Source of the DNA: Histomonas meleagridis
Taxonomy: Eukaryota > Parabasalia > Tritrichomonadida > Dientamoebidae
Direction: 5' to 3'
Assembly: GCA_020186115.1 (NCBI GenBank)
Contig: WSYJ01000060.1
Coordinates: 1,984,001 to 2,048,000 of the forward strand
Length of the DNA stretch: 64,000 nt
Positions 1 through 64,000 of the stretch are shown piece by piece (within the stretch, counting starts at the first letter, position 1; each line of letters starts with the position of its first letter). The position numbers were made by a program, and so were the translations under genes. A model generated the notes under the pieces. The model made no database searches, was not told the origin of the DNA, and saw nothing but the letters and a program-made list of their open reading frames with translations.

Positions 1-1023
1 AAAGAAATCATAAATCTTTGATTTAACATATTCTTGTTGAATATTCTCAATCATTACTAAAGTTGAATGGTGACGACGATTCTCTTTCTCAGTATCAATA
101 AATTCGATGATATCATCAAATTTCATAAAACCTTTCTTAACGGTTTTTGTCAATACTTTATAAACGGTTCCCATTTCCTTACATGCATCATCTTTAAGTC
201 TGTTTTTAAGGACATCAATCATGTTTGAAACAGCACCAAAGTTATCGTTTGTTACCCAATCAAGATAATGATAAAGAATTTTAAGAGAAGGTTTGTAATC
301 TGACCCTTCACCTGGGGTAATGGCTGCTTCAATACGTGGAACAATTAACTTTTCATCAAAGGTATAATTACGATCAAGTCGTTTGAAGATTTGTGATATA
401 AATTGTAACTTGCCATATGATAAAATTATATTTACAAGTTTGGTGGGATTCTTTTTGGTGAGATTAATGGATAAATCAACAAGATCAGAGGTGGTAGCAA
501 TAGTAAGAAAACCAATGACATCATCTTCTGTTGACTTTTCAACATAGAAATCAATTGCTGAGGTTGGAATCTCTTTAATACCTTCAACGTTACAGGAGAA
601 AATGAGTGATGAAAGTAATGGAAGATGTTCTTCTCGACGTTGAGGATTAATCCTTTCCAAGAAATAACCTAATGAAGTTGCAAGATAACCATAAGCACCT
701 TGAGGAAGCTTGCTTTTGCTAAGTGAAGTTATCATACTTAAAAGGAAATTTGGGCAAAATGCAATAGCAAGACCAAAATAATGATGAAGATATCCAGATA
801 AAGCCTCTGTAAATTCAGTGCAAGAATGTTGACATAATGGAAGTAATCTCATGATAACGACATCTATGATCTTTGGTGCAAATTTTTTTGATGTGCTTAC
901 AAAATAAATTGGCTTAATATTTGAATCAAGAAGGTCAAGTGTTTCAATTGCCTTTTTATATTGTTTCATCCCAAGAAATCGATAAATTTCGGAAAGATTG
1001 TTGTTTATGATTAGAGAGTCCAT
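1..1023 (-). CDS. Unrecognised helical-repeat protein (C-terminus outside the window)
   Basis: An open frame runs on the minus strand from an ATG at 1023 to the window edge without a stop, giving 341 codons. The protein begins MDSLIINNNL and consists of amphipathic helices with Leu/Ile-rich stretches, for example a stretch around residues 85-125 containing LPQGAYGYLATSLGYFLE. This resembles a HEAT/ARM solenoid, but I do not recognise the family and assign no function. The next gene on the same strand starts at 3778 and ends at 1139, so only about 115 bp separate them, and the upstream flank contains a TTAACGTC element. The missing C-terminus could carry a diagnostic domain. The reading frame itself is secure; the fold is an inference from composition. 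Confidence 0.7.
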   Translation of the reverse strand, partial: MDSLIINNNLSEIYRFLGMKQYKKAIETLDLLDSNIKPIYFVSTSKKFAPKIIDVVIMRLLPLCQHSCTEFTEALSGYLHHYFGLAIAFCPNFLLSMITSLSKSKLPQGAYGYLATSLGYFLERINPQRREEHLPLLSSLIFSCNVEGIKEIPTSAIDFYVEKSTEDDVIGFLTIATTSDLVDLSINLTKKNPTKLVNIILSYGKLQFISQIFKRLDRNYTFDEKLIVPRIEAAITPGEGSDYKPSLKILYHYLDWVTNDNFGAVSNMIDVLKNRLKDDACKEMGTVYKVLTKTVKKGFMKFDDIIEFIDTEKENRRHHSTLVMIENIQQEYVKSKIYDFF

Positions 1024-1138
1024 GTCAAATGAAGTGTTAATTAAAAGGTTTACACTATCGATCAGAATTATATTGAAAAAGTTTTATGTTAAATCACAGT
1101 TAACGTCTTCACAACAATTTTCATATATTTTTTTTTAT

Positions 1139-3778
1139 TTATTGTAATAGTAATGATATTCGTATACGAATTTCTTCAGGTATTTGATCAAATATACCCA
1201 TTTCTTGTGTAACATTTTTGAATAACTGAAGTTCATCTACAGAATCAAATGGAATTATAATACTTGGATCTAATACAGGCACATGTATTATCTCCATATC
1301 TTCTTCTTCCATTCCATCCATATCTTCTTCTTCATTGAATCCGATATTTTTCATTTCTTCTTTTTGTTTATTTATATATTCTCTGTTTTCAATAATCGGT
1401 TGTAGAAGTTGAATAGTAGCTTGAAAAGCTAATTGATTTTGTGACTTAATTAAATATGTTAAACCAATGAAACAAATTTTTAAGTCTCGATACATTTCGA
1501 AACATTGAGGTGTTGAGTTTTGAATCCATTTCATTATTATTTCAGGTGGTATTACTTGGACAAAACTACCATTAGTTACATGTAAAGCAGATGTTAAAAT
1601 ATGTACACATCCAACTAAAATAAAGTCTGAAATTTCATTATTCATTGTAACCATTGCAATATTTGCTAATTCTAAAAATGGTTCTCCTTTTGCTTGTATT
1701 ATAACACCGAAAATTGCTAATGAAGTTACAATAATACTTTCTTCTTGACTTTTGAATGTTATTAATAAATTACAAGTATTAATTATTAATTGTAATAAAT
1801 TAATATCATTACAATAAGGAATTAAAGCACAAAATATTTCTGCAAATTCGGAAATTAAATAATGGAAATCATCATTATTTTGCATGATTTCACAACAAAA
1901 TGGTATAAGTGCAAATGCTTCATTTGGTGGAGGAGAACATTTCTTACATAATGTACCACATAATTTAATAATATTATCAATTGAACCAGAATTTGGAAAT
2001 TCATTTATCGATTGCATACAAAAACTAAGAATTGGTTGAATTATATTCGATAAGAATTGAATTGGTTGATTATTTATAATTAAATCGATACTATATATTA
2101 AATCTGATGCAGCTACTTGTTGTTCTTCTGTTAAATTTTCATTACTATCAGAATACATAATCTCTCTAAATTGATTTATGATTTGCTCAATTAAAGCTTG
2201 TGAATATGGTGCCATTTCATTAGGGAATTTATCAGCTAATGTTTGAAGTAATCCGCCAATAGATGAATGATCAATAACTTTCGATAATTCTAATACGATT
2301 TGTATTAAATGAACAAAATTAATATTACCTAAATCACAAAATTGTAATGCTTGATCAATCAATTGTATACATAAAACTTTATGAACAACAAAATTAGAAT
2401 TTGCTAATATAGAAAATGATATATCTCTAATTTGTTCATATGCCTTTACATGAAGATTATATAATAAATAAAGTATAGAAGATATAATAATTGGTTGTTG
2501 TTGTGTATTTAATAAACCTATAATTTGTTCAAATACAAAATTCTTAATTTTTCGTTTGGATTTACAAAAGCTAATTAAATATAAACATGCTTCAAGATAT
2601 GTATCTGATTTTCCTGAAACATTCATTAGAATTGGAATGATTTCAAAGTTCAGTGGCATTGAAAATACTACGCGAGCACAACAATTTCGCACCATTAATG
2701 GTACATCTTCTTCTGTTCCAAGAGCAAATGCTAAATAATGTGAAGGCATTGATACAAAATCTTCAACATCACTTTGTACAAGTGTACAACATGGAACTAA
2801 TATTTGTTCAACAAATTGATTCGTACAAATGTTTTCACAATATATCTTTTTATAAAGAATTCCGAATATAAAATACATCATATGTGTAATTACTTTATCG
2901 ATTGAGGCATTACGTGCATTTTGGAATGTAGAATAACATTCATAAACAGATCTAACAATTAATGGAATAAAATTATCTCTAAAAATATTAAAATATATCA
3001 TCCGATTTTCATCGTCAGATTTTACATTAACATATTTAACAATTTGGGAAAATAATTGATAAATCTTACGTTTCATAGTCAAGCATTGATCTGAAATTGA
3101 TGGATATGATAAAAGAGTTATTAAAATTTGAATAACTTTTGTACTAAAATCAAGGCGGAGACCGTTTGAAAGAAGCTTTATTAATTTTTTGAAAATACGA
3201 CTTATTGATTCAAATATAAAAAAATGTTCTTCTTTAACCTCTGTAATTGAACTTATAAGGGTTTGAAAAATAGGGAAGAAAGCTTCACTAAAGATATCTG
3301 TTCGATTTATTTTATCATGTTGAGGGATAGAAATAATACTGGACCACATAGTAAGAATTTTAAGAGAAACACTAATGTTATCTAAGCTTGGATTATTTTG
3401 AATCATTGTGACTGAATAATTAACAAAAGATTCACACTGAAGTTGATCAAATCGTATAATAATTTTTAAACATTCAATGATATGTTGCCTAGCTTCACGA
3501 GAAATGCTAAATGCAAGTTTACAAAGATAATCTTGAACATTTAAAACTAATTCTGGTGAATATAAATTTTGTCCCCATGTCTTTCTTATGTCATCTACAA
3601 GTACAAGACAAACGGATTGAAGCATGTGAATATCATTTTTAACTTCTTCATTTGAAAGAATTTGAAGCAATGAAATTAAAAATTGTGGATTCCCCATATT
3701 TTCAAGCAAAAAAGTACGAGCAGGATTACTTACATTTGGATCTGGAGATGTATAAAGCTTAAAAACTTCTAAATTCAT
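1139..3778 (-). CDS. Importin-7/8-like karyopherin (importin-beta family)
   Basis: An 879-aa HEAT-repeat protein that probably carries cargo through nuclear pores in a Ran-dependent way. The N-terminus fits an importin-beta N-terminal domain: SPDPNVSNPARTFLLE followed by a helical FLISLLQILSNEEV segment. The C-terminus has an acidic patch (EEEDMDGMEEEDMEI, about residues 800-815) and then a segment with VDELQLFKNVTQEM. Acidic loop plus VDE-x-Q-x-F is how IPO7/IPO8 (yeast Nmd5/Sxm1) proteins end. I chose the ATG at 3778 (MNLEVFK); the open frame extends nine codons upstream only to a GTG. The gene is divergent from the cyclin gene at 3904 across 125 bp. Family-level assignment is firm; the IPO7/8 subgroup is likely but not proven. 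Confidence 0.72.
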   Translation of the reverse strand: MNLEVFKLYTSPDPNVSNPARTFLLENMGNPQFLISLLQILSNEEVKNDIHMLQSVCLVLVDDIRKTWGQNLYSPELVLNVQDYLCKLAFSISREARQHIIECLKIIIRFDQLQCESFVNYSVTMIQNNPSLDNISVSLKILTMWSSIISIPQHDKINRTDIFSEAFFPIFQTLISSITEVKEEHFFIFESISRIFKKLIKLLSNGLRLDFSTKVIQILITLLSYPSISDQCLTMKRKIYQLFSQIVKYVNVKSDDENRMIYFNIFRDNFIPLIVRSVYECYSTFQNARNASIDKVITHMMYFIFGILYKKIYCENICTNQFVEQILVPCCTLVQSDVEDFVSMPSHYLAFALGTEEDVPLMVRNCCARVVFSMPLNFEIIPILMNVSGKSDTYLEACLYLISFCKSKRKIKNFVFEQIIGLLNTQQQPIIISSILYLLYNLHVKAYEQIRDISFSILANSNFVVHKVLCIQLIDQALQFCDLGNINFVHLIQIVLELSKVIDHSSIGGLLQTLADKFPNEMAPYSQALIEQIINQFREIMYSDSNENLTEEQQVAASDLIYSIDLIINNQPIQFLSNIIQPILSFCMQSINEFPNSGSIDNIIKLCGTLCKKCSPPPNEAFALIPFCCEIMQNNDDFHYLISEFAEIFCALIPYCNDINLLQLIINTCNLLITFKSQEESIIVTSLAIFGVIIQAKGEPFLELANIAMVTMNNEISDFILVGCVHILTSALHVTNGSFVQVIPPEIIMKWIQNSTPQCFEMYRDLKICFIGLTYLIKSQNQLAFQATIQLLQPIIENREYINKQKEEMKNIGFNEEEDMDGMEEEDMEIIHVPVLDPSIIIPFDSVDELQLFKNVTQEMGIFDQIPEEIRIRISLLLQ

Positions 3779-3903
3779 TTTGCTTTGGTCAAAATCCAAC
3801 CACACGCCACTTTTCCTATAATTCTATATAATAAAAGATGTCAATGTTGTTTTTATTCAAATTTATTTTTGTCGATGTTAATATTTAAATTCCACCAGAT
3901 GAA
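3779..3903. promoter_or_regulatory. Divergent promoter region between karyopherin and cyclin genes
   Basis: This 125-bp AT-rich gap separates two start codons pointing away from each other, so it must contain both core promoters. No TATA-like element stands at a fixed distance. Short 5' leaders are expected in trichomonads. I cannot pin an initiator from sequence alone. Confidence 0.4.
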
Positions 3904-6633
3904 ATGAGCGAAATTATCAAGGTTCCAGAATCGGTTTTAACAGATGTCTTTAATGTTTTTCAATATTTAAGCACCCTTATAGGAGTTACTTTACCAAACG
4001 TTTTTAATACTGCCGTTCATTTCTTTAGTTCAATATATAATGAAAACTTTACAGATGAAAGCATTGTATTTAATAGTATAGCAGCATTTCATTTAAGTGC
4101 TAAAACCCATGATATAAATATTTCATATTCAAATGTTGTAAAAAATTCAGAACAGAATCTTAAATTTCTCATTGATCAATATCAAAATCAAAATACTCCT
4201 ATGTCTGTTCAAGCTCAGAAATTAAAAAATTTTGGTGATTTAAAAGATATCATTTCATTTGTTAGACTTTTTCCCGATATTCCACCATCTATCAGCCAAA
4301 ACATTATTGAGGAGTACCTTTTTAAAGGTCTAATCCAATGTGAGAACGATATTATTTATGCACTTGATTTTAATTTCGAAAGAGAATCAACGAATCGCCT
4401 TCTTGAGTTCTATTTATTTCGTATTCTCAATTGGCATTTGTATAAAGTTATATCGAGGGACACTTTTTCTGAAGTATATGATGAAATGTTTCGAATATCG
4501 CATAAAATATTAGAAGCATTAATGAAACATATTTTCTTTTACAAGCATCGCGCAAGTGTAATGTGTTTATCTGTGATCATTAAAGCCTTTTCCGAACGTG
4601 ACATTGAATTTAGTTATCCTAATCCTCGATATCGATGGTATTACTTTTTAAATCCAACTTTTACACAAAAGGAAATCGAAAATTGTCTCAAAGAAATCAA
4701 TGAATATACTAAAGACATTAAAATTGATGAAAGTCGGCAAATTGTTTCAATGGAGACAATGCATAGTTGGCAAATCTTCCCATTAGAAATCGATGAATCT
4801 GAAGAACCAACACTTGCGCCACCTCCGCCGCTTCTGATCTTTGATGGAATGCCCGAAGATACATTCACTGATCTATGGAATTATTTTGAGCCTTTATATC
4901 CACCGCCAGATGAGCCAATACTTGATGAGATTAGTAATACTTTTGTTGGCAACATAAATATGGATAATGTTAACTTATATAGTAATAATAATATGAAAAT
5001 GAATCGAATCGTCGACCAAAGAAATTTCTTCGATAAATTAAGAAGTGAAACAATTCATAAGGAATTACAGAAAGAAGAAAAAGTTAGCGAAAAAATCGAA
5101 ATTAATAATAACGAAAAACCTGAAGTTCGAGAAAACGTTTCGATTAGTGAATTCATGAAACCACGCGCAAAAAGACGTGCATTATTACCGAGTATTGATG
5201 ACGAAGAAGAGGAACAGAACGAAATCGAAACAGTATCGCAAAAAGACAACAATGAAGAAATTAATCAATTTGATAATATCGAAACAGTATCGCAAAAAGA
5301 CAACAATGAAGAAATTAATCAATTTGATAATATCAAAACACTACAAAAAGATAACAATGAAGAAATTAATCAATTTGATAATATCGAAACACTACAAAAA
5401 GATAACAATGAAGAAATTAATCAAATTAATGTTTTGTCTCAAAGTGATGCAATAGAACCAGAGCTCGAAAGCGAGTTGGAGTCATTAAGTGATGATAACA
5501 TTGAAGAATCGGAATTTTTACATAAGTTCAAAATGTTTATTGGTTACGAACATTTAAACGAAGAAAATGTTAACGAAAATATTCAAATTTTAATGTTTAT
5601 TAAGGATGAAATAAAAAATTTGATTAAAGGAGGAAACGAATACACTAAAAATGATAACAATAAAATATATAAATATATGAGTAAATGCAAAAATGAAAAA
5701 GAATATGGAAAATTTGTACATAAATTAATTGAACTTTATAAGAAGTTCTTTAAGGTTTCGAAAGATAAAAATAGAACAAAATCAAAAGTTCAAAAGAAAA
5801 CTAAAAAAGAAGAAAAGTTATACAAAAAGGAAAAAGAATTCACAAATGAAATAAAAGAGAAAAATTCACACAAAACGAAAAACGAAAAAGAAAAACAAAA
5901 AGATAATTCGCAAATTAAAAATAAAACTAAAGAAAAAAGAGAATCGCCAACTGAACGTTGGAATTATTTACAAAGAAATGAGCAAAACAAAAACGCAAAG
6001 AAATTTATTCAAGAAAATGAACGAGTAATTAAAGAAGATAAAACTTTACTTGAAAATATTATTAGACAAGAAGAAAACAATTTTCGTAAGAATGAAAAAA
6101 TTAAACAAAAAGAAAATGAACGAGTAATTAAAGAAGATAAAACTTCACGCGAAAATATTATTAAACAAGAAGAAAACAATTTTCGTAAAAATGAAAAAAT
6201 TAAACAAAAAGAAAACAATTTACGTAAAAATGAAAAAGTTATTAAAGAAGAAAATGAAAACAAAGAAAAAATTATCCAAAAAGATGAAAACAATTTACGT
6301 GAAAATGGAAATATAATTAAAGAAGAAAACAATTTACTTAAAAATGAAAAAATTATCCAAAAAGAAGAAGAAAAAGAGCAAAAACAAAAAATCGCTAAAG
6401 CAGAAGAAAGTGGAAAACTTGTTCCAAATGAAGAAATTCCACATAAATATTCACAAAGTGAAACGAATGATAAAAATGAACAAATCGAAACGACGAATCA
6501 CAAAAATGAAATTAATGCAAATGTGCAAAACGAAGAGAAAAGTCAAACAAATGAAAACACAGAAGAAAGTGATGATGAAATCGACATGTTGATAATACCA
6601 AAGGTCAGAAGAAGAAGGCGACCGAATCGATGA
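3904..6633 (+). CDS. Cyclin-box protein of transcriptional cyclin type with long charged repetitive tail
   Basis: A 909-aa protein. Residues about 10-260 look like a double cyclin fold: LPNVFNTAVHFFSSIY and an SIAAFHLSAKTHD segment match the first-box helices of cyclins K/L/T, and EYLFKGLIQCENDIIYALDF matches the end of box one. Such cyclins activate CDK9/12/11-type kinases on RNA polymerase II or in splicing. After a proline-rich linker (LAPPPPLLIF, about residue 300) the protein becomes extremely Lys/Glu/Asn-rich, with two families of tandem repeats, and ends in a basic stretch (RRRRRPNR). It begins at the first ATG. The CDK partner is not in this window. The tail is much longer than in standard cyclins. 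Cyclin fold: fairly sure. Subtype: inferred. Confidence 0.65.
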   Translation: MSEIIKVPESVLTDVFNVFQYLSTLIGVTLPNVFNTAVHFFSSIYNENFTDESIVFNSIAAFHLSAKTHDINISYSNVVKNSEQNLKFLIDQYQNQNTPMSVQAQKLKNFGDLKDIISFVRLFPDIPPSISQNIIEEYLFKGLIQCENDIIYALDFNFERESTNRLLEFYLFRILNWHLYKVISRDTFSEVYDEMFRISHKILEALMKHIFFYKHRASVMCLSVIIKAFSERDIEFSYPNPRYRWYYFLNPTFTQKEIENCLKEINEYTKDIKIDESRQIVSMETMHSWQIFPLEIDESEEPTLAPPPPLLIFDGMPEDTFTDLWNYFEPLYPPPDEPILDEISNTFVGNINMDNVNLYSNNNMKMNRIVDQRNFFDKLRSETIHKELQKEEKVSEKIEINNNEKPEVRENVSISEFMKPRAKRRALLPSIDDEEEEQNEIETVSQKDNNEEINQFDNIETVSQKDNNEEINQFDNIKTLQKDNNEEINQFDNIETLQKDNNEEINQINVLSQSDAIEPELESELESLSDDNIEESEFLHKFKMFIGYEHLNEENVNENIQILMFIKDEIKNLIKGGNEYTKNDNNKIYKYMSKCKNEKEYGKFVHKLIELYKKFFKVSKDKNRTKSKVQKKTKKEEKLYKKEKEFTNEIKEKNSHKTKNEKEKQKDNSQIKNKTKEKRESPTERWNYLQRNEQNKNAKKFIQENERVIKEDKTLLENIIRQEENNFRKNEKIKQKENERVIKEDKTSRENIIKQEENNFRKNEKIKQKENNLRKNEKVIKEENENKEKIIQKDENNLRENGNIIKEENNLLKNEKIIQKEEEKEQKQKIAKAEESGKLVPNEEIPHKYSQSETNDKNEQIETTNHKNEINANVQNEEKSQTNENTEESDDEIDMLIIPKVRRRRRPNR
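5227..5433 (+). repeat. Coding minisatellite in the cyclin tail (four copies, 48-54 nt)
   Basis: Four head-to-tail copies encode variants of ETVSQKDNNEEINQFDNI. The first two are 54 nt and nearly identical, the next is 51 nt (one codon shorter: TLQKDNNEEINQFDNI), and the last is truncated. All length changes keep frame, so the repeat expands inside a translated disordered region. Confidence 0.9.
6012..6360 (+). repeat. Imperfect Lys/Glu/Asn coding repeats in the cyclin tail
   Basis: A second set of in-frame repeats built from ENERVIKEDKT, EENNFRKNEKIKQKE and ENNLRKNEKVIKEE modules. They predict a long charged helix or disordered segment. They are irregular, unlike the minisatellite upstream. 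Confidence 0.8.
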
Positions 6634-7060
6634 AAACATATTTAAATAGAAATTTATGTAATAATGAATCGATAATAAAACTCTATAATTAAATATTTCA
6701 TTTTTTTCTGATAAGGAATTAAAATGTTCTCAAATAAATTTTCTTTGGTTATTCTTAATTTATCATTAGTAATTAATTTTATGTATTTTGGAATCAATCT
6801 TTTTCTTATTTTTTCATATTAGGCTGATTACATTCAGAAAGCTTTCACAAACTTTTACATATATTCATTACCAAAAGAAACATTATTTAAAAAACATTCT
6901 TCCAATTTTTAAAATATTATGATCAACTTATGTCTTATGCAATGAAAAACAGACACCAGCACTTTGTTTTTTGACTTTTTTTTGACATTTTTTCCCGACA
7001 CTTTATGGCATTTTTTTTTAATGATGGCATTTGTTGCAACTCAAAATATTCGGTTGTGAT
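6634..7060. other. AT-rich intergenic region, no gene seen
   Basis: The 427-bp gap between the cyclin stop and the signal-peptide protein holds poly-T and poly-A runs and no open frame that looks coding. The promoter of the downstream gene must lie in its right half. I see no RNA gene. Confidence 0.5.
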
Positions 7061-8137
7061 ATGAAATCATTACTTTTTATGTTAACATTTTTATTTTTTA
7101 ATTTAGCTTCAAGTGTCACATATAAATCTGTTTTTTATGGATTTAACGCATTGCAATACTATTCTTGGGAAGATAATTTTCGAGATTTTTCAACTTTTAT
7201 CGAAGGTGATGATTATTATACAAAATTATGTAATGATGCAATTGAAGCCGTTTCTGGTTATGTATATCAATCCCTACCTGATGCAAAATCTAAAGGGTAT
7301 TTATCTGATTTTGCAGAAAATTATGAAATACTTGAAGTTGGTTTTGAAATTGACGCTACCATTGATATATCAAACGTAGCTAACAAACTTACTGTGCTTC
7401 AAGGCAATATAGGTATTACTTCACCCATAACTAATATTTCCATGTCACTTCCTTATGTTATAGTTATTGGGAAAGTTAGATTTATTGATAGCATTACCTT
7501 TAATACTTTGTTTATAGATACTGATCAATGTCAAGTAGATAACGAAATTACAGCAAATAACTTCATTTCAACACGAGTTGATCAACTAGAAAATTCAAAA
7601 ATAAATGCAACAAATAAAATATTTCAAATCACAAATGTTGATAACATTACATTTCATGAAAATGATGTTTCTGTAGGCAATGTTGTCCTTTCAAATAACT
7701 TATCTTTGATGGTTTCGCCATATGTATATAAACAAAGAATTATTGATTTTATTCTTCCAAATGATGTAACTCAACCAAGATCATTAAAAATTTATTTTGA
7801 TGACCTAACAATGAGGCAATATATCGAAATATATTATAATACATTTAATATATATTATTATCGTGAAAATCATCATGTGAGAAATTCAACAATAGGATTC
7901 AATTTCATAGGAAATTGGGAAAATGTACAAAACTTTGATCTAAAACTTTATGTCTCTGATATAGATAAACCATTCATTGATACTTCAGGAATACCAAGAA
8001 ACATAAATTACACAATTGAAAATGATCCATTATTTAATTTAACAACGGGATATGTACAAAGTGATGGTTTCAGAGCGAGAAGTGTTACATCACTGATACT
8101 TATTGCATTTCTCATGGTCACAATGATGATATTCTAA
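7061..8137 (+). CDS. Secreted or surface protein with signal peptide and hydrophobic C-terminus
   Basis: A 358-aa protein starting at the ATG at 7061; an upstream TTG only extends the frame. It begins MKSLLFMLTFLFFNLASS, a clear signal peptide, and ends with a hydrophobic tail (VTSLILIAFLMVTMMIF) running to the last residue. That fits a C-terminal anchor or a GPI-attachment signal. The body is rich in Asn, Ile, Tyr and Asp with many N-x-S/T sites, and looks like beta-rich extracellular sequence. I do not recognise the family. The next gene, an ectonucleotidase on the other strand, is also a membrane surface protein. Secretory targeting is well supported; function is unknown. Confidence 0.75.
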   Translation: MKSLLFMLTFLFFNLASSVTYKSVFYGFNALQYYSWEDNFRDFSTFIEGDDYYTKLCNDAIEAVSGYVYQSLPDAKSKGYLSDFAENYEILEVGFEIDATIDISNVANKLTVLQGNIGITSPITNISMSLPYVIVIGKVRFIDSITFNTLFIDTDQCQVDNEITANNFISTRVDQLENSKINATNKIFQITNVDNITFHENDVSVGNVVLSNNLSLMVSPYVYKQRIIDFILPNDVTQPRSLKIYFDDLTMRQYIEIYYNTFNIYYYRENHHVRNSTIGFNFIGNWENVQNFDLKLYVSDIDKPFIDTSGIPRNINYTIENDPLFNLTTGYVQSDGFRARSVTSLILIAFLMVTMMIF

Positions 8138-8496
8138 AGAATATCTTCTTCTAAGATTTTTTTTTTTTTTTTTTAGACAACTGAATATTGTCTATTTAAG
8201 GATTAACAAATTTGTGTTAGATGAAACAAAATATAAGTATAAACAACTCACTAGAACAACATTTTAAATATCAAAAACAGATTTCGATTATGAAATTCGA
8301 GTCTTTACTATTAATTCTATTTCGTTTTATATGATTGACTTAATGAATTAAACGAAATAAAGACTGCATGAAGCAATTAATATTATAATCCAAATTAGGC
8401 AAATTAAAAAAATTATTTTCTATTTCGTTTTATATGTTCGAAGAAAACAAATAAAAGAAAATTTATTCAGAACAGTACTTTATTTATTATATATTT
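8138..8496. other. Intergenic region with poly-T tract and a repeated 17-mer
   Basis: This convergent gap contains a run of about 18 T at about 8156-8174. Two exact copies of CTATTTCGTTTTATATG lie at 8317-8333 and 8420-8436, with a partly complementary stretch (AATTAAACGAAATAAAG) between them. Both flanking genes end here, so the repeats lie in 3' regions. No gene is seen. Confidence 0.6.
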
Positions 8497-10923
8497 TTAT
8501 GGAGAGAACACTAATTTATCTGTCATATCATTTATTTTATCTAAATTACGCGCTTTTTTACGCATCACACAAACTATTGGCGTTGTCACAACAATTGCAA
8601 CAATAACCACAAGCAACACAATACTTAATATCAAAAAAGGTGTATTAACTACACATTCGAAATTATTATTCATTTTTTTGAACATTGAATTACATTTTCC
8701 CATTATATTCACTGGTTCTTTTTGGACATTCATTCCGAATAAAATTTCATCTTTATCAGCAGCATAAATAATATCATTAGTTGCAAAATAATTCAATGTC
8801 ACATTTCCAATTTTCTGTAAACATTTCAAATCTGACATCACATAACCGTTCGCTTTAACTTTATAATTATAAAATGTTTCATTTTCATTATTATCATATA
8901 ATGAACTAAATATTCCGTCAACTATAACAGAGTAATTATTTCCGTTCTTTAAATTCGGTGTTTGGTTAATTCCATTTTCATTATTTCCATTAATTTCATT
9001 GATTCGATTTCGGTAAAAGAATTCTTCGCTTCCTTTAATTACTTTTAACTCTTTAAGAAACAATTTAAAGATATCTGTTAATGGATCAGAGTAATCATAA
9101 CGCGTTATGTTACTGAGCATTGTATATCCATCGCCACCTTCAGCTAAGATTGTTACAGTTGCAAGTGTATAATATTTATCATCAGCAATGTCTTCGATAT
9201 TTGTTCCATTGGCGTCAACAAGTTTCATTTCTGTGATTCGTGCGCTTTCGTTCCATTGTTTACTCATGTCAATGGTATACGTTAACCCGGAAAAAAATGG
9301 AAAACATGATAAAAGCGTTTGCTTATATGTACGTGTGCCAAATTGTATAACTTCGCGAAGTTGTCGGCCACTAATGTTTAAATAGACAATGTTATCATCA
9401 AATGGTAATATCTCTAAAACTGTGCCAAATGTCACTGTGCCTTTTGTAATTGAGGAGCGAATGCCACCGCCGTGAAGTAAGGCAATGTCAATCGCTCGAT
9501 TTGGTATTGTAAGAATGGACGTTGTAATTAGACTTGCAAGTTGCGAATTACCTAGCATACGTAGCTCGGTAGTGTTGGCAAGCAAGTCAAGATCGGATTG
9601 TGCAATGGATTCGTTGACAATACTTTCAATTTCTTCATTTTTAATTCTTAAGAATTCTGTGATTTCTGGATCTGGTTCAATGGTTAACATGTTTTCATAT
9701 GATATAAGTTTGGACTTTTTACCTACAACTTTATTTGAGACATAATCTATTTGTAAATCAGTAATACCTATGTTATTTAAATAACTTCCTGTTTGCACAA
9801 TGAGCGTTTGGTAATCATTGTTTAGATGAAAAGCTCCATGTTCAAGTTCAGTATGAGAATGTCCATCAATAATGACATCAATGCCATTGAAATTTTCTGC
9901 AAGATAATTAGAATTGAGTTCAAGGTATTCATAACCAAGATGAGAAAGAAGAATTATAACATCACAATGTTCTTCTTCTCGAAGGGTTTTTACAACGGAT
10001 TTTGACACTCCGATCAAATCGCTATCAAACACAACGGTTTTGACGCTTTCTTTGCTGGTTATCTCAGGAGTATAAGGAGTTGTCAACCCAAAGATTCCAA
10101 CCTTAACTCCAAATACAGTCTTTGTTGTATATGGCTTGAAGTTAAGAGGATTGACAGTATCAGTGTCTTTTACATTTGCACATAAAATTGGAATTTGAGA
10201 GGCATTTAAATTGACTCGAGCACTATCATACCCAAAATCCCAAAAATGATTTCCAATTGTAACAGCATCATATTCTGCTTTGTTAATTGCATTAATGCCA
10301 TTAATTCCATCTTTTAGATTACAAAGTGGATACCCTGAAATGAAATCACCAGCATCAAAAAAGAGAACTCCGTACCCATTTTTAAGAGCTTTTTCTTTTT
10401 CAGATTTTACATATGATATTGTTCTTGGAAAACCAATAACTCCTTTTTGATCTGATGGATCAAGTGAACAGTGGATATCATTTGTATGGATTATTTTAAT
10501 TAATTTATTTTTATTAGTACTAAAAGATCCATGAACAAAAAGTTGTCCTCCATCCTCATTGTTAACTCTTATTGGTCCCTCTATAATGTTTTCATATTTT
10601 GGTAAATATAAATGTACATTTGCCTGTATAATATCAAGTTTTTGTAAAATATCTCCAGATTTTACATTAAAAATGTTTAATGTTAATCCACCATCGACAC
10701 GTAAAGTTCGATATTCAACTGGAAATTGTTTAATTGCTTCGTATGTTGTATTAATTGTGATATTATGAAAATCAGAAATCTTACATTTCGAAAATGGTAT
10801 ATCAAACATCTCAATAACTTGATTAATTCCATATTGGTTCTGACAGTATTCGCTAAAATTTTGGCAATATTGACCATAAACCAACAAGAAGAAAAACATC
10901 GAAATACGTTTGCATGTTTTCAT
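8497..10923 (-). CDS. Membrane-anchored 5'-nucleotidase family ectoenzyme
   Basis: An 808-aa protein predicted to hydrolyse nucleoside monophosphates outside the cell, feeding purine salvage. It has an N-terminal hydrophobic signal (ISMFFFLLVYG), then about 130 residues of unassigned sequence. The metallophosphoesterase domain follows, with HTNDIH (about 146-151), DAGDFISG and GNHFWDFG, the usual metal ligands. A 5'-nucleotidase C-terminal domain follows with HGGGIRSS and LPFDDNIV. A transmembrane helix (FLILSIVLLVVIVAIVV) precedes a short basic cytosolic tail. The metal-binding motifs look intact; GNHFWDFG differs slightly from the common GNHEFDYG. I start at the ATG at 10923 (MKTCKR), which sits directly before the signal; the longer frame begins with GTG. 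A UDP-sugar hydrolase or cyclic phosphodiesterase of the same fold is an alternative. Confidence 0.9.
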   Translation of the reverse strand: MKTCKRISMFFFLLVYGQYCQNFSEYCQNQYGINQVIEMFDIPFSKCKISDFHNITINTTYEAIKQFPVEYRTLRVDGGLTLNIFNVKSGDILQKLDIIQANVHLYLPKYENIIEGPIRVNNEDGGQLFVHGSFSTNKNKLIKIIHTNDIHCSLDPSDQKGVIGFPRTISYVKSEKEKALKNGYGVLFFDAGDFISGYPLCNLKDGINGINAINKAEYDAVTIGNHFWDFGYDSARVNLNASQIPILCANVKDTDTVNPLNFKPYTTKTVFGVKVGIFGLTTPYTPEITSKESVKTVVFDSDLIGVSKSVVKTLREEEHCDVIILLSHLGYEYLELNSNYLAENFNGIDVIIDGHSHTELEHGAFHLNNDYQTLIVQTGSYLNNIGITDLQIDYVSNKVVGKKSKLISYENMLTIEPDPEITEFLRIKNEEIESIVNESIAQSDLDLLANTTELRMLGNSQLASLITTSILTIPNRAIDIALLHGGGIRSSITKGTVTFGTVLEILPFDDNIVYLNISGRQLREVIQFGTRTYKQTLLSCFPFFSGLTYTIDMSKQWNESARITEMKLVDANGTNIEDIADDKYYTLATVTILAEGGDGYTMLSNITRYDYSDPLTDIFKLFLKELKVIKGSEEFFYRNRINEINGNNENGINQTPNLKNGNNYSVIVDGIFSSLYDNNENETFYNYKVKANGYVMSDLKCLQKIGNVTLNYFATNDIIYAADKDEILFGMNVQKEPVNIMGKCNSMFKKMNNNFECVVNTPFLILSIVLLVVIVAIVVTTPIVCVMRKKARNLDKINDMTDKLVFSP

Positions 10924-11125
10924 CGTCTTCGGCTCACAAATATCTCCATTCAAATGGCGGGGCACCCCCAGAGAATTAACCGCACGATTGCTTCCGATAG
11001 AGCATTGAATGCGTTACGACGAACTTTCAGAGCCTAAAACCGCTTTCTCTTGTCAATTGGCCATCGTTGTCAGACATCAAAAAATATCATCGTTGAAGAT
11101 CTTTATAATTACTTTATTTAAAAAA

Positions 11126-12910
11126 TTAAAGGAATTCTGAAGTTCTTTCTTCGAAAGCAGGTAAGAACTTAGCTTTATCTGCATCTTCTTCATTCGGCGT
11201 CTTCGACTTACTTAACAATTCTCTTTCTTCGGCTAACATTCTCTTTAGATCACCAGGAGTTTTGGTTAATCCAAAAGATGCAGCCATTTGACCTAAATGT
11301 AACTGCGTTTTATCGAATATTTTCCTGGTTTCTTTCCGATGTGATGTATAAGCTTTAATCGTAGATGCCCAAGCTCTAGCTGCTAAGTTTTCTAATTCTT
11401 TGTCGCTTTCTACTGTGGATTCTGTTTCTTTTTTCATTGCTGCAATACACAAACCTTCATCGTCACCTTGCATGATGGATACCGCGCGTTTTATTAAACG
11501 TTTATATGGATATTCTTTTATATCGACTTTTTTGGTTTGAAGTAAATTAATAAAGCCAAGTTCAAATTCTTGTAAAAACAAATACGCAATTCCATCTTTG
11601 CCAATACGTGCTGTTCGACCAACTCGGTGGACATAATCTTCTGTATCGATTGGCGGATCAAATTGTATAATTGTGGTAACGTCGGGTATATCAAGTCCTC
11701 GAGCTGCAACATCTGTACAGAATAAGATTGCTTTGTTTTCTGTCGTATATTTGCTTATCGTTTTTGCACGATCTATTTGATCGACATTCCCATGGATACG
11801 AAATATTGGGCAATTTAAATATGGTGAGAATGAGCCGATTTCATCATTATCTGTTGATGCATGAATATCTTGAATCGTTGCTTCTTTTTTGGGTTCTTCT
11901 TCATCTTTTTTATTTTCTTCGTTTTCTTCATTTTTTGGCTTTCGTGGTCCTTGTTTTCGTTGATGTCTTTCTGCAGGTGTCATGAAATTAAATAAACTGA
12001 AAAATGTATAATGAAAATCTACCGATAAGCAATTGTTAATAAAGACAATAGCTTTCATGTTTGGTATATCAGTGACACATCGAAGAAGAAGTGATGCAAG
12101 ACTCGTTAGTCGCCATTTCGGCCGAACGACCAAAAACCGCTGCAAAAGTGTCGGAGGAATTGAGAAGTCTTCGCTTGGAGCCTCGCCAACAGTTACGGGG
12201 TTAGTAAGAGATATTTCTGTTAGCTGTTGTAGTTGGCGATGAAGAGTCGCAGAAACCAGGATTGTTTGTCGTGGTGGGAGAGAATTGATGACTTCTGTAA
12301 TTGGTTTAAGAAATCCCATATCAAGAAGACGATCAGCTTCATCAAGAACAAGGAATTGAAGGTGTGGGAATGTAAGGTTTTGCGTGTTTTTAAGATGATA
12401 TTGTATTCGACCAGGCGTTGTTATAAGAATGTTAATGCCTTTGCGAATACGTTTCTTCTCAGATGCAACTTTCTCTCCACCTAAGAGTACACCTGGAGTG
12501 ATGTATGCCATTTGACTTTTGAATTTATCAACAACAGTAGAAGTTTGAAGACAAAGTTCACGTGTGGGACAGATAATAACTACAAGAGGGCCCAAAGAAC
12601 GGTCAATTGGATTTGTGTCACGAGGAAAACGTTGAACTAAGCACTGCATTATCGGAATTAAATATGATAATGTTTTACCACTTCCAGTATCAGCACGCAT
12701 AAGAACATCTTTCCCCTCAATTATTGGGTGATATGATTCCGCTTGGATTTTTGTGAGTCGTGTTATTTTCATTTTTTTTTCTAAAACTGAAATTATACGA
12801 TCTTGTAAATTCAGTGATTGTGGTGTAACATCAGAGAAAAGGTCTTCGTTTATTTCTTCTGTTGGTTGTTCCTCTTGAGGTGGTTCCCTTACTTTTTTTA
12901 CTTTCTTCAT
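11126..12910 (-). CDS. DEAD-box ATP-dependent RNA helicase, Dbp7/DDX31-like
   Basis: A 594-aa helicase probably acting in nucleolar 60S ribosome assembly. Visible motifs, in order: Q-motif region (TRLTKIQAESY), Walker A ADTGSGKT (73-80), PTREL, TPGR, VLDEAD, SATL, then in the second domain CTDVAARGLD and HRVGRTARIG. The segment LLGGEKVASEKKRIRKG followed by INILITTPGR is characteristic of Dbp7/DDX31 rather than other DEAD proteins. A Lys/Glu-rich insertion (about residues 305-345) interrupts the second RecA domain. All catalytic motifs are present. It starts at the first ATG; a basic N-terminal tail fits a nucleolar protein. Confidence 0.9.
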   Translation of the reverse strand: MKKVKKVREPPQEEQPTEEINEDLFSDVTPQSLNLQDRIISVLEKKMKITRLTKIQAESYHPIIEGKDVLMRADTGSGKTLSYLIPIMQCLVQRFPRDTNPIDRSLGPLVVIICPTRELCLQTSTVVDKFKSQMAYITPGVLLGGEKVASEKKRIRKGINILITTPGRIQYHLKNTQNLTFPHLQFLVLDEADRLLDMGFLKPITEVINSLPPRQTILVSATLHRQLQQLTEISLTNPVTVGEAPSEDFSIPPTLLQRFLVVRPKWRLTSLASLLLRCVTDIPNMKAIVFINNCLSVDFHYTFFSLFNFMTPAERHQRKQGPRKPKNEENEENKKDEEEPKKEATIQDIHASTDNDEIGSFSPYLNCPIFRIHGNVDQIDRAKTISKYTTENKAILFCTDVAARGLDIPDVTTIIQFDPPIDTEDYVHRVGRTARIGKDGIAYLFLQEFELGFINLLQTKKVDIKEYPYKRLIKRAVSIMQGDDEGLCIAAMKKETESTVESDKELENLAARAWASTIKAYTSHRKETRKIFDKTQLHLGQMAASFGLTKTPGDLKRMLAEERELLSKSKTPNEEDADKAKFLPAFEERTSEFL

Positions 12911-14172
12911 GGGTCTGTTTCTTTGGTCTTCCTTTTTTTACAAACTTTGTTCGAATTGAAAAAAATGGAAGAAAAATCCTGATTGTTAAATCTAAATGAA
13001 ATAAATGATTGTGGAGAAACACATTGACTTGTAAGCATGCTTGATCATGTTGAATTATATTAATCTTGAAAAATTATGTTGGAACATATTGGGATTTTGT
13101 TCTGATTCCAAGAAATTAAGTGCAAAAATTGATGGATTATAGATTTTAAATTTAAATTTAATGAAAAGGAATTTTGAAAGATTCTATCTAAAAGGAAATT
13201 GACTGACAATTCAATTTACTTTAAACTACTTAGTGTTTAGGGGTCCCGTGAATTGGTAATCATTTCCATTATCTCAGTTTATGATGGAAAAAAATGTTTT
13301 ATATGTTTCCAAATCGTCAGTATTGACAGAGTTTGTCTAAATTTTTTTTGTTCTATGACGAAATGTAATCACATGTCGCATATATCATTCAAAAAATGAA
13401 TTGTATGCTTTACATATATCATACGTGTTTACGATCGTAAACAACACAAAAAGTGGAACATATCAAAAGATCATTTTCCGACCGTTAATGAATATTTTAA
13501 TTAAAACTCAGGAAATAAATCGATAAAATTTTCTACATCAAAAATGAAAAAATGAACAACATTTTAATGGATAAGAATAAAGAAATATAAAGAATAATTT
13601 AAAATATAGAATCACATCTCAATTGCTATCAAAGATTAAAATTATATCTCAAGAACAAATTAGTAACTGCCCAATACTGAAATCACTTCTCTATTGATAT
13701 CAAGAATAGTATTCAGCGAGAAAAAAGATATAATGATTTTCGAAAGACAATGCGATAAAGTATTTGAACCTGTTCAAAAAGTCCTATCGTAAACAAACCT
13801 TTTCAATCCATACCGATCACAGCCCCTGAGATTGAACCAAAAAACATTAAAAAAGTGACTATTATTAAAAATGAATGGTTTACAATAAAATATTCAAAAA
13901 GTAGGAATATTTTGACATACTCCACATATTGAATTGACGATGATCGTCTCTCTATTTGGCAAAATATTCAAAAAGTGGAATAACCCTAAAAAATTAGCAT
14001 GATCATGTCAGGTCGGAACTCCCAGAATTTAATTCAATTTGGCCGATTTTACATTTGAAAGCTTATTTGCTGTAAATTGAATGAAGACATTTGAACTATT
14101 TCAATTTTTTGAATAGGGAGATAGCATTTGAGCTTTATTATTGGCCACCAAACTCTTCATTTTATTTTAGGA
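12911..14172. other. Gene-poor AT-rich region with weak coding remnants
   Basis: About 1.26 kb without a convincing gene. The only coding-looking piece is the broken frame at 13733-13932, listed separately. AAAATATTCAAAAAGT-type sequence occurs twice, near 13886 and 13960. I see no RNA gene. Confidence 0.5.
13733..13932 (+). pseudogene. Possible decayed coding remnant (two frames)
   Basis: An ATG at 13733 opens a short frame (MIFERQCDKVFEPVQKVLS) that stops at 13790-13792. Immediately downstream, in another frame, a protein-like stretch continues (IPITAPEIEPKNIKKVTII, then KNEWFTIKYSKS) to a stop at 13930-13932. Codon use resembles real genes, suggesting one ancestral frame broken by a frameshift. 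I do not recognise the family, and chance cannot be excluded. Confidence 0.3.
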
Positions 14173-14358
14173 ATGTCCGAAACTAATTGCTTGATCAACA
14201 ACCAAAGATTGAACCCTGTTGAAGCACCATCATATGAACAAAAGGAAAGTTTCTTGGGTTATGGAATTGATACATTTGTACCAAACATTTCTCAACCACA
14301 AATTGTCCAAAATATTACAGAAGAATACTATAATGCAGATAGAGAATACAGCGCTTAG
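14173..14358 (+). CDS. Small hypothetical ORF (61 aa)
   Basis: An ATG at 14173 opens a 61-codon frame beginning MSETNCLINNQRLNPVEAPS and ending with EYYNADREYSA. Its composition (Pro, Glu, Tyr, Gln) is more protein-like than the surrounding noncoding DNA. It has no signal peptide, membrane helix or known motif. It sits between remnants and the ARM-like gene, so it may itself be a fragment. I do not recognise it. Confidence 0.3.
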   Translation: MSETNCLINNQRLNPVEAPSYEQKESFLGYGIDTFVPNISQPQIVQNITEEYYNADREYSA

Positions 14359-14715
14359 GATCATAAAATAACTAAATAAAAATAGAACTAAAATTTTCGA
14401 AAATTTAAAATCAATTTTCATTGACAAGTTCGAATTAAACTGAATTTTTTGTACTCACTATGTTGCCATATAATGCTTTTGGGTTATTAAAATTTGGTTT
14501 TAATATAATTTTTTTCAATAATTTTTTTAAAAAAAGATTTCAAACTACATGTTTTTTTGCTTATTCTCTTATGGGGTTGAATCTTTTTTATAGATAAGTT
14601 AGGCTGCCTGCAGAACAGCGTTGATTTAAAAGGATTTGCTCTATGTTTTATGTGGACAAGTGATATGAAAATTCATTATGATTTGTGAATATTAACGTAC
14701 AGCAAGAAATTGGGC
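14359..14715. other. Intergenic region, nothing identified
   Basis: This 357-bp stretch is AT-rich with several T-runs and presumably holds the promoter of the ARM-like gene at 14716. No ORF, RNA or repeat stands out. Confidence 0.4.
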
Positions 14716-16092
14716 ATGCTTCTCAAAAGGAAAAAACATGATATTTTCCATGCTGTTAAAGCTTTGACCACACATTACAATGCTGCTACGAGAGCAACAG
14801 AAGAAAATTGTATTAATAACTTTCAAAAATTGCAATCTAATGATATCAGCTTACAATGCGATGCAATAACATTTTTTAAGAATAACATTATATCAGCAAA
14901 TTCCCAAGTTGTAAAAACAATTCTTTTAATTGGCAATTCATATGATTTTGACTTACTTGATTGTATTTGTCCATTTTTTTTGGAATTAACAAGCTACCCT
15001 AACTTTGTAAAAACTTGTACTTATGCACAAGACATTATTGGTTTCTTCATTTCACTTATTCAAAAATCAAAAGAAAATCAATTCATTTTAGATTCATTCA
15101 CTATCATTTCTAATTTTACAAAATATTCTGCTGGTGTTGCAGAGGCATTATTTGGGATAAATTTCATCAACTTTTCATTTACAATTCTTGGTACACTTTT
15201 GAAAAGTCTTCCAACAGCAGAAGATGATGATGTTCAATTTTTTGATCATTTATATTTAATAGAGGAAATACTCAAATTATTTTCAACTATTTTCATTTAT
15301 CCAAATCTCGTAACAGAAGAATTTGCAACCAATGTTTTTTCATCTTATAATGCCTTATTAAATATTTCTAATATATCTCAACATTCAATTACAATCAAAG
15401 GGTTTGTTATTGAAAATCTTTATTGGCCATGTATTAATGGACCTGATATTTCAATAAAACAAATAATTACTCCACAATTCTTTGAATCAATTCTAATTCT
15501 TTTGAAATTAAAAAATGATCCAATGACTGAAAGTGTATTTTCAACAATTTTTAAGATTACATCACATTCAGATGAGTTTTCTCATTGTTTTGTTCAAACG
15601 AATTTTCTATCAGTTGTTAATGAATTCACATCTTGGAATGCTAAAATAGTTCTTAATTTCTGTCAAATACTTCATAATTTTGCCGCATGCGAAGACAAAA
15701 GAGTTGTTGATGCTTTACTTGATCCCTTAATTATCAATTTTCTTAAAATAGCTAAAAATAATGGAACGTATGCTATACAAAAAGAAGTAATTTTGATTGT
15801 TTGTTATATTGTTAATATCAACGAATTAAAATACACCAATTTTGTATACAATAATATGTTAGATATTTTTGAAAACATTGCTGATTTTATAACAAATGAT
15901 GATCCTCAATTTATTTTTAGTTTATTAATCACAATATGTATTTTCTTAAATACAGCTGGTGTCAACGAAGGTTTTATCACCTTAATCAATAATACTGATT
16001 TTGAAAATGCAATTAGTGAATTAACTAGTGATCAAGACCAAGACATTGCGAAATTATCTGCTGATGTTCTTACTTTTTTTGATAAAATCTAG
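14716..16092 (+). CDS. Armadillo/HEAT-like protein of unknown function
   Basis: A 458-aa all-helical protein starting MLLKRKKHDIFHAVKALTTH at the first ATG in frame; a TTG lies two codons upstream. Regularly spaced helices rich in Leu, Ile and Phe, with ends such as IQKEVILIVCYIVNINEL, recall the ARM repeats of importin-alpha (IRKEACWTISNI-like positions). There is no clear NLS-binding W-x-x-x-N array, so cargo binding cannot be claimed. Two similar-sized ARM-like proteins lie nearby (17725-19065 and 22048-23427). A trichomonad-expanded ARM family is plausible but untested. Confidence 0.6.
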   Translation: MLLKRKKHDIFHAVKALTTHYNAATRATEENCINNFQKLQSNDISLQCDAITFFKNNIISANSQVVKTILLIGNSYDFDLLDCICPFFLELTSYPNFVKTCTYAQDIIGFFISLIQKSKENQFILDSFTIISNFTKYSAGVAEALFGINFINFSFTILGTLLKSLPTAEDDDVQFFDHLYLIEEILKLFSTIFIYPNLVTEEFATNVFSSYNALLNISNISQHSITIKGFVIENLYWPCINGPDISIKQIITPQFFESILILLKLKNDPMTESVFSTIFKITSHSDEFSHCFVQTNFLSVVNEFTSWNAKIVLNFCQILHNFAACEDKRVVDALLDPLIINFLKIAKNNGTYAIQKEVILIVCYIVNINELKYTNFVYNNMLDIFENIADFITNDDPQFIFSLLITICIFLNTAGVNEGFITLINNTDFENAISELTSDQDQDIAKLSADVLTFFDKI

Positions 16093-16187
16093 AATAAAAT
16101 TGTTTAAATTTCATTTTTTTTAAGTTTTTTCTGAACATTACATAAAACTAACAGTACGATAGAAAAACTTTAAATTTTTATCTTTAT

Positions 16188-17189
16188 TTATATATTTCCA
16201 AACATTTGATACTGTCGAAACAAATTTTTGATTGATTCACTAATAGTAAAATCATTTTGCGCATTAATTCCTTTGTTATTATTTTCGTTTTTCATAATTT
16301 TTTCTTCTTTATTAGAAAATGTATTTTCATCTAATTCATTAACTTCTTTTATTCCATTTGTACTTAATTCGTTATCTTCTTTTGTATGTTTGATAACATT
16401 TACAACTAATTCGTTGTCTGCTTTTGCTTCTTCGCCATCATTTTCATCTAATTCGTCTTCTTCAATTATGTAATCCATGATATTTGTATCTAAGCTATTT
16501 TTCTTTTGAAGTCCTTTCTTTCTAAAGTCTCTCATACTCAATAATCGAGTGACATTTGGTGATGGGTCTGTGCATATTTTCGGTGTTTTAATAAGAAGAA
16601 GTTGTCTTTCAATTTCAGTTTTTAAATTGATGTTTCTTCTTCCTAAGGATGGGACTTCACTGTTGATGTAATACTGCAAAGTTTCGTTCCCAATTTTTAT
16701 GATTGAACGTGAAATTTTGGGTGGATCAAAACGGAAATCTTTGATTTCAACAGGAAAAATTCCATCACTACATGTAAAAATGCCCGTTTTTTGAATTAAA
16801 CAATAAAGTTCTTTTGATAATTGCCCATTTTCGAGTGATTGTATAATGGATTGAACTTCTAATAAATTTTCATAAGAAAATTCAAATTTAGCTTCATAAT
16901 CACCAGTATACAAAATAAACCCCATTTTATGGAATTCAAATATTAATGATGGTTTAAAAACATCCAGTTTCATTCGATCAACTGAAATGATTTCAAATCT
17001 ATTATCTTTTACTGTTCCTAGGAAGTAAGAAGAATAGTGTAATACTTTGGAAAGAACTTCCTTGTCATATTCCATGGAGGGCTGTAATTTATGAGATAAT
17101 ATTAATTCGATTATTTTAAGTTCGAAAAATTTGAAATGTTCTCTGAAATCATTGTTTGAAGTTTGGCTTTGGTTTTGCTTTTTCCTCAT
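16188..17189 (-). CDS. Spt20-like SAGA complex subunit
   Basis: A 333-aa protein. The middle (about residues 80-185) follows the Spt20/FAM48 domain: FEFSYENLLEVQSIIQSLEN, then GQLSKELYCLIQKTGIFTCS, then DGIFPVEIKDFRFDPPKISR. This matches the family pattern of a helix ending in ELL, followed by a YDGCLIVEV-x-DYR-like strand and PPK. Spt20 is a structural subunit of the SAGA co-activator and links it to activators in the nucleus. The C-terminal third is acidic and Asn-rich, probably disordered, with repeats such as NELVVNVIK and NELSTNGIK. I start at ATG 17189 (MRKKQNQ); the frame extends upstream only to a TTG. It is convergent with the ARM-like gene. Confidence 0.6.
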   Translation of the reverse strand: MRKKQNQSQTSNNDFREHFKFFELKIIELILSHKLQPSMEYDKEVLSKVLHYSSYFLGTVKDNRFEIISVDRMKLDVFKPSLIFEFHKMGFILYTGDYEAKFEFSYENLLEVQSIIQSLENGQLSKELYCLIQKTGIFTCSDGIFPVEIKDFRFDPPKISRSIIKIGNETLQYYINSEVPSLGRRNINLKTEIERQLLLIKTPKICTDPSPNVTRLLSMRDFRKKGLQKKNSLDTNIMDYIIEEDELDENDGEEAKADNELVVNVIKHTKEDNELSTNGIKEVNELDENTFSNKEEKIMKNENNNKGINAQNDFTISESIKNLFRQYQMFGNI

Positions 17190-17724
17190 TTGGTTTTCTG
17201 TTATTTCAACAGAAAATTCCTCCAAAGCCTTTGTTCAAGTAACCGCTCTATCGGTTTGTATAATTAAATTCAATAACCGTAAAAGTGCCGTTATCATCTT
17301 AATTTTTGATTTGCAAAAATATTTTTGTTATCCAATTAATGCTTCTATGAAAACGCTAAATAATAATGATATAACACCTTAAAATTATTAGTTCTTATAA
17401 AGAACTTTCAAAGAATGATAGTAACCATAGAAATAGATTAAAGAAGGAGCTATTCCAAATGAAATTGCGATGATATAGTTAAACCACTTAATGAACAAAA
17501 AAGTACAGATATTAACATTAATGCTAAAATATTTATTAGTTTTGTTTGCATTTGTGAAAACATTAATTAATAAATATTTATTTATTAAAGTTTTAAGTAA
17601 CTTTTAATCTTTACCAGGTTAAAAGTCAAACCAAATTACATGTTAAAATCATCAAATTTTATATCGATATTGTTTATTATAATAATCATTTGATTTTCAA
17701 GTTTTTCAAACATTCTACATGAAT
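17190..17724. other. AT-rich intergenic region, no gene seen
   Basis: The 535-bp gap lies upstream of the Spt20-like gene and downstream of the ARM-like gene at 17725-19065. Near its left end are three Myb-site-like elements: TAACCGCT, AATAACCGTA and GTGCCGTTAT at about 17240-17300. The remainder is AT-rich without coding signal. Confidence 0.5.
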
Positions 17725-19065
17725 TTATATAAGCAATTTATTAATAATACTAATAAAATATTTACATTTTTCAGCAAAATCTTTTGAATATGATTCAACA
17801 GCTTGTGACGAGAGATATTCCATAATTTCTTGTTTACTTATGCAATTCCAAAACAAATTTATATCTAATGTCTCGAAATATAAAAAAATATTTATAATTC
17901 CATCCAAAAAAACCAAATTAATTTTTTCGTCATCATTAAATTGCATTGTTTCAAACAATTGATATATCAAATTATGATTTATCAAATTCTCCATTTGACT
18001 TTGATTTGCATTTTGTATTAAAATCGAATATATTAACAAAGAATTTATTACTAATGAAGAAGTACCAAATTCAACACATTTATCCAAAAAATCGCAAATA
18101 TTATAATGATAAATTTGTTGTAATGAAATTGGACATTCTTCAATATATACCAACAAAAGCCAAACAGCTGTTTCTCTAATTTTATCACTTTCGGAATATT
18201 GTAATATTTTATTAATATCAAAAATCGGTGTTTTAGGATATTCTTGTTGAAGGATTTCTCCATAAATTGTTAATAATGTAATTATTACTGACGATGGTAA
18301 ATTTTGTTGCAATGCTTCGAAAATAGGAACAATTCCTGAGTAATAAATAACATTTATACTATTAAATGAATATCTTCTATAATTAGAAATTGAATGAAAG
18401 GCTTCTTCTATTATAGAATGTTCATCACAAGTTTGAAGTATTGTTTTATGTATTTGAATGATTTCATTACCTTTTTCATCAGAAAGTGGATGAAGACAAT
18501 AACTAGAAATAATGGATAGTCCTAAAATTTGTAGATTTATATCTAAGTCTTGAATAAAATTAAATATATCAGTTGGTGAAAACATTGTATATATAAATTC
18601 AGAGTTTTCCATAGATCGAGATACCAAATTTCGAATGATTTTTAATGGATATAAAAGAATAACTTTTTCATGAATAAAAGAAAATATATTAGATAATAAT
18701 TCTTGTTGACATGAGATGTTAATAATGGCTGTTTTGGTAATTTTGGAAAGAATTTGTAATAAGTTAAATGCGATCGTTTTTTCTTTTATTGAAAATATAT
18801 ATAAAAATGCTTGAATCAAAATATCGAAATAATTTTTAATCTGATATTTATTAAGTGAATTTAATAAATGTATTAAACAATCATTTAGAATTTGAATATC
18901 ATGCTCTTCAAATGAATCAATAAGATCTTGATTATAATCTTGAATCATATTTTCACTCATTGATATTTTATCTTTTCTTCTTTTGCTATAATTTGTTAAT
19001 AATGAATCATTAAGTTTATTAATTCCATTAGATGAGTTAAGTTTATCAATTTCATCTCTCAACAT
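17725..19065 (-). CDS. Importin-alpha-like armadillo protein (divergent)
   Basis: A 446-aa ARM-repeat protein. Near the N-terminus a short basic stretch (YSKRRKDKISM) could be a reduced importin-beta-binding signal. Several C-terminal segments resemble importin-alpha repeats: IRETAVWLLLVYIEECP, then a QIYHYNICDFLDKCVEF stretch, then INLVFLDGIINIF. Classical importin-alpha delivers NLS cargo to importin-beta; here the Trp/Asn pockets are mostly not conserved, so cargo recognition may differ or be absent. It starts at ATG 19065, 43 bp from the divergent ubiquitin-like gene. Alternatives are another ARM protein such as a scaffold. Fold: likely. Role: uncertain. Confidence 0.5.
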   Translation of the reverse strand: MLRDEIDKLNSSNGINKLNDSLLTNYSKRRKDKISMSENMIQDYNQDLIDSFEEHDIQILNDCLIHLLNSLNKYQIKNYFDILIQAFLYIFSIKEKTIAFNLLQILSKITKTAIINISCQQELLSNIFSFIHEKVILLYPLKIIRNLVSRSMENSEFIYTMFSPTDIFNFIQDLDINLQILGLSIISSYCLHPLSDEKGNEIIQIHKTILQTCDEHSIIEEAFHSISNYRRYSFNSINVIYYSGIVPIFEALQQNLPSSVIITLLTIYGEILQQEYPKTPIFDINKILQYSESDKIRETAVWLLLVYIEECPISLQQIYHYNICDFLDKCVEFGTSSLVINSLLIYSILIQNANQSQMENLINHNLIYQLFETMQFNDDEKINLVFLDGIINIFLYFETLDINLFWNCISKQEIMEYLSSQAVESYSKDFAEKCKYFISIINKLLI

Positions 19066-19108
19066 ATGAAAAATTCACACATACTGTCAAAAATTTGGCT
19101 AGACAAAA
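19066..19108. promoter_or_regulatory. 43-bp bidirectional promoter
   Basis: Two divergent start codons are only 43 bp apart, so both 5' leaders must be extremely short or the transcripts overlap. The sequence contains TTCACACATACTG, and TCACAC is a weak match to the trichomonad initiator TCA-Y-W. No other element is recognisable. Confidence 0.45.
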
Positions 19109-19861
19109 ATGGCTGAAGATACACCAATAAAAATAAAGATAAAAATTCTTGGAAGTGAAGAAGAACATGAACTTGAAGTACAGCCTAGCTTAAAAATAGA
19201 AGCTTTAAAAGAACTAATTCATGGTTTTTATAATTCATCAGAAAATCTTAGATTAATTTTTCGTGGACATTCCCTAAAAAATGGTGAAACATTAGCATTT
19301 CATCACATAGAAGATGGTCACACAATTATTGTTGTGCCATCACGAAAACCAGAATCTGCACAAAATTCTGAACCACCTCCACCAGTTCAGCCACAAAATC
19401 CCAATGAGATTCCCCAAACCCCATCACTTCCTCCTATTGCGCCAGATCCTATATGTCATTGCAAAAAAGATATGAGTATTTTTCAGCAATCATTTGCAGT
19501 TCTAAATGAATCTGCAACAAAATTGCAAGCCTCTTTTCTATCTGGTGATCCAGAAACCATTTCTAATTGTATCACAGAATATGTTCAACTTAATGATCAA
19601 ATTTTTCCACAAATCACACCATTAATCGACAATATCAAAACCAAAAGATTTATCTTTAATAACAACAGAATCGAACTCGATCCCAATTATCGTCCTAATA
19701 TGGATACACAACGTAAGCCAATTAAAGCAGATATTCTCACACAAGAAGACAAAGACGAAATTAGAAGACACATTTCACAACTGGAATCATATATTTCAAG
19801 CAACACACTTTACGAATCATATCGAACAAGCAATCTTTATAATGCAATAAACTTTGAATGA
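19109..19861 (+). CDS. Ubiquitin-like domain protein with proline-rich linker
   Basis: A 250-aa protein. Residues about 8-75 form a ubiquitin-like fold: KIKIKILGSEEEHELEVQP, LKIEALKELI, NLRLIFRGHSLKNGETL and HIEDGHTIIVV line up with the beta-grasp of ubiquilin/BAG6 N-termini. A proline-rich linker (PPPPVQPQNP) and a CHCKKD segment follow, then a helical C-terminal region. There is no C-terminal di-Gly, so the domain is a built-in adaptor rather than a modifier. A likely role is shuttling or quality control with the proteasome, by analogy only. Its stop codon directly abuts the stop of the opposing ATPase gene. Confidence 0.8.
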   Translation: MAEDTPIKIKIKILGSEEEHELEVQPSLKIEALKELIHGFYNSSENLRLIFRGHSLKNGETLAFHHIEDGHTIIVVPSRKPESAQNSEPPPPVQPQNPNEIPQTPSLPPIAPDPICHCKKDMSIFQQSFAVLNESATKLQASFLSGDPETISNCITEYVQLNDQIFPQITPLIDNIKTKRFIFNNNRIELDPNYRPNMDTQRKPIKADILTQEDKDEIRRHISQLESYISSNTLYESYRTSNLYNAINFE

Positions 19862-21058
19862 TTAGTTTTTGGGGAGTGTGCAAAGTGTGGTGCGAACTTC
19901 CTTGTTCATAAACTTTACATACATTCCATCATTTAAAACCAAGTATCCGTTGGCGAAAAGTGGCGCCAATTGAGCGGTCTCATTGAAATTGAGAAGAACT
20001 TTTTCTGATTTTGAACAAATTTCCGAAGGAACTTTTGAGATGCCGATCCTTTGAATTGTTTGTTTTATTTCTTCTTTGATATTCAAAATGGACTTTTCAA
20101 TGGGGACGTTGTAACGCAGATCTTCGAAAACACGTGCAAATGTTCCTTGGTGACTACCAAATGTGTTGAAGATCTTTCGGTACTCGGAACGCCTGAATAA
20201 TGGATTCGTGAAAACAAATTTAGTTCGAGAATCATGAATTGGTTTGATGGTGAGAACTTGGAATGATGAAGTAGTTTCTAAGTTAATGAGATTATGAGAA
20301 TTCTTGATTTCAACAAAAACTGGTACATAGTCATTATAATGATTTCTTCGAGAAAGTCGTGAAACTGCTGACTTGATGATTCTTGAATCAAGTTCATATA
20401 TGTATTCAATATTTTGGAATATGAGAACAGGCCTAAGAAGCTCTTCATAGGCTTCAAATGTGTCAAAGAACTTGTGAACTGCCATCTCTGAGAAATTGCC
20501 AATTGATTCTAAAGTTGATGAAATTGCTATAAATGGTTTTTGTAATGCTGGATTAGGGAAACTAGGAATTGGCAAGGATGTCTCATTTTGAGGATCTTGA
20601 ATTTCATTCAAACCAGTGATCATATTTGTTGAAAGAATATTATAGGCTTGAGTAAGACCAAGTGCAACAGCAGCTCGTATCCTTTTTACTAAGTCGTCAA
20701 GTGTTTTGACTTCTAAAGCATCAACATTAACTACAAATCTTCCTTCGTTCTGTAATTTCTCAGAAATTTGGTTAAGAACAGTAGATTTACCTGACTGACG
20801 TGCGCCTGTTATTAAAGCAACATTGCGAGTTGGTCTAGTTTGTATATAATATTGAATTGAACTATTAAATGTTTTATCCCAATATATTGGAAACAAACCT
20901 TGATAACGATGGAATGGTAAAGACAATATTATAATTGTAATAAGAGCCAAAACTCCTATGATAATTCCAATTATAATCTTGGTAGAGGAAGAATTTTTCA
21001 TCCAAATGAAAAAACCGTCAATGACACTCCGCAAAAGTGACAAAAAGAACAATTTCAT
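19862..21058 (-). CDS. Membrane-tethered AAA/STAND-like P-loop ATPase
   Basis: A 398-aa protein with one N-terminal membrane helix (IIIGIIIGVLALITIIILSL, about 28-47) and a cytosolic or lumenal P-loop domain. The Walker A motif is GARQSGKST (about 85-93). VLIFQNIEYI is the probable Walker B strand, with the acidic residue displaced. The layout resembles single-domain ATPases of the archaeal-type or Orc/STAND group, often found as expanded families in protists. I start at ATG 21058 (MKLFFLSLL); an earlier in-frame start is only TTG. The 3' end touches the convergent ubiquitin-like gene with no spacer. Function is not known. Confidence 0.65.
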   Translation of the reverse strand: MKLFFLSLLRSVIDGFFIWMKNSSSTKIIIGIIIGVLALITIIILSLPFHRYQGLFPIYWDKTFNSSIQYYIQTRPTRNVALITGARQSGKSTVLNQISEKLQNEGRFVVNVDALEVKTLDDLVKRIRAAVALGLTQAYNILSTNMITGLNEIQDPQNETSLPIPSFPNPALQKPFIAISSTLESIGNFSEMAVHKFFDTFEAYEELLRPVLIFQNIEYIYELDSRIIKSAVSRLSRRNHYNDYVPVFVEIKNSHNLINLETTSSFQVLTIKPIHDSRTKFVFTNPLFRRSEYRKIFNTFGSHQGTFARVFEDLRYNVPIEKSILNIKEEIKQTIQRIGISKVPSEICSKSEKVLLNFNETAQLAPLFANGYLVLNDGMYVKFMNKEVRTTLCTLPKN

Positions 21059-21120
21059 TTGCAGAATTAATTTCAATTGCAATTAAATTAATAAAACCAA
21101 ATAATTATCAACAATTTTTA

Positions 21121-21939
21121 CTATTTTTCTCTTTTGGTTGTTTTATAAAATTCGATTTGCGATTCAGCAATTTCTTGAATCAGTTTGGAATCTCTGTACT
21201 TAGGGTCATTCATTAAATATGGCCTTAGCTTTTCAATAAAGAACTCTTTCATTTGTTGAATCGATTCTTTTTCTTTTTCTGTCAATGAATGTGTATCTAA
21301 ACATAAATTTGTTATTAAATGAAGAACATCACGAAGAAGTTCCATTGGTGTTGTGACAAACCCACACATTATTCGAGATATGATGTTATCAATTGACATA
21401 TCTTTTAGGCCTAATGGTCCCTTTCCATTGATTGGAAGTGTTTGATACCATTTTTCAGATTTGGCTGCAACTGCAATTTGTGGTAGGATACTGACTTGCT
21501 GTTCTTCTGGCAGTTCAGGTTCTTCTTTGAATCGAAGCCATCTCATGTCGCTTTGGGATATTGGCTCATGATTATGATGTTTGCGTACATAGTTATTAAA
21601 CCTAATCTGGTTATTTACAATTAAAAGCTGTTGGCGCAACTCAGCACGCCTTAACCTTTTAATCTTTTCTTTGATGTCTTCAGAAGGATATGTAAAAGGA
21701 TCTGATAAACTTCGAAAATCTCCAAATTCTGCGAGCATTTGAAGGTAAAAAAGATGGCATTGGTTAGAGTCAATTTGTATATCGTGTCCAAGAAATGCAT
21801 TTGTAAATTCTTTGAGTTTTTGAAGAATTTTTTCCCAAGATTCTGTTGGATTTTCTTGATCGAATCCTACGTAGTCAATTGCTTCTATTAAATAAAAGCG
21901 AAATGACCAATTTAAAGGGTCCATATATCCGCAAAACAT
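21121..21939 (-). CDS. Hypothetical protein, 272 aa
   Basis: A soluble protein starting MFCGYMDPLNWSFRFYLIEA. It has a charged helical stretch (EDIKEKIKRLRRAELRQQLL, about residues 88-107) and a C-terminal helical segment containing TPMELLRDVLHLITNLCLDT. The latter faintly recalls the end of a bromodomain, but the acetyl-lysine pocket is not evident, so I do not claim one. No signal peptide or membrane helix is visible. A second ATG five codons downstream could also serve. Unrecognised. Confidence 0.6.
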   Translation of the reverse strand: MFCGYMDPLNWSFRFYLIEAIDYVGFDQENPTESWEKILQKLKEFTNAFLGHDIQIDSNQCHLFYLQMLAEFGDFRSLSDPFTYPSEDIKEKIKRLRRAELRQQLLIVNNQIRFNNYVRKHHNHEPISQSDMRWLRFKEEPELPEEQQVSILPQIAVAAKSEKWYQTLPINGKGPLGLKDMSIDNIISRIMCGFVTTPMELLRDVLHLITNLCLDTHSLTEKEKESIQQMKEFFIEKLRPYLMNDPKYRDSKLIQEIAESQIEFYKTTKREK

Positions 21940-22047
21940 CGGCTGATGACCGTTTGCAGAAAATAAACGCCCTCTTCTGCATTAATGCAAAAACAATTTA
22001 AAAATAAAATTATTTTTTATTTAATCATAAAAGGTAAACAGCATAAC

Positions 22048-23427
22048 TTATTTCAAATTCGCAATAATCAATTCGGACATTTTTGCTATATTTTCATTTT
22101 CACTTTGCATATGGCATTCCAAATCTTGTGTCACGCTAAATTCGATTAATTTTTCTTTCAAATTATTTCTTAACTTATCAACACTCAGTGCCTTTATTAA
22201 GATGCATAAAATCTTTTCCAGAATTGGATTATTTGATTCACATGAAAGGAAATCGAATGTCAAATCTTCGAAATCATTATAAATACTCAATATAAAATCA
22301 TCAAAGCCAAAAACGATTATATAATTCAACAATAAATTCATTAGTGCAACTTTCATTTTATAAGATGATGTCGTATTCTTCAAGCATTTGTTAATGAAAG
22401 CAAACAAATCTTTATTTAATAATTGCATGATTCCTAATTCGATAATATTTGCATATAAAAGAAGTACCGAAGTGGCAAAATTAACATCTTCAACAGTAAA
22501 ATATATTGGAAATAGTTCGTTAATATTAACTAATGGTAAAAATAACTTTTGCGAATTATTTTTATTAACAAAAGAAAACATATCATTATAAAAAGTAAAT
22601 ATTTTTGAAACAGATTTCGGCTTATTATCAATTGTGTAATTTTTTATTATTTCGGGAAGTAATTCTTCAAAATGAAAGTAAAAGAAACTTTCTATACCTT
22701 CATCAGGAATATGCATAATGATATTCTTTATACACATTAAACTTTTAATGAATTGATTATCATCTTTCGAATTAAAATATCGGTAAAAACATGTTAATGC
22801 ACCTGTAAGACAACATGAAATCATTTCATCAGATAAATTAAAATATCGACTAAAATCATATAAAAGTCGAATTAAGATCCACGTTTTATCAGACGTTTGT
22901 ACTGCTTTTGTGCACATAAAAATAATTTCAAGATCATTTTCAGTAATTTCAAATGTAATTGGTGTTGGTGGATATTTTATATAGAGAAAATGAAGCAAAG
23001 AAATACAACCACATTTACTGTCGTCATTAATGTATGGTAAAATTTTGAGAAAAGTTCGAAATGGATCAAAAGATAAAACCTGTTTTAGACAATCTAATGA
23101 AGATTGTGCAATAATTTTTATTATTTCAAGAAACACTAACTTATTTTCAAATTGTTCAAGTAAAATTGAGCAGAAAAGAATATTTATTAGTTTTGAATCT
23201 TTAAAAAAAATTGAAAAATTGCTAGGATTGTCCTTGGTAAGTAAAAATATTTGTTCTAAATTTGCTAACATAGAATTAAAATTTTGTTCTTTGAAAGAAT
23301 TTGCTAATAATTGAACTAATGTGTAAAACGTAGAAACGCAATTTACACTTACACCAGAAGTTGGAGATGGTGTTTCATCAAAAGATCCAATAGGTGCCTC
23401 TGATATGCTTGTTCCTTTGTATTCCAT
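22048..23427 (-). CDS. Armadillo/HEAT-like protein of unknown function
   Basis: A 459-aa protein with a Ser/Pro-rich N-terminus (SFDETPSPTSGVS) and then all-helical sequence with Leu/Ile/Phe periodicity (for example SLLHFLYIKYPPTPITF and KVALMNLLLNYIIVFGF). Length and organisation match the two other ARM-like proteins nearby. It starts at the first ATG, 23427. A 199-bp gap separates it from the divergent Rad21 gene. I do not recognise a specific family. Confidence 0.6.
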   Translation of the reverse strand: MEYKGTSISEAPIGSFDETPSPTSGVSVNCVSTFYTLVQLLANSFKEQNFNSMLANLEQIFLLTKDNPSNFSIFFKDSKLINILFCSILLEQFENKLVFLEIIKIIAQSSLDCLKQVLSFDPFRTFLKILPYINDDSKCGCISLLHFLYIKYPPTPITFEITENDLEIIFMCTKAVQTSDKTWILIRLLYDFSRYFNLSDEMISCCLTGALTCFYRYFNSKDDNQFIKSLMCIKNIIMHIPDEGIESFFYFHFEELLPEIIKNYTIDNKPKSVSKIFTFYNDMFSFVNKNNSQKLFLPLVNINELFPIYFTVEDVNFATSVLLLYANIIELGIMQLLNKDLFAFINKCLKNTTSSYKMKVALMNLLLNYIIVFGFDDFILSIYNDFEDLTFDFLSCESNNPILEKILCILIKALSVDKLRNNLKEKLIEFSVTQDLECHMQSENENIAKMSELIIANLK

Positions 23428-23626
23428 CTCTTAGATTTCACATCACATTTCAATAGATGGAAAATGAATTCGAATTCACAAAACAAGTCCTATGAAAAGA
23501 ATGCCAGACTTCCGGCTTTGAGGTGGTTTCATAAAACGATATACATGCATATCCAACTGCAGTTTATAATTTTTTGAAATTTTGCCCGCGTATTTTTGCG
23601 TTTGCTGGTGCCCGCCAACTTAGAAA

Positions 23627-25003
23627 ATGAGCGCTGTTTCCGATCTTCTTCTCAAGAAAGGAAATCTTTCTTCTGTATGGATTGCAGGAACAATGAAAGA
23701 CAAGCTTGGAAAAAAAGTAATTCTTCAAACTGATATTACTTCTGTTGCAAATCAAATTATGGATAATGTTCAAATAAATTTGGTTCTAAGGGTTAGTGGT
23801 ATGCTTCTTAAAGGTCTTGTTGTTGTTTATTCCAAAAAAACTCAATACATGCTTGTAGATTGCGAAGAAATAATTTCCAAGATCATGCAATCATTTAAAC
23901 CCGATGCAGTTAACTTACCATCTAACAAGCGTATTACTTTAGATGCAGCTACAGTTCCTCTTGGTAAAGAGGTACCAAAAACAGAAACAATTGATCTTGA
24001 TCAATGGATCATTGCACAAAATCCAGAGCAAACATTTTCAATTCAAGCCATTCCAATTGAGTTTTCAGTATCTGATAGCTCACAAACCTTAACTCAACTT
24101 TCTGATTCAGGATATTCTTCATCATCAGTTCAATCTTCACAAATATTCCAAAGTGACCATGATTTTGGGGAATCACCCATTCAACTCCAACCAATAGAGA
24201 AGATGCCATCTGCACCCCTAGTTCCTGAATGGGTAGATCTTCCCGAATCAGAATATGAGGCGCCACCACAGCTTGATTTTGACGACACCTCAACCACAGA
24301 AGTCGAAGAAGAGAAAACACGAGCTCGAATTGTTGATAGTTCCATTGATCTTCCTGACAAGAAGACAACACAAAGGAAGCGAGTGAGGAGTTCCGTTGCA
24401 TCTCATCGCCGTGTTATACTTCCACAAAACGAAGAACTTGAAAATCTATTTGAAATTGCTAAGCAACAATTTGTTAAGCCACCAATAAAGGAACCCGAAA
24501 GTGATGATTTCCAAGGATTTGGAGGTTTAAGCGACGACGACATTGAAATCGAGCGAACGAGAGACGCCGAAATCCCAATGCCAATACCGGAAGACATTGA
24601 TGAATCAAGTCGGCCAAGTCTTTCTGGCTCCGACATTGAGTTTGAGCCAAGAAGATCAAGTCTAAGCGGAATAACGACGCCAAGTTTCGGCGGCGAAAAA
24701 CATACGTTTAATTTAGAATCGCCTTTCCCGAACTTTAAATTTGCTGTTGAAGCAACGCCTCGAAAATCCGTCGAAGATTCGATTACAAATAATACGATTA
24801 AAACACTTAACAAGTTGAGAAAGGCTATGGGCGATTCAGAAAGTATAACTTTCGATAAGGCTTTCGGAGGATCGTCAAGACATGGAGCTGCATATGCGTT
24901 TTACCAAATGCTTGTATTGGGATCGACGGGCGCAATCAAAATCAATCAGGAAGAGCCATACGGACAAATTGAAATAATTCCTGGAGAAAGATTTAAGCGT
25001 TGA
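23627..25003 (+). CDS. RAD21: Cohesin kleisin subunit Rad21/Scc1
   Basis: A 458-aa kleisin that closes the SMC1-SMC3 ring, holding sister chromatids together until separase cleaves it. The N-terminal Rad21/Rec8 domain (1-105) shows LLLKKGNLSSVWIAG, LRVSGMLLKGLVVVYSKK and YMLVDCEEIISKI, matching the conserved L-x-K-x-G-x-L-x-x-W-x-A and G-x-L-L-G-V-x-x-I-Y patterns. The C-terminal winged helix (about 395-458) shows AAYAFYQMLVLGSTGAIKI and QEEPYGQIEIIPG. The acidic, Ser-rich middle contains several Asp/Glu-Ile-Glu-x-x-Arg segments (DIEIERTRDAE, DIEFEPRRSS) that resemble separase sites. It is shorter than animal RAD21 (about 630 aa). A Rec8 paralogue is the alternative. Confidence 0.93.
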   Translation: MSAVSDLLLKKGNLSSVWIAGTMKDKLGKKVILQTDITSVANQIMDNVQINLVLRVSGMLLKGLVVVYSKKTQYMLVDCEEIISKIMQSFKPDAVNLPSNKRITLDAATVPLGKEVPKTETIDLDQWIIAQNPEQTFSIQAIPIEFSVSDSSQTLTQLSDSGYSSSSVQSSQIFQSDHDFGESPIQLQPIEKMPSAPLVPEWVDLPESEYEAPPQLDFDDTSTTEVEEEKTRARIVDSSIDLPDKKTTQRKRVRSSVASHRRVILPQNEELENLFEIAKQQFVKPPIKEPESDDFQGFGGLSDDDIEIERTRDAEIPMPIPEDIDESSRPSLSGSDIEFEPRRSSLSGITTPSFGGEKHTFNLESPFPNFKFAVEATPRKSVEDSITNNTIKTLNKLRKAMGDSESITFDKAFGGSSRHGAAYAFYQMLVLGSTGAIKINQEEPYGQIEIIPGERFKR

Positions 25004-25466
25004 ACTAATGAGAAATTGTGAATTGTCCAATAAACTTCATTTTCATTTATAATATTATTATGTGGTCTTTACAAATTATTGGATACAATCCATTCTAATA
25101 TTATAAAAAATTGTTTCGCTTAATATGAATTAATTATCATTTCTTTCTTATTTTAACAAAACAATGAATTTTTTTTGTATTATTAACATTTTTGTAGATT
25201 ACGCCTTTAAATATGTAATCGAATTTAAAAAAAAAATCACATTTTAATAAACTTATTACATCATTGTTATGAGTATTCAAATGATGTCAATTACATTAAA
25301 CAAATTTAACTCAATTTCTAAACTAAATTCGGGGATTATAATTATCATAAATAAGACTTTCTCTTTCTTCCTATTAATGATTATTTTTATTATAAAAAAA
25401 ATATTTTAGAAATGATAAAGAGAAAAGTATACAAATTTATAGTAATTCTAATTTGAAATTTTTTAT
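25004..25466. other. AT-rich convergent intergenic region, nothing identified
   Basis: This 463-bp stretch between two 3' ends is mostly A and T runs, with no protein-like frame, RNA gene or clear repeat. Confidence 0.5.
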
Positions 25467-26216
25467 TTATTCAATATTTTGCAAGTTTCGTTTGATGCCA
25501 TCGAGTGTTTCTTCAATGTTTTGACACTGAGTACTGATCCACTGTAGGGAATGTAAGTGGCAATTTGCGATCTGAGTGACTTTGTCGATGTTTGATGATG
25601 CTTCTTTCTGTCTTTGTCCGTCTGTCTGCTCAACAATTTCCTTAAGTTGATTCTCCATATGGTGATACTTTTCGCCGAGCTCGTGTGCAAGTCTATACAA
25701 TTGTTGCCTTGGATTTGTGTTTGATTCAACTTTGTTCTTGATCTTGTCTTGAAGAGTTCTGATGAAGGCATCTTGCTCTTGAAGAAGTGCTTCGGTTGAC
25801 TGATAAAGCTCTTTTTGTGCTCCCTCAATGGTTTTAATTTGCTGCTCAAGATGTTGCATAAGAGCTAAACATTCAAATATTGAGCGGTCCCACCTGGCAA
25901 TCTGCTTAGCTTGAGTGAGAAATTGGTTTGATTGTTGGTTGAGTTGTGCTTCAAATTGATCAAGCATATCTTTGACTGTTTTATCTTTAAGTTCTGGTGG
26001 AAAATTCACTTCTTCAGGTGGTTTTTGAGCTGTAGTAGTACTACCAAAGCCACCAAAGGTGCCAGTGCTACCAAAGCTACCAAAGGTACCAGTGCTACCA
26101 AAGGTACCAGTGCCTGTAGATTTACCAGCACTATTTGATGCTTGTGATGAGCCTGAAGGCTTATTTTGTGATGTACTTTGAAAGAAACTTGAACCGCCGA
26201 AAAGATTGTTAGTCAT
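25467..26216 (-). CDS. NUP62: Nucleoporin Nup62/Nsp1
   Basis: A 249-aa central-channel nucleoporin. The N-terminus is Ser/Gly/Thr/Phe-rich with FG-type repeats (LFGGSSFF, then GTFGSTGTFGSFGSTGTFGG, about residues 37-57). This gives the disordered mesh that binds karyopherins. Residues about 85-249 form the conserved coiled coil: NQFLTQAKQIARWDRSIFE matches the W-D-R motif of Nsp1_C, and CHLHSLQWIS matches the H-x-x-SLQWI motif. In other eukaryotes it forms a trimer with Nup58/Nup54. The FG region is very short, with only a handful of FG pairs compared with dozens in yeast Nsp1. It starts at ATG 26216. Confidence 0.95.
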   Translation of the reverse strand: MTNNLFGGSSFFQSTSQNKPSGSSQASNSAGKSTGTGTFGSTGTFGSFGSTGTFGGFGSTTTAQKPPEEVNFPPELKDKTVKDMLDQFEAQLNQQSNQFLTQAKQIARWDRSIFECLALMQHLEQQIKTIEGAQKELYQSTEALLQEQDAFIRTLQDKIKNKVESNTNPRQQLYRLAHELGEKYHHMENQLKEIVEQTDGQRQKEASSNIDKVTQIANCHLHSLQWISTQCQNIEETLDGIKRNLQNIE

Positions 26217-26532
26217 GTATTTGGTCCTAAGGATCTATTTTGACAATGTTTGTCAAATTTTTGCACGAATTTCTATTATTTATTATAAAAAGTGCTTCGA
26301 AAGAGGTCTATCTCCAAATTAGGCCTATCAACTTTATATTTATCTAATAACTTTCCATGTAATAATTTTCTGTTTATCAAAACCAATTACCACTAAACTT
26401 CAGAGAAGGGCAAATCTAATATTATAGAGAATATAAACCCAAAATCATGAGTTATTCAGGAAACATAGAAAGTATTTTTTCATATCGCTTTTTTATATCG
26501 ATGAAAATCTCGATGAACAAAAAAGTTATATA

Positions 26533-26731
26533 TAAACTCTTTTATTGCCACATGAAATTCTGAAAATATGGCAAGCACGCATGCAAAAAAATGGCAACTC
26601 TATTGGAGTGATTACGATAATAACCGTTCCGATAGAGTATTTTGTAGTCACTTTTATAAAAAGTATATTGCCATTTTTTGGATGCGTGCTTGCCATATTT
26701 TCAGAATTTCATGTGGCAATAAAAGAGCTTA
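26533..26731. mobile_element. MITE-like foldback element with about 65-bp terminal inverted repeats
   Basis: The two ends are near-perfect inverted copies. The left arm begins at 26533, with CTCTTTTATTGCCACATG from 26537. The right arm ends at 26731 with the complement. The first 46 bp from 26537 pair without a mismatch, and pairing continues for about 15 bp more through an A-rich stretch with one substitution and one indel. About 70 bp of unpaired sequence lies between the arms. There is no coding capacity beyond chance. An ATA triplet flanks the left side and AATA the right, but I cannot fix a target-site duplication. A non-autonomous DNA transposon is the best reading. Confidence 0.75.
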
Positions 26732-27325
26732 ATATTTTCTTAATATTACCGAAAAAGAATACGATCCCGGACACGAAAATGTGTCCATCGGCAGGAAATT
26801 TATGTACAAAAATAACCGCCATTTATGAATAAAGGTTTACACTAATTTTACAATCCCTTAAAATTATCAAAAAGTTACGAATCAACTTCACATATATGTA
26901 AAGTATTCATATATGGCAAGAGATTTTGAAAATGGCAATATGGCACTAGTGCCCGGTTGAAGTATATTTAAAAATTAAAAAGAAATCTATAAAAGGGTAA
27001 GTTGATTGACAGTGTCTTGACTGCACCCACCCCTAAGGGATCATTTTTTCTCAACATAGTTTCTTTAATACAATACATTTTGTGATCATACATGATCTAA
27101 GCTTAAAGTTTATTAACAGATTTTGGATAAAGATAAATCCGTTTTAAAAATTAAAGACGTTAAGTAAAGTTGACTACCTCTTCACATAGAACATCTGTCT
27201 ACGTTATTATAATATTTTTATTGCTTTTATGAAATTTAGTTGATTTAAAGCTTGTTTAAACGAGGAACATCAAAAAATTTCAAGTTAATTTTTAGATGAA
27301 ACATTTTTTTTAAATAGTTGAAGTA
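26732..27325. other. Intergenic region with short repeats related to the foldback element
   Basis: At 26911-26946 ATATGGCAAG and AAATGGCAATATGGCAC recur, echoing the MITE arms and possibly an older degenerate copy. A small hairpin with GGACAC/GTGTCC arms lies at about 26768-26787. The rest is AT-rich with no gene. Confidence 0.4.
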
Positions 27326-27703
27326 TTACTTTTTTGAAAAAATATGATACAAAAATTTCCCACCAAAATACAAAGTGCACAAAGAAATAAAAACAAGAAG
27401 CGCAATTTTGAACACACCAAAGTAAGTTGGGTCATCAGTTATTGAAGAGAGAAATTGTCTACTTTTTGACGTAAGATCCGATGATTTAAACAAGCTAGAA
27501 CGTAATGACTCAAGTTCTGCATTATCGTTGCTTAATGTTTGATCCACATTCCGTGTCATTCCAAGTAATTGACTAGTTTTTTCTCTAAGAGCATCAAGCA
27601 TTACTTCATTTCCACTAGCAATAGCATCCGCTGCTGCAGTGTCATCTCTGTATGGAGAACTACCACCAAACCCTTGTTGATTGTTATTTCTTTTCATGTT
27701 CAT
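27326..27703 (-). CDS. Bet1-like Qc-SNARE
   Basis: A 125-aa tail-anchored SNARE for vesicle fusion, probably ER-Golgi or intra-Golgi. A short disordered N-terminus is followed by one SNARE helix (about residues 30-92; MLDALREKTSQLLGMTRNVD, heptad hydrophobics, then LESLRSSLFKSS) and a C-terminal membrane anchor (FKIALLVFISLCTLYFGG, about 98-115) with a short lumenal end. Size and arrangement match Bet1/Sft1 (about 120 aa). An in-frame ATG two codons later could also be used. A different Qc-SNARE remains possible. Confidence 0.75.
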   Translation of the reverse strand: MNMKRNNNQQGFGGSSPYRDDTAAADAIASGNEVMLDALREKTSQLLGMTRNVDQTLSNDNAELESLRSSLFKSSDLTSKSRQFLSSITDDPTYFGVFKIALLVFISLCTLYFGGKFLYHIFSKK

Positions 27704-28159
27704 AAATTGGTCAATTGCTAGCTCAAGATTTTCAAACGTTCTCCACTTTTTAAAGAATTTTTACTTTTCTTGTGGATAAAACTCATACTTATATGAGTTA
27801 TATCCCATTTTGAGATTTTAATAGAGTTAAGTTATTTTGATAGTAAAAAATGATAATCAAATTTATCTAATTTTTTATTATAATAAATACAATTACAATA
27901 TGGCCATATTAAATTTCTTCTAATAGTCAGTACAAGTTGTTTTTTTTCAAATCTATATGTTTCTTTTGTTATTAACAAAAGCTATGGATAAAGGTTCGCT
28001 GAAGTCATTAGTTTATTTTTGCTCACAAAAATCTTGACAGTTTTGGAGGGGATTGGAAAAAAATTGCCATAGAAACGTTTACACATAATCTCACTCAAAA
28101 AATGAAATTTGAATAAACACAGAATACCAAACAAAGGCTCTTTACTTGTGTCAAATAAC
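27704..28159. promoter_or_regulatory. Divergent promoter region (Bet1-like / RasGAP genes)
   Basis: A 456-bp gap between divergent starts. AACGTT hexamers occur at 27735-27740, about 32 bp upstream of the SNARE start, and 28074-28079, about 80 bp upstream of the RasGAP start. They resemble the Myb-type sites of trichomonads. The middle is AT-rich. No gene is seen. Confidence 0.4.
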
Positions 28160-29995
28160 ATGGACAAATACAGACGACAGCTAAGGGAACAAAATCCAAT
28201 TGATTGGAACTCTGTTAATAAAGCATGGATCGAACTAATGAATGTAAAAATCAATATCCAGTTTCAACAATTTTTCGATGAAATTGTTAACCAATATCTT
28301 AAATCCCCACATAACTTTCTTTCTCATATCAAAAAAGCACAAACTTTCCCTGCTAAAATTCCTGATGATTTTTTGTCACTTGATATCATGACTCGGTCTC
28401 TTCATTTTTTCTCATATTTCAAATTTATCTTTAACTTCGATAAGCTAGAAAAATTTGTATGCCAGACAAATTTTGAACCTTCACATTTTAATGAGCATTT
28501 TGGGAAACAAACAGATCTCTTATTTAGTTCAATTACTCATTTATATGTCAAAATGACAACTTCATTAGATCAATCACTCTTTTGTAAATATGTTGTTAAG
28601 ACAGTACGTGTATTTTCCAAGCTTTTAGTTCCAGATGGTTATCGTCAATTAACTTCGAAAAATTTCAAACTTAAATATATCTATATGTCACCTATTTTAT
28701 ACACACGAGATCAAAACACCAAAGTCCCTAGTTACTGTTGTATTAACGAGCAGGGTGATTTTGTTATTCTTGATAATTCACCAGATAATAATCAACTTGA
28801 CAAATTCAATCAAACAGTCTATACAGGCATGATGGAAGATGAGAAGCTTTTATTCTACAAAGATGACAACAATCCTGTTATTGAACTTATATTTCCAACC
28901 AGTGATAATGCGTCAGATGCGTTTATCTTTTCACTTACACCACCAGAACCCGGCTTTATGGAGCTCATAAGTTTCCTTCATTCTTTCCAAGCATTTAAGA
29001 ACAAGAAGTTACTCAATAGTGAATTTCCCTCACAACTTCCCAAAATATTCAAAACTGAAATCCAAAAGTGCATTGAATCCTCATCGATGGAACTTTTGTT
29101 TTATGCCTTTTCGATATCGCAAAAGAACACCAAGATCAATGAACGGAACATCAAATTCTTTATTTCTGCTTTAGGTGATAAATTGATGCCCTTTATTCGA
29201 GCCCTTTTACATATGAATTGGTGTGAAGAACCATTTGGAGGGCATATTATACTACGACATGATTCACCATTATCATCATTATTACGTATGTTATTAAAGT
29301 TTTATTGTGAAGATTATATCAAATATATGATGACTGAAATCAAGAAGATCATTGATGAATCCGATGAATTTATTCATGAAATGCCAATCTCAAATGAAGA
29401 AGATGCAATGACATTTATCCAAAAAGTGTTTTATCGAGAAATTGATACTTTATTCGATTCGGTGGATACAAAAATGTCATCATTATTAAGGAGTGTAATT
29501 AGAGCTGTCTTTATACGAACTGCCGGATTTTATATCAATCAACATGCGCCTTATTTAACTATACCTAATTTGATGTTATTACGTTATATTCTTCCTCCAA
29601 TTACAACTACTATTACGTTGTCTTATCAATCAGGTTCAAAGTCTCAAGCAATATCGAAACTTGCTTCTTCTTCATTTTTATCATTGTTTTATCGTAATGG
29701 TTGGACATCTGATCCATTCTTATCGAAGTATAGTAAATATATGGAGAAGTATTATCAAAAATCAGTCGAATTTGCTATACATGTAATCGATTGTCATGAT
29801 TATCAATTCGATAATCCAAAAATTTATTTGGATGATCAATGGGATATGATCGATTTGTTATCAGACGCTGCTGATAACTTGATCTTTAATGATATGAAAA
29901 GCCCAAATAAAATATTGGATACACATATTTATAGCATATCAATAATGCAAATGATTGAAGAATACGCATATGATTTTTCAATTGTTCCGAAATAA
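28160..29995 (+). CDS. RasGAP-domain protein
   Basis: A 611-aa protein that probably speeds GTP hydrolysis by a Ras-family GTPase. The C-terminal half (about 350-600) fits a RasGAP fold: SPLSSLLRMLLKFYCEDYIK resembles the start around the arginine-finger helix (SLLRxNSLATK-like), and LLRSVIRAVFIRTAGFYINQ followed by LMLLRYILPPIT matches the conserved F-L-R-x-I-x-P-A-I block. In the latter block FLRFINPA is replaced by LLRYILPP. The residue serving as arginine finger is not certain. The N-terminal half is helical and unassigned. The start is ATG 28160 (MDKYRRQLREQ); the frame extends upstream to a TTG without coding character. Confidence 0.65.
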   Translation: MDKYRRQLREQNPIDWNSVNKAWIELMNVKINIQFQQFFDEIVNQYLKSPHNFLSHIKKAQTFPAKIPDDFLSLDIMTRSLHFFSYFKFIFNFDKLEKFVCQTNFEPSHFNEHFGKQTDLLFSSITHLYVKMTTSLDQSLFCKYVVKTVRVFSKLLVPDGYRQLTSKNFKLKYIYMSPILYTRDQNTKVPSYCCINEQGDFVILDNSPDNNQLDKFNQTVYTGMMEDEKLLFYKDDNNPVIELIFPTSDNASDAFIFSLTPPEPGFMELISFLHSFQAFKNKKLLNSEFPSQLPKIFKTEIQKCIESSSMELLFYAFSISQKNTKINERNIKFFISALGDKLMPFIRALLHMNWCEEPFGGHIILRHDSPLSSLLRMLLKFYCEDYIKYMMTEIKKIIDESDEFIHEMPISNEEDAMTFIQKVFYREIDTLFDSVDTKMSSLLRSVIRAVFIRTAGFYINQHAPYLTIPNLMLLRYILPPITTTITLSYQSGSKSQAISKLASSSFLSLFYRNGWTSDPFLSKYSKYMEKYYQKSVEFAIHVIDCHDYQFDNPKIYLDDQWDMIDLLSDAADNLIFNDMKSPNKILDTHIYSISIMQMIEEYAYDFSIVPK

Positions 29996-30073
29996 ACAAT
30001 TCAATTATTTGAACTTTTTGTGTAGGGATTTTGACATCAAAACTCTGATGTTATAATTAAATTTTTTTATTGT

Positions 30074-32713
30074 ATGGACTTAAAAAGTATTAACAATTTG
30101 CCAAAACGATTCCAAAATGTATTCCCTTATGATACTTTTAATAAGATGCAATCAAAGGCTTTCGATATAATAATGAATGATGATTCAAACGTTTTATTAT
30201 GTGCTCCAACTGGCTGCGGGAAAACTGTAATCGCAGAATTGGCATTCGTTAGATCAATGATTCAACATGAAAAACATTGTTTAATGTTATATGTTTCTCC
30301 ATTAAGATCTTTATGTCAAGAAAAAGTTAGAAGTTGGCAACCGAGATTTGAAAAATGTGGATTAGTAGTACAAGAATATACTGGAGATAGTTCTGTTACA
30401 TTTCCTTCTTCTTTAGTTACAGATACATTATTATGTACAACTCCCGAGAAATTAGATTTAGCTACAAGAAGTTGGAACAAGAAAATTGAAGTATTTTTTA
30501 ACTTATCATTACTTGTAGTAGATGAAATTCATATGTTAGGAGATCCAAGAGGTGCAGTATTAGAAGCGATTATCTCAAGAATTTTATTTATCAGTGATAG
30601 AAACAATGAATTATATCAAAACCCACCAATTAGAATAGTAGCATTATCAGCGACAGTCCCAAATTATGAAGATGTCGCACAATGGTTAAGAGTTCCATTT
30701 AAGAATTTAGAGAAAACTATATTTAATGATGATGTCCGTGAAACAAAATTACATGTTAAAGTCTTTGGTTATAATTCTGCATCAAATGATTGGATGTTTG
30801 AAAACACATTAACTCCACGTGTTTCATCAATCATTAAACAATATTCAGATAACAAACCAGTGATCATATTTTGTTGCACAAGGAAAAGTTGTGAAAAAAC
30901 AGCAGCAAAACTTGTAGCTGATTTTCATATGAAAACAAATATCAATGAATCATGTGTTAACGATAAGAAATTAGCAGAATATTTAAAATGTGGAGTCGGA
31001 TTTCATACCGCAGGTTTATCGAATAGTGATAGAACAATTGTAGAACAATTATTTTTAAGAGGTACAATAAAATTTATTTGTACAACTTCAACACTTGCAC
31101 AAGGAATTAATTTACCAGCACATTTAGTAATAATTAAAGGAACAAAACATTATAATGAAAATGAATTACAAGAATATAATTCATCACAAATATTACAAAT
31201 GGCAGGTAGAGCAGGAAGACCTCAATTTCATGATGAAGGAATTTGTGTAATTATGACTGAGAAAAAGAACATCAAAAAATATGAAAGTGTTGTTAATAAT
31301 ACAATGTCAATTGAAAGTTCCTTATTAAATAATCTTGCAGAACATTTGAATGCTGAAATTGCATTAAATTTCATTAATGATCAATCAGATGCTATAACAT
31401 GGTTAACATCTACTTATATGTATATTCGAGTACAAAAAAATCCACTTTATTATCATTTAAATGATTCTTCTAAAGTTCATGAGTTCTTACAACAACTTTG
31501 TATGAAACATTTAAATTTATTATATAAAAATAAATTCATTAATATGAATCAAGACGGTGTTATTCAACCATTACAAGTCGGAATTTTATGTTCACAATTT
31601 GGGTTAATGATTAATACAATGATACATTTTAATAAAGCAGATAAATTAGAAAGTTTATCTGACGTTTTAACTTTATTATCTTCAGCAAGTGAATTTTTGG
31701 ATTTCATTGTTAGACAAGAAGAAAAACATAAATTACGTGTAATGAGTGTAAATCCATTGTTAAGATTTGGTATTCATTCAAGTGATGATTCGAATTTCTT
31801 TACACCTGAAACTAAAGTATTTCTTTTAATTGATACGATACTTTCACAAGGTAAAATCGATGATTGGAGTTTGTCACAAGAGTTTTCACGTATTAAAAGG
31901 ACAGCTGAACGTTTACTTTCCTGTTTATTTCAATTACAAATATATAAAAAGAGTTTCATTGGTACAGAAAACACATTAATTTTATCGAAATGCATTACTA
32001 AACAAATGTGGGAAAATAATACAACAAAACAAATACAACAAATCAAAAAAATTGGTGATGTTTATTCTAAGAAATTACAAGCTGGAGGATTTGAAAATAT
32101 CAATGACTTAAGAACAATTCAATCATATCAAATCGAAAAATTAACAAACCATAGATTTGGATGGGGTATACCAATTATCGAAGAAATAGCACAAATTCCA
32201 AACTATGTAATTTCGATACAAACAGATGAACGACCTGATGAATTATGTATAAACATTAGGAACTTAAGTGAAAAAGATCCAACGTCACCTTTCCATAAAG
32301 CACATATTTTAGTAGGAAGTGATAAAGATGATCAATTAATTGCATATTATCCTATTAACCATGTTGTTGGACATTTACATTCTACTTTTAGAGTTGAAAT
32401 TCCAAAAGGTTTTACTTCATCCGATATAATTGTAAAATGTATTGACTCTGAATTCCTTGGAATTGATATTGACTCAAGGAATTTAAACAAAGATAATGAT
32501 AAATATATTCAACAAACAGTTAAAAAACAATCATCAAAACCTAATGTTAGTGGTCAACAACGTATTGATGTACTTTTACCGGAATTATTGGCAAACAATT
32601 CCAAAGATGAAATTGTATGGGAAATGAAACCTATCGAACAATCAGAAGATAAAACAGAAATCGACTCTGACTTTTGGGATAATTTAGAATTTGATGATTC
32701 AGATCAAATTTAA
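30074..32713 (+). CDS. Ski2-type DNA helicase, Mer3/HFM1-like
   Basis: An 879-aa helicase of the Ski2-like group, most like meiotic crossover helicase Mer3/HFM1. It begins with LPKRFQNVFPYDTFNKMQSK, the HFM1-type lead-in. Motifs: Walker A APTGCGKT (44-51), SPLRSLCQE, TTPEKLD, DEIH (150-153), LSATVPN, then FCCTRKSCEKTA, TSTLAQGINLPA and QMAGRAGRPQFHDEG in the second RecA domain. A Sec63-like/winged-helix region follows, with a helix-hairpin-helix-like segment (KLQAGGFENINDLRTIQ, about 675-690). All catalytic motifs are intact. Human HFM1 is longer (about 1,435 aa). The last 15 bp overlap the 3' end of the opposing importin gene. Confidence 0.85.
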   Translation: MDLKSINNLPKRFQNVFPYDTFNKMQSKAFDIIMNDDSNVLLCAPTGCGKTVIAELAFVRSMIQHEKHCLMLYVSPLRSLCQEKVRSWQPRFEKCGLVVQEYTGDSSVTFPSSLVTDTLLCTTPEKLDLATRSWNKKIEVFFNLSLLVVDEIHMLGDPRGAVLEAIISRILFISDRNNELYQNPPIRIVALSATVPNYEDVAQWLRVPFKNLEKTIFNDDVRETKLHVKVFGYNSASNDWMFENTLTPRVSSIIKQYSDNKPVIIFCCTRKSCEKTAAKLVADFHMKTNINESCVNDKKLAEYLKCGVGFHTAGLSNSDRTIVEQLFLRGTIKFICTTSTLAQGINLPAHLVIIKGTKHYNENELQEYNSSQILQMAGRAGRPQFHDEGICVIMTEKKNIKKYESVVNNTMSIESSLLNNLAEHLNAEIALNFINDQSDAITWLTSTYMYIRVQKNPLYYHLNDSSKVHEFLQQLCMKHLNLLYKNKFINMNQDGVIQPLQVGILCSQFGLMINTMIHFNKADKLESLSDVLTLLSSASEFLDFIVRQEEKHKLRVMSVNPLLRFGIHSSDDSNFFTPETKVFLLIDTILSQGKIDDWSLSQEFSRIKRTAERLLSCLFQLQIYKKSFIGTENTLILSKCITKQMWENNTTKQIQQIKKIGDVYSKKLQAGGFENINDLRTIQSYQIEKLTNHRFGWGIPIIEEIAQIPNYVISIQTDERPDELCINIRNLSEKDPTSPFHKAHILVGSDKDDQLIAYYPINHVVGHLHSTFRVEIPKGFTSSDIIVKCIDSEFLGIDIDSRNLNKDNDKYIQQTVKKQSSKPNVSGQQRIDVLLPELLANNSKDEIVWEMKPIEQSEDKTEIDSDFWDNLEFDDSDQI

Positions 32714-35095
32714 TAATTCCAATAATCTTTGATGAAAAAGTTGAATATTATTATTGTTGAAACTTAAAGAGCTTAAAAACATTATAAACCTTTGAAGAAT
32801 TTCTTTCAATGTAAAAATGTTAATTCTTTTAATTGGAACAAAACCATTTTCATAATAATATTCATCATCAAAAGTATTATTTAATATGTTTTTATTTGTT
32901 AAATTTAATATTATATCAAAATAATTTTCAATTTGTTCATTAGTTAAATACTGATAAATTATTGGAAATATTAACAAAATTTCTTGTGGTGCTTCAGATG
33001 AATTAAATAATGAATCAATAAAATTATGGAAATTATTTCCCATTTTATTTATTAATAACTCAGGAAACGAAACAAAATACATAAATATTAGTTCACTCAA
33101 ATTGGCAAAAAGATTTGGTTCTTCATTATTGAACAATTCAATAATTTTAGTAATAATTAAGTCATATAATTCAAATTGTACTTTTAAATTCTTTAATATT
33201 GTCGCAATTAAAAATCCGGTGTCTTTAATAGAGAAATTATTAACCAAATAAAGGAAAAAATTAAAGTCAATTTGAATTTGATTCTGACTTTTCAAAATAA
33301 TATTTGAAAACAAAACCATTGTATTCTCAAATGAAATCGGTGACATTTTATCTAAAATTGGTATTAACATTTGAAAAGAAACATTCATTTCATCAAAGTA
33401 AATCGGTGAATAATAAGAAGAAACACAAAGTAATTCAATAATTGAACTCATTAAAATTTCATTTGAAATTCTAAGCAATTGAATAGAGTTCACAAATATT
33501 TCTTTACAAACCGTAAATTCATTTGAATTCGGTAAACTTACTATTAAAACTAAAAGTGTATGAACAATTGAAGAAATATTTACTTCTGGTTCAACTTCAT
33601 TATAGTAAAATAACATATTAAATGACGAGCCAATTAGTTCGGAACTAATTTGTATGAATTGACTTAAGAAATATTTTTCATTAAGAAAATATATTATTAT
33701 GTCCATAAATTGTGGAATTGCATATTTTTGTGAAACTTTAATAATTCTTTCGATAGAGTTTCTTAAGTTTATATTGTTCCGAATGAATTCTTTAGTCTTT
33801 TCATTAGTTATTGATGGAAGTAATTTACATAGACATAAAGTTAAAAAATATTGAACAATTTCATCGTTTTCACTATTTAATAATTCAAAGCATTTCATAA
33901 CATGTAAACAATTTGGTTCCCAATGACATTCATATTGTAAAATCAGTAAAATTCCAGAGTTTACAATTGAATTGTCTTTGATACAACCGAAAATATGTTC
34001 ACAAAAAGTCTGCTCAATTTCAATTGGAATTGATCTGAAAAGTGCCGATACAAACAGAAAAATTGAATACATTGAATTTGGGTTTGTTTCCATTTTCAGT
34101 TGATTTGTTAATTGTTGGAATAATGATAATGAAACTGAAGGATATAAATTAGAAATTGCTTCTAAACATCGAAAAGCTGAAGCACGCGGATCATCAATTG
34201 GTGACATTGAGTCAATATGATATTCACAAATAAATTGATTCGGATCTTCGATTTTTTCGGTAATAGCAAAGAATCGCCAAAAGATTCCAATTAAAGATGA
34301 TTCGAAATGACTTAAAAATATTTTGTTTTTGGATGAAACTGAAAATAATTTGAAGAATTTGATTGCAATTTTTGGGATATTTAAATAAGGGAAAATGTTT
34401 TGGACAAAAGTAATAATTATATTTGCATCAATTGGATAACTTCCGACAATTTCACTGTAAATTGATATCATTTTGTTGAGGAATTGTGGGACTTGTAACG
34501 AATTAACAAATTGTAAAATCATTAAAACCGATTCCTCATTTAACACTATAAACTTAAGAATGAATTTGATGACGCTGAGTAAAATGTTTAATACGTCAAA
34601 ATTCGATTCGATGTTTAACTTTTGAATTATCACTTGGAAAATCATTTGCAGAAATTCGGTGTTAATGAATTCCTTTTGTTGATGCAAATAACATTTTAAT
34701 AATATAATTCCGGAAATTTGATGAATTTCTTTGAGTATTATTTGCTCCCAATTAACACATGTTTTCGTTTGCTCAATGATTTCATCTATTAAATAAATAA
34801 CGATTTTGATGTTGTTTGAGTTTGTTTTCATAAAAATTATTGGTAAGTTTTGGAGTATAAATTCTTTGATTTCATTTGATAATAATTTTTCCCATTTGTT
34901 TTTGATAACAAGCCTCAACTGTATCAACGCCATATTTTTGATGTTTTCTTCTATCAAATCCATTTGTAAAATTTGGAATAATTGTAAATAAAAATCAATT
35001 GTTAACGATACCGTATTTAAGAATGAATCAATTTGTTGTAGCAAAGCATTATCATTTGTTGAGTACGCTTGCTTAAAAATGTTTACTAAGTCCAT
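32699..35095 (-). CDS. Importin-beta-type karyopherin (divergent)
   Basis: A 798-aa all-helical protein. The N-terminus (FLNTVSLTIDFYLQLFQIL followed by NMALIQLRLVIKNKW) matches the importin-beta N-terminal pattern of helix, R-x-x-A-x-x-x-L-K-N, W, which binds RanGTP. A later segment, EDPNQFICEYHIDSMSP followed by DPRASAFRCLEAI, recalls the D-P-E-x-F pattern of Kap/importin-7/-11 and Cse1-type receptors. It may be a nuclear import or export receptor; cargo cannot be predicted. It overlaps the Mer3-like gene tail to tail by 15 bp. It begins at ATG 35095, 78 bp from the divergent PMT-like gene. Confidence 0.65.
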   Translation of the reverse strand: MDLVNIFKQAYSTNDNALLQQIDSFLNTVSLTIDFYLQLFQILQMDLIEENIKNMALIQLRLVIKNKWEKLLSNEIKEFILQNLPIIFMKTNSNNIKIVIYLIDEIIEQTKTCVNWEQIILKEIHQISGIILLKCYLHQQKEFINTEFLQMIFQVIIQKLNIESNFDVLNILLSVIKFILKFIVLNEESVLMILQFVNSLQVPQFLNKMISIYSEIVGSYPIDANIIITFVQNIFPYLNIPKIAIKFFKLFSVSSKNKIFLSHFESSLIGIFWRFFAITEKIEDPNQFICEYHIDSMSPIDDPRASAFRCLEAISNLYPSVSLSLFQQLTNQLKMETNPNSMYSIFLFVSALFRSIPIEIEQTFCEHIFGCIKDNSIVNSGILLILQYECHWEPNCLHVMKCFELLNSENDEIVQYFLTLCLCKLLPSITNEKTKEFIRNNINLRNSIERIIKVSQKYAIPQFMDIIIYFLNEKYFLSQFIQISSELIGSSFNMLFYYNEVEPEVNISSIVHTLLVLIVSLPNSNEFTVCKEIFVNSIQLLRISNEILMSSIIELLCVSSYYSPIYFDEMNVSFQMLIPILDKMSPISFENTMVLFSNIILKSQNQIQIDFNFFLYLVNNFSIKDTGFLIATILKNLKVQFELYDLIITKIIELFNNEEPNLFANLSELIFMYFVSFPELLINKMGNNFHNFIDSLFNSSEAPQEILLIFPIIYQYLTNEQIENYFDIILNLTNKNILNNTFDDEYYYENGFVPIKRINIFTLKEILQRFIMFLSSLSFNNNNIQLFHQRLLELLNLI

Positions 35096-35173
35096 TTACC
35101 AAAGCATTTAAAACGACATTTTTATTTTGACACAAATGAATTGCCAGAAAATGTTTTGAGAGAAAATACCCAA

Positions 35174-36562
35174 ATGTTGAGTTCTTCCGATTTCTCGGAT
35201 TTCCTCTTTGATGACGAGACAGAAACAGATACATTTGTAAAGGAGACTCTAGTTCCAACAAAAAAGTCAAAAAGAAAACTAATTACTTTTTCTCATACTG
35301 ATATGATTTTACTTTTAATTTTATCTTTCTTTTCATTTTGGACACGCCATTTTGTACTTCAATTCCCTGATAAGCCAATTTTGTTCGAAACAAAATATGG
35401 AGAATTTTTAAATAATTATGTCAAAGGGAATTTTTTTATTAGTGATAATCCGCCATTAGGAACTTTATTTATGTATTTTTGCTCAATATTTATACAATAT
35501 AATGGTAATATTAATTTCAAATCGAAATATCAAAATGTTGATTTCATAAGTCTTCGACAAATCAATGCTCTTTTCTCTACGTTTTGTCCACCACTACTTT
35601 TTATATCAATGAAATTAATTACGCATAAAACGTTGTCATGTTTAACGCTCTCTTTGCTCATTATGCTTGATAACGCAATGATTGTCACTGGACGTAACAT
35701 TTCATACGAAGGAATTTATCATTTTTTTATTTCATTATTCATATTAACGAATTTAATTTTTCACAAACAAATTTCTAATTCCATAAATTGGTGGATTGCA
35801 TATGTTATTAATTGTATTATATTTTCAATTTGCGTTTCCATTAAATTTGTAACAATTTCATTATTTCCATTTATATTTATATTTAATATTTGCGAATCCA
35901 AAAATATCATTAAAAAAAGAACAATAATTCAACTTTGTGTCTTATTACAAATATTAATATTTATACTATTTATTTCTTATGTTACACATTTATCTTTATT
36001 AACATATTACACAGAAAGTGTTTCACTTCTTCCAAAACGTTTCCAAACTTCGTTCATTAATAAAACATCGGATAATCAACAATGGAAAGTAAGGACAGAG
36101 AATCAATCATTAATACTAAATGTAATCTCATTATGTCACATAAGACAAAATAATTTGGAGTTTAAACAATATAAATCGAAATGGTACAAATGGCCTTTCG
36201 CATTAGCTAAAGGATTATTAATGTTTAAACACGATAAAGTGAAAATTATATGCAAACAAAATGTTTTTAATGTGTTTTGTGGTACGATATCTGTGATAAT
36301 ATGCATAATTAAAAGGAAAATGAATTACACAACATGTTTTGCAATTTGTTATTTGTTTGTTCTAATTGCACACGCATTTGTTGCTCAAACATTTGTATTC
36401 GATTATGCTGTCCCAAACTTATTCGCATTAATTACATTCATTTCTTTGATAGAAAATGAATTATCTCATAAAAGGAAAATCCAAAAATTAATAATGGCAA
36501 TTGTTCAAGTTGTTTCTGTTTTGATTTTCTTGTTTTCTCTTAATGAAATTTATGGAATTTGA
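35174..36562 (+). CDS. PMT-family (GT39) glycosyltransferase-like membrane protein
   Basis: A 462-aa multi-pass ER membrane protein. The N-terminal cytosolic part ends in a basic stretch (PTKKSKRKL), and hydrophobic helices follow. The PMT hallmark is visible: FPDKPILFETKYGEFLNNYV then GNFFISDNPPLGTLF. These align with the P-x-x-x-x-F-D-E and D-x-H-P-P-L-G motifs of protein O-mannosyltransferases, which use dolichol-phosphate-mannose. The DE pair is replaced by ET and the His by Asn, so activity is uncertain. LLIMLDNAMIVTGRNIS matches the second loop/helix. At 462 aa it is far shorter than PMTs (700-900) and has no MIR domains. I chose ATG 35174 over an upstream TTG. Confidence 0.6.
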   Translation: MLSSSDFSDFLFDDETETDTFVKETLVPTKKSKRKLITFSHTDMILLLILSFFSFWTRHFVLQFPDKPILFETKYGEFLNNYVKGNFFISDNPPLGTLFMYFCSIFIQYNGNINFKSKYQNVDFISLRQINALFSTFCPPLLFISMKLITHKTLSCLTLSLLIMLDNAMIVTGRNISYEGIYHFFISLFILTNLIFHKQISNSINWWIAYVINCIIFSICVSIKFVTISLFPFIFIFNICESKNIIKKRTIIQLCVLLQILIFILFISYVTHLSLLTYYTESVSLLPKRFQTSFINKTSDNQQWKVRTENQSLILNVISLCHIRQNNLEFKQYKSKWYKWPFALAKGLLMFKHDKVKIICKQNVFNVFCGTISVIICIIKRKMNYTTCFAICYLFVLIAHAFVAQTFVFDYAVPNLFALITFISLIENELSHKRKIQKLIMAIVQVVSVLIFLFSLNEIYGI

Positions 36563-36671
36563 TTTCGGAGAACGTTAAAATCGTTGATGTGAATGCGACC
36601 GTTAACGATTTTTGGAAAACATTTAAAAAAAAGAAGCCACAGACACAAGTGACAGAATTCCATGCTGTAGT

Positions 36672-37337
36672 TTACTTGGTTGCATATTTGCTGATTCTTT
36701 TCAGCTGTTGTGCGAGTTGTGGGTTGTGATTTTGAACATGCTTGATGAAATCATCCAACAAATCCTTTTGTTGCATGAAAAGATGTTGTTTCTCGATGAA
36801 TCTGAACTGCGCCTGATCTCTTACATATTGATCTGAACGATCAATTTCTTCAAAAATAAGACTGAAGATAGTAACGTTCTTGAGTTCAAGTTGTTGCTTT
36901 ATCATAAGCTTAGAGCCATCGAAAACTGCATGGAACGATGTGCGATTTGATGATATATTTTTGAGAACATTGATGAAGTTACTTAGAAATGTTGCCATTG
37001 TCTCTGTCTTACGAAGATGTTGAGATTTTTTGAATGACGCAAATGTATCTGCCGAAATTATACATCGAGAAAGATAATAGATATCATCTTCTCTTGTAAG
37101 TTCAATGTGAATTTCACTCATTTCACCATCAGTTGGAGTAATAGAAATTTTGATACCAAGTTGGATATCTTTTCCATTTTCTTCAACTGTAATTTGGTTC
37201 ATTGAATCTATGAACATAAAATCTTCTTTTAGTTTGGGATGAATAAATGAATTTATTGTTTCTGCAGTACTCATAGAAAGTGTTATTTCTTCTTCTTCCC
37301 CAAAGTTTGATTGACTTTCTTCAGATACTGACTCCAT
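36672..37337 (-). CDS. SAS-6 N-terminal-domain protein (SAS6-like)
   Basis: A 221-aa protein. Residues about 50-175 fit the SAS-6/XRCC4-type head: LGIKISITPTD, IHIELTREDDIYYLSRCIIS, ADTFASFKKSQHL, TFLSNFINVLKNI and VTIFSLIFEEI. These follow the canonical order: strand, L-T-D-E-x-D-x-x-F-L-x-x-L-x-I-x-x-x-D-F, helix, strand, L-x-F. SAS-6 builds the ninefold cartwheel of basal bodies, which flagellated parabasalids have. A helix-rich C-terminus (FIEKQHLFMQQKDLLDDFIK) is the start of a coiled coil, but the protein stops soon after. It is therefore much shorter than SAS-6 (about 500-650 aa) and closer to SAS6-like proteins. It starts at ATG 37337. Confidence 0.55.
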   Translation of the reverse strand: MESVSEESQSNFGEEEEITLSMSTAETINSFIHPKLKEDFMFIDSMNQITVEENGKDIQLGIKISITPTDGEMSEIHIELTREDDIYYLSRCIISADTFASFKKSQHLRKTETMATFLSNFINVLKNISSNRTSFHAVFDGSKLMIKQQLELKNVTIFSLIFEEIDRSDQYVRDQAQFRFIEKQHLFMQQKDLLDDFIKHVQNHNPQLAQQLKRISKYATK

Positions 37338-37446
37338 CAGTTCAAATGCCGATGCTTTTCAGTTCACATGTCGCTAAATCAATAAACGTCCGCCATAAAA
37401 TATTTGTGTTAATATTTGGCCGACCAATATATCCAAAATCCTTAAA

Positions 37447-38637
37447 ATGTCTGATCAAGATTTACCAGAAGATCTTGAAGAATTAAAGATACTTGCAAGC
37501 CAAGGGAATGGAAAAGCAATGCTGTTTTGTGCTTTCCAATATGAAAGTCAATTTGATTATGAAAATGCAAATCTTTATTATAAAATGGGTGCTGAAAGTG
37601 GCTTTGCAGATGCACAATTTTTCCACGCATTCCGTCTCGAAAATGGTATTAATGTTGAAAAAGACATTTTTGAAGCTAACAAATATTATAAATTATCTGC
37701 AGATCAAGGAAACAAAGATGCTCAAATGCATTACGCTATGAATCTCCAAGAAGGCTGTGGTGTTCCACAAGATGAAGAAGCTGCTAAGATGTATTTAGCA
37801 ATGGCTAAAGATCCAAATACCAAAATTCCAAAACCTTCTGAGCAACTTCCAGCTGACTTTGGTTCGCAACTTCTTTTAGCTGAACAAGGGAATGCCAATG
37901 CTATGTTATTAGTTGCCTTTCATTATGAGCAAGAAAATGATTTTGTTAAATCAGCCGAATACTTTAAGAAAAGTGCTGACGCTGGTAACCCGGATGCCCA
38001 ATTTTGTTATTCCCTTAAGCTTGAGAATGGAATTGGTGTTACTCAAGATCAAGCAGAAGCCTCACGATATCTTCAAATGAGCATACAAAACGGAAATGAA
38101 GAAGCCAAAGATTATTACAATCTTCGCAATACTCAAAAACAACCAGCACAACCCTCAAATCCAATGGATTCACTTCCAAAGGATTATAAGCAACTTAAGA
38201 AAGAAGCTGACAAAGGAAATACGTATGCACAACTTCGCTGCGGCATTCTCCTTGACAGCAGCGGTCGTTATGAAGAAGCGAATCAAATGTTTAAGTTAAG
38301 TGCCGATAACGGAAATCCAAATGCGCAATTTTTATATGGAATGCGACTTGAGTTTGGAGTTAACATTCTTCCCGATGTGCCAATGGCGAATTTGTATTAC
38401 AGAAAAAGCGCTTTGCAAGGTAACGAAGATGCGATGTTCCGATTTGCAATGAACTTAGAAAATGGAAATGGAGTCAAAGCGAATCCTTCAGAGGCAAATA
38501 AGTTCTATAGAATGAGCGCTGATAAAGGGCACAAAGATGCAATGGTGGCGCTGTCAAAGAACTTAAAGACAGGAAATGGAATAGAGAAGAACGAGAAACT
38601 GGCGGACGAGCTATTGAAGAAAGCATATGCATCATAA
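37447..38637 (+). CDS. Sel1-like repeat protein
   Basis: A 396-aa protein made almost entirely of Sel1-like (TPR-related) repeats of about 36 residues. Typical units are ANLYYKMGAESGFADAQFF, ANKYYKLSADQGNKDAQMHY, SAEYFKKSADAGNPDAQFCY, ANLYYRKSALQGNEDAMFRF and ANKFYRMSADKGHKDAMVAL. At least eight are visible, often preceded by G-x-G-V or NGIxV. Such proteins are scaffolds, for example in ER-associated degradation or signalling. With no signal peptide or membrane helix this one is probably cytosolic. An internal duplication is likely: two stretches beginning DLPEDLEEL and SLPKDYKQL each precede a similar block. It starts at ATG 37447. Confidence 0.9.
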   Translation: MSDQDLPEDLEELKILASQGNGKAMLFCAFQYESQFDYENANLYYKMGAESGFADAQFFHAFRLENGINVEKDIFEANKYYKLSADQGNKDAQMHYAMNLQEGCGVPQDEEAAKMYLAMAKDPNTKIPKPSEQLPADFGSQLLLAEQGNANAMLLVAFHYEQENDFVKSAEYFKKSADAGNPDAQFCYSLKLENGIGVTQDQAEASRYLQMSIQNGNEEAKDYYNLRNTQKQPAQPSNPMDSLPKDYKQLKKEADKGNTYAQLRCGILLDSSGRYEEANQMFKLSADNGNPNAQFLYGMRLEFGVNILPDVPMANLYYRKSALQGNEDAMFRFAMNLENGNGVKANPSEANKFYRMSADKGHKDAMVALSKNLKTGNGIEKNEKLADELLKKAYAS

Positions 38638-39269
38638 ATATTAACTTTATTTGTAATTCTTTTTGAAACGTTTTCTTTATGGTTAATGTTTCATTTGCAA
38701 ATTTTTATCAATAATTATTTGAAGGAATGTGGCTACATACACATACCAAAATTAATATAAGATTTTGTCTAATTAATGTCCTCGAAGTATGTCAATATTT
38801 CTAAATCATTATGTTTATATTAAGAATAATAACACGTTTTTATATATTGGCAATTAAATAGAAAAATATATCAATTATAGAAACATTAGATACATAATAA
38901 AAAGTTAATTTTGTTTTATAAAATGATTTTTATTTTAAATGCAATGTAATATTTGCTTTTATTTAAATAGGTTTTTTAGAAATATAGTATAATATTTATA
39001 TATTCTAATAACTTACTAAAGAAAATATTATTATTTATTCATAAACAAATATTTAAATATTTATAAAAATATCATATTATTATTGGAATTAATATTTATG
39101 AGATTATTATCATAAATAATACATCACATGTTTAACATTTGTATTAAAAGAAATGAAGATATAAATATGTTTTACTAAAAGAATATACTCATTTAAAACA
39201 CCGAAATTCTGCTGTTATTTATGTTGAAGAAAACATTATGAAAATGTCAATAAATCAAAATGTTTATTT
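38638..39269. other. Very AT-rich convergent intergenic region
   Basis: The 632-bp region between the Sel1-repeat and eIF3b 3' ends is dominated by A/T runs and short TTAT/ATAT repeats. No gene or RNA is evident. Confidence 0.5.
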
Positions 39270-41126
39270 TCACTGTTTTTCGATATCTTTAGCGTATTGT
39301 ATTTCGAAATTATAATTTTGCTTTTGCTGCGGCACTCTGTACGGGGCTACTGTTTCCTTATTATACGCCATCCACTTCTGTACTTTCAATAACTTCTGTT
39401 GGTGCTGTTCTTCTTTTCTTACCTTTGGATCCGCTGCTCCGAATTTTCCATATTTTTCGTACACTTCGTCGACTTTATCTTTCACAGCCTCTACATCTTT
39501 CTCAGTATACTTTGCAACGCGCGGCCTCCACATTCCTTTCTTGAATCCCTGTCGACTTTCCTTCAACACTAAAGTGCCGTCGAGTAAGTACACTGAGAAT
39601 CCGCCCGATGTCGATCCGCCACTTCTACTTGCTGTGAACATTACGAATGCTCCACTTGGGTCCCATTCCAAAGATTCGATGCCATCGATTTCGAGTGACT
39701 TTATAATACCTGCGTTAGGTGACATATCATAAAATTGCACAATAGAACTTCTGTGTTCTATATCATGTGCGATTGCAAAACGACCAAATGGTGAATAAAC
39801 TATTTCGCTACATGCAGCTGTGAACACTGCTAATCGTGTGATACTTGTAGTTATTTCATATAAATGAATAAGTTTTCCTTGGCTTGTCTCAATGATGACT
39901 GCGATTCGTCGTTCTTTTGGATCCCATGAACAGCTTTGGATAGAGCCGACTTTCTTGATGTCAAGCATGTTAAATGTTCCGACTTTATTTGGATTTTCTA
40001 AGTCAAAGATTGCAAGTGATGATTGCATTGTACCTTTCACTGGTGTATCAATAACTACTGCACATAACGCTTTGTTTGGATGCCAAAATGCTTCGACTTC
40101 GGTAGCATTATATGACGCATGAGTATGAACCTGCTTCCCATCTGTAGTGGAATAAAAGGCAATACGTGGAGGTGATGCTTCACGTGAATTACGGAATGTA
40201 AAAACAAATGGCGATGAAACACTTGGCGTAAATGTATCAATGTCACTACTTAAAACTTTAGGTTCTTTAAATGCGGGAGCTGAAAACGTTCGAAGTTCTT
40301 TGTTAACAAGTGTTAGAACACATGAGCCATGACCAAATGAAATGTTATTGTAGTCGGCTTTATGAAGAGGGAAACGAAAGACGCGTGATGATTTCAATAT
40401 ATCATATATTGATGCACCATGTGGAGAATAGATGTTATCAAGTTCGTTGCCTTGAGGTAAGGCTTTGCAAAGAAGAAATCGACCACATGGAGAGATTATA
40501 TAATCTTTGAGATTTTGATATTGAATTGATGAAAAATGAATCCAGTTTTCGCCAGTGTAAAACTTAAGAACATCACCAGATTTGCCAATAAGGAAGGAAC
40601 CATCTGAAGAGAATTTGATGTCATCAAGAGATTGAAGATGATTTGGAAGATCAATTTGTGTGAGACTAGCATCTTTAGGATTGAACCAACAGGCATGTGG
40701 GAGTTTGTTGGTTAGATAAACAATTTGATCATAAAGCCTTTCATCAACAAGATACCATGAAAAATGTTGAACTTTGTGTTCACATGGTTGAACCGTAAGT
40801 GGCACTGGCTTGTCTGTTCCTTTGAGATATTTTTCAAATGTTTCACAGCTCATAAATCGAACACGGGTTTTGGCATCAAAAACTGCATGATCAGCCCCTA
40901 CAATTAGAGAATGCGCTTGAGAAGGCCCATTTTCTCCTTGACACTTGATAAAAGCAATTCCTGTAGATTGACCATCTTTTGCAGGAAGTTCAATGTTATC
41001 AATTGTAAGTGTTGGAATAAATTTTATAAGAATTTTACTTAAAAAATATTTCTTGAATTTTTCGAAGTTAGATTCAGTCGTTTTAGGTAGGCCAATACAT
41101 ACAACAATATGGTTAAGTCTGCTCAT
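39270..41126 (-). CDS. EIF3B: Translation initiation factor eIF3 subunit b
   Basis: A 618-aa core scaffold of eIF3, contacting the 40S subunit during scanning. The N-terminal RRM (about 5-95) shows HIVVCIGLPKT and GIAFIKCQGENGPSQAHSLI. Next comes HFSWYLVDERLYDQIV, then a long beta-propeller (about 140-530) with the eIF2A-type signatures FHAEAFWHPNK-like (VEAFWHPNKALCAVV), IQSCSWDPKERRIAVI and IESLEWDPSGAFVMFTASR. The C-terminus has the FKKGMWRPR motif and a charged helix that recruits other subunits. Length is normal for protist eIF3b (about 600-750). The eIF2A protein is the main alternative, but the RRM and WRPR end favour eIF3b. It starts at ATG 41126. Confidence 0.88.
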   Translation of the reverse strand: MSRLNHIVVCIGLPKTTESNFEKFKKYFLSKILIKFIPTLTIDNIELPAKDGQSTGIAFIKCQGENGPSQAHSLIVGADHAVFDAKTRVRFMSCETFEKYLKGTDKPVPLTVQPCEHKVQHFSWYLVDERLYDQIVYLTNKLPHACWFNPKDASLTQIDLPNHLQSLDDIKFSSDGSFLIGKSGDVLKFYTGENWIHFSSIQYQNLKDYIISPCGRFLLCKALPQGNELDNIYSPHGASIYDILKSSRVFRFPLHKADYNNISFGHGSCVLTLVNKELRTFSAPAFKEPKVLSSDIDTFTPSVSSPFVFTFRNSREASPPRIAFYSTTDGKQVHTHASYNATEVEAFWHPNKALCAVVIDTPVKGTMQSSLAIFDLENPNKVGTFNMLDIKKVGSIQSCSWDPKERRIAVIIETSQGKLIHLYEITTSITRLAVFTAACSEIVYSPFGRFAIAHDIEHRSSIVQFYDMSPNAGIIKSLEIDGIESLEWDPSGAFVMFTASRSGGSTSGGFSVYLLDGTLVLKESRQGFKKGMWRPRVAKYTEKDVEAVKDKVDEVYEKYGKFGAADPKVRKEEQHQQKLLKVQKWMAYNKETVAPYRVPQQKQNYNFEIQYAKDIEKQ

Positions 41127-41301
41127 TGGAATTCCTGAGTGGCCTAAACTTTGAGAATAAACCGTTGGCCTTGAAAAAAATGGAGCGCCTCGAAAACGTT
41201 AATTTGGAAAAGCAGCCGTTTAGTCAAATACGACGATAGGATCCAAATTTATCAGAAATTATTTGGACGGTTTTACAAAAGCTAAATTAAACAACGAGCA
41301 G

Positions 41302-41946
41302 ATGTTTGACGATCCAAAAGGTTATCTCACCATCAAAAAATCATCTTTAATGACTTTTGTGACTGGAATCCTTTATGGTGCAAGTCTGATTTGGTCATTT
41401 GCCGTATCAATAAAATGGGTTTCTACATCTTTGGGTTATGAAGATGGTATTTGGTACTACGATTTTACCTATTACATAATAGCAGCATTATCTTTGGTTT
41501 CATTAGAAACTATATTTGCTTTTGTTACCTTACTTCTTTTATGCATTAAAAGTGCCATTTTAAAGGCTAGAAAGGTTTTAACATGGATAACAGCAGTAAT
41601 TGGCATAGGGACAATGCTTGCTCACGCATTTGCAATCAAAGCTACACCAATAAGTGAATGCATCAGAATTTTAGAAGACATTCGAGGAACCACCTTTGAC
41701 GTTAATGAATTACTGGGAGGATGTTTTGGGGCTCGCTCTGACAACGCAGGTATTTTGCCATTTTATCTGCTTTCTCATATCTTAATTCTTTATGTCATCT
41801 GTATAAATAATTACTTCGTGCCTGATACCAACGATGATGCCCAACAACTACCCTACGCAGGTCCTCCTCAGGTGCAACAACCAGATAATATCGCAATGCA
41901 AAAATCTGATCAACAATCATACACTCATCAACAAAACTACTACTAA
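41302..41946 (+). CDS. Four-helix membrane protein with Pro/Gln-rich tail
   Basis: A 214-aa protein with four predicted transmembrane helices (about residues 16-36, 50-75, 84-106 and 145-165; for example FVTGILYGASLIWSFAVSI and VSLETIFAFVTLLLLCI). A cytosolic tail rich in Gln, Pro and Tyr follows (QQLPYAGPPQVQQPDN, ending QQNYY). A cysteine pair (SECIRI and GGCFGA) lies in the third loop, a tetraspanin/MARVEL-like layout. I do not recognise the family. I start at ATG 41302; the frame extends upstream to a TTG. The gene is divergent from eIF3b, with AACGTT at 41195-41200 in the gap. Confidence 0.65.
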   Translation: MFDDPKGYLTIKKSSLMTFVTGILYGASLIWSFAVSIKWVSTSLGYEDGIWYYDFTYYIIAALSLVSLETIFAFVTLLLLCIKSAILKARKVLTWITAVIGIGTMLAHAFAIKATPISECIRILEDIRGTTFDVNELLGGCFGARSDNAGILPFYLLSHILILYVICINNYFVPDTNDDAQQLPYAGPPQVQQPDNIAMQKSDQQSYTHQQNYY

Positions 41947-42049
41947 AATTTTAGTAAACGTTTTTTCCATAGCTTTTGTGTCTAATAGAAAATATACATT
42001 ACTTTTTTGTTTCAACAAAATTGATAAATCAATATTCAAATTGATTTAC

Positions 42050-42154
42050 TAAAGTGGTTTCAGAAAGGTTTCCCACTTCAGTTTTTGAATATAAATCCGA
42101 TGATTTTTCATTCATTCGGTTCTGTCGTTGGGAAACCTTTCTGCAACCACTTTA
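42050..42154. mobile_element. Short foldback element (about 25-bp inverted repeats)
   Basis: The left arm at 42051-42074 (AAAGTGGTTTCAGAAAGG then TTTCCC) pairs with the right arm at 42130-42153 with one mismatch, leaving a 55-bp loop. It lies about 100 bp past the stop of the membrane-protein gene. It could be a very small MITE or a transcribed 3' hairpin. The arms do not match those of the 26.5-kb element. Confidence 0.55.
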
Positions 42155-42300
42155 ATTATGAAACTAATTAGAGGAATCGTATTTCTAGGGCATAACGGTC
42201 GTCTTAAACGGTCCCATCCGTGGTAAAAGCCCGCCGAAAATTGAAAAACCCGCCAATAATATAATCCCCGCCAAAATTGATATCACAAAACAATAATTTG

Positions 42301-42729
42301 AATCTCTAATATCATATACAGATAATCTTAAATTACAATGGATTCGTAATCGCGCTATTACTCTTCAAAATTTAGAGATAGAATATGTTTCACTTATGGG
42401 TGCATTTTTACCATTAACTATAACAGAAAGGATAAAACACTTTACAACATTTATTAAATCAATACAACAATGTTTTATATATGTTTAATCATAAATAAAG
42501 AACAAGATCCAACAAATTAATTATGATATTCCACCGATTATTGTAGAAGAATATAGTAATGTTGATGAAATCAAAACTCTTCGTGACGCGGTGCATTTTT
42601 TGGTATTCATACAATGGTATTATCATCCATGAAAAAGAATATTACCCTGATGCACAGAGAGATCACCCTTTTTTGTACGTTATACCAAAAATAACGTATT
42701 TTTTGATCATTTTTCTTCAATATCTCTAA
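42301..42729 (+). pseudogene. Decayed protein gene, family not recognised
   Basis: A protein-like frame runs from about 42301 (QWIRNRAITLQNLEIEYVSL, ITERIKHFTTFIKSIQQC) to a stop at 42486-42488. It resumes in the same frame after a second stop (IPPIIVEEYSNVDEIKTLRD). It then shifts by one base near 42589 and continues (FWYSYNGIIIHEKEYYP, DAQRDHPFLYVIPKITY) to 42729. Two or more in-frame stops plus a frameshift, with good codon character on each side, indicate a dead gene. I see no ATG at the expected start. Confidence 0.55.
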
Positions 42730-43011
42730 ATTACGAAATCATCCAAATGTGAAAATTTAACAAACAATTTTCCTCATTATTATGGATAATTTAACTCTGA
42801 AAGCTTACCAATTTATTAATATTAATATTTTTTTCTATGTAATAATAATAATTTTTATGTTTCTCACTTTCTAATGCAAATCAACGCTTTTATTTATTCT
42901 AAAAAATATTTATCATCTATAATCCTTTTCTTTGCCAAAGTTTCGGGCAAAAATAAAAAATTTATAATTATCAGATATTAAAGGAAGTTAAAACTCAATG
43001 GTTTTTTAAAA
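42730..43011. other. Spacer between two decayed genes
   Basis: A 282-bp AT-rich stretch without a credible frame; it sits between the 3' ends of oppositely oriented remnants. Confidence 0.35.
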
Positions 43012-43902
43012 TTATTTTTTGTTATTCTCATCATATACATAAAAGGGTAAAAAGATATAATGAAATCTATTGGTGCATTCAGTATCATCTATTGCAACAT
43101 TATCTCTTACATAAGAAAAGTTTTTTATTCTCGAATTTATCACTAATAGACTATCATATTTATTATTATTATCATTTTTCCGAATAATGTCATATGCTCC
43201 CTTTCATTTTTGTGTATATTGATAAAGATTTTCAATTTCATTCTCAAATAGTTTATTTTTATCATTTCTAATAATATTATACAATTGTCCGAGCAAAAAA
43301 ATTGGTTGCATTAAAGCGGCGAATGGGATTTGTAGGCATTCCAAATCTTGCTTCTTTTTTCATTCTATCTTTTTTATTTTGAAGTTAAAAGGGGAAACTT
43401 GCTTTCTACGAAAAGATTATCGAGACTATGACAATGATAAAGGTTTTCATAATTAATCGAAAAAATTATATTTTTTTGTATTTTAATTGTAAAAGTCGCA
43501 GGACATTAATATAATTCCTTTGTATGAAACCTGCATACGAATTTCATATAATATATATTGACATTTTTCTAATATAGATTCGAATCGCTACATGAAAATG
43601 GGTAAATATTTTTTATTGATTTATCTTTTTATTGTTATCTTTGTATCATTAAATTCAGTGATGTCTCTTCCTTTCAAGTTATTTAAAAAGTTAATGCAAT
43701 TGGTTGGTGTTTCATAGCATTCGTCATTTTTGGGCGATGGATTTGTAAGTCCTAAACTTTTTAATTCGTGATTTATTTTGTCTGAAATGCTTAATAGAGC
43801 ATAAAAATCATAATGGTTATTATTTGAAGTTTCTTCTGATGAGATGCTCACTATTCTGTTGTTCATTTCTAAGTATTCGACAAATGCTTCCATGAGATAC
43901 AT
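43012..43902 (-). pseudogene. Decayed protein gene, family not recognised
   Basis: On the minus strand, an ATG at 43902 opens a 93-codon frame (MYLMEAFVEYLEMNNRIVSI, then SSEETSNNNHYDFYALLSIS) ending at 43621. After about 230 bp of degraded sequence a second protein-like frame appears (CLQIPFAALMQPIFLLGQLY, KNKLFENEIENLYQYTQK). It has a TGA at 43204-43206, then continues in frame (NNKYDSLLVINSRIKNFSYV, FHYIFLPFYVYDENNKK) to 43012. These may be parts of one dead gene or of two. The upstream 93-codon part could still be translated on its own. Confidence 0.5.
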
Positions 43903-45167
43903 TATTAATGTTTGGGTGGATGGTTACTTCTTCATTTAAATTAATAAACATCTTTAAATATTATCATAAAATAACGTTCTAATTTTCACCACTCAAAACG
44001 TTAATAACATATAAGGTTAATATAATGTACTAAGAATAAATATACAAATTAAATAAGGAATATAAAAATAAGATTCATCATCTATTATGTAGATATTAAA
44101 TTCGTTTTTTTATATAATAGAACATAATACGAATTACTAATGTATTGTACGTACACCACTACATAGTATTTATACTATATATAATATAATAGTAATAATA
44201 TATATAATAGTAATAATATATTATTTATAATCCTGATATTAGCATGTATCATACCAGAAGCTTATAAAAAATTAATTTAATTTATTTAATTCACTGATTT
44301 AAATATAATTCACATTACTATTTATTTATTATTTGATATTGTTCACACAATATAATAGTAGTTTGATATTGTTCACACTACTATTTCAAAAAATGAATTA
44401 AAATCAGAAATGTAGATTTTGATTTTTGCTTATGTGATAATTATATGAATTTTTTATTTTGCTATATAATATATAAGTTTACTAAAACCAAAGTGATAAT
44501 ATTATATCTTATACCTAATTACATATAATTAATCTTTCAATTTATTAATATATAAATTGATATATATATATATAGATTTATTTGATGAATAATCAACTTA
44601 TATTTACTTTTAATAAAAATTACTATTTATTTGACAACGATATTGTTAATCTTAATTCTTTTTCTCATATAAGATACATTTTAGTATCATATGATATCAC
44701 GTATGCTATCTATTTCATAAATAATATATTATAAATTCAAAAAAAAAATACTTATTAAACGATTCATACATATTTTTAATCAAATTAGAATTCAACAAAA
44801 TTTTAATTATATCCTATTTCATCTGTATTCATAGACAATTTTTTGCTGCATTTATATTAATATTCGAAATATATTTGATTTTATTCACACAAACAAAGTT
44901 CACATGTTTATGATTGGTACGATAATAAAATTCTTTCAATCTTAGATATACACGATGATTTATGAAATTGAATTTTTTATTATTCGATTTTTTTTTTCTC
45001 CTCAGATTTAAATATAAACTGTCGTCATTCTTAATTATCGACAATTATATCAAAAAGTTGTCAACGATAGAAACGGTTATCCGGATCAGGAATTGAGAGC
45101 TTTGTCTGATTTTTGCTCATTAAAACCGTTTTCGCAGGTCTTCAATCTTAAAGATTTTAGATGGTAG
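43903..45167. other. Extremely AT-rich intergenic region with simple repeats
   Basis: About 1.26 kb with TA/TAATA microsatellite-like tracts (44165-44235 and around 44560) and a direct repeat of TTTGATATTGTTCACAC (about 44332 and 44362). A 71-codon minus-strand frame at 44829-45044 is low-complexity and not convincing. Close to the next gene are AACGGTT (45072-45078) and AACCGTT (45124-45130), possible Myb-type promoter sites for the PIKK gene. Confidence 0.5.
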
Positions 45168-48100
45168 ATGGATTCTCTTGTTAATCAAGTGATTACTTCG
45201 GCAATACCACCAAAATCAATGGGGCCACAAGATTTTTTTGAGAGTGTCAACATGCTTCAGTCCAAAATCATTAATATTTTTAGATTTAGTTCATTAAGAT
45301 ATCTTCCTCCATTTTTAAATAAGATGCTTACAACCCTTCGCGATAAGTCTTCTTCACAAGACAAAAAAGCTAAACTTTCATCTGCAATTTGTGTCACTGC
45401 TTTAATTCAACTTTTTCCTTTTGATGATTATGTTGTAAACTATCGACCTATTATCGAAAACTTAATTTCTCCAGGCTATCGTCCATGTATTAAAGCCGGT
45501 GCAAAAGCATTAAGTCGAATTGCAAGAATCAATGGTAATAATCGAAATTATTTTCTTCATGAACTTCTTGAAAAACATCTTATGTATCTTACCAGTAAGG
45601 ACCTAGAAGTTAGATACACCTCAGCGACCATATGTGATGAATTATCTCGATCATATCCCGAAGGATTTTTCAATCAAAAGTCATCAACACAACAATTACT
45701 TTTTGATGCTATAAACCAAGCAGATCCTGTCACTGGTTTATTGTTAATTAACATGATTAAAGAACTTTTTCGATCAGAATCCGCATCTGTTGGTTTCAAA
45801 TTCCTTAATGAAATGCATCCATTTCTATTACAAAACTCACTTGAATTGTTTAACCAAAGCAATAAAAACGAAACAATTCATCAATTACTTTATGTTCTTT
45901 TAAAAACAAAACCTTATATTTCATGTAAAGAAGCGCAACAAAAAGTATTACCACAATGTATTAATTATCTTCAAAGTAAAAATTATCAACAAGTTTTATC
46001 ATCCATTAAAATTATTGTTCAATTACAAAGAATTAAAGCTTTAATTCCAACTCAAGATTTAATTAATACATTATTTGAAGTTTTAATAAAATGGTCTTTA
46101 AGTCAACCGGAACAATTCCAAGATATATTTTGTAAGTTTATAGTATATTTCCCAAAGCCACTTATCAGTAATGAAGAATTATTAATGGGGGCCGTTAACT
46201 CGTTTTGTAAAAATATGCCCAATTCAATTGGTCCACTTTTTGCATACAATTTGACCGTCGCCATAATCCATTCAATGAACAACACAAACCTATCGGCATT
46301 CCTATCGAACGTCACCACTTTTTTAAACACATCATCAGTACCAATACCAATACATAAGTTATTACATGAATTAGATGATTCAGTACCTAATTGGACAACA
46401 CAATATTTATTTTTTAAGAATCAAATGATATTTATCATTCGACAAGAATTAAGTAATTCAACAATTTATACAAATCGAATTATTATAGCATTACGAGGAT
46501 TATTACGAATTCCATGTATTAAATATGGAGATGCAATAGAATTACAATCACTTGTAATGAAATATATTAAAAGTAAAGATATCGAATTAAGAGAATATAT
46601 AGTTCCATCAATATTACATTTATTTAATGATTTTCCTGATCGAATTCCACTTGATTTAATTAAAGATTTAGTTTTATTTGTATTAAATGATCCGAATAAA
46701 ATTGTTCGAATTCATTCATTATGTTCATTTACTAAAAACACTTATTCATATTTAATTCAACCCGAAATATTTTCTAATTTCTCCAAATTTTTAAGTGATG
46801 AATCAGCAGATGTACGAAAAGAAGCATTAAATATAATTCGATATTTACCGATAACAGATGATTCATTTTTACGGAATTTACTTTTATCTTCATTAAAGTT
46901 AATGAATTCTAATTTTAACATTATAATTCCTGATGATTCTATTGTTTGGTTAGTTTTCCCACATATATTATTAGCATCTAAATCGATAATTCATTTATAT
47001 GCTGAATCAATTAATGAAATTTTAATGAATATATTAACAAATCGATTTAAGAAAAATGAATATAAAGAAACAACTTTAATTTATATGAATAGTGCCATAA
47101 TGAAACAAATTGATGAATCTTTAATTAAATCAATAACAAAATTGTTTTTATTATGTCCTGAATTAGTACCACTTCGACCAATATTAAAAATATTTTCATA
47201 TGTTTTATTAAATCCTATTCATCCTTGGACTAAAGAAAATGTTTTAAAGTCATTAAAAAACATCGAAAAAGTTCAATCGATATCAGTAATTTATCCGAAA
47301 ATTGCTGAATCATTATTAACTGTCATTAAAAAGAATGAAACTACAAAACTTGTAATTAAAGCATTTAAAGTTTTAGGTTATCATATTAATGAATTTAATT
47401 CTAATATTCAACAAATTAATAATCAAAAGAAGTTTCATATGTTTTATAAATCATCATTTAAAGATAATATCCATTTTAAACAATATTTCATACATAAATT
47501 ATTTGATTATTTAAATAATATGTTTGATTCAGTTAATATTGATTCTACACATGAAGAAATCATTTTAATTATAATTGAAATCTTTAGTAAAGAGCCAAAT
47601 ATTATTCAACAATATATTGAACCATTTTTCACCAAATTTTTAAACTTTATTAAAAACTCTACAACTGATAAAATGCCATTATTCTTATCATATCTTAGTA
47701 AAATTATATTAATATCAGGACATGTAATGATATCAAAAGCTTCAATAATCTTTCAATCAATCGAAAATCATTGGCATTGTGATTATACTAAAGAAGTATC
47801 AAATGTAATTTCTTCATTAATTGAAACTACTGACGGCCAATGTGATTCTATTTTAAATTTAATAGTTTCAGTGTCATTTTTATTATTAAAATCGAAGAAA
47901 GATATGAAGAAATTTACACCTGAAATATTTAATTTATTAAAAACTATAGCAGAACATTGTTATACTTATATGTCATCAATTATTGATGGAATAGTTTCAA
48001 TAATGACAACACAAGAAAGTCCTGATTTCTTAAAAGATGAATGTTTAGAAGCCATTAAATTCATTATCAATAAATGTAATCCTGAACAACATTTAGTAAT

Positions 48101-51100
48101 GATAGCTAGATGTTTAAATAATGTAGCATTAAGATCTAAAAATAGATGGAGAGATCAAGCAAATCAAATCTTAAAAGATATAAATACATTAAATTATAAT
48201 AATAATTTTATTAAAAATGAAGAAAAAGTTATCGAAAATAATAATAAAAATAAAAAAGAAGAAGAAATTATTAAAATTGATATTGAAACATATAAAAATT
48301 ATTTGAATTTATCACATAAGAAAGAAAAAACTCAAATACAAATATTAACATGGTTTAATAATTTAAGAGATTATTCCATTAAAATTTCACCTTTATCAGT
48401 AATACGTACTATGATGAAATTATCAGTACGACCTAAATTTGCATTTAAATATGCGTTTTATTCAATTTGGTTAATTATTAATGAAAATGAACGAAAAATT
48501 ATATCGAAATATTTAAACAAAGTATTTCATGTTTTTGAATTACCAAAATATGTCTTAACTCAATTTATATCAATTGTAGAATTATCGATAATGAGTCAAT
48601 TAGATTTAGGAATAGATTTTACATTAGTAATTTCACGATGTTTAAATTTACATTTATATACTAAAGCATTATTATTTATCGAGAATTCTAATGTACAATA
48701 TAATTCACCTGAAATGATTGAGAAAATGATACAAATTAATATATCATTAAATCGTACTGAAGAAGCATTTGCTATAGCTAAATCAAATCCATCGATAATA
48801 CGTATTCCAATATGGATATTATTAAATGATTGGGAAACAGCATTAGATAAAATATCGAAAGAACCTATAACTAATCAACATAACTTTATATTATATTCAG
48901 CACATTGTTATTCATCATTAGAAAATTGGGATGAAGTATTACAATTAAAACCTTATTTTAAGTCACAATCACCAAATGTTCAATCTAATTTAGCTAAGTA
49001 TATATGGATAGCTGAGTTATATAAAGGGAATAAAAAGAAAGCAAAACGTTTCGCAAATAAAACTGGTGGATATTCTGTTATAGATTGTATCCAAAAATCG
49101 ATTTTATATATTTCTATTAATAATATTGATAAAGCTAAAGAGTTTTCAACTTTAGGTTGGAGATATTTAGCGTCATCATTTGAGAAATATAATAAATTTA
49201 ATAATAGTATCTTTTTAGCACAACAATTACATGAGATTTCACAAGTGATACAAATTAAAAGAAATATTTTAACAAATGAAAAAATTATTAATATTAAAAA
49301 AGAATGGATAAAAAGAATAGAAACATTTAAAGAAGATCCTGATAAACAAATCGAATTATTTAAGATTAGATCTTTAGTTTCGGATAAAATTGAGTTAAAA
49401 GATTTCGCTTATAATATTTTATCAAGTACAAAACGTACTAATAAAAATGTTTTTAAATTAATCGATCATTTCTTTCCTGATGAGAATTCTTATGATTCAC
49501 AATTCTGTAAAATTAAAATGTTAAATGATCCGATTGAACGAATTGATAAATGTATAAATATATTAGGAAATTGTTCGTTAGATACACAAAAGAAAATTAA
49601 TTATTATATCGGAAAAGAAATATTTATAAATACGAAAAAAATTTCGAAATTAAATGAATCAATAAAATATTTACAAAATTCGGAAAAAGGTTTTAATTTA
49701 ATATCGAACATTCAAATGATAATATCCATATTAACTAATAATGAAAATGATATAATATTAACTGCGAAATCTTTAGAGAAAAGTATAATAAATGATAATA
49801 ATAATAAGTTATTAAAAGTTAATCAATTAATTTCATTGTTAATACAATTTCCTGATTCTCTAGAATTAACAGATTTAATCATTAAAATATTATCAAATAT
49901 TTCATCAAATATATTAACAGGTATTAAAATCACCAGTTTATTATCATTAATTAGTAATAATAAAAACATAATAAAATTATTTAAATCAATTTGTTTACAA
50001 ATAGTTAATGATTTACCTCAAACTATAATGTTTGATATATTATATTATATATCAATTTATCCTAATAATAAAACAATACAAAATTTACGATATTTCATCG
50101 AAAAGAATAATTCGACGTTTTTTAATCATTCGAATTCATTAACAACGAAATTAATAAAAATATCAAATACTTATTATGATAAATATGTAGAAACATTAAA
50201 AGAAATCATAAACTTATTTAAAAATGATCAAATTGAAAATGGTTTAAATATATTAAAGAATTTATTACAATCATTAAAATATGTAAATGTTTCACGTTAT
50301 GAAAGTGATTTCTTAACATCATTTAAATCGAATTATGGACAATATTTAACAAATTTAACTAAACAAAAAATGATTACTAAAGAAGACATCAAAAAAATCC
50401 AAAATATATTAAATTCCATAATTAAAAAACAAGATTCAATTCGAGTTATCCCTCTTTCGACACTTGATGAAAAACTTGCACATAAAAATAATTGGCAAAT
50501 TCCAATTTTCGGTAAAGAATTCAAAAACGATGTTACCATTGTACAATTTTGTCAATCATGTCAACGTTTAGATAATGGGTTAATGTTTTCATTAATTGGA
50601 TCAAATGGCCGTAAATATTCATTTCATATCATTCGCGATAATATATTTCATATTCAACAATCAGAAGAATTCACGAATTTAATTAATAATTTATTACCTA
50701 TAAATATATCACAACGTAAAATAATTTGTTTAACTAAAGATATATATATCATTGAAATCCTTAAAACACATTTACAAATGTTTGATTTCATTAATTCATA
50801 TAATAAATCACAATATCAAGAAACGAATTCGAATGTATATGAAATAATTAATGATTATGATGAATTAATATTAAGTAAACGTATACGTAAATTAATACAA
50901 ATACGTAACTTAACGAATCATAACTTATTAAAAAATGCTTTTTTAGTTACTTCTGAAAATAGTTCTTCTTGGATACGTCGTTCAACAATGTTCACTAAAA
51001 CTTATGGAATCATTTCGATGTTTTCATATGTTTTAGGTAACGTTGATACGTCTCCAAATGGTATATTAATTGATAAAGTTACAGGCGCTACAACTTATAC

Positions 51101-51479
51101 AACATTTAAAGTTAATGGAAATTCATTGCCGATACCTTTTAGAATTACTTCAATGATTGTTAACATGTTCGGTAACTCAGGTATTAATGGGCCTTTTAAA
51201 GGAGAACTGAATAAATGCTTGAAAATTATAAGGAAAAACGCAATAGCTTTCGCAACATGTATCCAGTTCGTAATATCGGAAGCTCCATTCGATCAGCCTT
51301 TACTACCAAATCAGTTCTTAAATAAGTACTTAAGAGGAGGAAAACAAGAAAGAGAAATCGAAATGTTTTACGCAAGAATTGCTGGTGAAAAAGGTGAAGA
51401 ACTGGAGAACTTAATAAAGAAGGCTACGTCAATAGAAAATATGGCCCAAATGCCAATGAGATGGTGCGCTTGGTGGTAA
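45168..51479 (+). CDS. TOR-like PIKK with degenerate (pseudo)kinase domain
   Basis: A 2,103-aa protein with TOR order: HEAT solenoid (1-about 1050), FAT domain (about 1070-1650; PKFAFKYAFYSIWLI and NDWETALDKISKEP match TOR's AAFVSCW and WEDALVAYD regions), a reduced FRB-like segment (about 1680-1750), kinase region (about 1760-2040) and FATC. The FATC is well kept (LENLIKKATSIENMAQ, ending RWCAWW, compare WCPFW in TOR). The kinase is not: after GSNGRK (about 1811) the lysine and D-L-R-Q-D-E-R block are absent. The catalytic loop GDRHPSN reads GNVDTSPNG (about 1957-1965), and the metal-binding DFG reads TFK (about 1979-1981). The frame is one uninterrupted ORF, so this is not a pseudogene by structure. 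It is probably a scaffold like TRRAP. TOR origin: likely. Loss of catalysis: strongly suggested. Confidence 0.82.
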   Translation: MDSLVNQVITSAIPPKSMGPQDFFESVNMLQSKIINIFRFSSLRYLPPFLNKMLTTLRDKSSSQDKKAKLSSAICVTALIQLFPFDDYVVNYRPIIENLISPGYRPCIKAGAKALSRIARINGNNRNYFLHELLEKHLMYLTSKDLEVRYTSATICDELSRSYPEGFFNQKSSTQQLLFDAINQADPVTGLLLINMIKELFRSESASVGFKFLNEMHPFLLQNSLELFNQSNKNETIHQLLYVLLKTKPYISCKEAQQKVLPQCINYLQSKNYQQVLSSIKIIVQLQRIKALIPTQDLINTLFEVLIKWSLSQPEQFQDIFCKFIVYFPKPLISNEELLMGAVNSFCKNMPNSIGPLFAYNLTVAIIHSMNNTNLSAFLSNVTTFLNTSSVPIPIHKLLHELDDSVPNWTTQYLFFKNQMIFIIRQELSNSTIYTNRIIIALRGLLRIPCIKYGDAIELQSLVMKYIKSKDIELREYIVPSILHLFNDFPDRIPLDLIKDLVLFVLNDPNKIVRIHSLCSFTKNTYSYLIQPEIFSNFSKFLSDESADVRKEALNIIRYLPITDDSFLRNLLLSSLKLMNSNFNIIIPDDSIVWLVFPHILLASKSIIHLYAESINEILMNILTNRFKKNEYKETTLIYMNSAIMKQIDESLIKSITKLFLLCPELVPLRPILKIFSYVLLNPIHPWTKENVLKSLKNIEKVQSISVIYPKIAESLLTVIKKNETTKLVIKAFKVLGYHINEFNSNIQQINNQKKFHMFYKSSFKDNIHFKQYFIHKLFDYLNNMFDSVNIDSTHEEIILIIIEIFSKEPNIIQQYIEPFFTKFLNFIKNSTTDKMPLFLSYLSKIILISGHVMISKASIIFQSIENHWHCDYTKEVSNVISSLIETTDGQCDSILNLIVSVSFLLLKSKKDMKKFTPEIFNLLKTIAEHCYTYMSSIIDGIVSIMTTQESPDFLKDECLEAIKFIINKCNPEQHLVMIARCLNNVALRSKNRWRDQANQILKDINTLNYNNNFIKNEEKVIENNNKNKKEEEIIKIDIETYKNYLNLSHKKEKTQIQILTWFNNLRDYSIKISPLSVIRTMMKLSVRPKFAFKYAFYSIWLIINENERKIISKYLNKVFHVFELPKYVLTQFISIVELSIMSQLDLGIDFTLVISRCLNLHLYTKALLFIENSNVQYNSPEMIEKMIQINISLNRTEEAFAIAKSNPSIIRIPIWILLNDWETALDKISKEPITNQHNFILYSAHCYSSLENWDEVLQLKPYFKSQSPNVQSNLAKYIWIAELYKGNKKKAKRFANKTGGYSVIDCIQKSILYISINNIDKAKEFSTLGWRYLASSFEKYNKFNNSIFLAQQLHEISQVIQIKRNILTNEKIINIKKEWIKRIETFKEDPDKQIELFKIRSLVSDKIELKDFAYNILSSTKRTNKNVFKLIDHFFPDENSYDSQFCKIKMLNDPIERIDKCINILGNCSLDTQKKINYYIGKEIFINTKKISKLNESIKYLQNSEKGFNLISNIQMIISILTNNENDIILTAKSLEKSIINDNNNKLLKVNQLISLLIQFPDSLELTDLIIKILSNISSNILTGIKITSLLSLISNNKNIIKLFKSICLQIVNDLPQTIMFDILYYISIYPNNKTIQNLRYFIEKNNSTFFNHSNSLTTKLIKISNTYYDKYVETLKEIINLFKNDQIENGLNILKNLLQSLKYVNVSRYESDFLTSFKSNYGQYLTNLTKQKMITKEDIKKIQNILNSIIKKQDSIRVIPLSTLDEKLAHKNNWQIPIFGKEFKNDVTIVQFCQSCQRLDNGLMFSLIGSNGRKYSFHIIRDNIFHIQQSEEFTNLINNLLPINISQRKIICLTKDIYIIEILKTHLQMFDFINSYNKSQYQETNSNVYEIINDYDELILSKRIRKLIQIRNLTNHNLLKNAFLVTSENSSSWIRRSTMFTKTYGIISMFSYVLGNVDTSPNGILIDKVTGATTYTTFKVNGNSLPIPFRITSMIVNMFGNSGINGPFKGELNKCLKIIRKNAIAFATCIQFVISEAPFDQPLLPNQFLNKYLRGGKQEREIEMFYARIAGEKGEELENLIKKATSIENMAQMPMRWCAWW

Positions 51480-51877
51480 ATGAATAAAGATAAAGATAAA
51501 AGAAAATGTTATTTTTTGAGTTAAAAATGATCGGATTACAAATGTTTGGCCGGATGATTACACACACAAAATATATTTCAATAGTTTACTCAGATGAATA
51601 CATGTAATTCATATTAACGTTAAGAATATTAACATAGCATTACATTTGATCCAATAAATTGAGGTAATGATTGATTGTATTTGAAACAATTTACGATCGA
51701 ATAAAATTCGCTTTATAAAGAGAAGTCAAAAAACATCTATGCATGAATATTTGATTAAAGTGACAGTAAAATTCTCTGGTTTTGGTTTTTTCTTTAATAA
51801 TGGAAAAAAATGTGAATATGTGCTACTTAAATTTATTAATTTTAAGCTATAAGTAGAGCTCAAATCTTATTTTGCTA
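51480..51877. other. Intergenic region between PIKK stop and ankyrin-array end
   Basis: This 398-bp AT-rich gap lies between two convergent 3' ends. No frame, RNA gene or repeat is evident. Confidence 0.4.
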
Positions 51878-51940
51878 TTAACCACCTTTTTTCTGAAGTA
51901 ATTTAGCAATTTTATCTGAAGCTGCATATGCAAGTGCATT
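51878..51940 (-). other. C-terminal ankyrin cap with stop codon
   Basis: The last segment reads NALAYAASDKIAKLLQKKGG followed by TAA at 51880-51878. It lacks the INAKDI end of all other segments and looks like a capping half-repeat. It marks the natural 3' end of the ankyrin gene on this strand, 170 bp after the previous segment. Confidence 0.65.
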
Positions 51941-54900
51941 CCTAAATAATTTAAATAAATCCCAAATATTTGTATTAAACTTTATATTATCAAAATAAAT
52001 ATTAAATATAACAAATGAATATCTTTAGCATTAATGTCAATTCCTTCTTGTTCAAGAAGTGATTGAACAATTTCTATATGTTCATTTGAAGATGCATACA
52101 TAAGTGCTGTCCAAAACAATTTAAATAAATCCCAAATATTTGTATTAAACTTTATATTATCAAAATAAATATTAAACAAAACAAATAAATATCTTTAGCA
52201 TTAATGTCAATTCCTTCTTGTTCAAGAAGTATTTTAACTATTTCTATATGTCCATTTTTAGATGCCCATATAAGTGCTGTTTCAAACACTTCTAATAATT
52301 TCCAAATATTACCTTAAAATTTCAAATTATTAAAATAAATATTAAACAAAACAAATAAATATCTTTAGCATTAATGTCAATTCCTTCTTGTTCAAGAAGT
52401 ATTTTAACTATTTCTAGTTTACCATTTTGAGATGCTAAAATAAGTGCTGTATTAAATAAATTAAATTATTTCCAAATAATATTTTGGAATATTAAATCAT
52501 TAAAATAAATTTTGATTAAAATATATAAATAGCTTTAGCTATGATATTGGTCGATTTGTGTCCAAGAAGAGAATTAACTACTTCTGTATTACCTTTTTCA
52601 GATGCATACATAAATGCTGTTCGAAATGTTGAATATAATTTCCAAATATTGTTTTTAAATAAAAAATTATTTAAATAGATATAAAATATAACAAATTAAT
52701 ATCTTTAGCATTAACATCAATTCTTTTATGTTCAAGAAGTAATTTGACTACTTCTGTTCTATCATTTTCAGATGCTAAAATAAGTGCTGTCCTATATGAT
52801 TTAAATAAATTTTAAATAATATTTTGAAATTAAAAATAATTAAAATAAATTTTAAAAGAAAAAAATTAATATTTTTGGCATTAATCTCAATTTTTTTTCG
52901 TTTAAGAAGCAACTTAACTATTTTTCTATGACCATTTCGAGATGATATCATAAGCGCCGTTTCAAATATTTGAGACAAATTCCAAATATTATTTTCGAAA
53001 ATAAAATTATTAAAATATATTTTAAATATAACAAATGAGTATCTTCATCATTAATATATATTCCTTTTTTAATGAGTAAGTTAACTATTTCTGTATGACC
53101 ATTTTCAGATGCATACATTAGCGATGTTTGAATTAATTTAAATAATTTCCAAATATTCTTTAAAAATATCAAAGCTTTAACATAAATTTCAAATAAAACA
53201 TATAAATATCTTGAGCATTAATATCAATTACTTTTTGTTCAAAAAGTAATTTAACTATTTCTGTATGACCATTATATGATGATATCATAAGTGCTGTTTT
53301 AAATATTTTAAGTAATTTCCAAATTTCATTTTGAAATATCAAATTGTTGAAATAAATATTAAATAAAACATATTAATATTTTGAACATTTATATTGATTA
53401 CATTTTGTTCAAGAAGTAATTTAACGATTTCTTTATTACCAATTAAAGATGCTCTAATAAGTGCTGTATCAAATATTCTTAATAATTTCCAAATATTATT
53501 TTGAAACAAAAAATTATTAAAATAAATATTAAATAAAACATATTAATATCTTTAGCATTAATATCAATTCCTTCTTGTTGAAGAAGTAATTTAACAATTT
53601 CTGTATGACCACATTTAGATGCATAAATAAGTGCTGTTTCAAATAAATTAAATGATTCCCAAATATTATTTTATTATATCAAATTATTAAAATAATTTTT
53701 AAACAAAACAAACAAACGTCTCTAGCATTAATATCAATTCCTTTTTGTTCAAGAAGTAATTTAACGATTTCTGTTTGACCTTTTTCAGATGCTTTTATAA
53801 GTATTATATCAAATTATTAAAATAAATTCTAAATAAAACAAAAAAATGTCTTGAATATTAATATCAATTACTTTTCGTTTAAGAAATAATTTAACTATTT
53901 CTATATATCCATTTTCATATGATAACATTAGTGCTGTTTTAAATAAATTAAATAATTTCCAAATTTCATTTTGAAATATCAAATTGTTGAAATAAATTAT
54001 AAATAAAATAAATAAATGTCTTTAGCATTAATATCAATTCCTTTTTGTTCAAGAAGTAATTTAACTATTTCTATATGACCATATTCAGATGATTTCATAA
54101 GTGCTGTATTAAATTATTTCAATAATTTCCAAATATTATTTTGAAATATAAAATTATTAAAATAAATATCAAATAAAACAAATAAATATCTTTAGCATTA
54201 ATATCAATTCCTTCTTGTTCAAGAAGTAATTTAACTATTTCTATATGACCATATTCAGATGATTTCATAAGTGCTGTAAAAAATAATTTAAATAATTTCC
54301 AAATGTTATTTTGAAATATCAAATTATTAAAGTAAATATTAAATCATACAAATAAATATCTTTAGCGTTTATATCAATTCCTTTTTGTTCAAGAAGTAAT
54401 TTAACTATTTCAAGTTTACCATTTTTATATGCATACACTAGTGCTGTTTTAAATAACTTAAATAATTTCCAAATATTATTTTGAAATTTTATATAATCAA
54501 ATTAAAAATTAAATAAAACATTTAAATATTTTTAGCATTAATATCAATTCCTTTGTGTTCAAGAAGTAATTTAACGATTTTTATATGACCTTTCCCTGAT
54601 GCATACATTAGTGCTGTTTTAAATAATTGAAACAATTTCCAAATATTATTTTGATTTTTTAAATTATTAAATTAAACATTAAATAAAACAAATAAATATC
54701 TTTAGCATTAATATCAATTTCTTCTTTTTCTAAAAGTAATTTAACTAATATGATTTGTTTATCATGAGATACTCCCATCAGTACAGTTCTAAATATTTTA
54801 AGTTATTTCCGAATATTTTTTTGAAATATAAAATTATTAAAATAAATATTAAACAAAACAAATAAATATCTTTAGCATTAATATCAATTCCTTCTTGTTC

Positions 54901-57900
54901 AAGAAGTAATTTGACTATTTCAAAATGACCATTATAAGATGCCAACATAAGTGCTGTATAAAATATTTTAAATTATTTCCAAATATTATTTTGAAATAAG
55001 AAATTATTAAAATAAATTTTAAATAAGACAAATAAATATTTTGAACATTAATATCAATTCCTTTATATTTAAGAAGTATTTTAACTATTTCTGTATATCC
55101 ATTTTCAGATGCCAAAATAAGTGCTGTTTGAAATATTTTAAATAATTTCCAAATATTATTTTGAAATATAAAATTATTAAAATAAATATCAAATAAAACA
55201 AATAAATATCTTTAGCATTAATATCAATTCCTTCTTGTTCAAGAAGTAATTTAACGATTTCTATATGACCATTTTCAGATGCTTTCATAAGTGATGTTTT
55301 AAACAATTTAAATAATTTCCAAATATTATTTTGAAATAGAAAATTATTAAAATAAATTCTAATCAAAATAACTAAATATCTTTCACATATAGATTAATAC
55401 CTTTTTGTTCAAGAAGTAATTTAACTATTTCTGTATTATTTTTTTTAGATGCTTTCATAAGTGCTGTTTCAATTAATTTAAATAATTTCCATATATTATT
55501 TTGAAATAAGAAATTATTATAATAAATTTTTAATAAGACAAATAAATATTTTGAACATTAATATCAATTCCTTTATATTTAAGAAGTATTTTAACTATTT
55601 CTGTATAACAATTTTCAGATGCTAACATAAGTGCTGTTTCAAATAATTTAAATAATTACTAAATATTGTTTTGAAATATCAAATTGTTGAAATAAATTAT
55701 AAATAAAATAAATAAATATCTTTAGCATTAATATCAATTCCTTCTTGTTCAATAAGTAATTTAACTATTTCTGTATGACCATTTTTAGATGCTAAAATAA
55801 GTGCTGTTTTAAACAATTTAAATAATTTCCAAATATTATTTTGAAATAGAAAATTATTAAAATAAATTCTAATCAAAATAACTAAATATCTTTCACATAT
55901 AGATTAATACCTTTTTGTTCAAGAAGTAATTTAACTATTTCTGTATGGCCATTTGAAGATGCTAAAATAAGAGCTGTATCAAATAATAAAAATAATTTCC
56001 ATATATTATTTTGAAATGTTAAATTATTATAACAAATATTAAACAAACTAAAGAAGTATCTTTATCATTAATACTAATTATTTTTTGTTCAAGAAGTATT
56101 TTAACTATTTCGATACGACCTTTTTCAGATGCTCTCATAAATGCTGTAAAAAATAAATAAAATAATTTCCAAATAATATTTTGATATATAAAATTATTAA
56201 AATTAACATAAAATATAAAAAATTATTATCTTTAGCATTAATATCAATTCCTTTTTGTTCAAGAAGTAATTTAACTATTTCTATATATCCATTTTCAGAT
56301 GCATAAATAAGTGATGTTTCAATTTACTAAAATAAATTTTAATTATATCAAATAAATATCGTTATCATTAATATAAATTCCTTCTTGTTCAAGAAGTAAT
56401 TTCACTATTTCAAGTTTACCATTTTTAGATGCATACATAAGTGCTGTCTTAAATAACTTAAATGATTTCCAAATATTATTTTGAAATATCAAATTATTAA
56501 AATAAATTCTAACCAAAATATCTAAATATCTTTCACATTTAAATTAATACCTTTTTGTTTAAGAAGTAATTTAACTATTTCTATGTGACCTTTTTCAGAT
56601 GCTTTTATTAATGCCATATCAAATATTTTGAATAATTTCTAAATATTATTTTGAAATATAAAATTATTTATATTTATAAAATCTTTATCATTAATATCAA
56701 TTCTTTTTTGTTCAAGAAGCAATTTAACCATTTCTGTATTACCATTATAAGATGCATTAATAAGTAATGTTTTAAAAGACCCAAACAATTCCCAAATATT
56801 ATTTTAGAATATAAAAATATTAAAACATGTATTATATATAACAAATAAATATTATAACCATTAATGTCAATTTCTTTTTGTTGAAGAAGTAATCTAACGA
56901 TTTCTGGGTGACCGTTTTCATATGCTAACATAAGTGCTGTTTCAAAAAATTTAAATAATTTCTAAATATTATTTTGAAACATCAAACTATTAAAATATAT
57001 TTTAAACAAAACAAAGAAATATTTTTAATATTAATATCGATTCCCTTTTGTTTAAGAAGTAATTTAACAGTTTCTGTATGGCCTCTTCCCGATGCTAAAA
57101 AAAGCGCTGTTTCAAATAATTTAAATAATATTTGAAAATTATTTTGAAATATCAAATTATCAAAATAAATTTTAATTAAAACATATTCATATTTTGAACA
57201 TTGATATCAATACCTTTTTGTTTAAGAAGTAATTCAATGATTTTTGTGTGGCTATTAAATGATGCTAACATAAGTGCTGTATTAAATATTTTAAATTATT
57301 TCCAAATATTATTTTGAAATATAAAATTATTAAAATAAATATTAAATAAAACAAAAAAATATCTTGAGCATTAATATCAATTCCTTTATATTTAAGAAGT
57401 ATTTTAACTATTTCTGTATGACCATTCCACGATTCCCACATAAGTACTGTTCTAAATCATAAAAATAAATTTCAAATTTCATTTTGAAATAATAAATCAT
57501 TAAAATAAATAATAAATAATACAAATAAATATCTTTATAATAAATTTTAATTCCTTTTTTTGCCAGAAGTAATTTAACTATTTCTGTATGACCATTTCGA
57601 GATGCTTTCATAAGTGCTGTATCAAATAATTTAAATAATTTCCAAATATTATTTCGAAATATAAAATTATTAAAATAAATAATAAACAAAACAAATAAAA
57701 ATCTTTAACATTAATATCAATTTCTTTTTGTTTAAGAAGTAATTTAACTATTTCTGTATGACCATTTCGAGATGCTTTCATAAGTGCTGTATCAAATAAT
57801 TTAAATAATTTCCAAATATTATTTTGAAATACCAAATTATCAAAATAAATATCAAATAAAACAAATAAAAATCTTTAACATTAATATCAATTTCTTTTTG

Positions 57901-58702
57901 TTTAAGAAGTAATTGAACTATTTCTGTATAACCATTTGAAGATGCTTTCATAAGTGCTGTTTGAAATAAATTGAATAATTTCCAAATAATATTTTCAAAT
58001 AAAATATTATTAATATAAATATTAAACAAAACAAAGTTATATCAACATCATTAATACAAATTCTTTTTTGATCAAGAAGTAGTTTAATTATATCTATGCG
58101 AGCTTTCAAAGATGCATTAATTAGTATTGTTCTAAAAGATTCAAATAATTTCCAAATATTATTTTGAAACAAAAAATTATCAAAATAAATATTAAATAAA
58201 ACAAATAAATGTCTTTAGCATTAACATCAATTCCTTCTTGTTCAAGAAGTAATTTAACTATTTCTGTATGACCATTTAAAAATGCGAACATAAGTGCTGC
58301 TTTAAACACTTCTAATAATTTCCAAATATTAATATGAAATTTTAAATTATCAAAATAAATCCAAAATGAAACAAACAAATATCTCTAGCATTAATATCGA
58401 TTCCTTTTTGTTCAAGAAGCAATTTAACTATTTCCATATGACCATTTGAAGATGCACTCATAAATGCTGTAAAAAATAAAATAAATAATTTCCAAATAAT
58501 ATATTCAAATTATAAAATATTAAAATAAATTATAAATAAAATAAATAAATATCTTGAGCATTAATATCAATTCCTTCTTGTTCAAGAAGTAATTTAACGA
58601 TTTCTAGATAACCATGTGAAGATGCTAACATAAGTGCTGTTTCAAATAATTTAAATAATTTCCAAATATTATTTTGAAATATAAAATTATTAAAATAAAT
58701 TT
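51878..58702 (-). repeat. Array of 40 ankyrin-coding segments plus C-terminal cap, about 170-bp period
   Basis: Reading leftward, ankyrin segments begin at 58640, 58470, 58300, 58130, 57960 and so on to 52110, with the cap at 51940. The spacing is exactly 170 bp except for 153 (56770-56617), 130 (56447-56317 and 53937-53807) and 167 (53127-52960). Each segment encodes about 31 residues of type TALMKASENGHTEIVKLLL then EQ-x-GIDINAKDI, and I find no stop in any of the 40. The spacers of about 70 nt are AT-only-like, keep ATTTATTTTAATAATTT and ATATTTGGAAATTATTT, change the frame and contain stops. The 167-bp unit lost exactly one codon inside the ankyrin part. The whole probably belongs to the DUF3447 gene immediately upstream. 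Silent-cassette or decay scenarios are less likely but open. Confidence 0.88.
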
Positions 58703-59998
58703 TCAATAAAACAAATAAATATTTTTAGCATTAATATCAATTCCTTTTTGCTTTAAAATGTATGTAACAAGTTCAATATTTCTGGAAAATGAAGCAAAAA
58801 CTAATATATTTTCTGGAAGTTGATTATTTTTAAGGAAATATTTCACAAGAAAAATATTTCCAGTTTTTGCTGCTTCATTAATGATATTTTCATTAATTTT
58901 CATTCCTTCTTTTTCTAAATATGTAAAAATTTCATAATTAAAATATGAAACGCATTTTTCTCCTAATTTTTCTAATTTAATTTTGATAATATTATCCTTA
59001 TAAATATATTTAAATATTTTATCTTCAAACATTTTTGGTATTGATTGTATTTTTTCTGATATATTCTCATAAAGATATTTAAAGATATCATTTCGATGGA
59101 ATTCTATTGCTGCTTCATATGCATCTTCAAATGTTGAATGATTTTGTTCACATAAATGAATAATTTCTTCATTTCCACCTGCAACTGCATATTTACCTGT
59201 GTTTTCCACATTTGCACCATTCATAAGTAAATATTTAAAACATTTAACTGATCCAAAAAATGCTGCATAATCAATTAATGAAACATTTTCTTTATTAATA
59301 AATGAACACCTTTCATAAAGTGATGGTTCAATCGTTTGATTAAAATCAAAATAACCTTTCGATGTTAATTCATGAAGTTTTTCAACATAATCATTTCGAA
59401 TTATTTTTGCAGTTTCATTCGGATTATGTCCTTCTTTAATTAATTGTTTATGAAGTTCAAAATTATTTTTTGATAGCTCTTCATAGCTTTCATAGTGATA
59501 TTTGTACGAGTTATAAAGATTTTGCAATATATTTATTGGTTCGTTTGAAAAATGATGTGCGAAATAAAAATTGTTTTTGTTCTTAACTGAACTTGTTGAA
59601 ACTAAATTCGTTTCAATCATTTTTTCAAGAATGAAATATGATTCTTGAGTGTTAATTTCAAGGAGAAAATCTTTGAATGCATTAATTAATTCATAATTGT
59701 TTTCATAGAATTCTTTTTCTTTGATTTCAATTTGTTTCATAAAATTAATATATAAGCCAAAATCTTTCATTTCTGAAAGAATTGATGAATATATTATTCT
59801 GCTGATAATAAATTTTGAATAAGGTGCTATATCATCACTATTTAACAGAATTATAGAAGCATTAATAGATTCAATAATGTTATTTTCACTCAAATCAAAA
59901 ATAATTTCTTCAAGAGATATTAAATCTTGCATAGGCTTAGTAGAAGAGTAATGATTTACTGGGTCAATATTTGATTTTTTGATCGAATTGCTTTCCAT
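58703..59998 (-). CDS. DUF3447/ankyrin protein, probably the 5' part of a larger gene
   Basis: A 431-aa frame from ATG 59998. Residues about 1-300 are the helical N-terminal region of trichomonad DUF3447 proteins (SLEEIIFDLSENNIIESINA and the SYFILEKMI region). An ankyrin-like part follows: NVSLIDYAAFFGSVKCFKYL, then LLMNGANVENTGKYAVAGGN and NIELVTYILKQKGIDINAKN. The frame then runs into the first array spacer and stops after YLFY. The stop therefore lies in the same kind of spacer that separates the 40 segments downstream, so the protein is probably not complete here. Ankyrin proteins are scaffolds; the target is unknown. AACGTT lies at 60110-60115, about 110 bp upstream. Confidence 0.85.
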   Translation of the reverse strand: MESNSIKKSNIDPVNHYSSTKPMQDLISLEEIIFDLSENNIIESINASIILLNSDDIAPYSKFIISRIIYSSILSEMKDFGLYINFMKQIEIKEKEFYENNYELINAFKDFLLEINTQESYFILEKMIETNLVSTSSVKNKNNFYFAHHFSNEPINILQNLYNSYKYHYESYEELSKNNFELHKQLIKEGHNPNETAKIIRNDYVEKLHELTSKGYFDFNQTIEPSLYERCSFINKENVSLIDYAAFFGSVKCFKYLLMNGANVENTGKYAVAGGNEEIIHLCEQNHSTFEDAYEAAIEFHRNDIFKYLYENISEKIQSIPKMFEDKIFKYIYKDNIIKIKLEKLGEKCVSYFNYEIFTYLEKEGMKINENIINEAAKTGNIFLVKYFLKNNQLPENILVFASFSRNIELVTYILKQKGIDINAKNIYLFY

Positions 59999-60170
59999 TT
60001 TATTGAAATTTTTCTTGATTCAAGCACTTTTGTTTATGCTGTGAATGGTCAAAATAATCGTCATTATCAGTATCACTTTTTGAATACAATTCTATTAAAA
60101 TCGATCAAAAACGTTTTTGTAAAAAATGCCATTAATTGCCATGAGAAAATAACAGATTTTATTAACAAAA

Positions 60171-61262
60171 TTAATAATACCAGCTTTTGATACTGGAAGG
60201 AATTGTATCTGTATAAGATTCACATTCCATTAATAAGTTTTCTTTAGATATTCTCTGTGAATAAATTCTATTTGAGATCGTTGGATCCGCATTTATAATT
60301 GTATTATCTCTATTTGATTCAGCATATCTCTGTATTACATCAAGTACACGATCAACACCAGTTTCATTAAAGAATTTTGCCTGAAATTTCTTGCTCACTT
60401 TTGGTGGCTTAATCACAGGAACTGTCACCTCAGGCACTGTTACTAGTGGATCTTCAGAAGGTCTTCCAAATTGTATTTCACATTTTGTAGTTCCACCGAA
60501 TCTTGTTCCTTGTAAGGCATTTTTAGCACTTTCTGCTTGAACACTGGTTTCCATCGTAACGTTCGCCCAGTCGGGGTGGTCCGGAATGAATTTGACACTG
60601 AGAACGTTACCATACGGTTTGAAATGTTGGAAAAGTGTCTCTTCTTTGACGATTTCAGGATCTATATTTTGTACAATTAATGTGGTGTTAGAAGCATCAA
60701 TTTTATTCGGTTCCATATGAACTCTGTTGCCTGTTGCTTCACTAACTTTTATCCCTCGACCAAATTCTGTCGAACCATTTAAAAGACGAATGGCATCGTC
60801 GACTTCTTTTTGTGTGTTGAATTTCACAAAACCATAACCTTTGGAAATTCCATCTGTTCCTTTGATAAGTCTTGCTGAGATAACACTATGAAAATAACGT
60901 CGGAAAAATTCTAAAAGCCTACTCTCATTGACGGAAATGGGTAAGTTACCAACATAAACAGAATATCCAGTTGCTTGTCTAATTGTATTGACATCTGAAG
61001 ATCCTTTTGTGCTACTCCAATTGAGTTTGAATTGTGCGTTTGGCATGTTTGGAATTGGTGCTCCCTGTAATAAACGAAGAACTGTAGCAGCATCTGAAAT
61101 ATTATTAAATTGAATAAATCCATATCCATCTAGGGTTCCTGTTTCTTTATTTCTTGAAAACCAACATGCTAGAGGAGCAATTCCTGTTTGTTGTCTGACT
61201 ATATTCATTAATTGTTCTTCACTTTCCCATATCTCTGTAGTTCCAACCCAAAGTTGTGCCAT
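60171..61262 (-). CDS. Three-RRM RNA-binding protein, SECp43/Nam8/RBP45-like
   Basis: A 363-aa protein with three RRMs. RRM1 (about 1-85) has LWVGTTEIWESEEQLM and GYGFIQFNNISDAATVLRLL, ending with FKLNWSS, the typical start and end of the SECp43/Nam8/RBP45 group. RRM2 (about 98-180) has YSVYVGNLPISV (RNP2) and KGYGFVKFN (RNP1). RRM3 (about 205-280) has TTLIVQNIDPEIVKEETLFQ and a weaker RNP1. Members act in U1-dependent splicing, mRNA stability or tRNA-Sec biology. Which one cannot be told here. The start is ATG 61262 (MAQLWVG); the upstream extension begins with TTG. The DDB1-like gene diverges 59 bp away. Confidence 0.85.
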   Translation of the reverse strand: MAQLWVGTTEIWESEEQLMNIVRQQTGIAPLACWFSRNKETGTLDGYGFIQFNNISDAATVLRLLQGAPIPNMPNAQFKLNWSSTKGSSDVNTIRQATGYSVYVGNLPISVNESRLLEFFRRYFHSVISARLIKGTDGISKGYGFVKFNTQKEVDDAIRLLNGSTEFGRGIKVSEATGNRVHMEPNKIDASNTTLIVQNIDPEIVKEETLFQHFKPYGNVLSVKFIPDHPDWANVTMETSVQAESAKNALQGTRFGGTTKCEIQFGRPSEDPLVTVPEVTVPVIKPPKVSKKFQAKFFNETGVDRVLDVIQRYAESNRDNTIINADPTISNRIYSQRISKENLLMECESYTDTIPSSIKSWYY

Positions 61263-61321
61263 TAAATTAGGGTGCTCCAAATGATCGGTGTTTTTTGTTA
61301 ACGTTTTTTTATCACTGTTGG
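61263..61321. promoter_or_regulatory. 59-bp bidirectional promoter
   Basis: It lies between the RRM gene and the DDB1-like gene. It contains TTAACGTT (61298-61305) and, 12 bp before the DDB1 start, TCACTG, a good match to the trichomonad initiator TCA-Y-W. Both genes must have short 5' leaders. Confidence 0.5.
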
Positions 61322-64000
61322 ATGACTTTTGGAGTTAAAGCATTAAATTCACCAGAAATATATTCAGATGTAGTATTAGTATCATCATTTGGTTTTAATG
61401 GGGATATGGTAATTTTTGCAAAGGGTTCAAAATTACTTTTTACAAAATATGATAATTGTAGATTTCAAACTTTGTTTGAATATTATATTTTTGGTGAAAT
61501 ATCGCATGTAATTCCAATAAAGCATCCAAAAGATTCTCAAACAAATATATTAATTATATTGGCAGATCTTCAATATGCAACACTTCGAAATACATCAAAT
61601 CATATTGAAACAGTTCAACACGGAAACTTAGCTTCACCTACTGGTAGCATAACAGACCCGCCTTTTAAGATAGCATATAACAATTATTTCTTAATGGCTG
61701 AATTCAATAACCAAGTAATCCAATTTTTTGAGGTTACTCAAACATCAGAAATATCGCCAACATATAGTTGTTTTATTCCTTGTAAAGAAATTATTCAATT
61801 TGATTTTATTGATAGTTCACCTTCATGTCCACGTATTTCAATTTTAACTCGTGAGTTCCAAAACACAACAAAACTTAGCATTTATGAACTGAACATATCC
61901 AAAAAAGTCTTTCCAAGTAAACCATTATGTTCAAGTACATTACCATTTGATGCATATAAACTTCAAGTCATTGGTGCTGATCAATTAATTATATTTACAA
62001 CATCAGCGATTTATCGTGTGTCTTTATTTAAAGACACAACATTAATTCAAGAAACTTCAACTATATTTTCATCACATCCAATCAGTGTGATGACACAAAT
62101 TTCACAACATCAATGGATTGCGACAGATACTGGAGGTAATTTATTAATAATTAATTGTAATATTTCAGGACCAATTACATTATCAAGAATTGGATCTGTT
62201 AATTCAGCTATTAAAATAATTCCTTTAAATTCTCCAATTGTTTTTATTGCATCAAAATTTGGCAAAAATTTCTTTGTAAACCTTTCAAATTTGGGTATAA
62301 TTGAAAGCACGCAAAACTCAAGTAAAGTTAACAAAATATATCGTGTTAATGAAGATGAATTAATTGGAATTACTGAAAATTCTGCACATACAATAAGAGA
62401 AGCATTAAAACTAAAATTGGTTGCATCGACAAAAATACCATTATTAGAAAATGCATATTTTTATGATGAATATATACTGATTGCACATGGAGAACAAATC
62501 TCATTAATTCAATATACAGGAAATGGATTTATTGAAATTAGTAATGAATTCTTTATAATTAATGAGCCAACAATATGTTTTGGAATGCCACAACCTTCTT
62601 TGTATATACAAGTTACACATTCATCTGTCAATAATTCTAATGAACAAATGCTTCAATTCGAAAATATTACAAGTGCTTCAATCTCTGATGAAATTATTGG
62701 AATTATTTCATCAACACCAAATTATTGCAAAGTTGTTATTCTTAATTTAAACTTAGAAATAGTTTGTGAAGTAGATCTTGATTCATTTGCCGAAGCAATT
62801 GCTGTAAGTGATCAATATTTCGCTATTACTTCATGGGCAAATGATTCGATATGCATTTACTCGATTGAAACCGGCAAAATATATAGAAAAATTGAATCGA
62901 AAATAGCGGTTTCATTGATGTTTACAGACGACGGTTTGATAGCCCTTGAGTCAAGAGATCGGTGTTGTGTTTTCTCATTAACAAATGAATCATTAGATAA
63001 AACATTTTATTGTGAAGGGTTACACAATTCCATAATTAAGATCTCTAATACAGAATTTATATTAACAGGTGATAAACCAGTTTTATTACAAAACATGAAA
63101 ATTAAAGGAATTGAATTTAATGGAATTACAAATGGATCGTATATTGACCACAAATTTTTATTAGTTTTTAATGATATATTGTATCTCTGTGAAGAGAATG
63201 GATTTTCGATATCAATAATCGAAAGTAAAATCAACACTAACATTAAATGTTTAACTCAAATCCCCGAAACAAATGATTTTCTAATTGTTACACAAAATGG
63301 ATCTGATACATTTATATCATATGTTGAACATCCATTATCCAATCAAAAGCAAATTGGGAAATTATCGGATGTGAATCATATTGTTAATATTCTCTCAATG
63401 AAATGTGGGACATTAACAATTGTAATTATAATGTTTCATAAGCAAGTATTAATATATGAATTATGTGAACAAATATTACATTTCCATAACAATTTAACAT
63501 TAGAGAAAGAACCATTTCATATTTGTACATTCCAAAATTATATATTAATCGGATTTATTGATGAAATTCGACTTTATGAACTTGAAATCATTTCATTATC
63601 TAACATCGAATTAAAAGAAATATCAAAAATTTATACACAAGGATCAACTTCAAGTATCACTGTTAATGATACATTAATAATTGTTGGCGATGAATTACAA
63701 TCGATAGTTATTTATCGATATAATAAAAATAAACAAAAACTTTATGAAATCGCACGTAATAACAATGATTATGGAATTGTCGCGTGTAAAATATTCGGAA
63801 ATAATATATTCGCTGTCGATTACATTGGTAATGTTTATCAAATGCAAATCGGACAATCGAAAAATTTGGAAAGTGTCGACATTAATGTGTCAGCAACTTA
63901 TAACTTCGGATGTCCAATTAATGAAATCTCGAATTTCGCGAATGGAATTGTATTGGTAACAAATGATTGCAAATACTTCCAAATAGTAAACATCAAAAAA
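61322..64000 (+). CDS. DDB1: DDB1-like beta-propeller protein (C-terminus outside the window)
   Basis: An open frame from ATG 61322 to the window edge, 893 codons without a stop. The N-terminus follows DDB1: GSKLLFTKYDNCRF (compare NTRLEIY), FGEISHVIPIKHPKD, NILIILADLQYATL and HGNLASPTGS (compare AHGNVQDRIGRPSETG). Near the edge, YEIARNNNDYGIVACKIFGN matches the DDB1 segment EEIARDFNPNWMSAVEIL. DDB1 is the adaptor of CUL4 ubiquitin ligases and binds DCAF receptors; full length is about 1,140 aa, so about 250 residues are missing. Paralogues SF3B3 and CPSF160 share the fold; the segments above favour DDB1. Confidence 0.75.
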   Translation, partial: MTFGVKALNSPEIYSDVVLVSSFGFNGDMVIFAKGSKLLFTKYDNCRFQTLFEYYIFGEISHVIPIKHPKDSQTNILIILADLQYATLRNTSNHIETVQHGNLASPTGSITDPPFKIAYNNYFLMAEFNNQVIQFFEVTQTSEISPTYSCFIPCKEIIQFDFIDSSPSCPRISILTREFQNTTKLSIYELNISKKVFPSKPLCSSTLPFDAYKLQVIGADQLIIFTTSAIYRVSLFKDTTLIQETSTIFSSHPISVMTQISQHQWIATDTGGNLLIINCNISGPITLSRIGSVNSAIKIIPLNSPIVFIASKFGKNFFVNLSNLGIIESTQNSSKVNKIYRVNEDELIGITENSAHTIREALKLKLVASTKIPLLENAYFYDEYILIAHGEQISLIQYTGNGFIEISNEFFIINEPTICFGMPQPSLYIQVTHSSVNNSNEQMLQFENITSASISDEIIGIISSTPNYCKVVILNLNLEIVCEVDLDSFAEAIAVSDQYFAITSWANDSICIYSIETGKIYRKIESKIAVSLMFTDDGLIALESRDRCCVFSLTNESLDKTFYCEGLHNSIIKISNTEFILTGDKPVLLQNMKIKGIEFNGITNGSYIDHKFLLVFNDILYLCEENGFSISIIESKINTNIKCLTQIPETNDFLIVTQNGSDTFISYVEHPLSNQKQIGKLSDVNHIVNILSMKCGTLTIVIIMFHKQVLIYELCEQILHFHNNLTLEKEPFHICTFQNYILIGFIDEIRLYELEIISLSNIELKEISKIYTQGSTSSITVNDTLIIVGDELQSIVIYRYNKNKQKLYEIARNNNDYGIVACKIFGNNIFAVDYIGNVYQMQIGQSKNLESVDINVSATYNFGCPINEISNFANGIVLVTNDCKYFQIVNIKK

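Follow-up and report, generated by a model that had tools for sequence, protein, structure and literature searches.

The question raised by this locus is how a gene whose ankyrin segments are separated by spacers could encode one long protein. The gene lies on the minus strand (59998 -> 51878) of a 64,000-nt stretch of DNA, hereafter the window, from Histomonas meleagridis, a poultry parasite, and comprises a DUF3447/ankyrin 5' part followed by 41 ankyrin segments, with a stop-bearing capping repeat at the end (Table 1). An earlier sequence-only reading had described about 40 ankyrin segments behind a DUF3447 start, capped with a stop of their own, and this layout held. The 431-aa ORF at 59998-58703 matched DUF3447 and ankyrin in Pfam, the former (PF11929) at 43 bits against a cut-off of 26.9, which places it in the family, and the cap ended at 51878. 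Unit starts ran from 58810 to 52110 on the minus strand, with unit lengths of 170 nt (37 of 41), 130 nt (two), 153 nt (one) and 167 nt (one). Cores had 30 codons, or 29 in one case, and all 41 were open up to the NAKD-type motif.

Table 1 Features of the ankyrin array gene and of two of its linkers, given as positions in the window.
Feature	Position	Strand	Description
Uninterrupted 5' part	58811..59998	-	396 codons from ATG; DUF3447 and ankyrin-like repeats; from ORF list and Pfam
Array of 41 ankyrin cores	51941..58810	-	Each core followed by a linker in which 17-nt elements alternate with single codons
Example ankyrin core, unit 2	58551..58640	-	30 codons
Example linker after unit 2	58471..58550	-	Coordinates calculated from the 20-nt period
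17-nt elements, unit 2 linker	58550-58534, 58530-58514, 58510-58494, 58490-58474	-	
Codons, unit 2 linker	58533-58531, 58513-58511, 58493-58491, 58473-58471	-	Read I, I, G, F
63-nt linker after unit 13	56618..56680	-	Three 17-nt elements and four codons, first element absent; parsed by hand, the gap-placement test giving no exact 17-mer boundary
Capping repeat	51878..51940	-	20 codons and own stop; end of predicted protein

The array unit had at least 282 matches genome-wide and the 5' part at least 131 (the window itself included, split matches counted twice). A total of 529 cores was found in 54 fetched fragments, and the 17-nt element structure described below was common to 53 array fragments; because loci were picked by similarity to the window gene or its unit, they do not represent a random sample. 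Of the earlier picture of a remarkable intron-rich single gene, the interrupted gene therefore stood, whereas its singularity did not. Relatives in metagenomes displayed the same array design, with 20 of 27 visible linkers consisting of 21 residues and readable straight through; this speaks against skipped elements, although these ORFs were found because they are open. When the joined query was compared with public protein sets, the best 120 of 5,543 matches were to generic ankyrins, with identities no higher than 56%.

Each spacer of about 70 nt had been taken for one intron; it was found instead to consist of successive 17-nt elements, with a retained 3-nt codon between one and the next. In the usual spacer, which spans 80 nt between 30-codon cores, four such elements alternate with single codons, namely three further codons plus the codon preceding TAL. 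Read as codons, the linker triplets spell the ankyrin loop (NAKD-NYGR-T), and the linkers of an element-free gene, L074 (KDDYGKT, KDKYGNT), match array linkers read in this way. With the roughly 159 elements of the window gene left out, the predicted product has approximately 1,805 aa by our own count, in agreement with the 1,750-1,810 aa proposed before. Seven joined window units scored 247.8 bits against Pfam Ank_2 with the linker triplets included, compared to 167.8 to 187.5 bits for seven alternative joins of seven window units; together with the linkers, this score identifies the array as ankyrin repeats (33-34 residues, DxxGxT loop).

The triplets were analysed in 380 units (308 + 72) with a core indel of 0, -3 or -6 and a linker that was a multiple of 20 nt. 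Of the 529 cores, 467 had the next unit 100-420 nt off, and the 87 of these outside the triplet set were judged by length class or singly. Triplets at each 20th position contained no stops (0/1,249 versus 73 expected; 380 linkers, 53 array fragments), an expectation that takes columns as independent and controls for the kinship of units through neighbouring offsets and per-array counts only. At this position, offset 17 of the 20-nt period, stops were absent from both window-type linkers (0/913 versus 32.1 expected) and 20-mer linkers (0/336 versus 41.2 expected), whereas stops at offsets 16, 18 and 19 occurred at about chance (ratios 0.83 to 1.15). The number of array fragments with a stop (n = 53) was 0 at offset 17, compared to 53, 23 and 11 at offsets 16, 18 and 19, respectively. 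The codon preceding TAL was likewise never a stop (0/380). For the 20th-position triplets, the window array taken alone (0/111 versus 3.3 expected) is a weak test. Among the 296 window-type linkers of 80 nt, 261 had a Gly codon as their third triplet, the synonymous GGG and GGT both occurring, and the interior triplets diverged at 1.5 to 4.2 times the fourfold-site rate. On this sequence evidence, cores and single triplets were shown to behave as codons, with the 17-mers not read in frame, and the codons of the array make sense solely with the 17-nt inserts left out.

Outside the C72 array, 360 of 425 linkers carried 17-nt elements only, judged by length, and a further 39 fitted one 17-mer lost or one codon gained; the odd linkers had a 1-nt indel (11/425) or another length (15/425). 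An exact 17-mer boundary was among the best gap placements in 23 of the 63-nt linkers (n = 26), the missing element being the first in 19 and the second in four, often tied with placements 1-3 nt off. Seven of eight printed 83-nt linkers (12 in total; parsed by hand) had one extra codon. A 20-nt unit of 17-mer plus codon would allow the loop to grow by tandem duplication, a single codon per step.

Comparison of the 17-mers with one another showed that their length is held fixed, far more than their sequence. Divergence was at or below the fourfold rate and near neutral; the slowest sites, the last TTT and position 2, evolved at 0.08 to 0.10 versus 0.17 at fourfold sites, the others being near neutral, and no clear recognition signal emerged from the site-rate comparison. 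GT...AG ends occurred in none of 1,629 elements (GT start in 41, AG end in 0), which also covers the GT-AG form of U12 introns, AT...AC (U12-type) ends occurred in one, and the CTAAC trichomonad branch site was absent from all 1,629 elements and all 380 spacers. With these splice signals absent, ordinary spliceosomal introns were not supported. Stop-free triplets restoring the ankyrin loop, combined with the lack of splice signals in the elements, indicate that the 17-nt elements are passed over, either ahead of translation or in its course. Elsewhere in the genome, with ten array loci excluded, 17-mers gave 31 matches against 20 for a reversed control, which is near chance. Rfam gave no match up to E 0.1 for positions 50001-62000. 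When the window was scanned for gaps that would restore frame, 36 clusters were obtained for each of 14, 17, 20 and 23 nt, and these equal counts mean that the scan shows nothing special for 17 nt. Two motif-like matches outside the array appeared in the same scan, at 29757 (plus) and 18083 (minus).

Two earlier points were confirmed: translation does not continue across the spacers, and no single frameshift rule joins the segments. Frameshifting or read-through was rejected, as the 17-mers, read in the incoming frame, had stops at about the chance level, and a stop was present in 49 of the 76 in-frame spacers.

Coding of the segments was also borne out. In 381 window-type units with a following unit (units with a frame-breaking indel left out), the stop-prone columns, core codons 5 and 8, had 61.1 and 69.4 stops expected and none observed. 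Core indels were multiples of 3 in 37 of 50. The proposed dN/dS check indicated no simple purifying selection, with pairwise values of 0.68 to 1.23 pooled and 0.70 to 1.18 in the window alone, several codons being fast-evolving. The sequence-only reading had set a ratio near 1 as a mark against coding, and by that measure the result counts against it; the coding case rests instead on the avoidance of stops, the phase of the indels and an ankyrin loop that is restored.

Among the alternatives, programmed ribosomal bypassing, in which the ribosome would hop over every one of the 17-mers, these being retained in the mRNA (approximately 159 hops in the window gene), is the main rival, though an unlikely one. 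Constant length and near-neutral sequence would suit a mechanical hop, constraint is among the strongest at the TTT beside the resume codon, and exact 17-nt losses among linkers would survive under bypass too. The known cases, phage T4 gene 60 and the mitochondria of Magnusiomyces capitatus, share short skipped blocks that restore frame; excerpts of PMC5009743 give 81 positions in M. capitatus, making many hops per genome possible, several of them with imperfectly matched take-off and landing codons. However, the Histomonas gene is nuclear, with a constant 17 nt and single codons between blocks, and its take-off codon equals the landing triplet in 19 of 1,629 elements, against the matched codons described for gene 60 in the same excerpts. 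Moreover, window-type linkers had no RNA structure (mean z -0.26, 40 sampled) and the 20-mer type was mildly structured (z -2.17, 30 sampled), and so many hops per protein would demand very high efficiency.

It is improbable that the arrays are decaying pseudogene satellites with open segments left over. Tandem amplification and dN/dS near 1 would fit decay, as would the 14 of 529 cores with an in-frame stop, six of which are a single insertion amplified within one array, and the frame-breaking 1-nt insertion amplified in the C72 array (6/38 cores); some arrays may indeed be dying. Against this stand the complete lack of stops in triplets whose divergence exceeds that of fourfold sites, three stops over the 30 core codons of 381 units where column composition predicts about 187 (own sum), last cores running into their own stop in 14 of 36 printed, and the same design in metagenome relatives.

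A single spliceosomal intron of approximately 70 to 280 nt per spacer is very improbable. The coding borders are sharp at both spacer sides and the genome carries a Prp8 gene, but the interior triplets avoid stops and restore the loop, the consensus 3' border has no frame-keeping AG before it, and CTAAC is lacking in all spacers whilst the genome carries intron-like GTATGT...TCTAAC...CAG sequences. Junctions keeping 3 to 21 bases were scored for stops; the longest stop-free one kept nine bases and gave a 33-codon unit without the ankyrin Gly, and the one-junction model was dropped once variable triplets were seen to recur every 20 nt. Canonical trichomonad introns, searched as ACTAACACACAG, were at chance genome-wide (3 versus 2 at 0 mismatches, 131 versus 130 at 1 mismatch), and a relaxed pattern was not enriched by count (22 matches versus 30 in the control); ten of these 22 resemble 23-25 nt type B introns and are candidates, which the array spacers do not resemble. 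Equally hard to credit is a store of silent cassettes from which gene conversion would copy segments into a gene that is expressed, since although segments could stay open without direct expression and the array lay behind an expressed-looking gene in six cases compared by coordinate, unit 1, in the expressed frame, is its own sequence type in the genes compared (window, L049, L053, L054 and L055), loop codons split by 17-mers are not copyable as a block, and the arrays have their own C-terminal caps.

We therefore return to RNA-level excision, which we favour over bypass. The locus probably encodes one long ankyrin protein, with untranslated 17-nt elements excised from RNA by a non-spliceosomal route. 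The loop codons between NAKD and TAL would be kept apart by these elements, which, as ultra-short introns of a type other than spliceosomal GT-AG, would leave the RNA ahead of translation, and the product would be a standard ankyrin solenoid with diversified loop residues. Linker-crossing tryptic peptides with the elements skipped, e.g. GIDINAKDDYGQTALILASENGYTEIVK, are predicted. The balance tips slightly towards a nuclear genome in which a dedicated, non-spliceosomal, length-measuring process takes elements of exactly 17 nt out of transcripts at well over a thousand sites, leaving single-codon exons. Such machinery may gauge 17 nt, or the ends may be marked by features other than those recognised here. 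By analogy alone, RtcB ligase and tRNA-intron endonuclease, each with two matches in the genome, are candidate enzymes.

On the features compared, the elements match no kind of intron or recoding tested. Like the ultra-short spliceosomal introns of Stentor coeruleus (15-16 nt) and Trichomonas vaginalis (type B, 23-25 nt), they are tiny, AU-rich, narrow in length and found in nuclear genes; unlike them, they lack GT...AG and CTAAC, those introns being described in passages of PMC9505925 and PMC12316389 as mostly or always having a GT start, an AG end and a branch point. Passages of PMC12316389 also give T. vaginalis genes one intron each and T. stableri genes no more than two, whereas the window gene would have approximately 159 elements and 3-nt exons. 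Euglenid nonconventional introns share nuclear genes, non-GT-AG borders and a removal mechanism that is not known, and show terminal base pairing (PMC11170887, PMC4770533, PMC6221363). On that feature the array gives a mixed picture, as the 17-mers alone fold below zero in 64 of 1,629 cases and the linkers reach z -0.26 in the window type and -2.17 in the 20-mer type. Ciliate internal eliminated sequences are also short AT-rich inserts with preferred lengths inside genes, but their removal takes place at the DNA level, in a second nucleus, and Histomonas is not known to have such a nucleus.

If confirmed, the 17-nt elements would constitute a new class, and genes could hold each loop codon isolated by a fixed-length insert, an arrangement that the splicing and recoding systems compared here disallow. 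This would point to RNA or ribosome machinery so far unknown, in a parabasalid, as well as to large numbers of single-codon exons, and the elements may explain why such genes escape annotation, genes in the published Histomonas set having no more than one intron each (PMC8529796). It would also provide a simple route to lengthen and diversify a binding loop, codon by codon.

The array of the ankyrin gene in the window consists of units of 170 nt (37 units), 130 nt (2), 153 nt (1) and 167 nt (1), each with a core of about 30 codons (consensus approximately TALMxASENGHTEIVKLLLEQKGIDINAKD) and a spacer, or linker, running from the NAKD-type motif to the TAL of the next core. Tail to tail with the gene lies a 2,103-aa ORF (45168-51479, plus strand) that matches PI3/PI4 kinase and, below threshold, FATC and FAT; it is likely a PI3K-related kinase.

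Parts of the ankyrin gene in the window
Feature	Position	Strand	Description
ORF	starts 59998	minus	open for 431 codons; DUF3447 and ankyrin matches
Ankyrin array, 41 units	unit starts 58810 to 52110	minus	begins after 396 codons of the ORF
Capping repeat with stop	ends 51878	minus	follows the 41 units

Conservation across 245 distinct 80-nt spacers revealed four conserved 17-nt blocks (hereafter elements), with a triplet after each; triplets 1, 2 and 4 were variable and the third was a conserved GGA. This contradicts the sequence-only reading, in which the gene was split by more than 40 regular introns, one per spacer. When the triplets are taken as codons and the 17-mers are skipped, the linker becomes D-x-x-G-x-T, the standard ankyrin loop. 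In some other arrays the spacer is a tandem 20-mer (AATATGTTTTAATAATTTGG and variants) of variable copy number. No triplet at offset 17 (20-nt period) was a stop in either window-type (0/913 vs 32.1 expected) or 20-mer-type spacers (0/336 vs 41.2 expected), and at offsets 16, 18 and 19 the observed/expected ratio was 0.83 to 1.15. Likewise, none of 53 array fragments had a stop at offset 17, compared to 53 fragments at offset 16, 23 at 18 and 11 at 19. The window gene by itself gave 0/111, small numbers with just 3.3 expected.

Linkers of the window gene decoded as NAKD-NYGR, NAKD-NDGF, NAKD-DYGN and so on, resembling those of a long element-free ankyrin gene (KDDYGKT, KDKYGNT; L074, C50:467827-468120 and surroundings); Gly was absent at the third place in 6/37 four-codon linkers. 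Upstream of L074, a repeat of 20 residues, SNSTGFKSGFGLTSNTTSAP, occurs in many copies. Joined with their triplets, seven neighbouring units scored 247.8 bits against Pfam Ank_2, compared to 186.8 bits without the three interior codons, 182.4 with a nine-base junction, and 169.5, 187.5, 180.7, 167.8 and 186.9 with triplets from offsets 0, 3, 14, 11 and 16, respectively. These protein-model scores are an independent check on the triplet reading. At the level of sequence, the data show a pattern in which codons would be kept and 17-mers ignored. The window gene has 159 elements, 152 in 39 regular linkers, 4 after unit 41 and 3, assigned by manual parse, in a 63-nt linker.

Stops per codon column were compared with those expected from column base frequencies in 381 window-type units, frame-breaking indels excluded. 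None occurred at core codons 5 and 8 (61.1 and 69.4 expected) or at the codon before TAL (31.2 expected), and all 30 core codons summed to 3 vs ~187 expected. Beyond the coding limits stops were close to chance, with 17 vs 17.0 at the second codon past NAKD and 16 vs 22.3 three codons upstream of TAL. Only 14/529 of all cores contained a stop, six owing to a single amplified insertion in the C72 array, and 37/50 core indels were multiples of three. Judged by these counts the cores are coding, as the sequence-only reading had held; pairwise dN/dS, its proposed check, ranged from 0.68 to 1.23 for the pooled set, which alone is not proof of purifying selection. Of 36 last cores inspected over 30 codons, 14 ran into a stop of their own and the rest lay at a cut fragment end or continued; such stops fit translation through the array because internal cores seldom contain any.

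Element length is tightly kept. Judged by length, 360/425 linkers outside the C72 array contained only 17-nt elements; 39 fitted one element lost or one codon gained, 11 had a 1-nt indel and 15 were of other kinds. In 23/26 63-nt spacers an exact 17-mer boundary was among the best gap placements (19 first element, 4 second), frequently no better than one a few bases off, and these spacers decoded to four codons; the spacer of window unit 13, among the other three, fell into the same class when parsed by eye. One additional codon was present in 7/8 inspected 83-nt spacers (12 in total), the remaining one, in C72, having three 1-nt changes instead. Linkers of 20-mer arrays had 2 to 14 codons, and 389/467 spacers were multiples of 20 nt (range 40 to 280). 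The C72 array (L064, 127600-136900; ~39 units) has a 1-nt insertion in 6/38 cores, and several of its linkers contain elements of 18 nt; this could mean that the array is losing function, or that 18 nt is tolerated. Across four distance bins of unit pairs, divergence per site was 0.040, 0.080, 0.144 and 0.205 for 17-mers, 0.047, 0.088, 0.171 and 0.297 for fourfold sites, and 0.196, 0.322, 0.404 and 0.440 for interior triplets, indicating near-neutral 17-mers, mildly constrained at larger distances, and diversified loop codons. The slowest 17-mer sites were the final TTT and position 2 (0.08 to 0.10 vs 0.17 at fourfold sites).

The assembly searched (43,276,120 bases, 121 contigs) held at least 282 matches to the 170-nt unit and at least 131 to the 431-aa protein, split matches counted twice; the fetched loci gave 529 cores in 54 fragments. 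A 39-base piece of the 20-mer spacer had 1,668 matches at ≤3 mismatches (reversed control, 0). By coordinate comparison, six arrays (C1, C40:1463k, C55:532k, C96, C105, C114:208k) follow such a gene in the same orientation; in a seventh case, C57:469k, the nearest gene match among those listed was on the opposite strand. A plus-strand relic at window 17440-17550 resembles an ankyrin-family piece followed by 17-mer-like sequence (ATTTATTAGTTTTGTTT) and is probably a decayed copy. Transposase-like pieces, presumably of mariner/Tc type, occupy adjacent open frames near the ankyrin array at L071 (minus strand). ACTAACACATAG recurs near contig ends, often about every 825 nt (C9:2517-24247, C53:618886-620492, C55:913585-928629, C84:1707642-1716860), which suggests a subtelomeric tandem repeat.

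Metagenome proteins with ~50% identity over the N-terminal part have a comparable translated spacer (e.g. P0003), and a further set of 43 proteins shows arrays with linkers like NVYFNNLIFQNNIWNFFKLFE. In this sample, which is biased to open frames, 20/27 junctions were of 21 residues, fitting three 17-nt elements plus four codons, and P0006 had one junction without elements (SKN-VMFE-SALM). The in-frame spacer of these relatives could also be translated.

Among 1,629 elements (460 distinct; G+C 5.8%), none had GT...AG ends or contained CTAAC, and one had AT...AC ends. Intron-like sequences in the genome have the form GTATGTTTTAATTCTAACATCAG, a pattern whose count was not above its control. Sequences of 23-25 nt (GTATGT...TCTAAC...CAG) at C2:301878, C8:470311, C40:8962, C48:820095, C74:504606, C107:137946 and C112:204357 look, from their motifs, like genuine short trichomonad introns, and a Prp8 gene, named from its Pfam family, is present with a 2,333-aa open frame. 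For the virulent strain, the genome paper counts 573 predicted introns and no gene with more than one (PMC8529796). No report of such 17-nt elements was found in the literature searched.

Ribosomes might instead skip the 17-mers by hopping. Take-off codon and landing triplet were equal in only 19/1,629 elements, evidence against bypassing through codon re-pairing. RNA structure was not seen in 40 sampled window-type linkers (z -0.26) and was mild in 30 sampled 20-mer-type linkers (z -2.17). The genome has RtcB and tRNA endonuclease genes, with no tie to the 17-nt elements seen. We favour a route in which the elements would be excised from RNA, because bypass of the window gene would take ~159 hops without matched codons. 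By arithmetic, its predicted protein would be about 1,805 aa.
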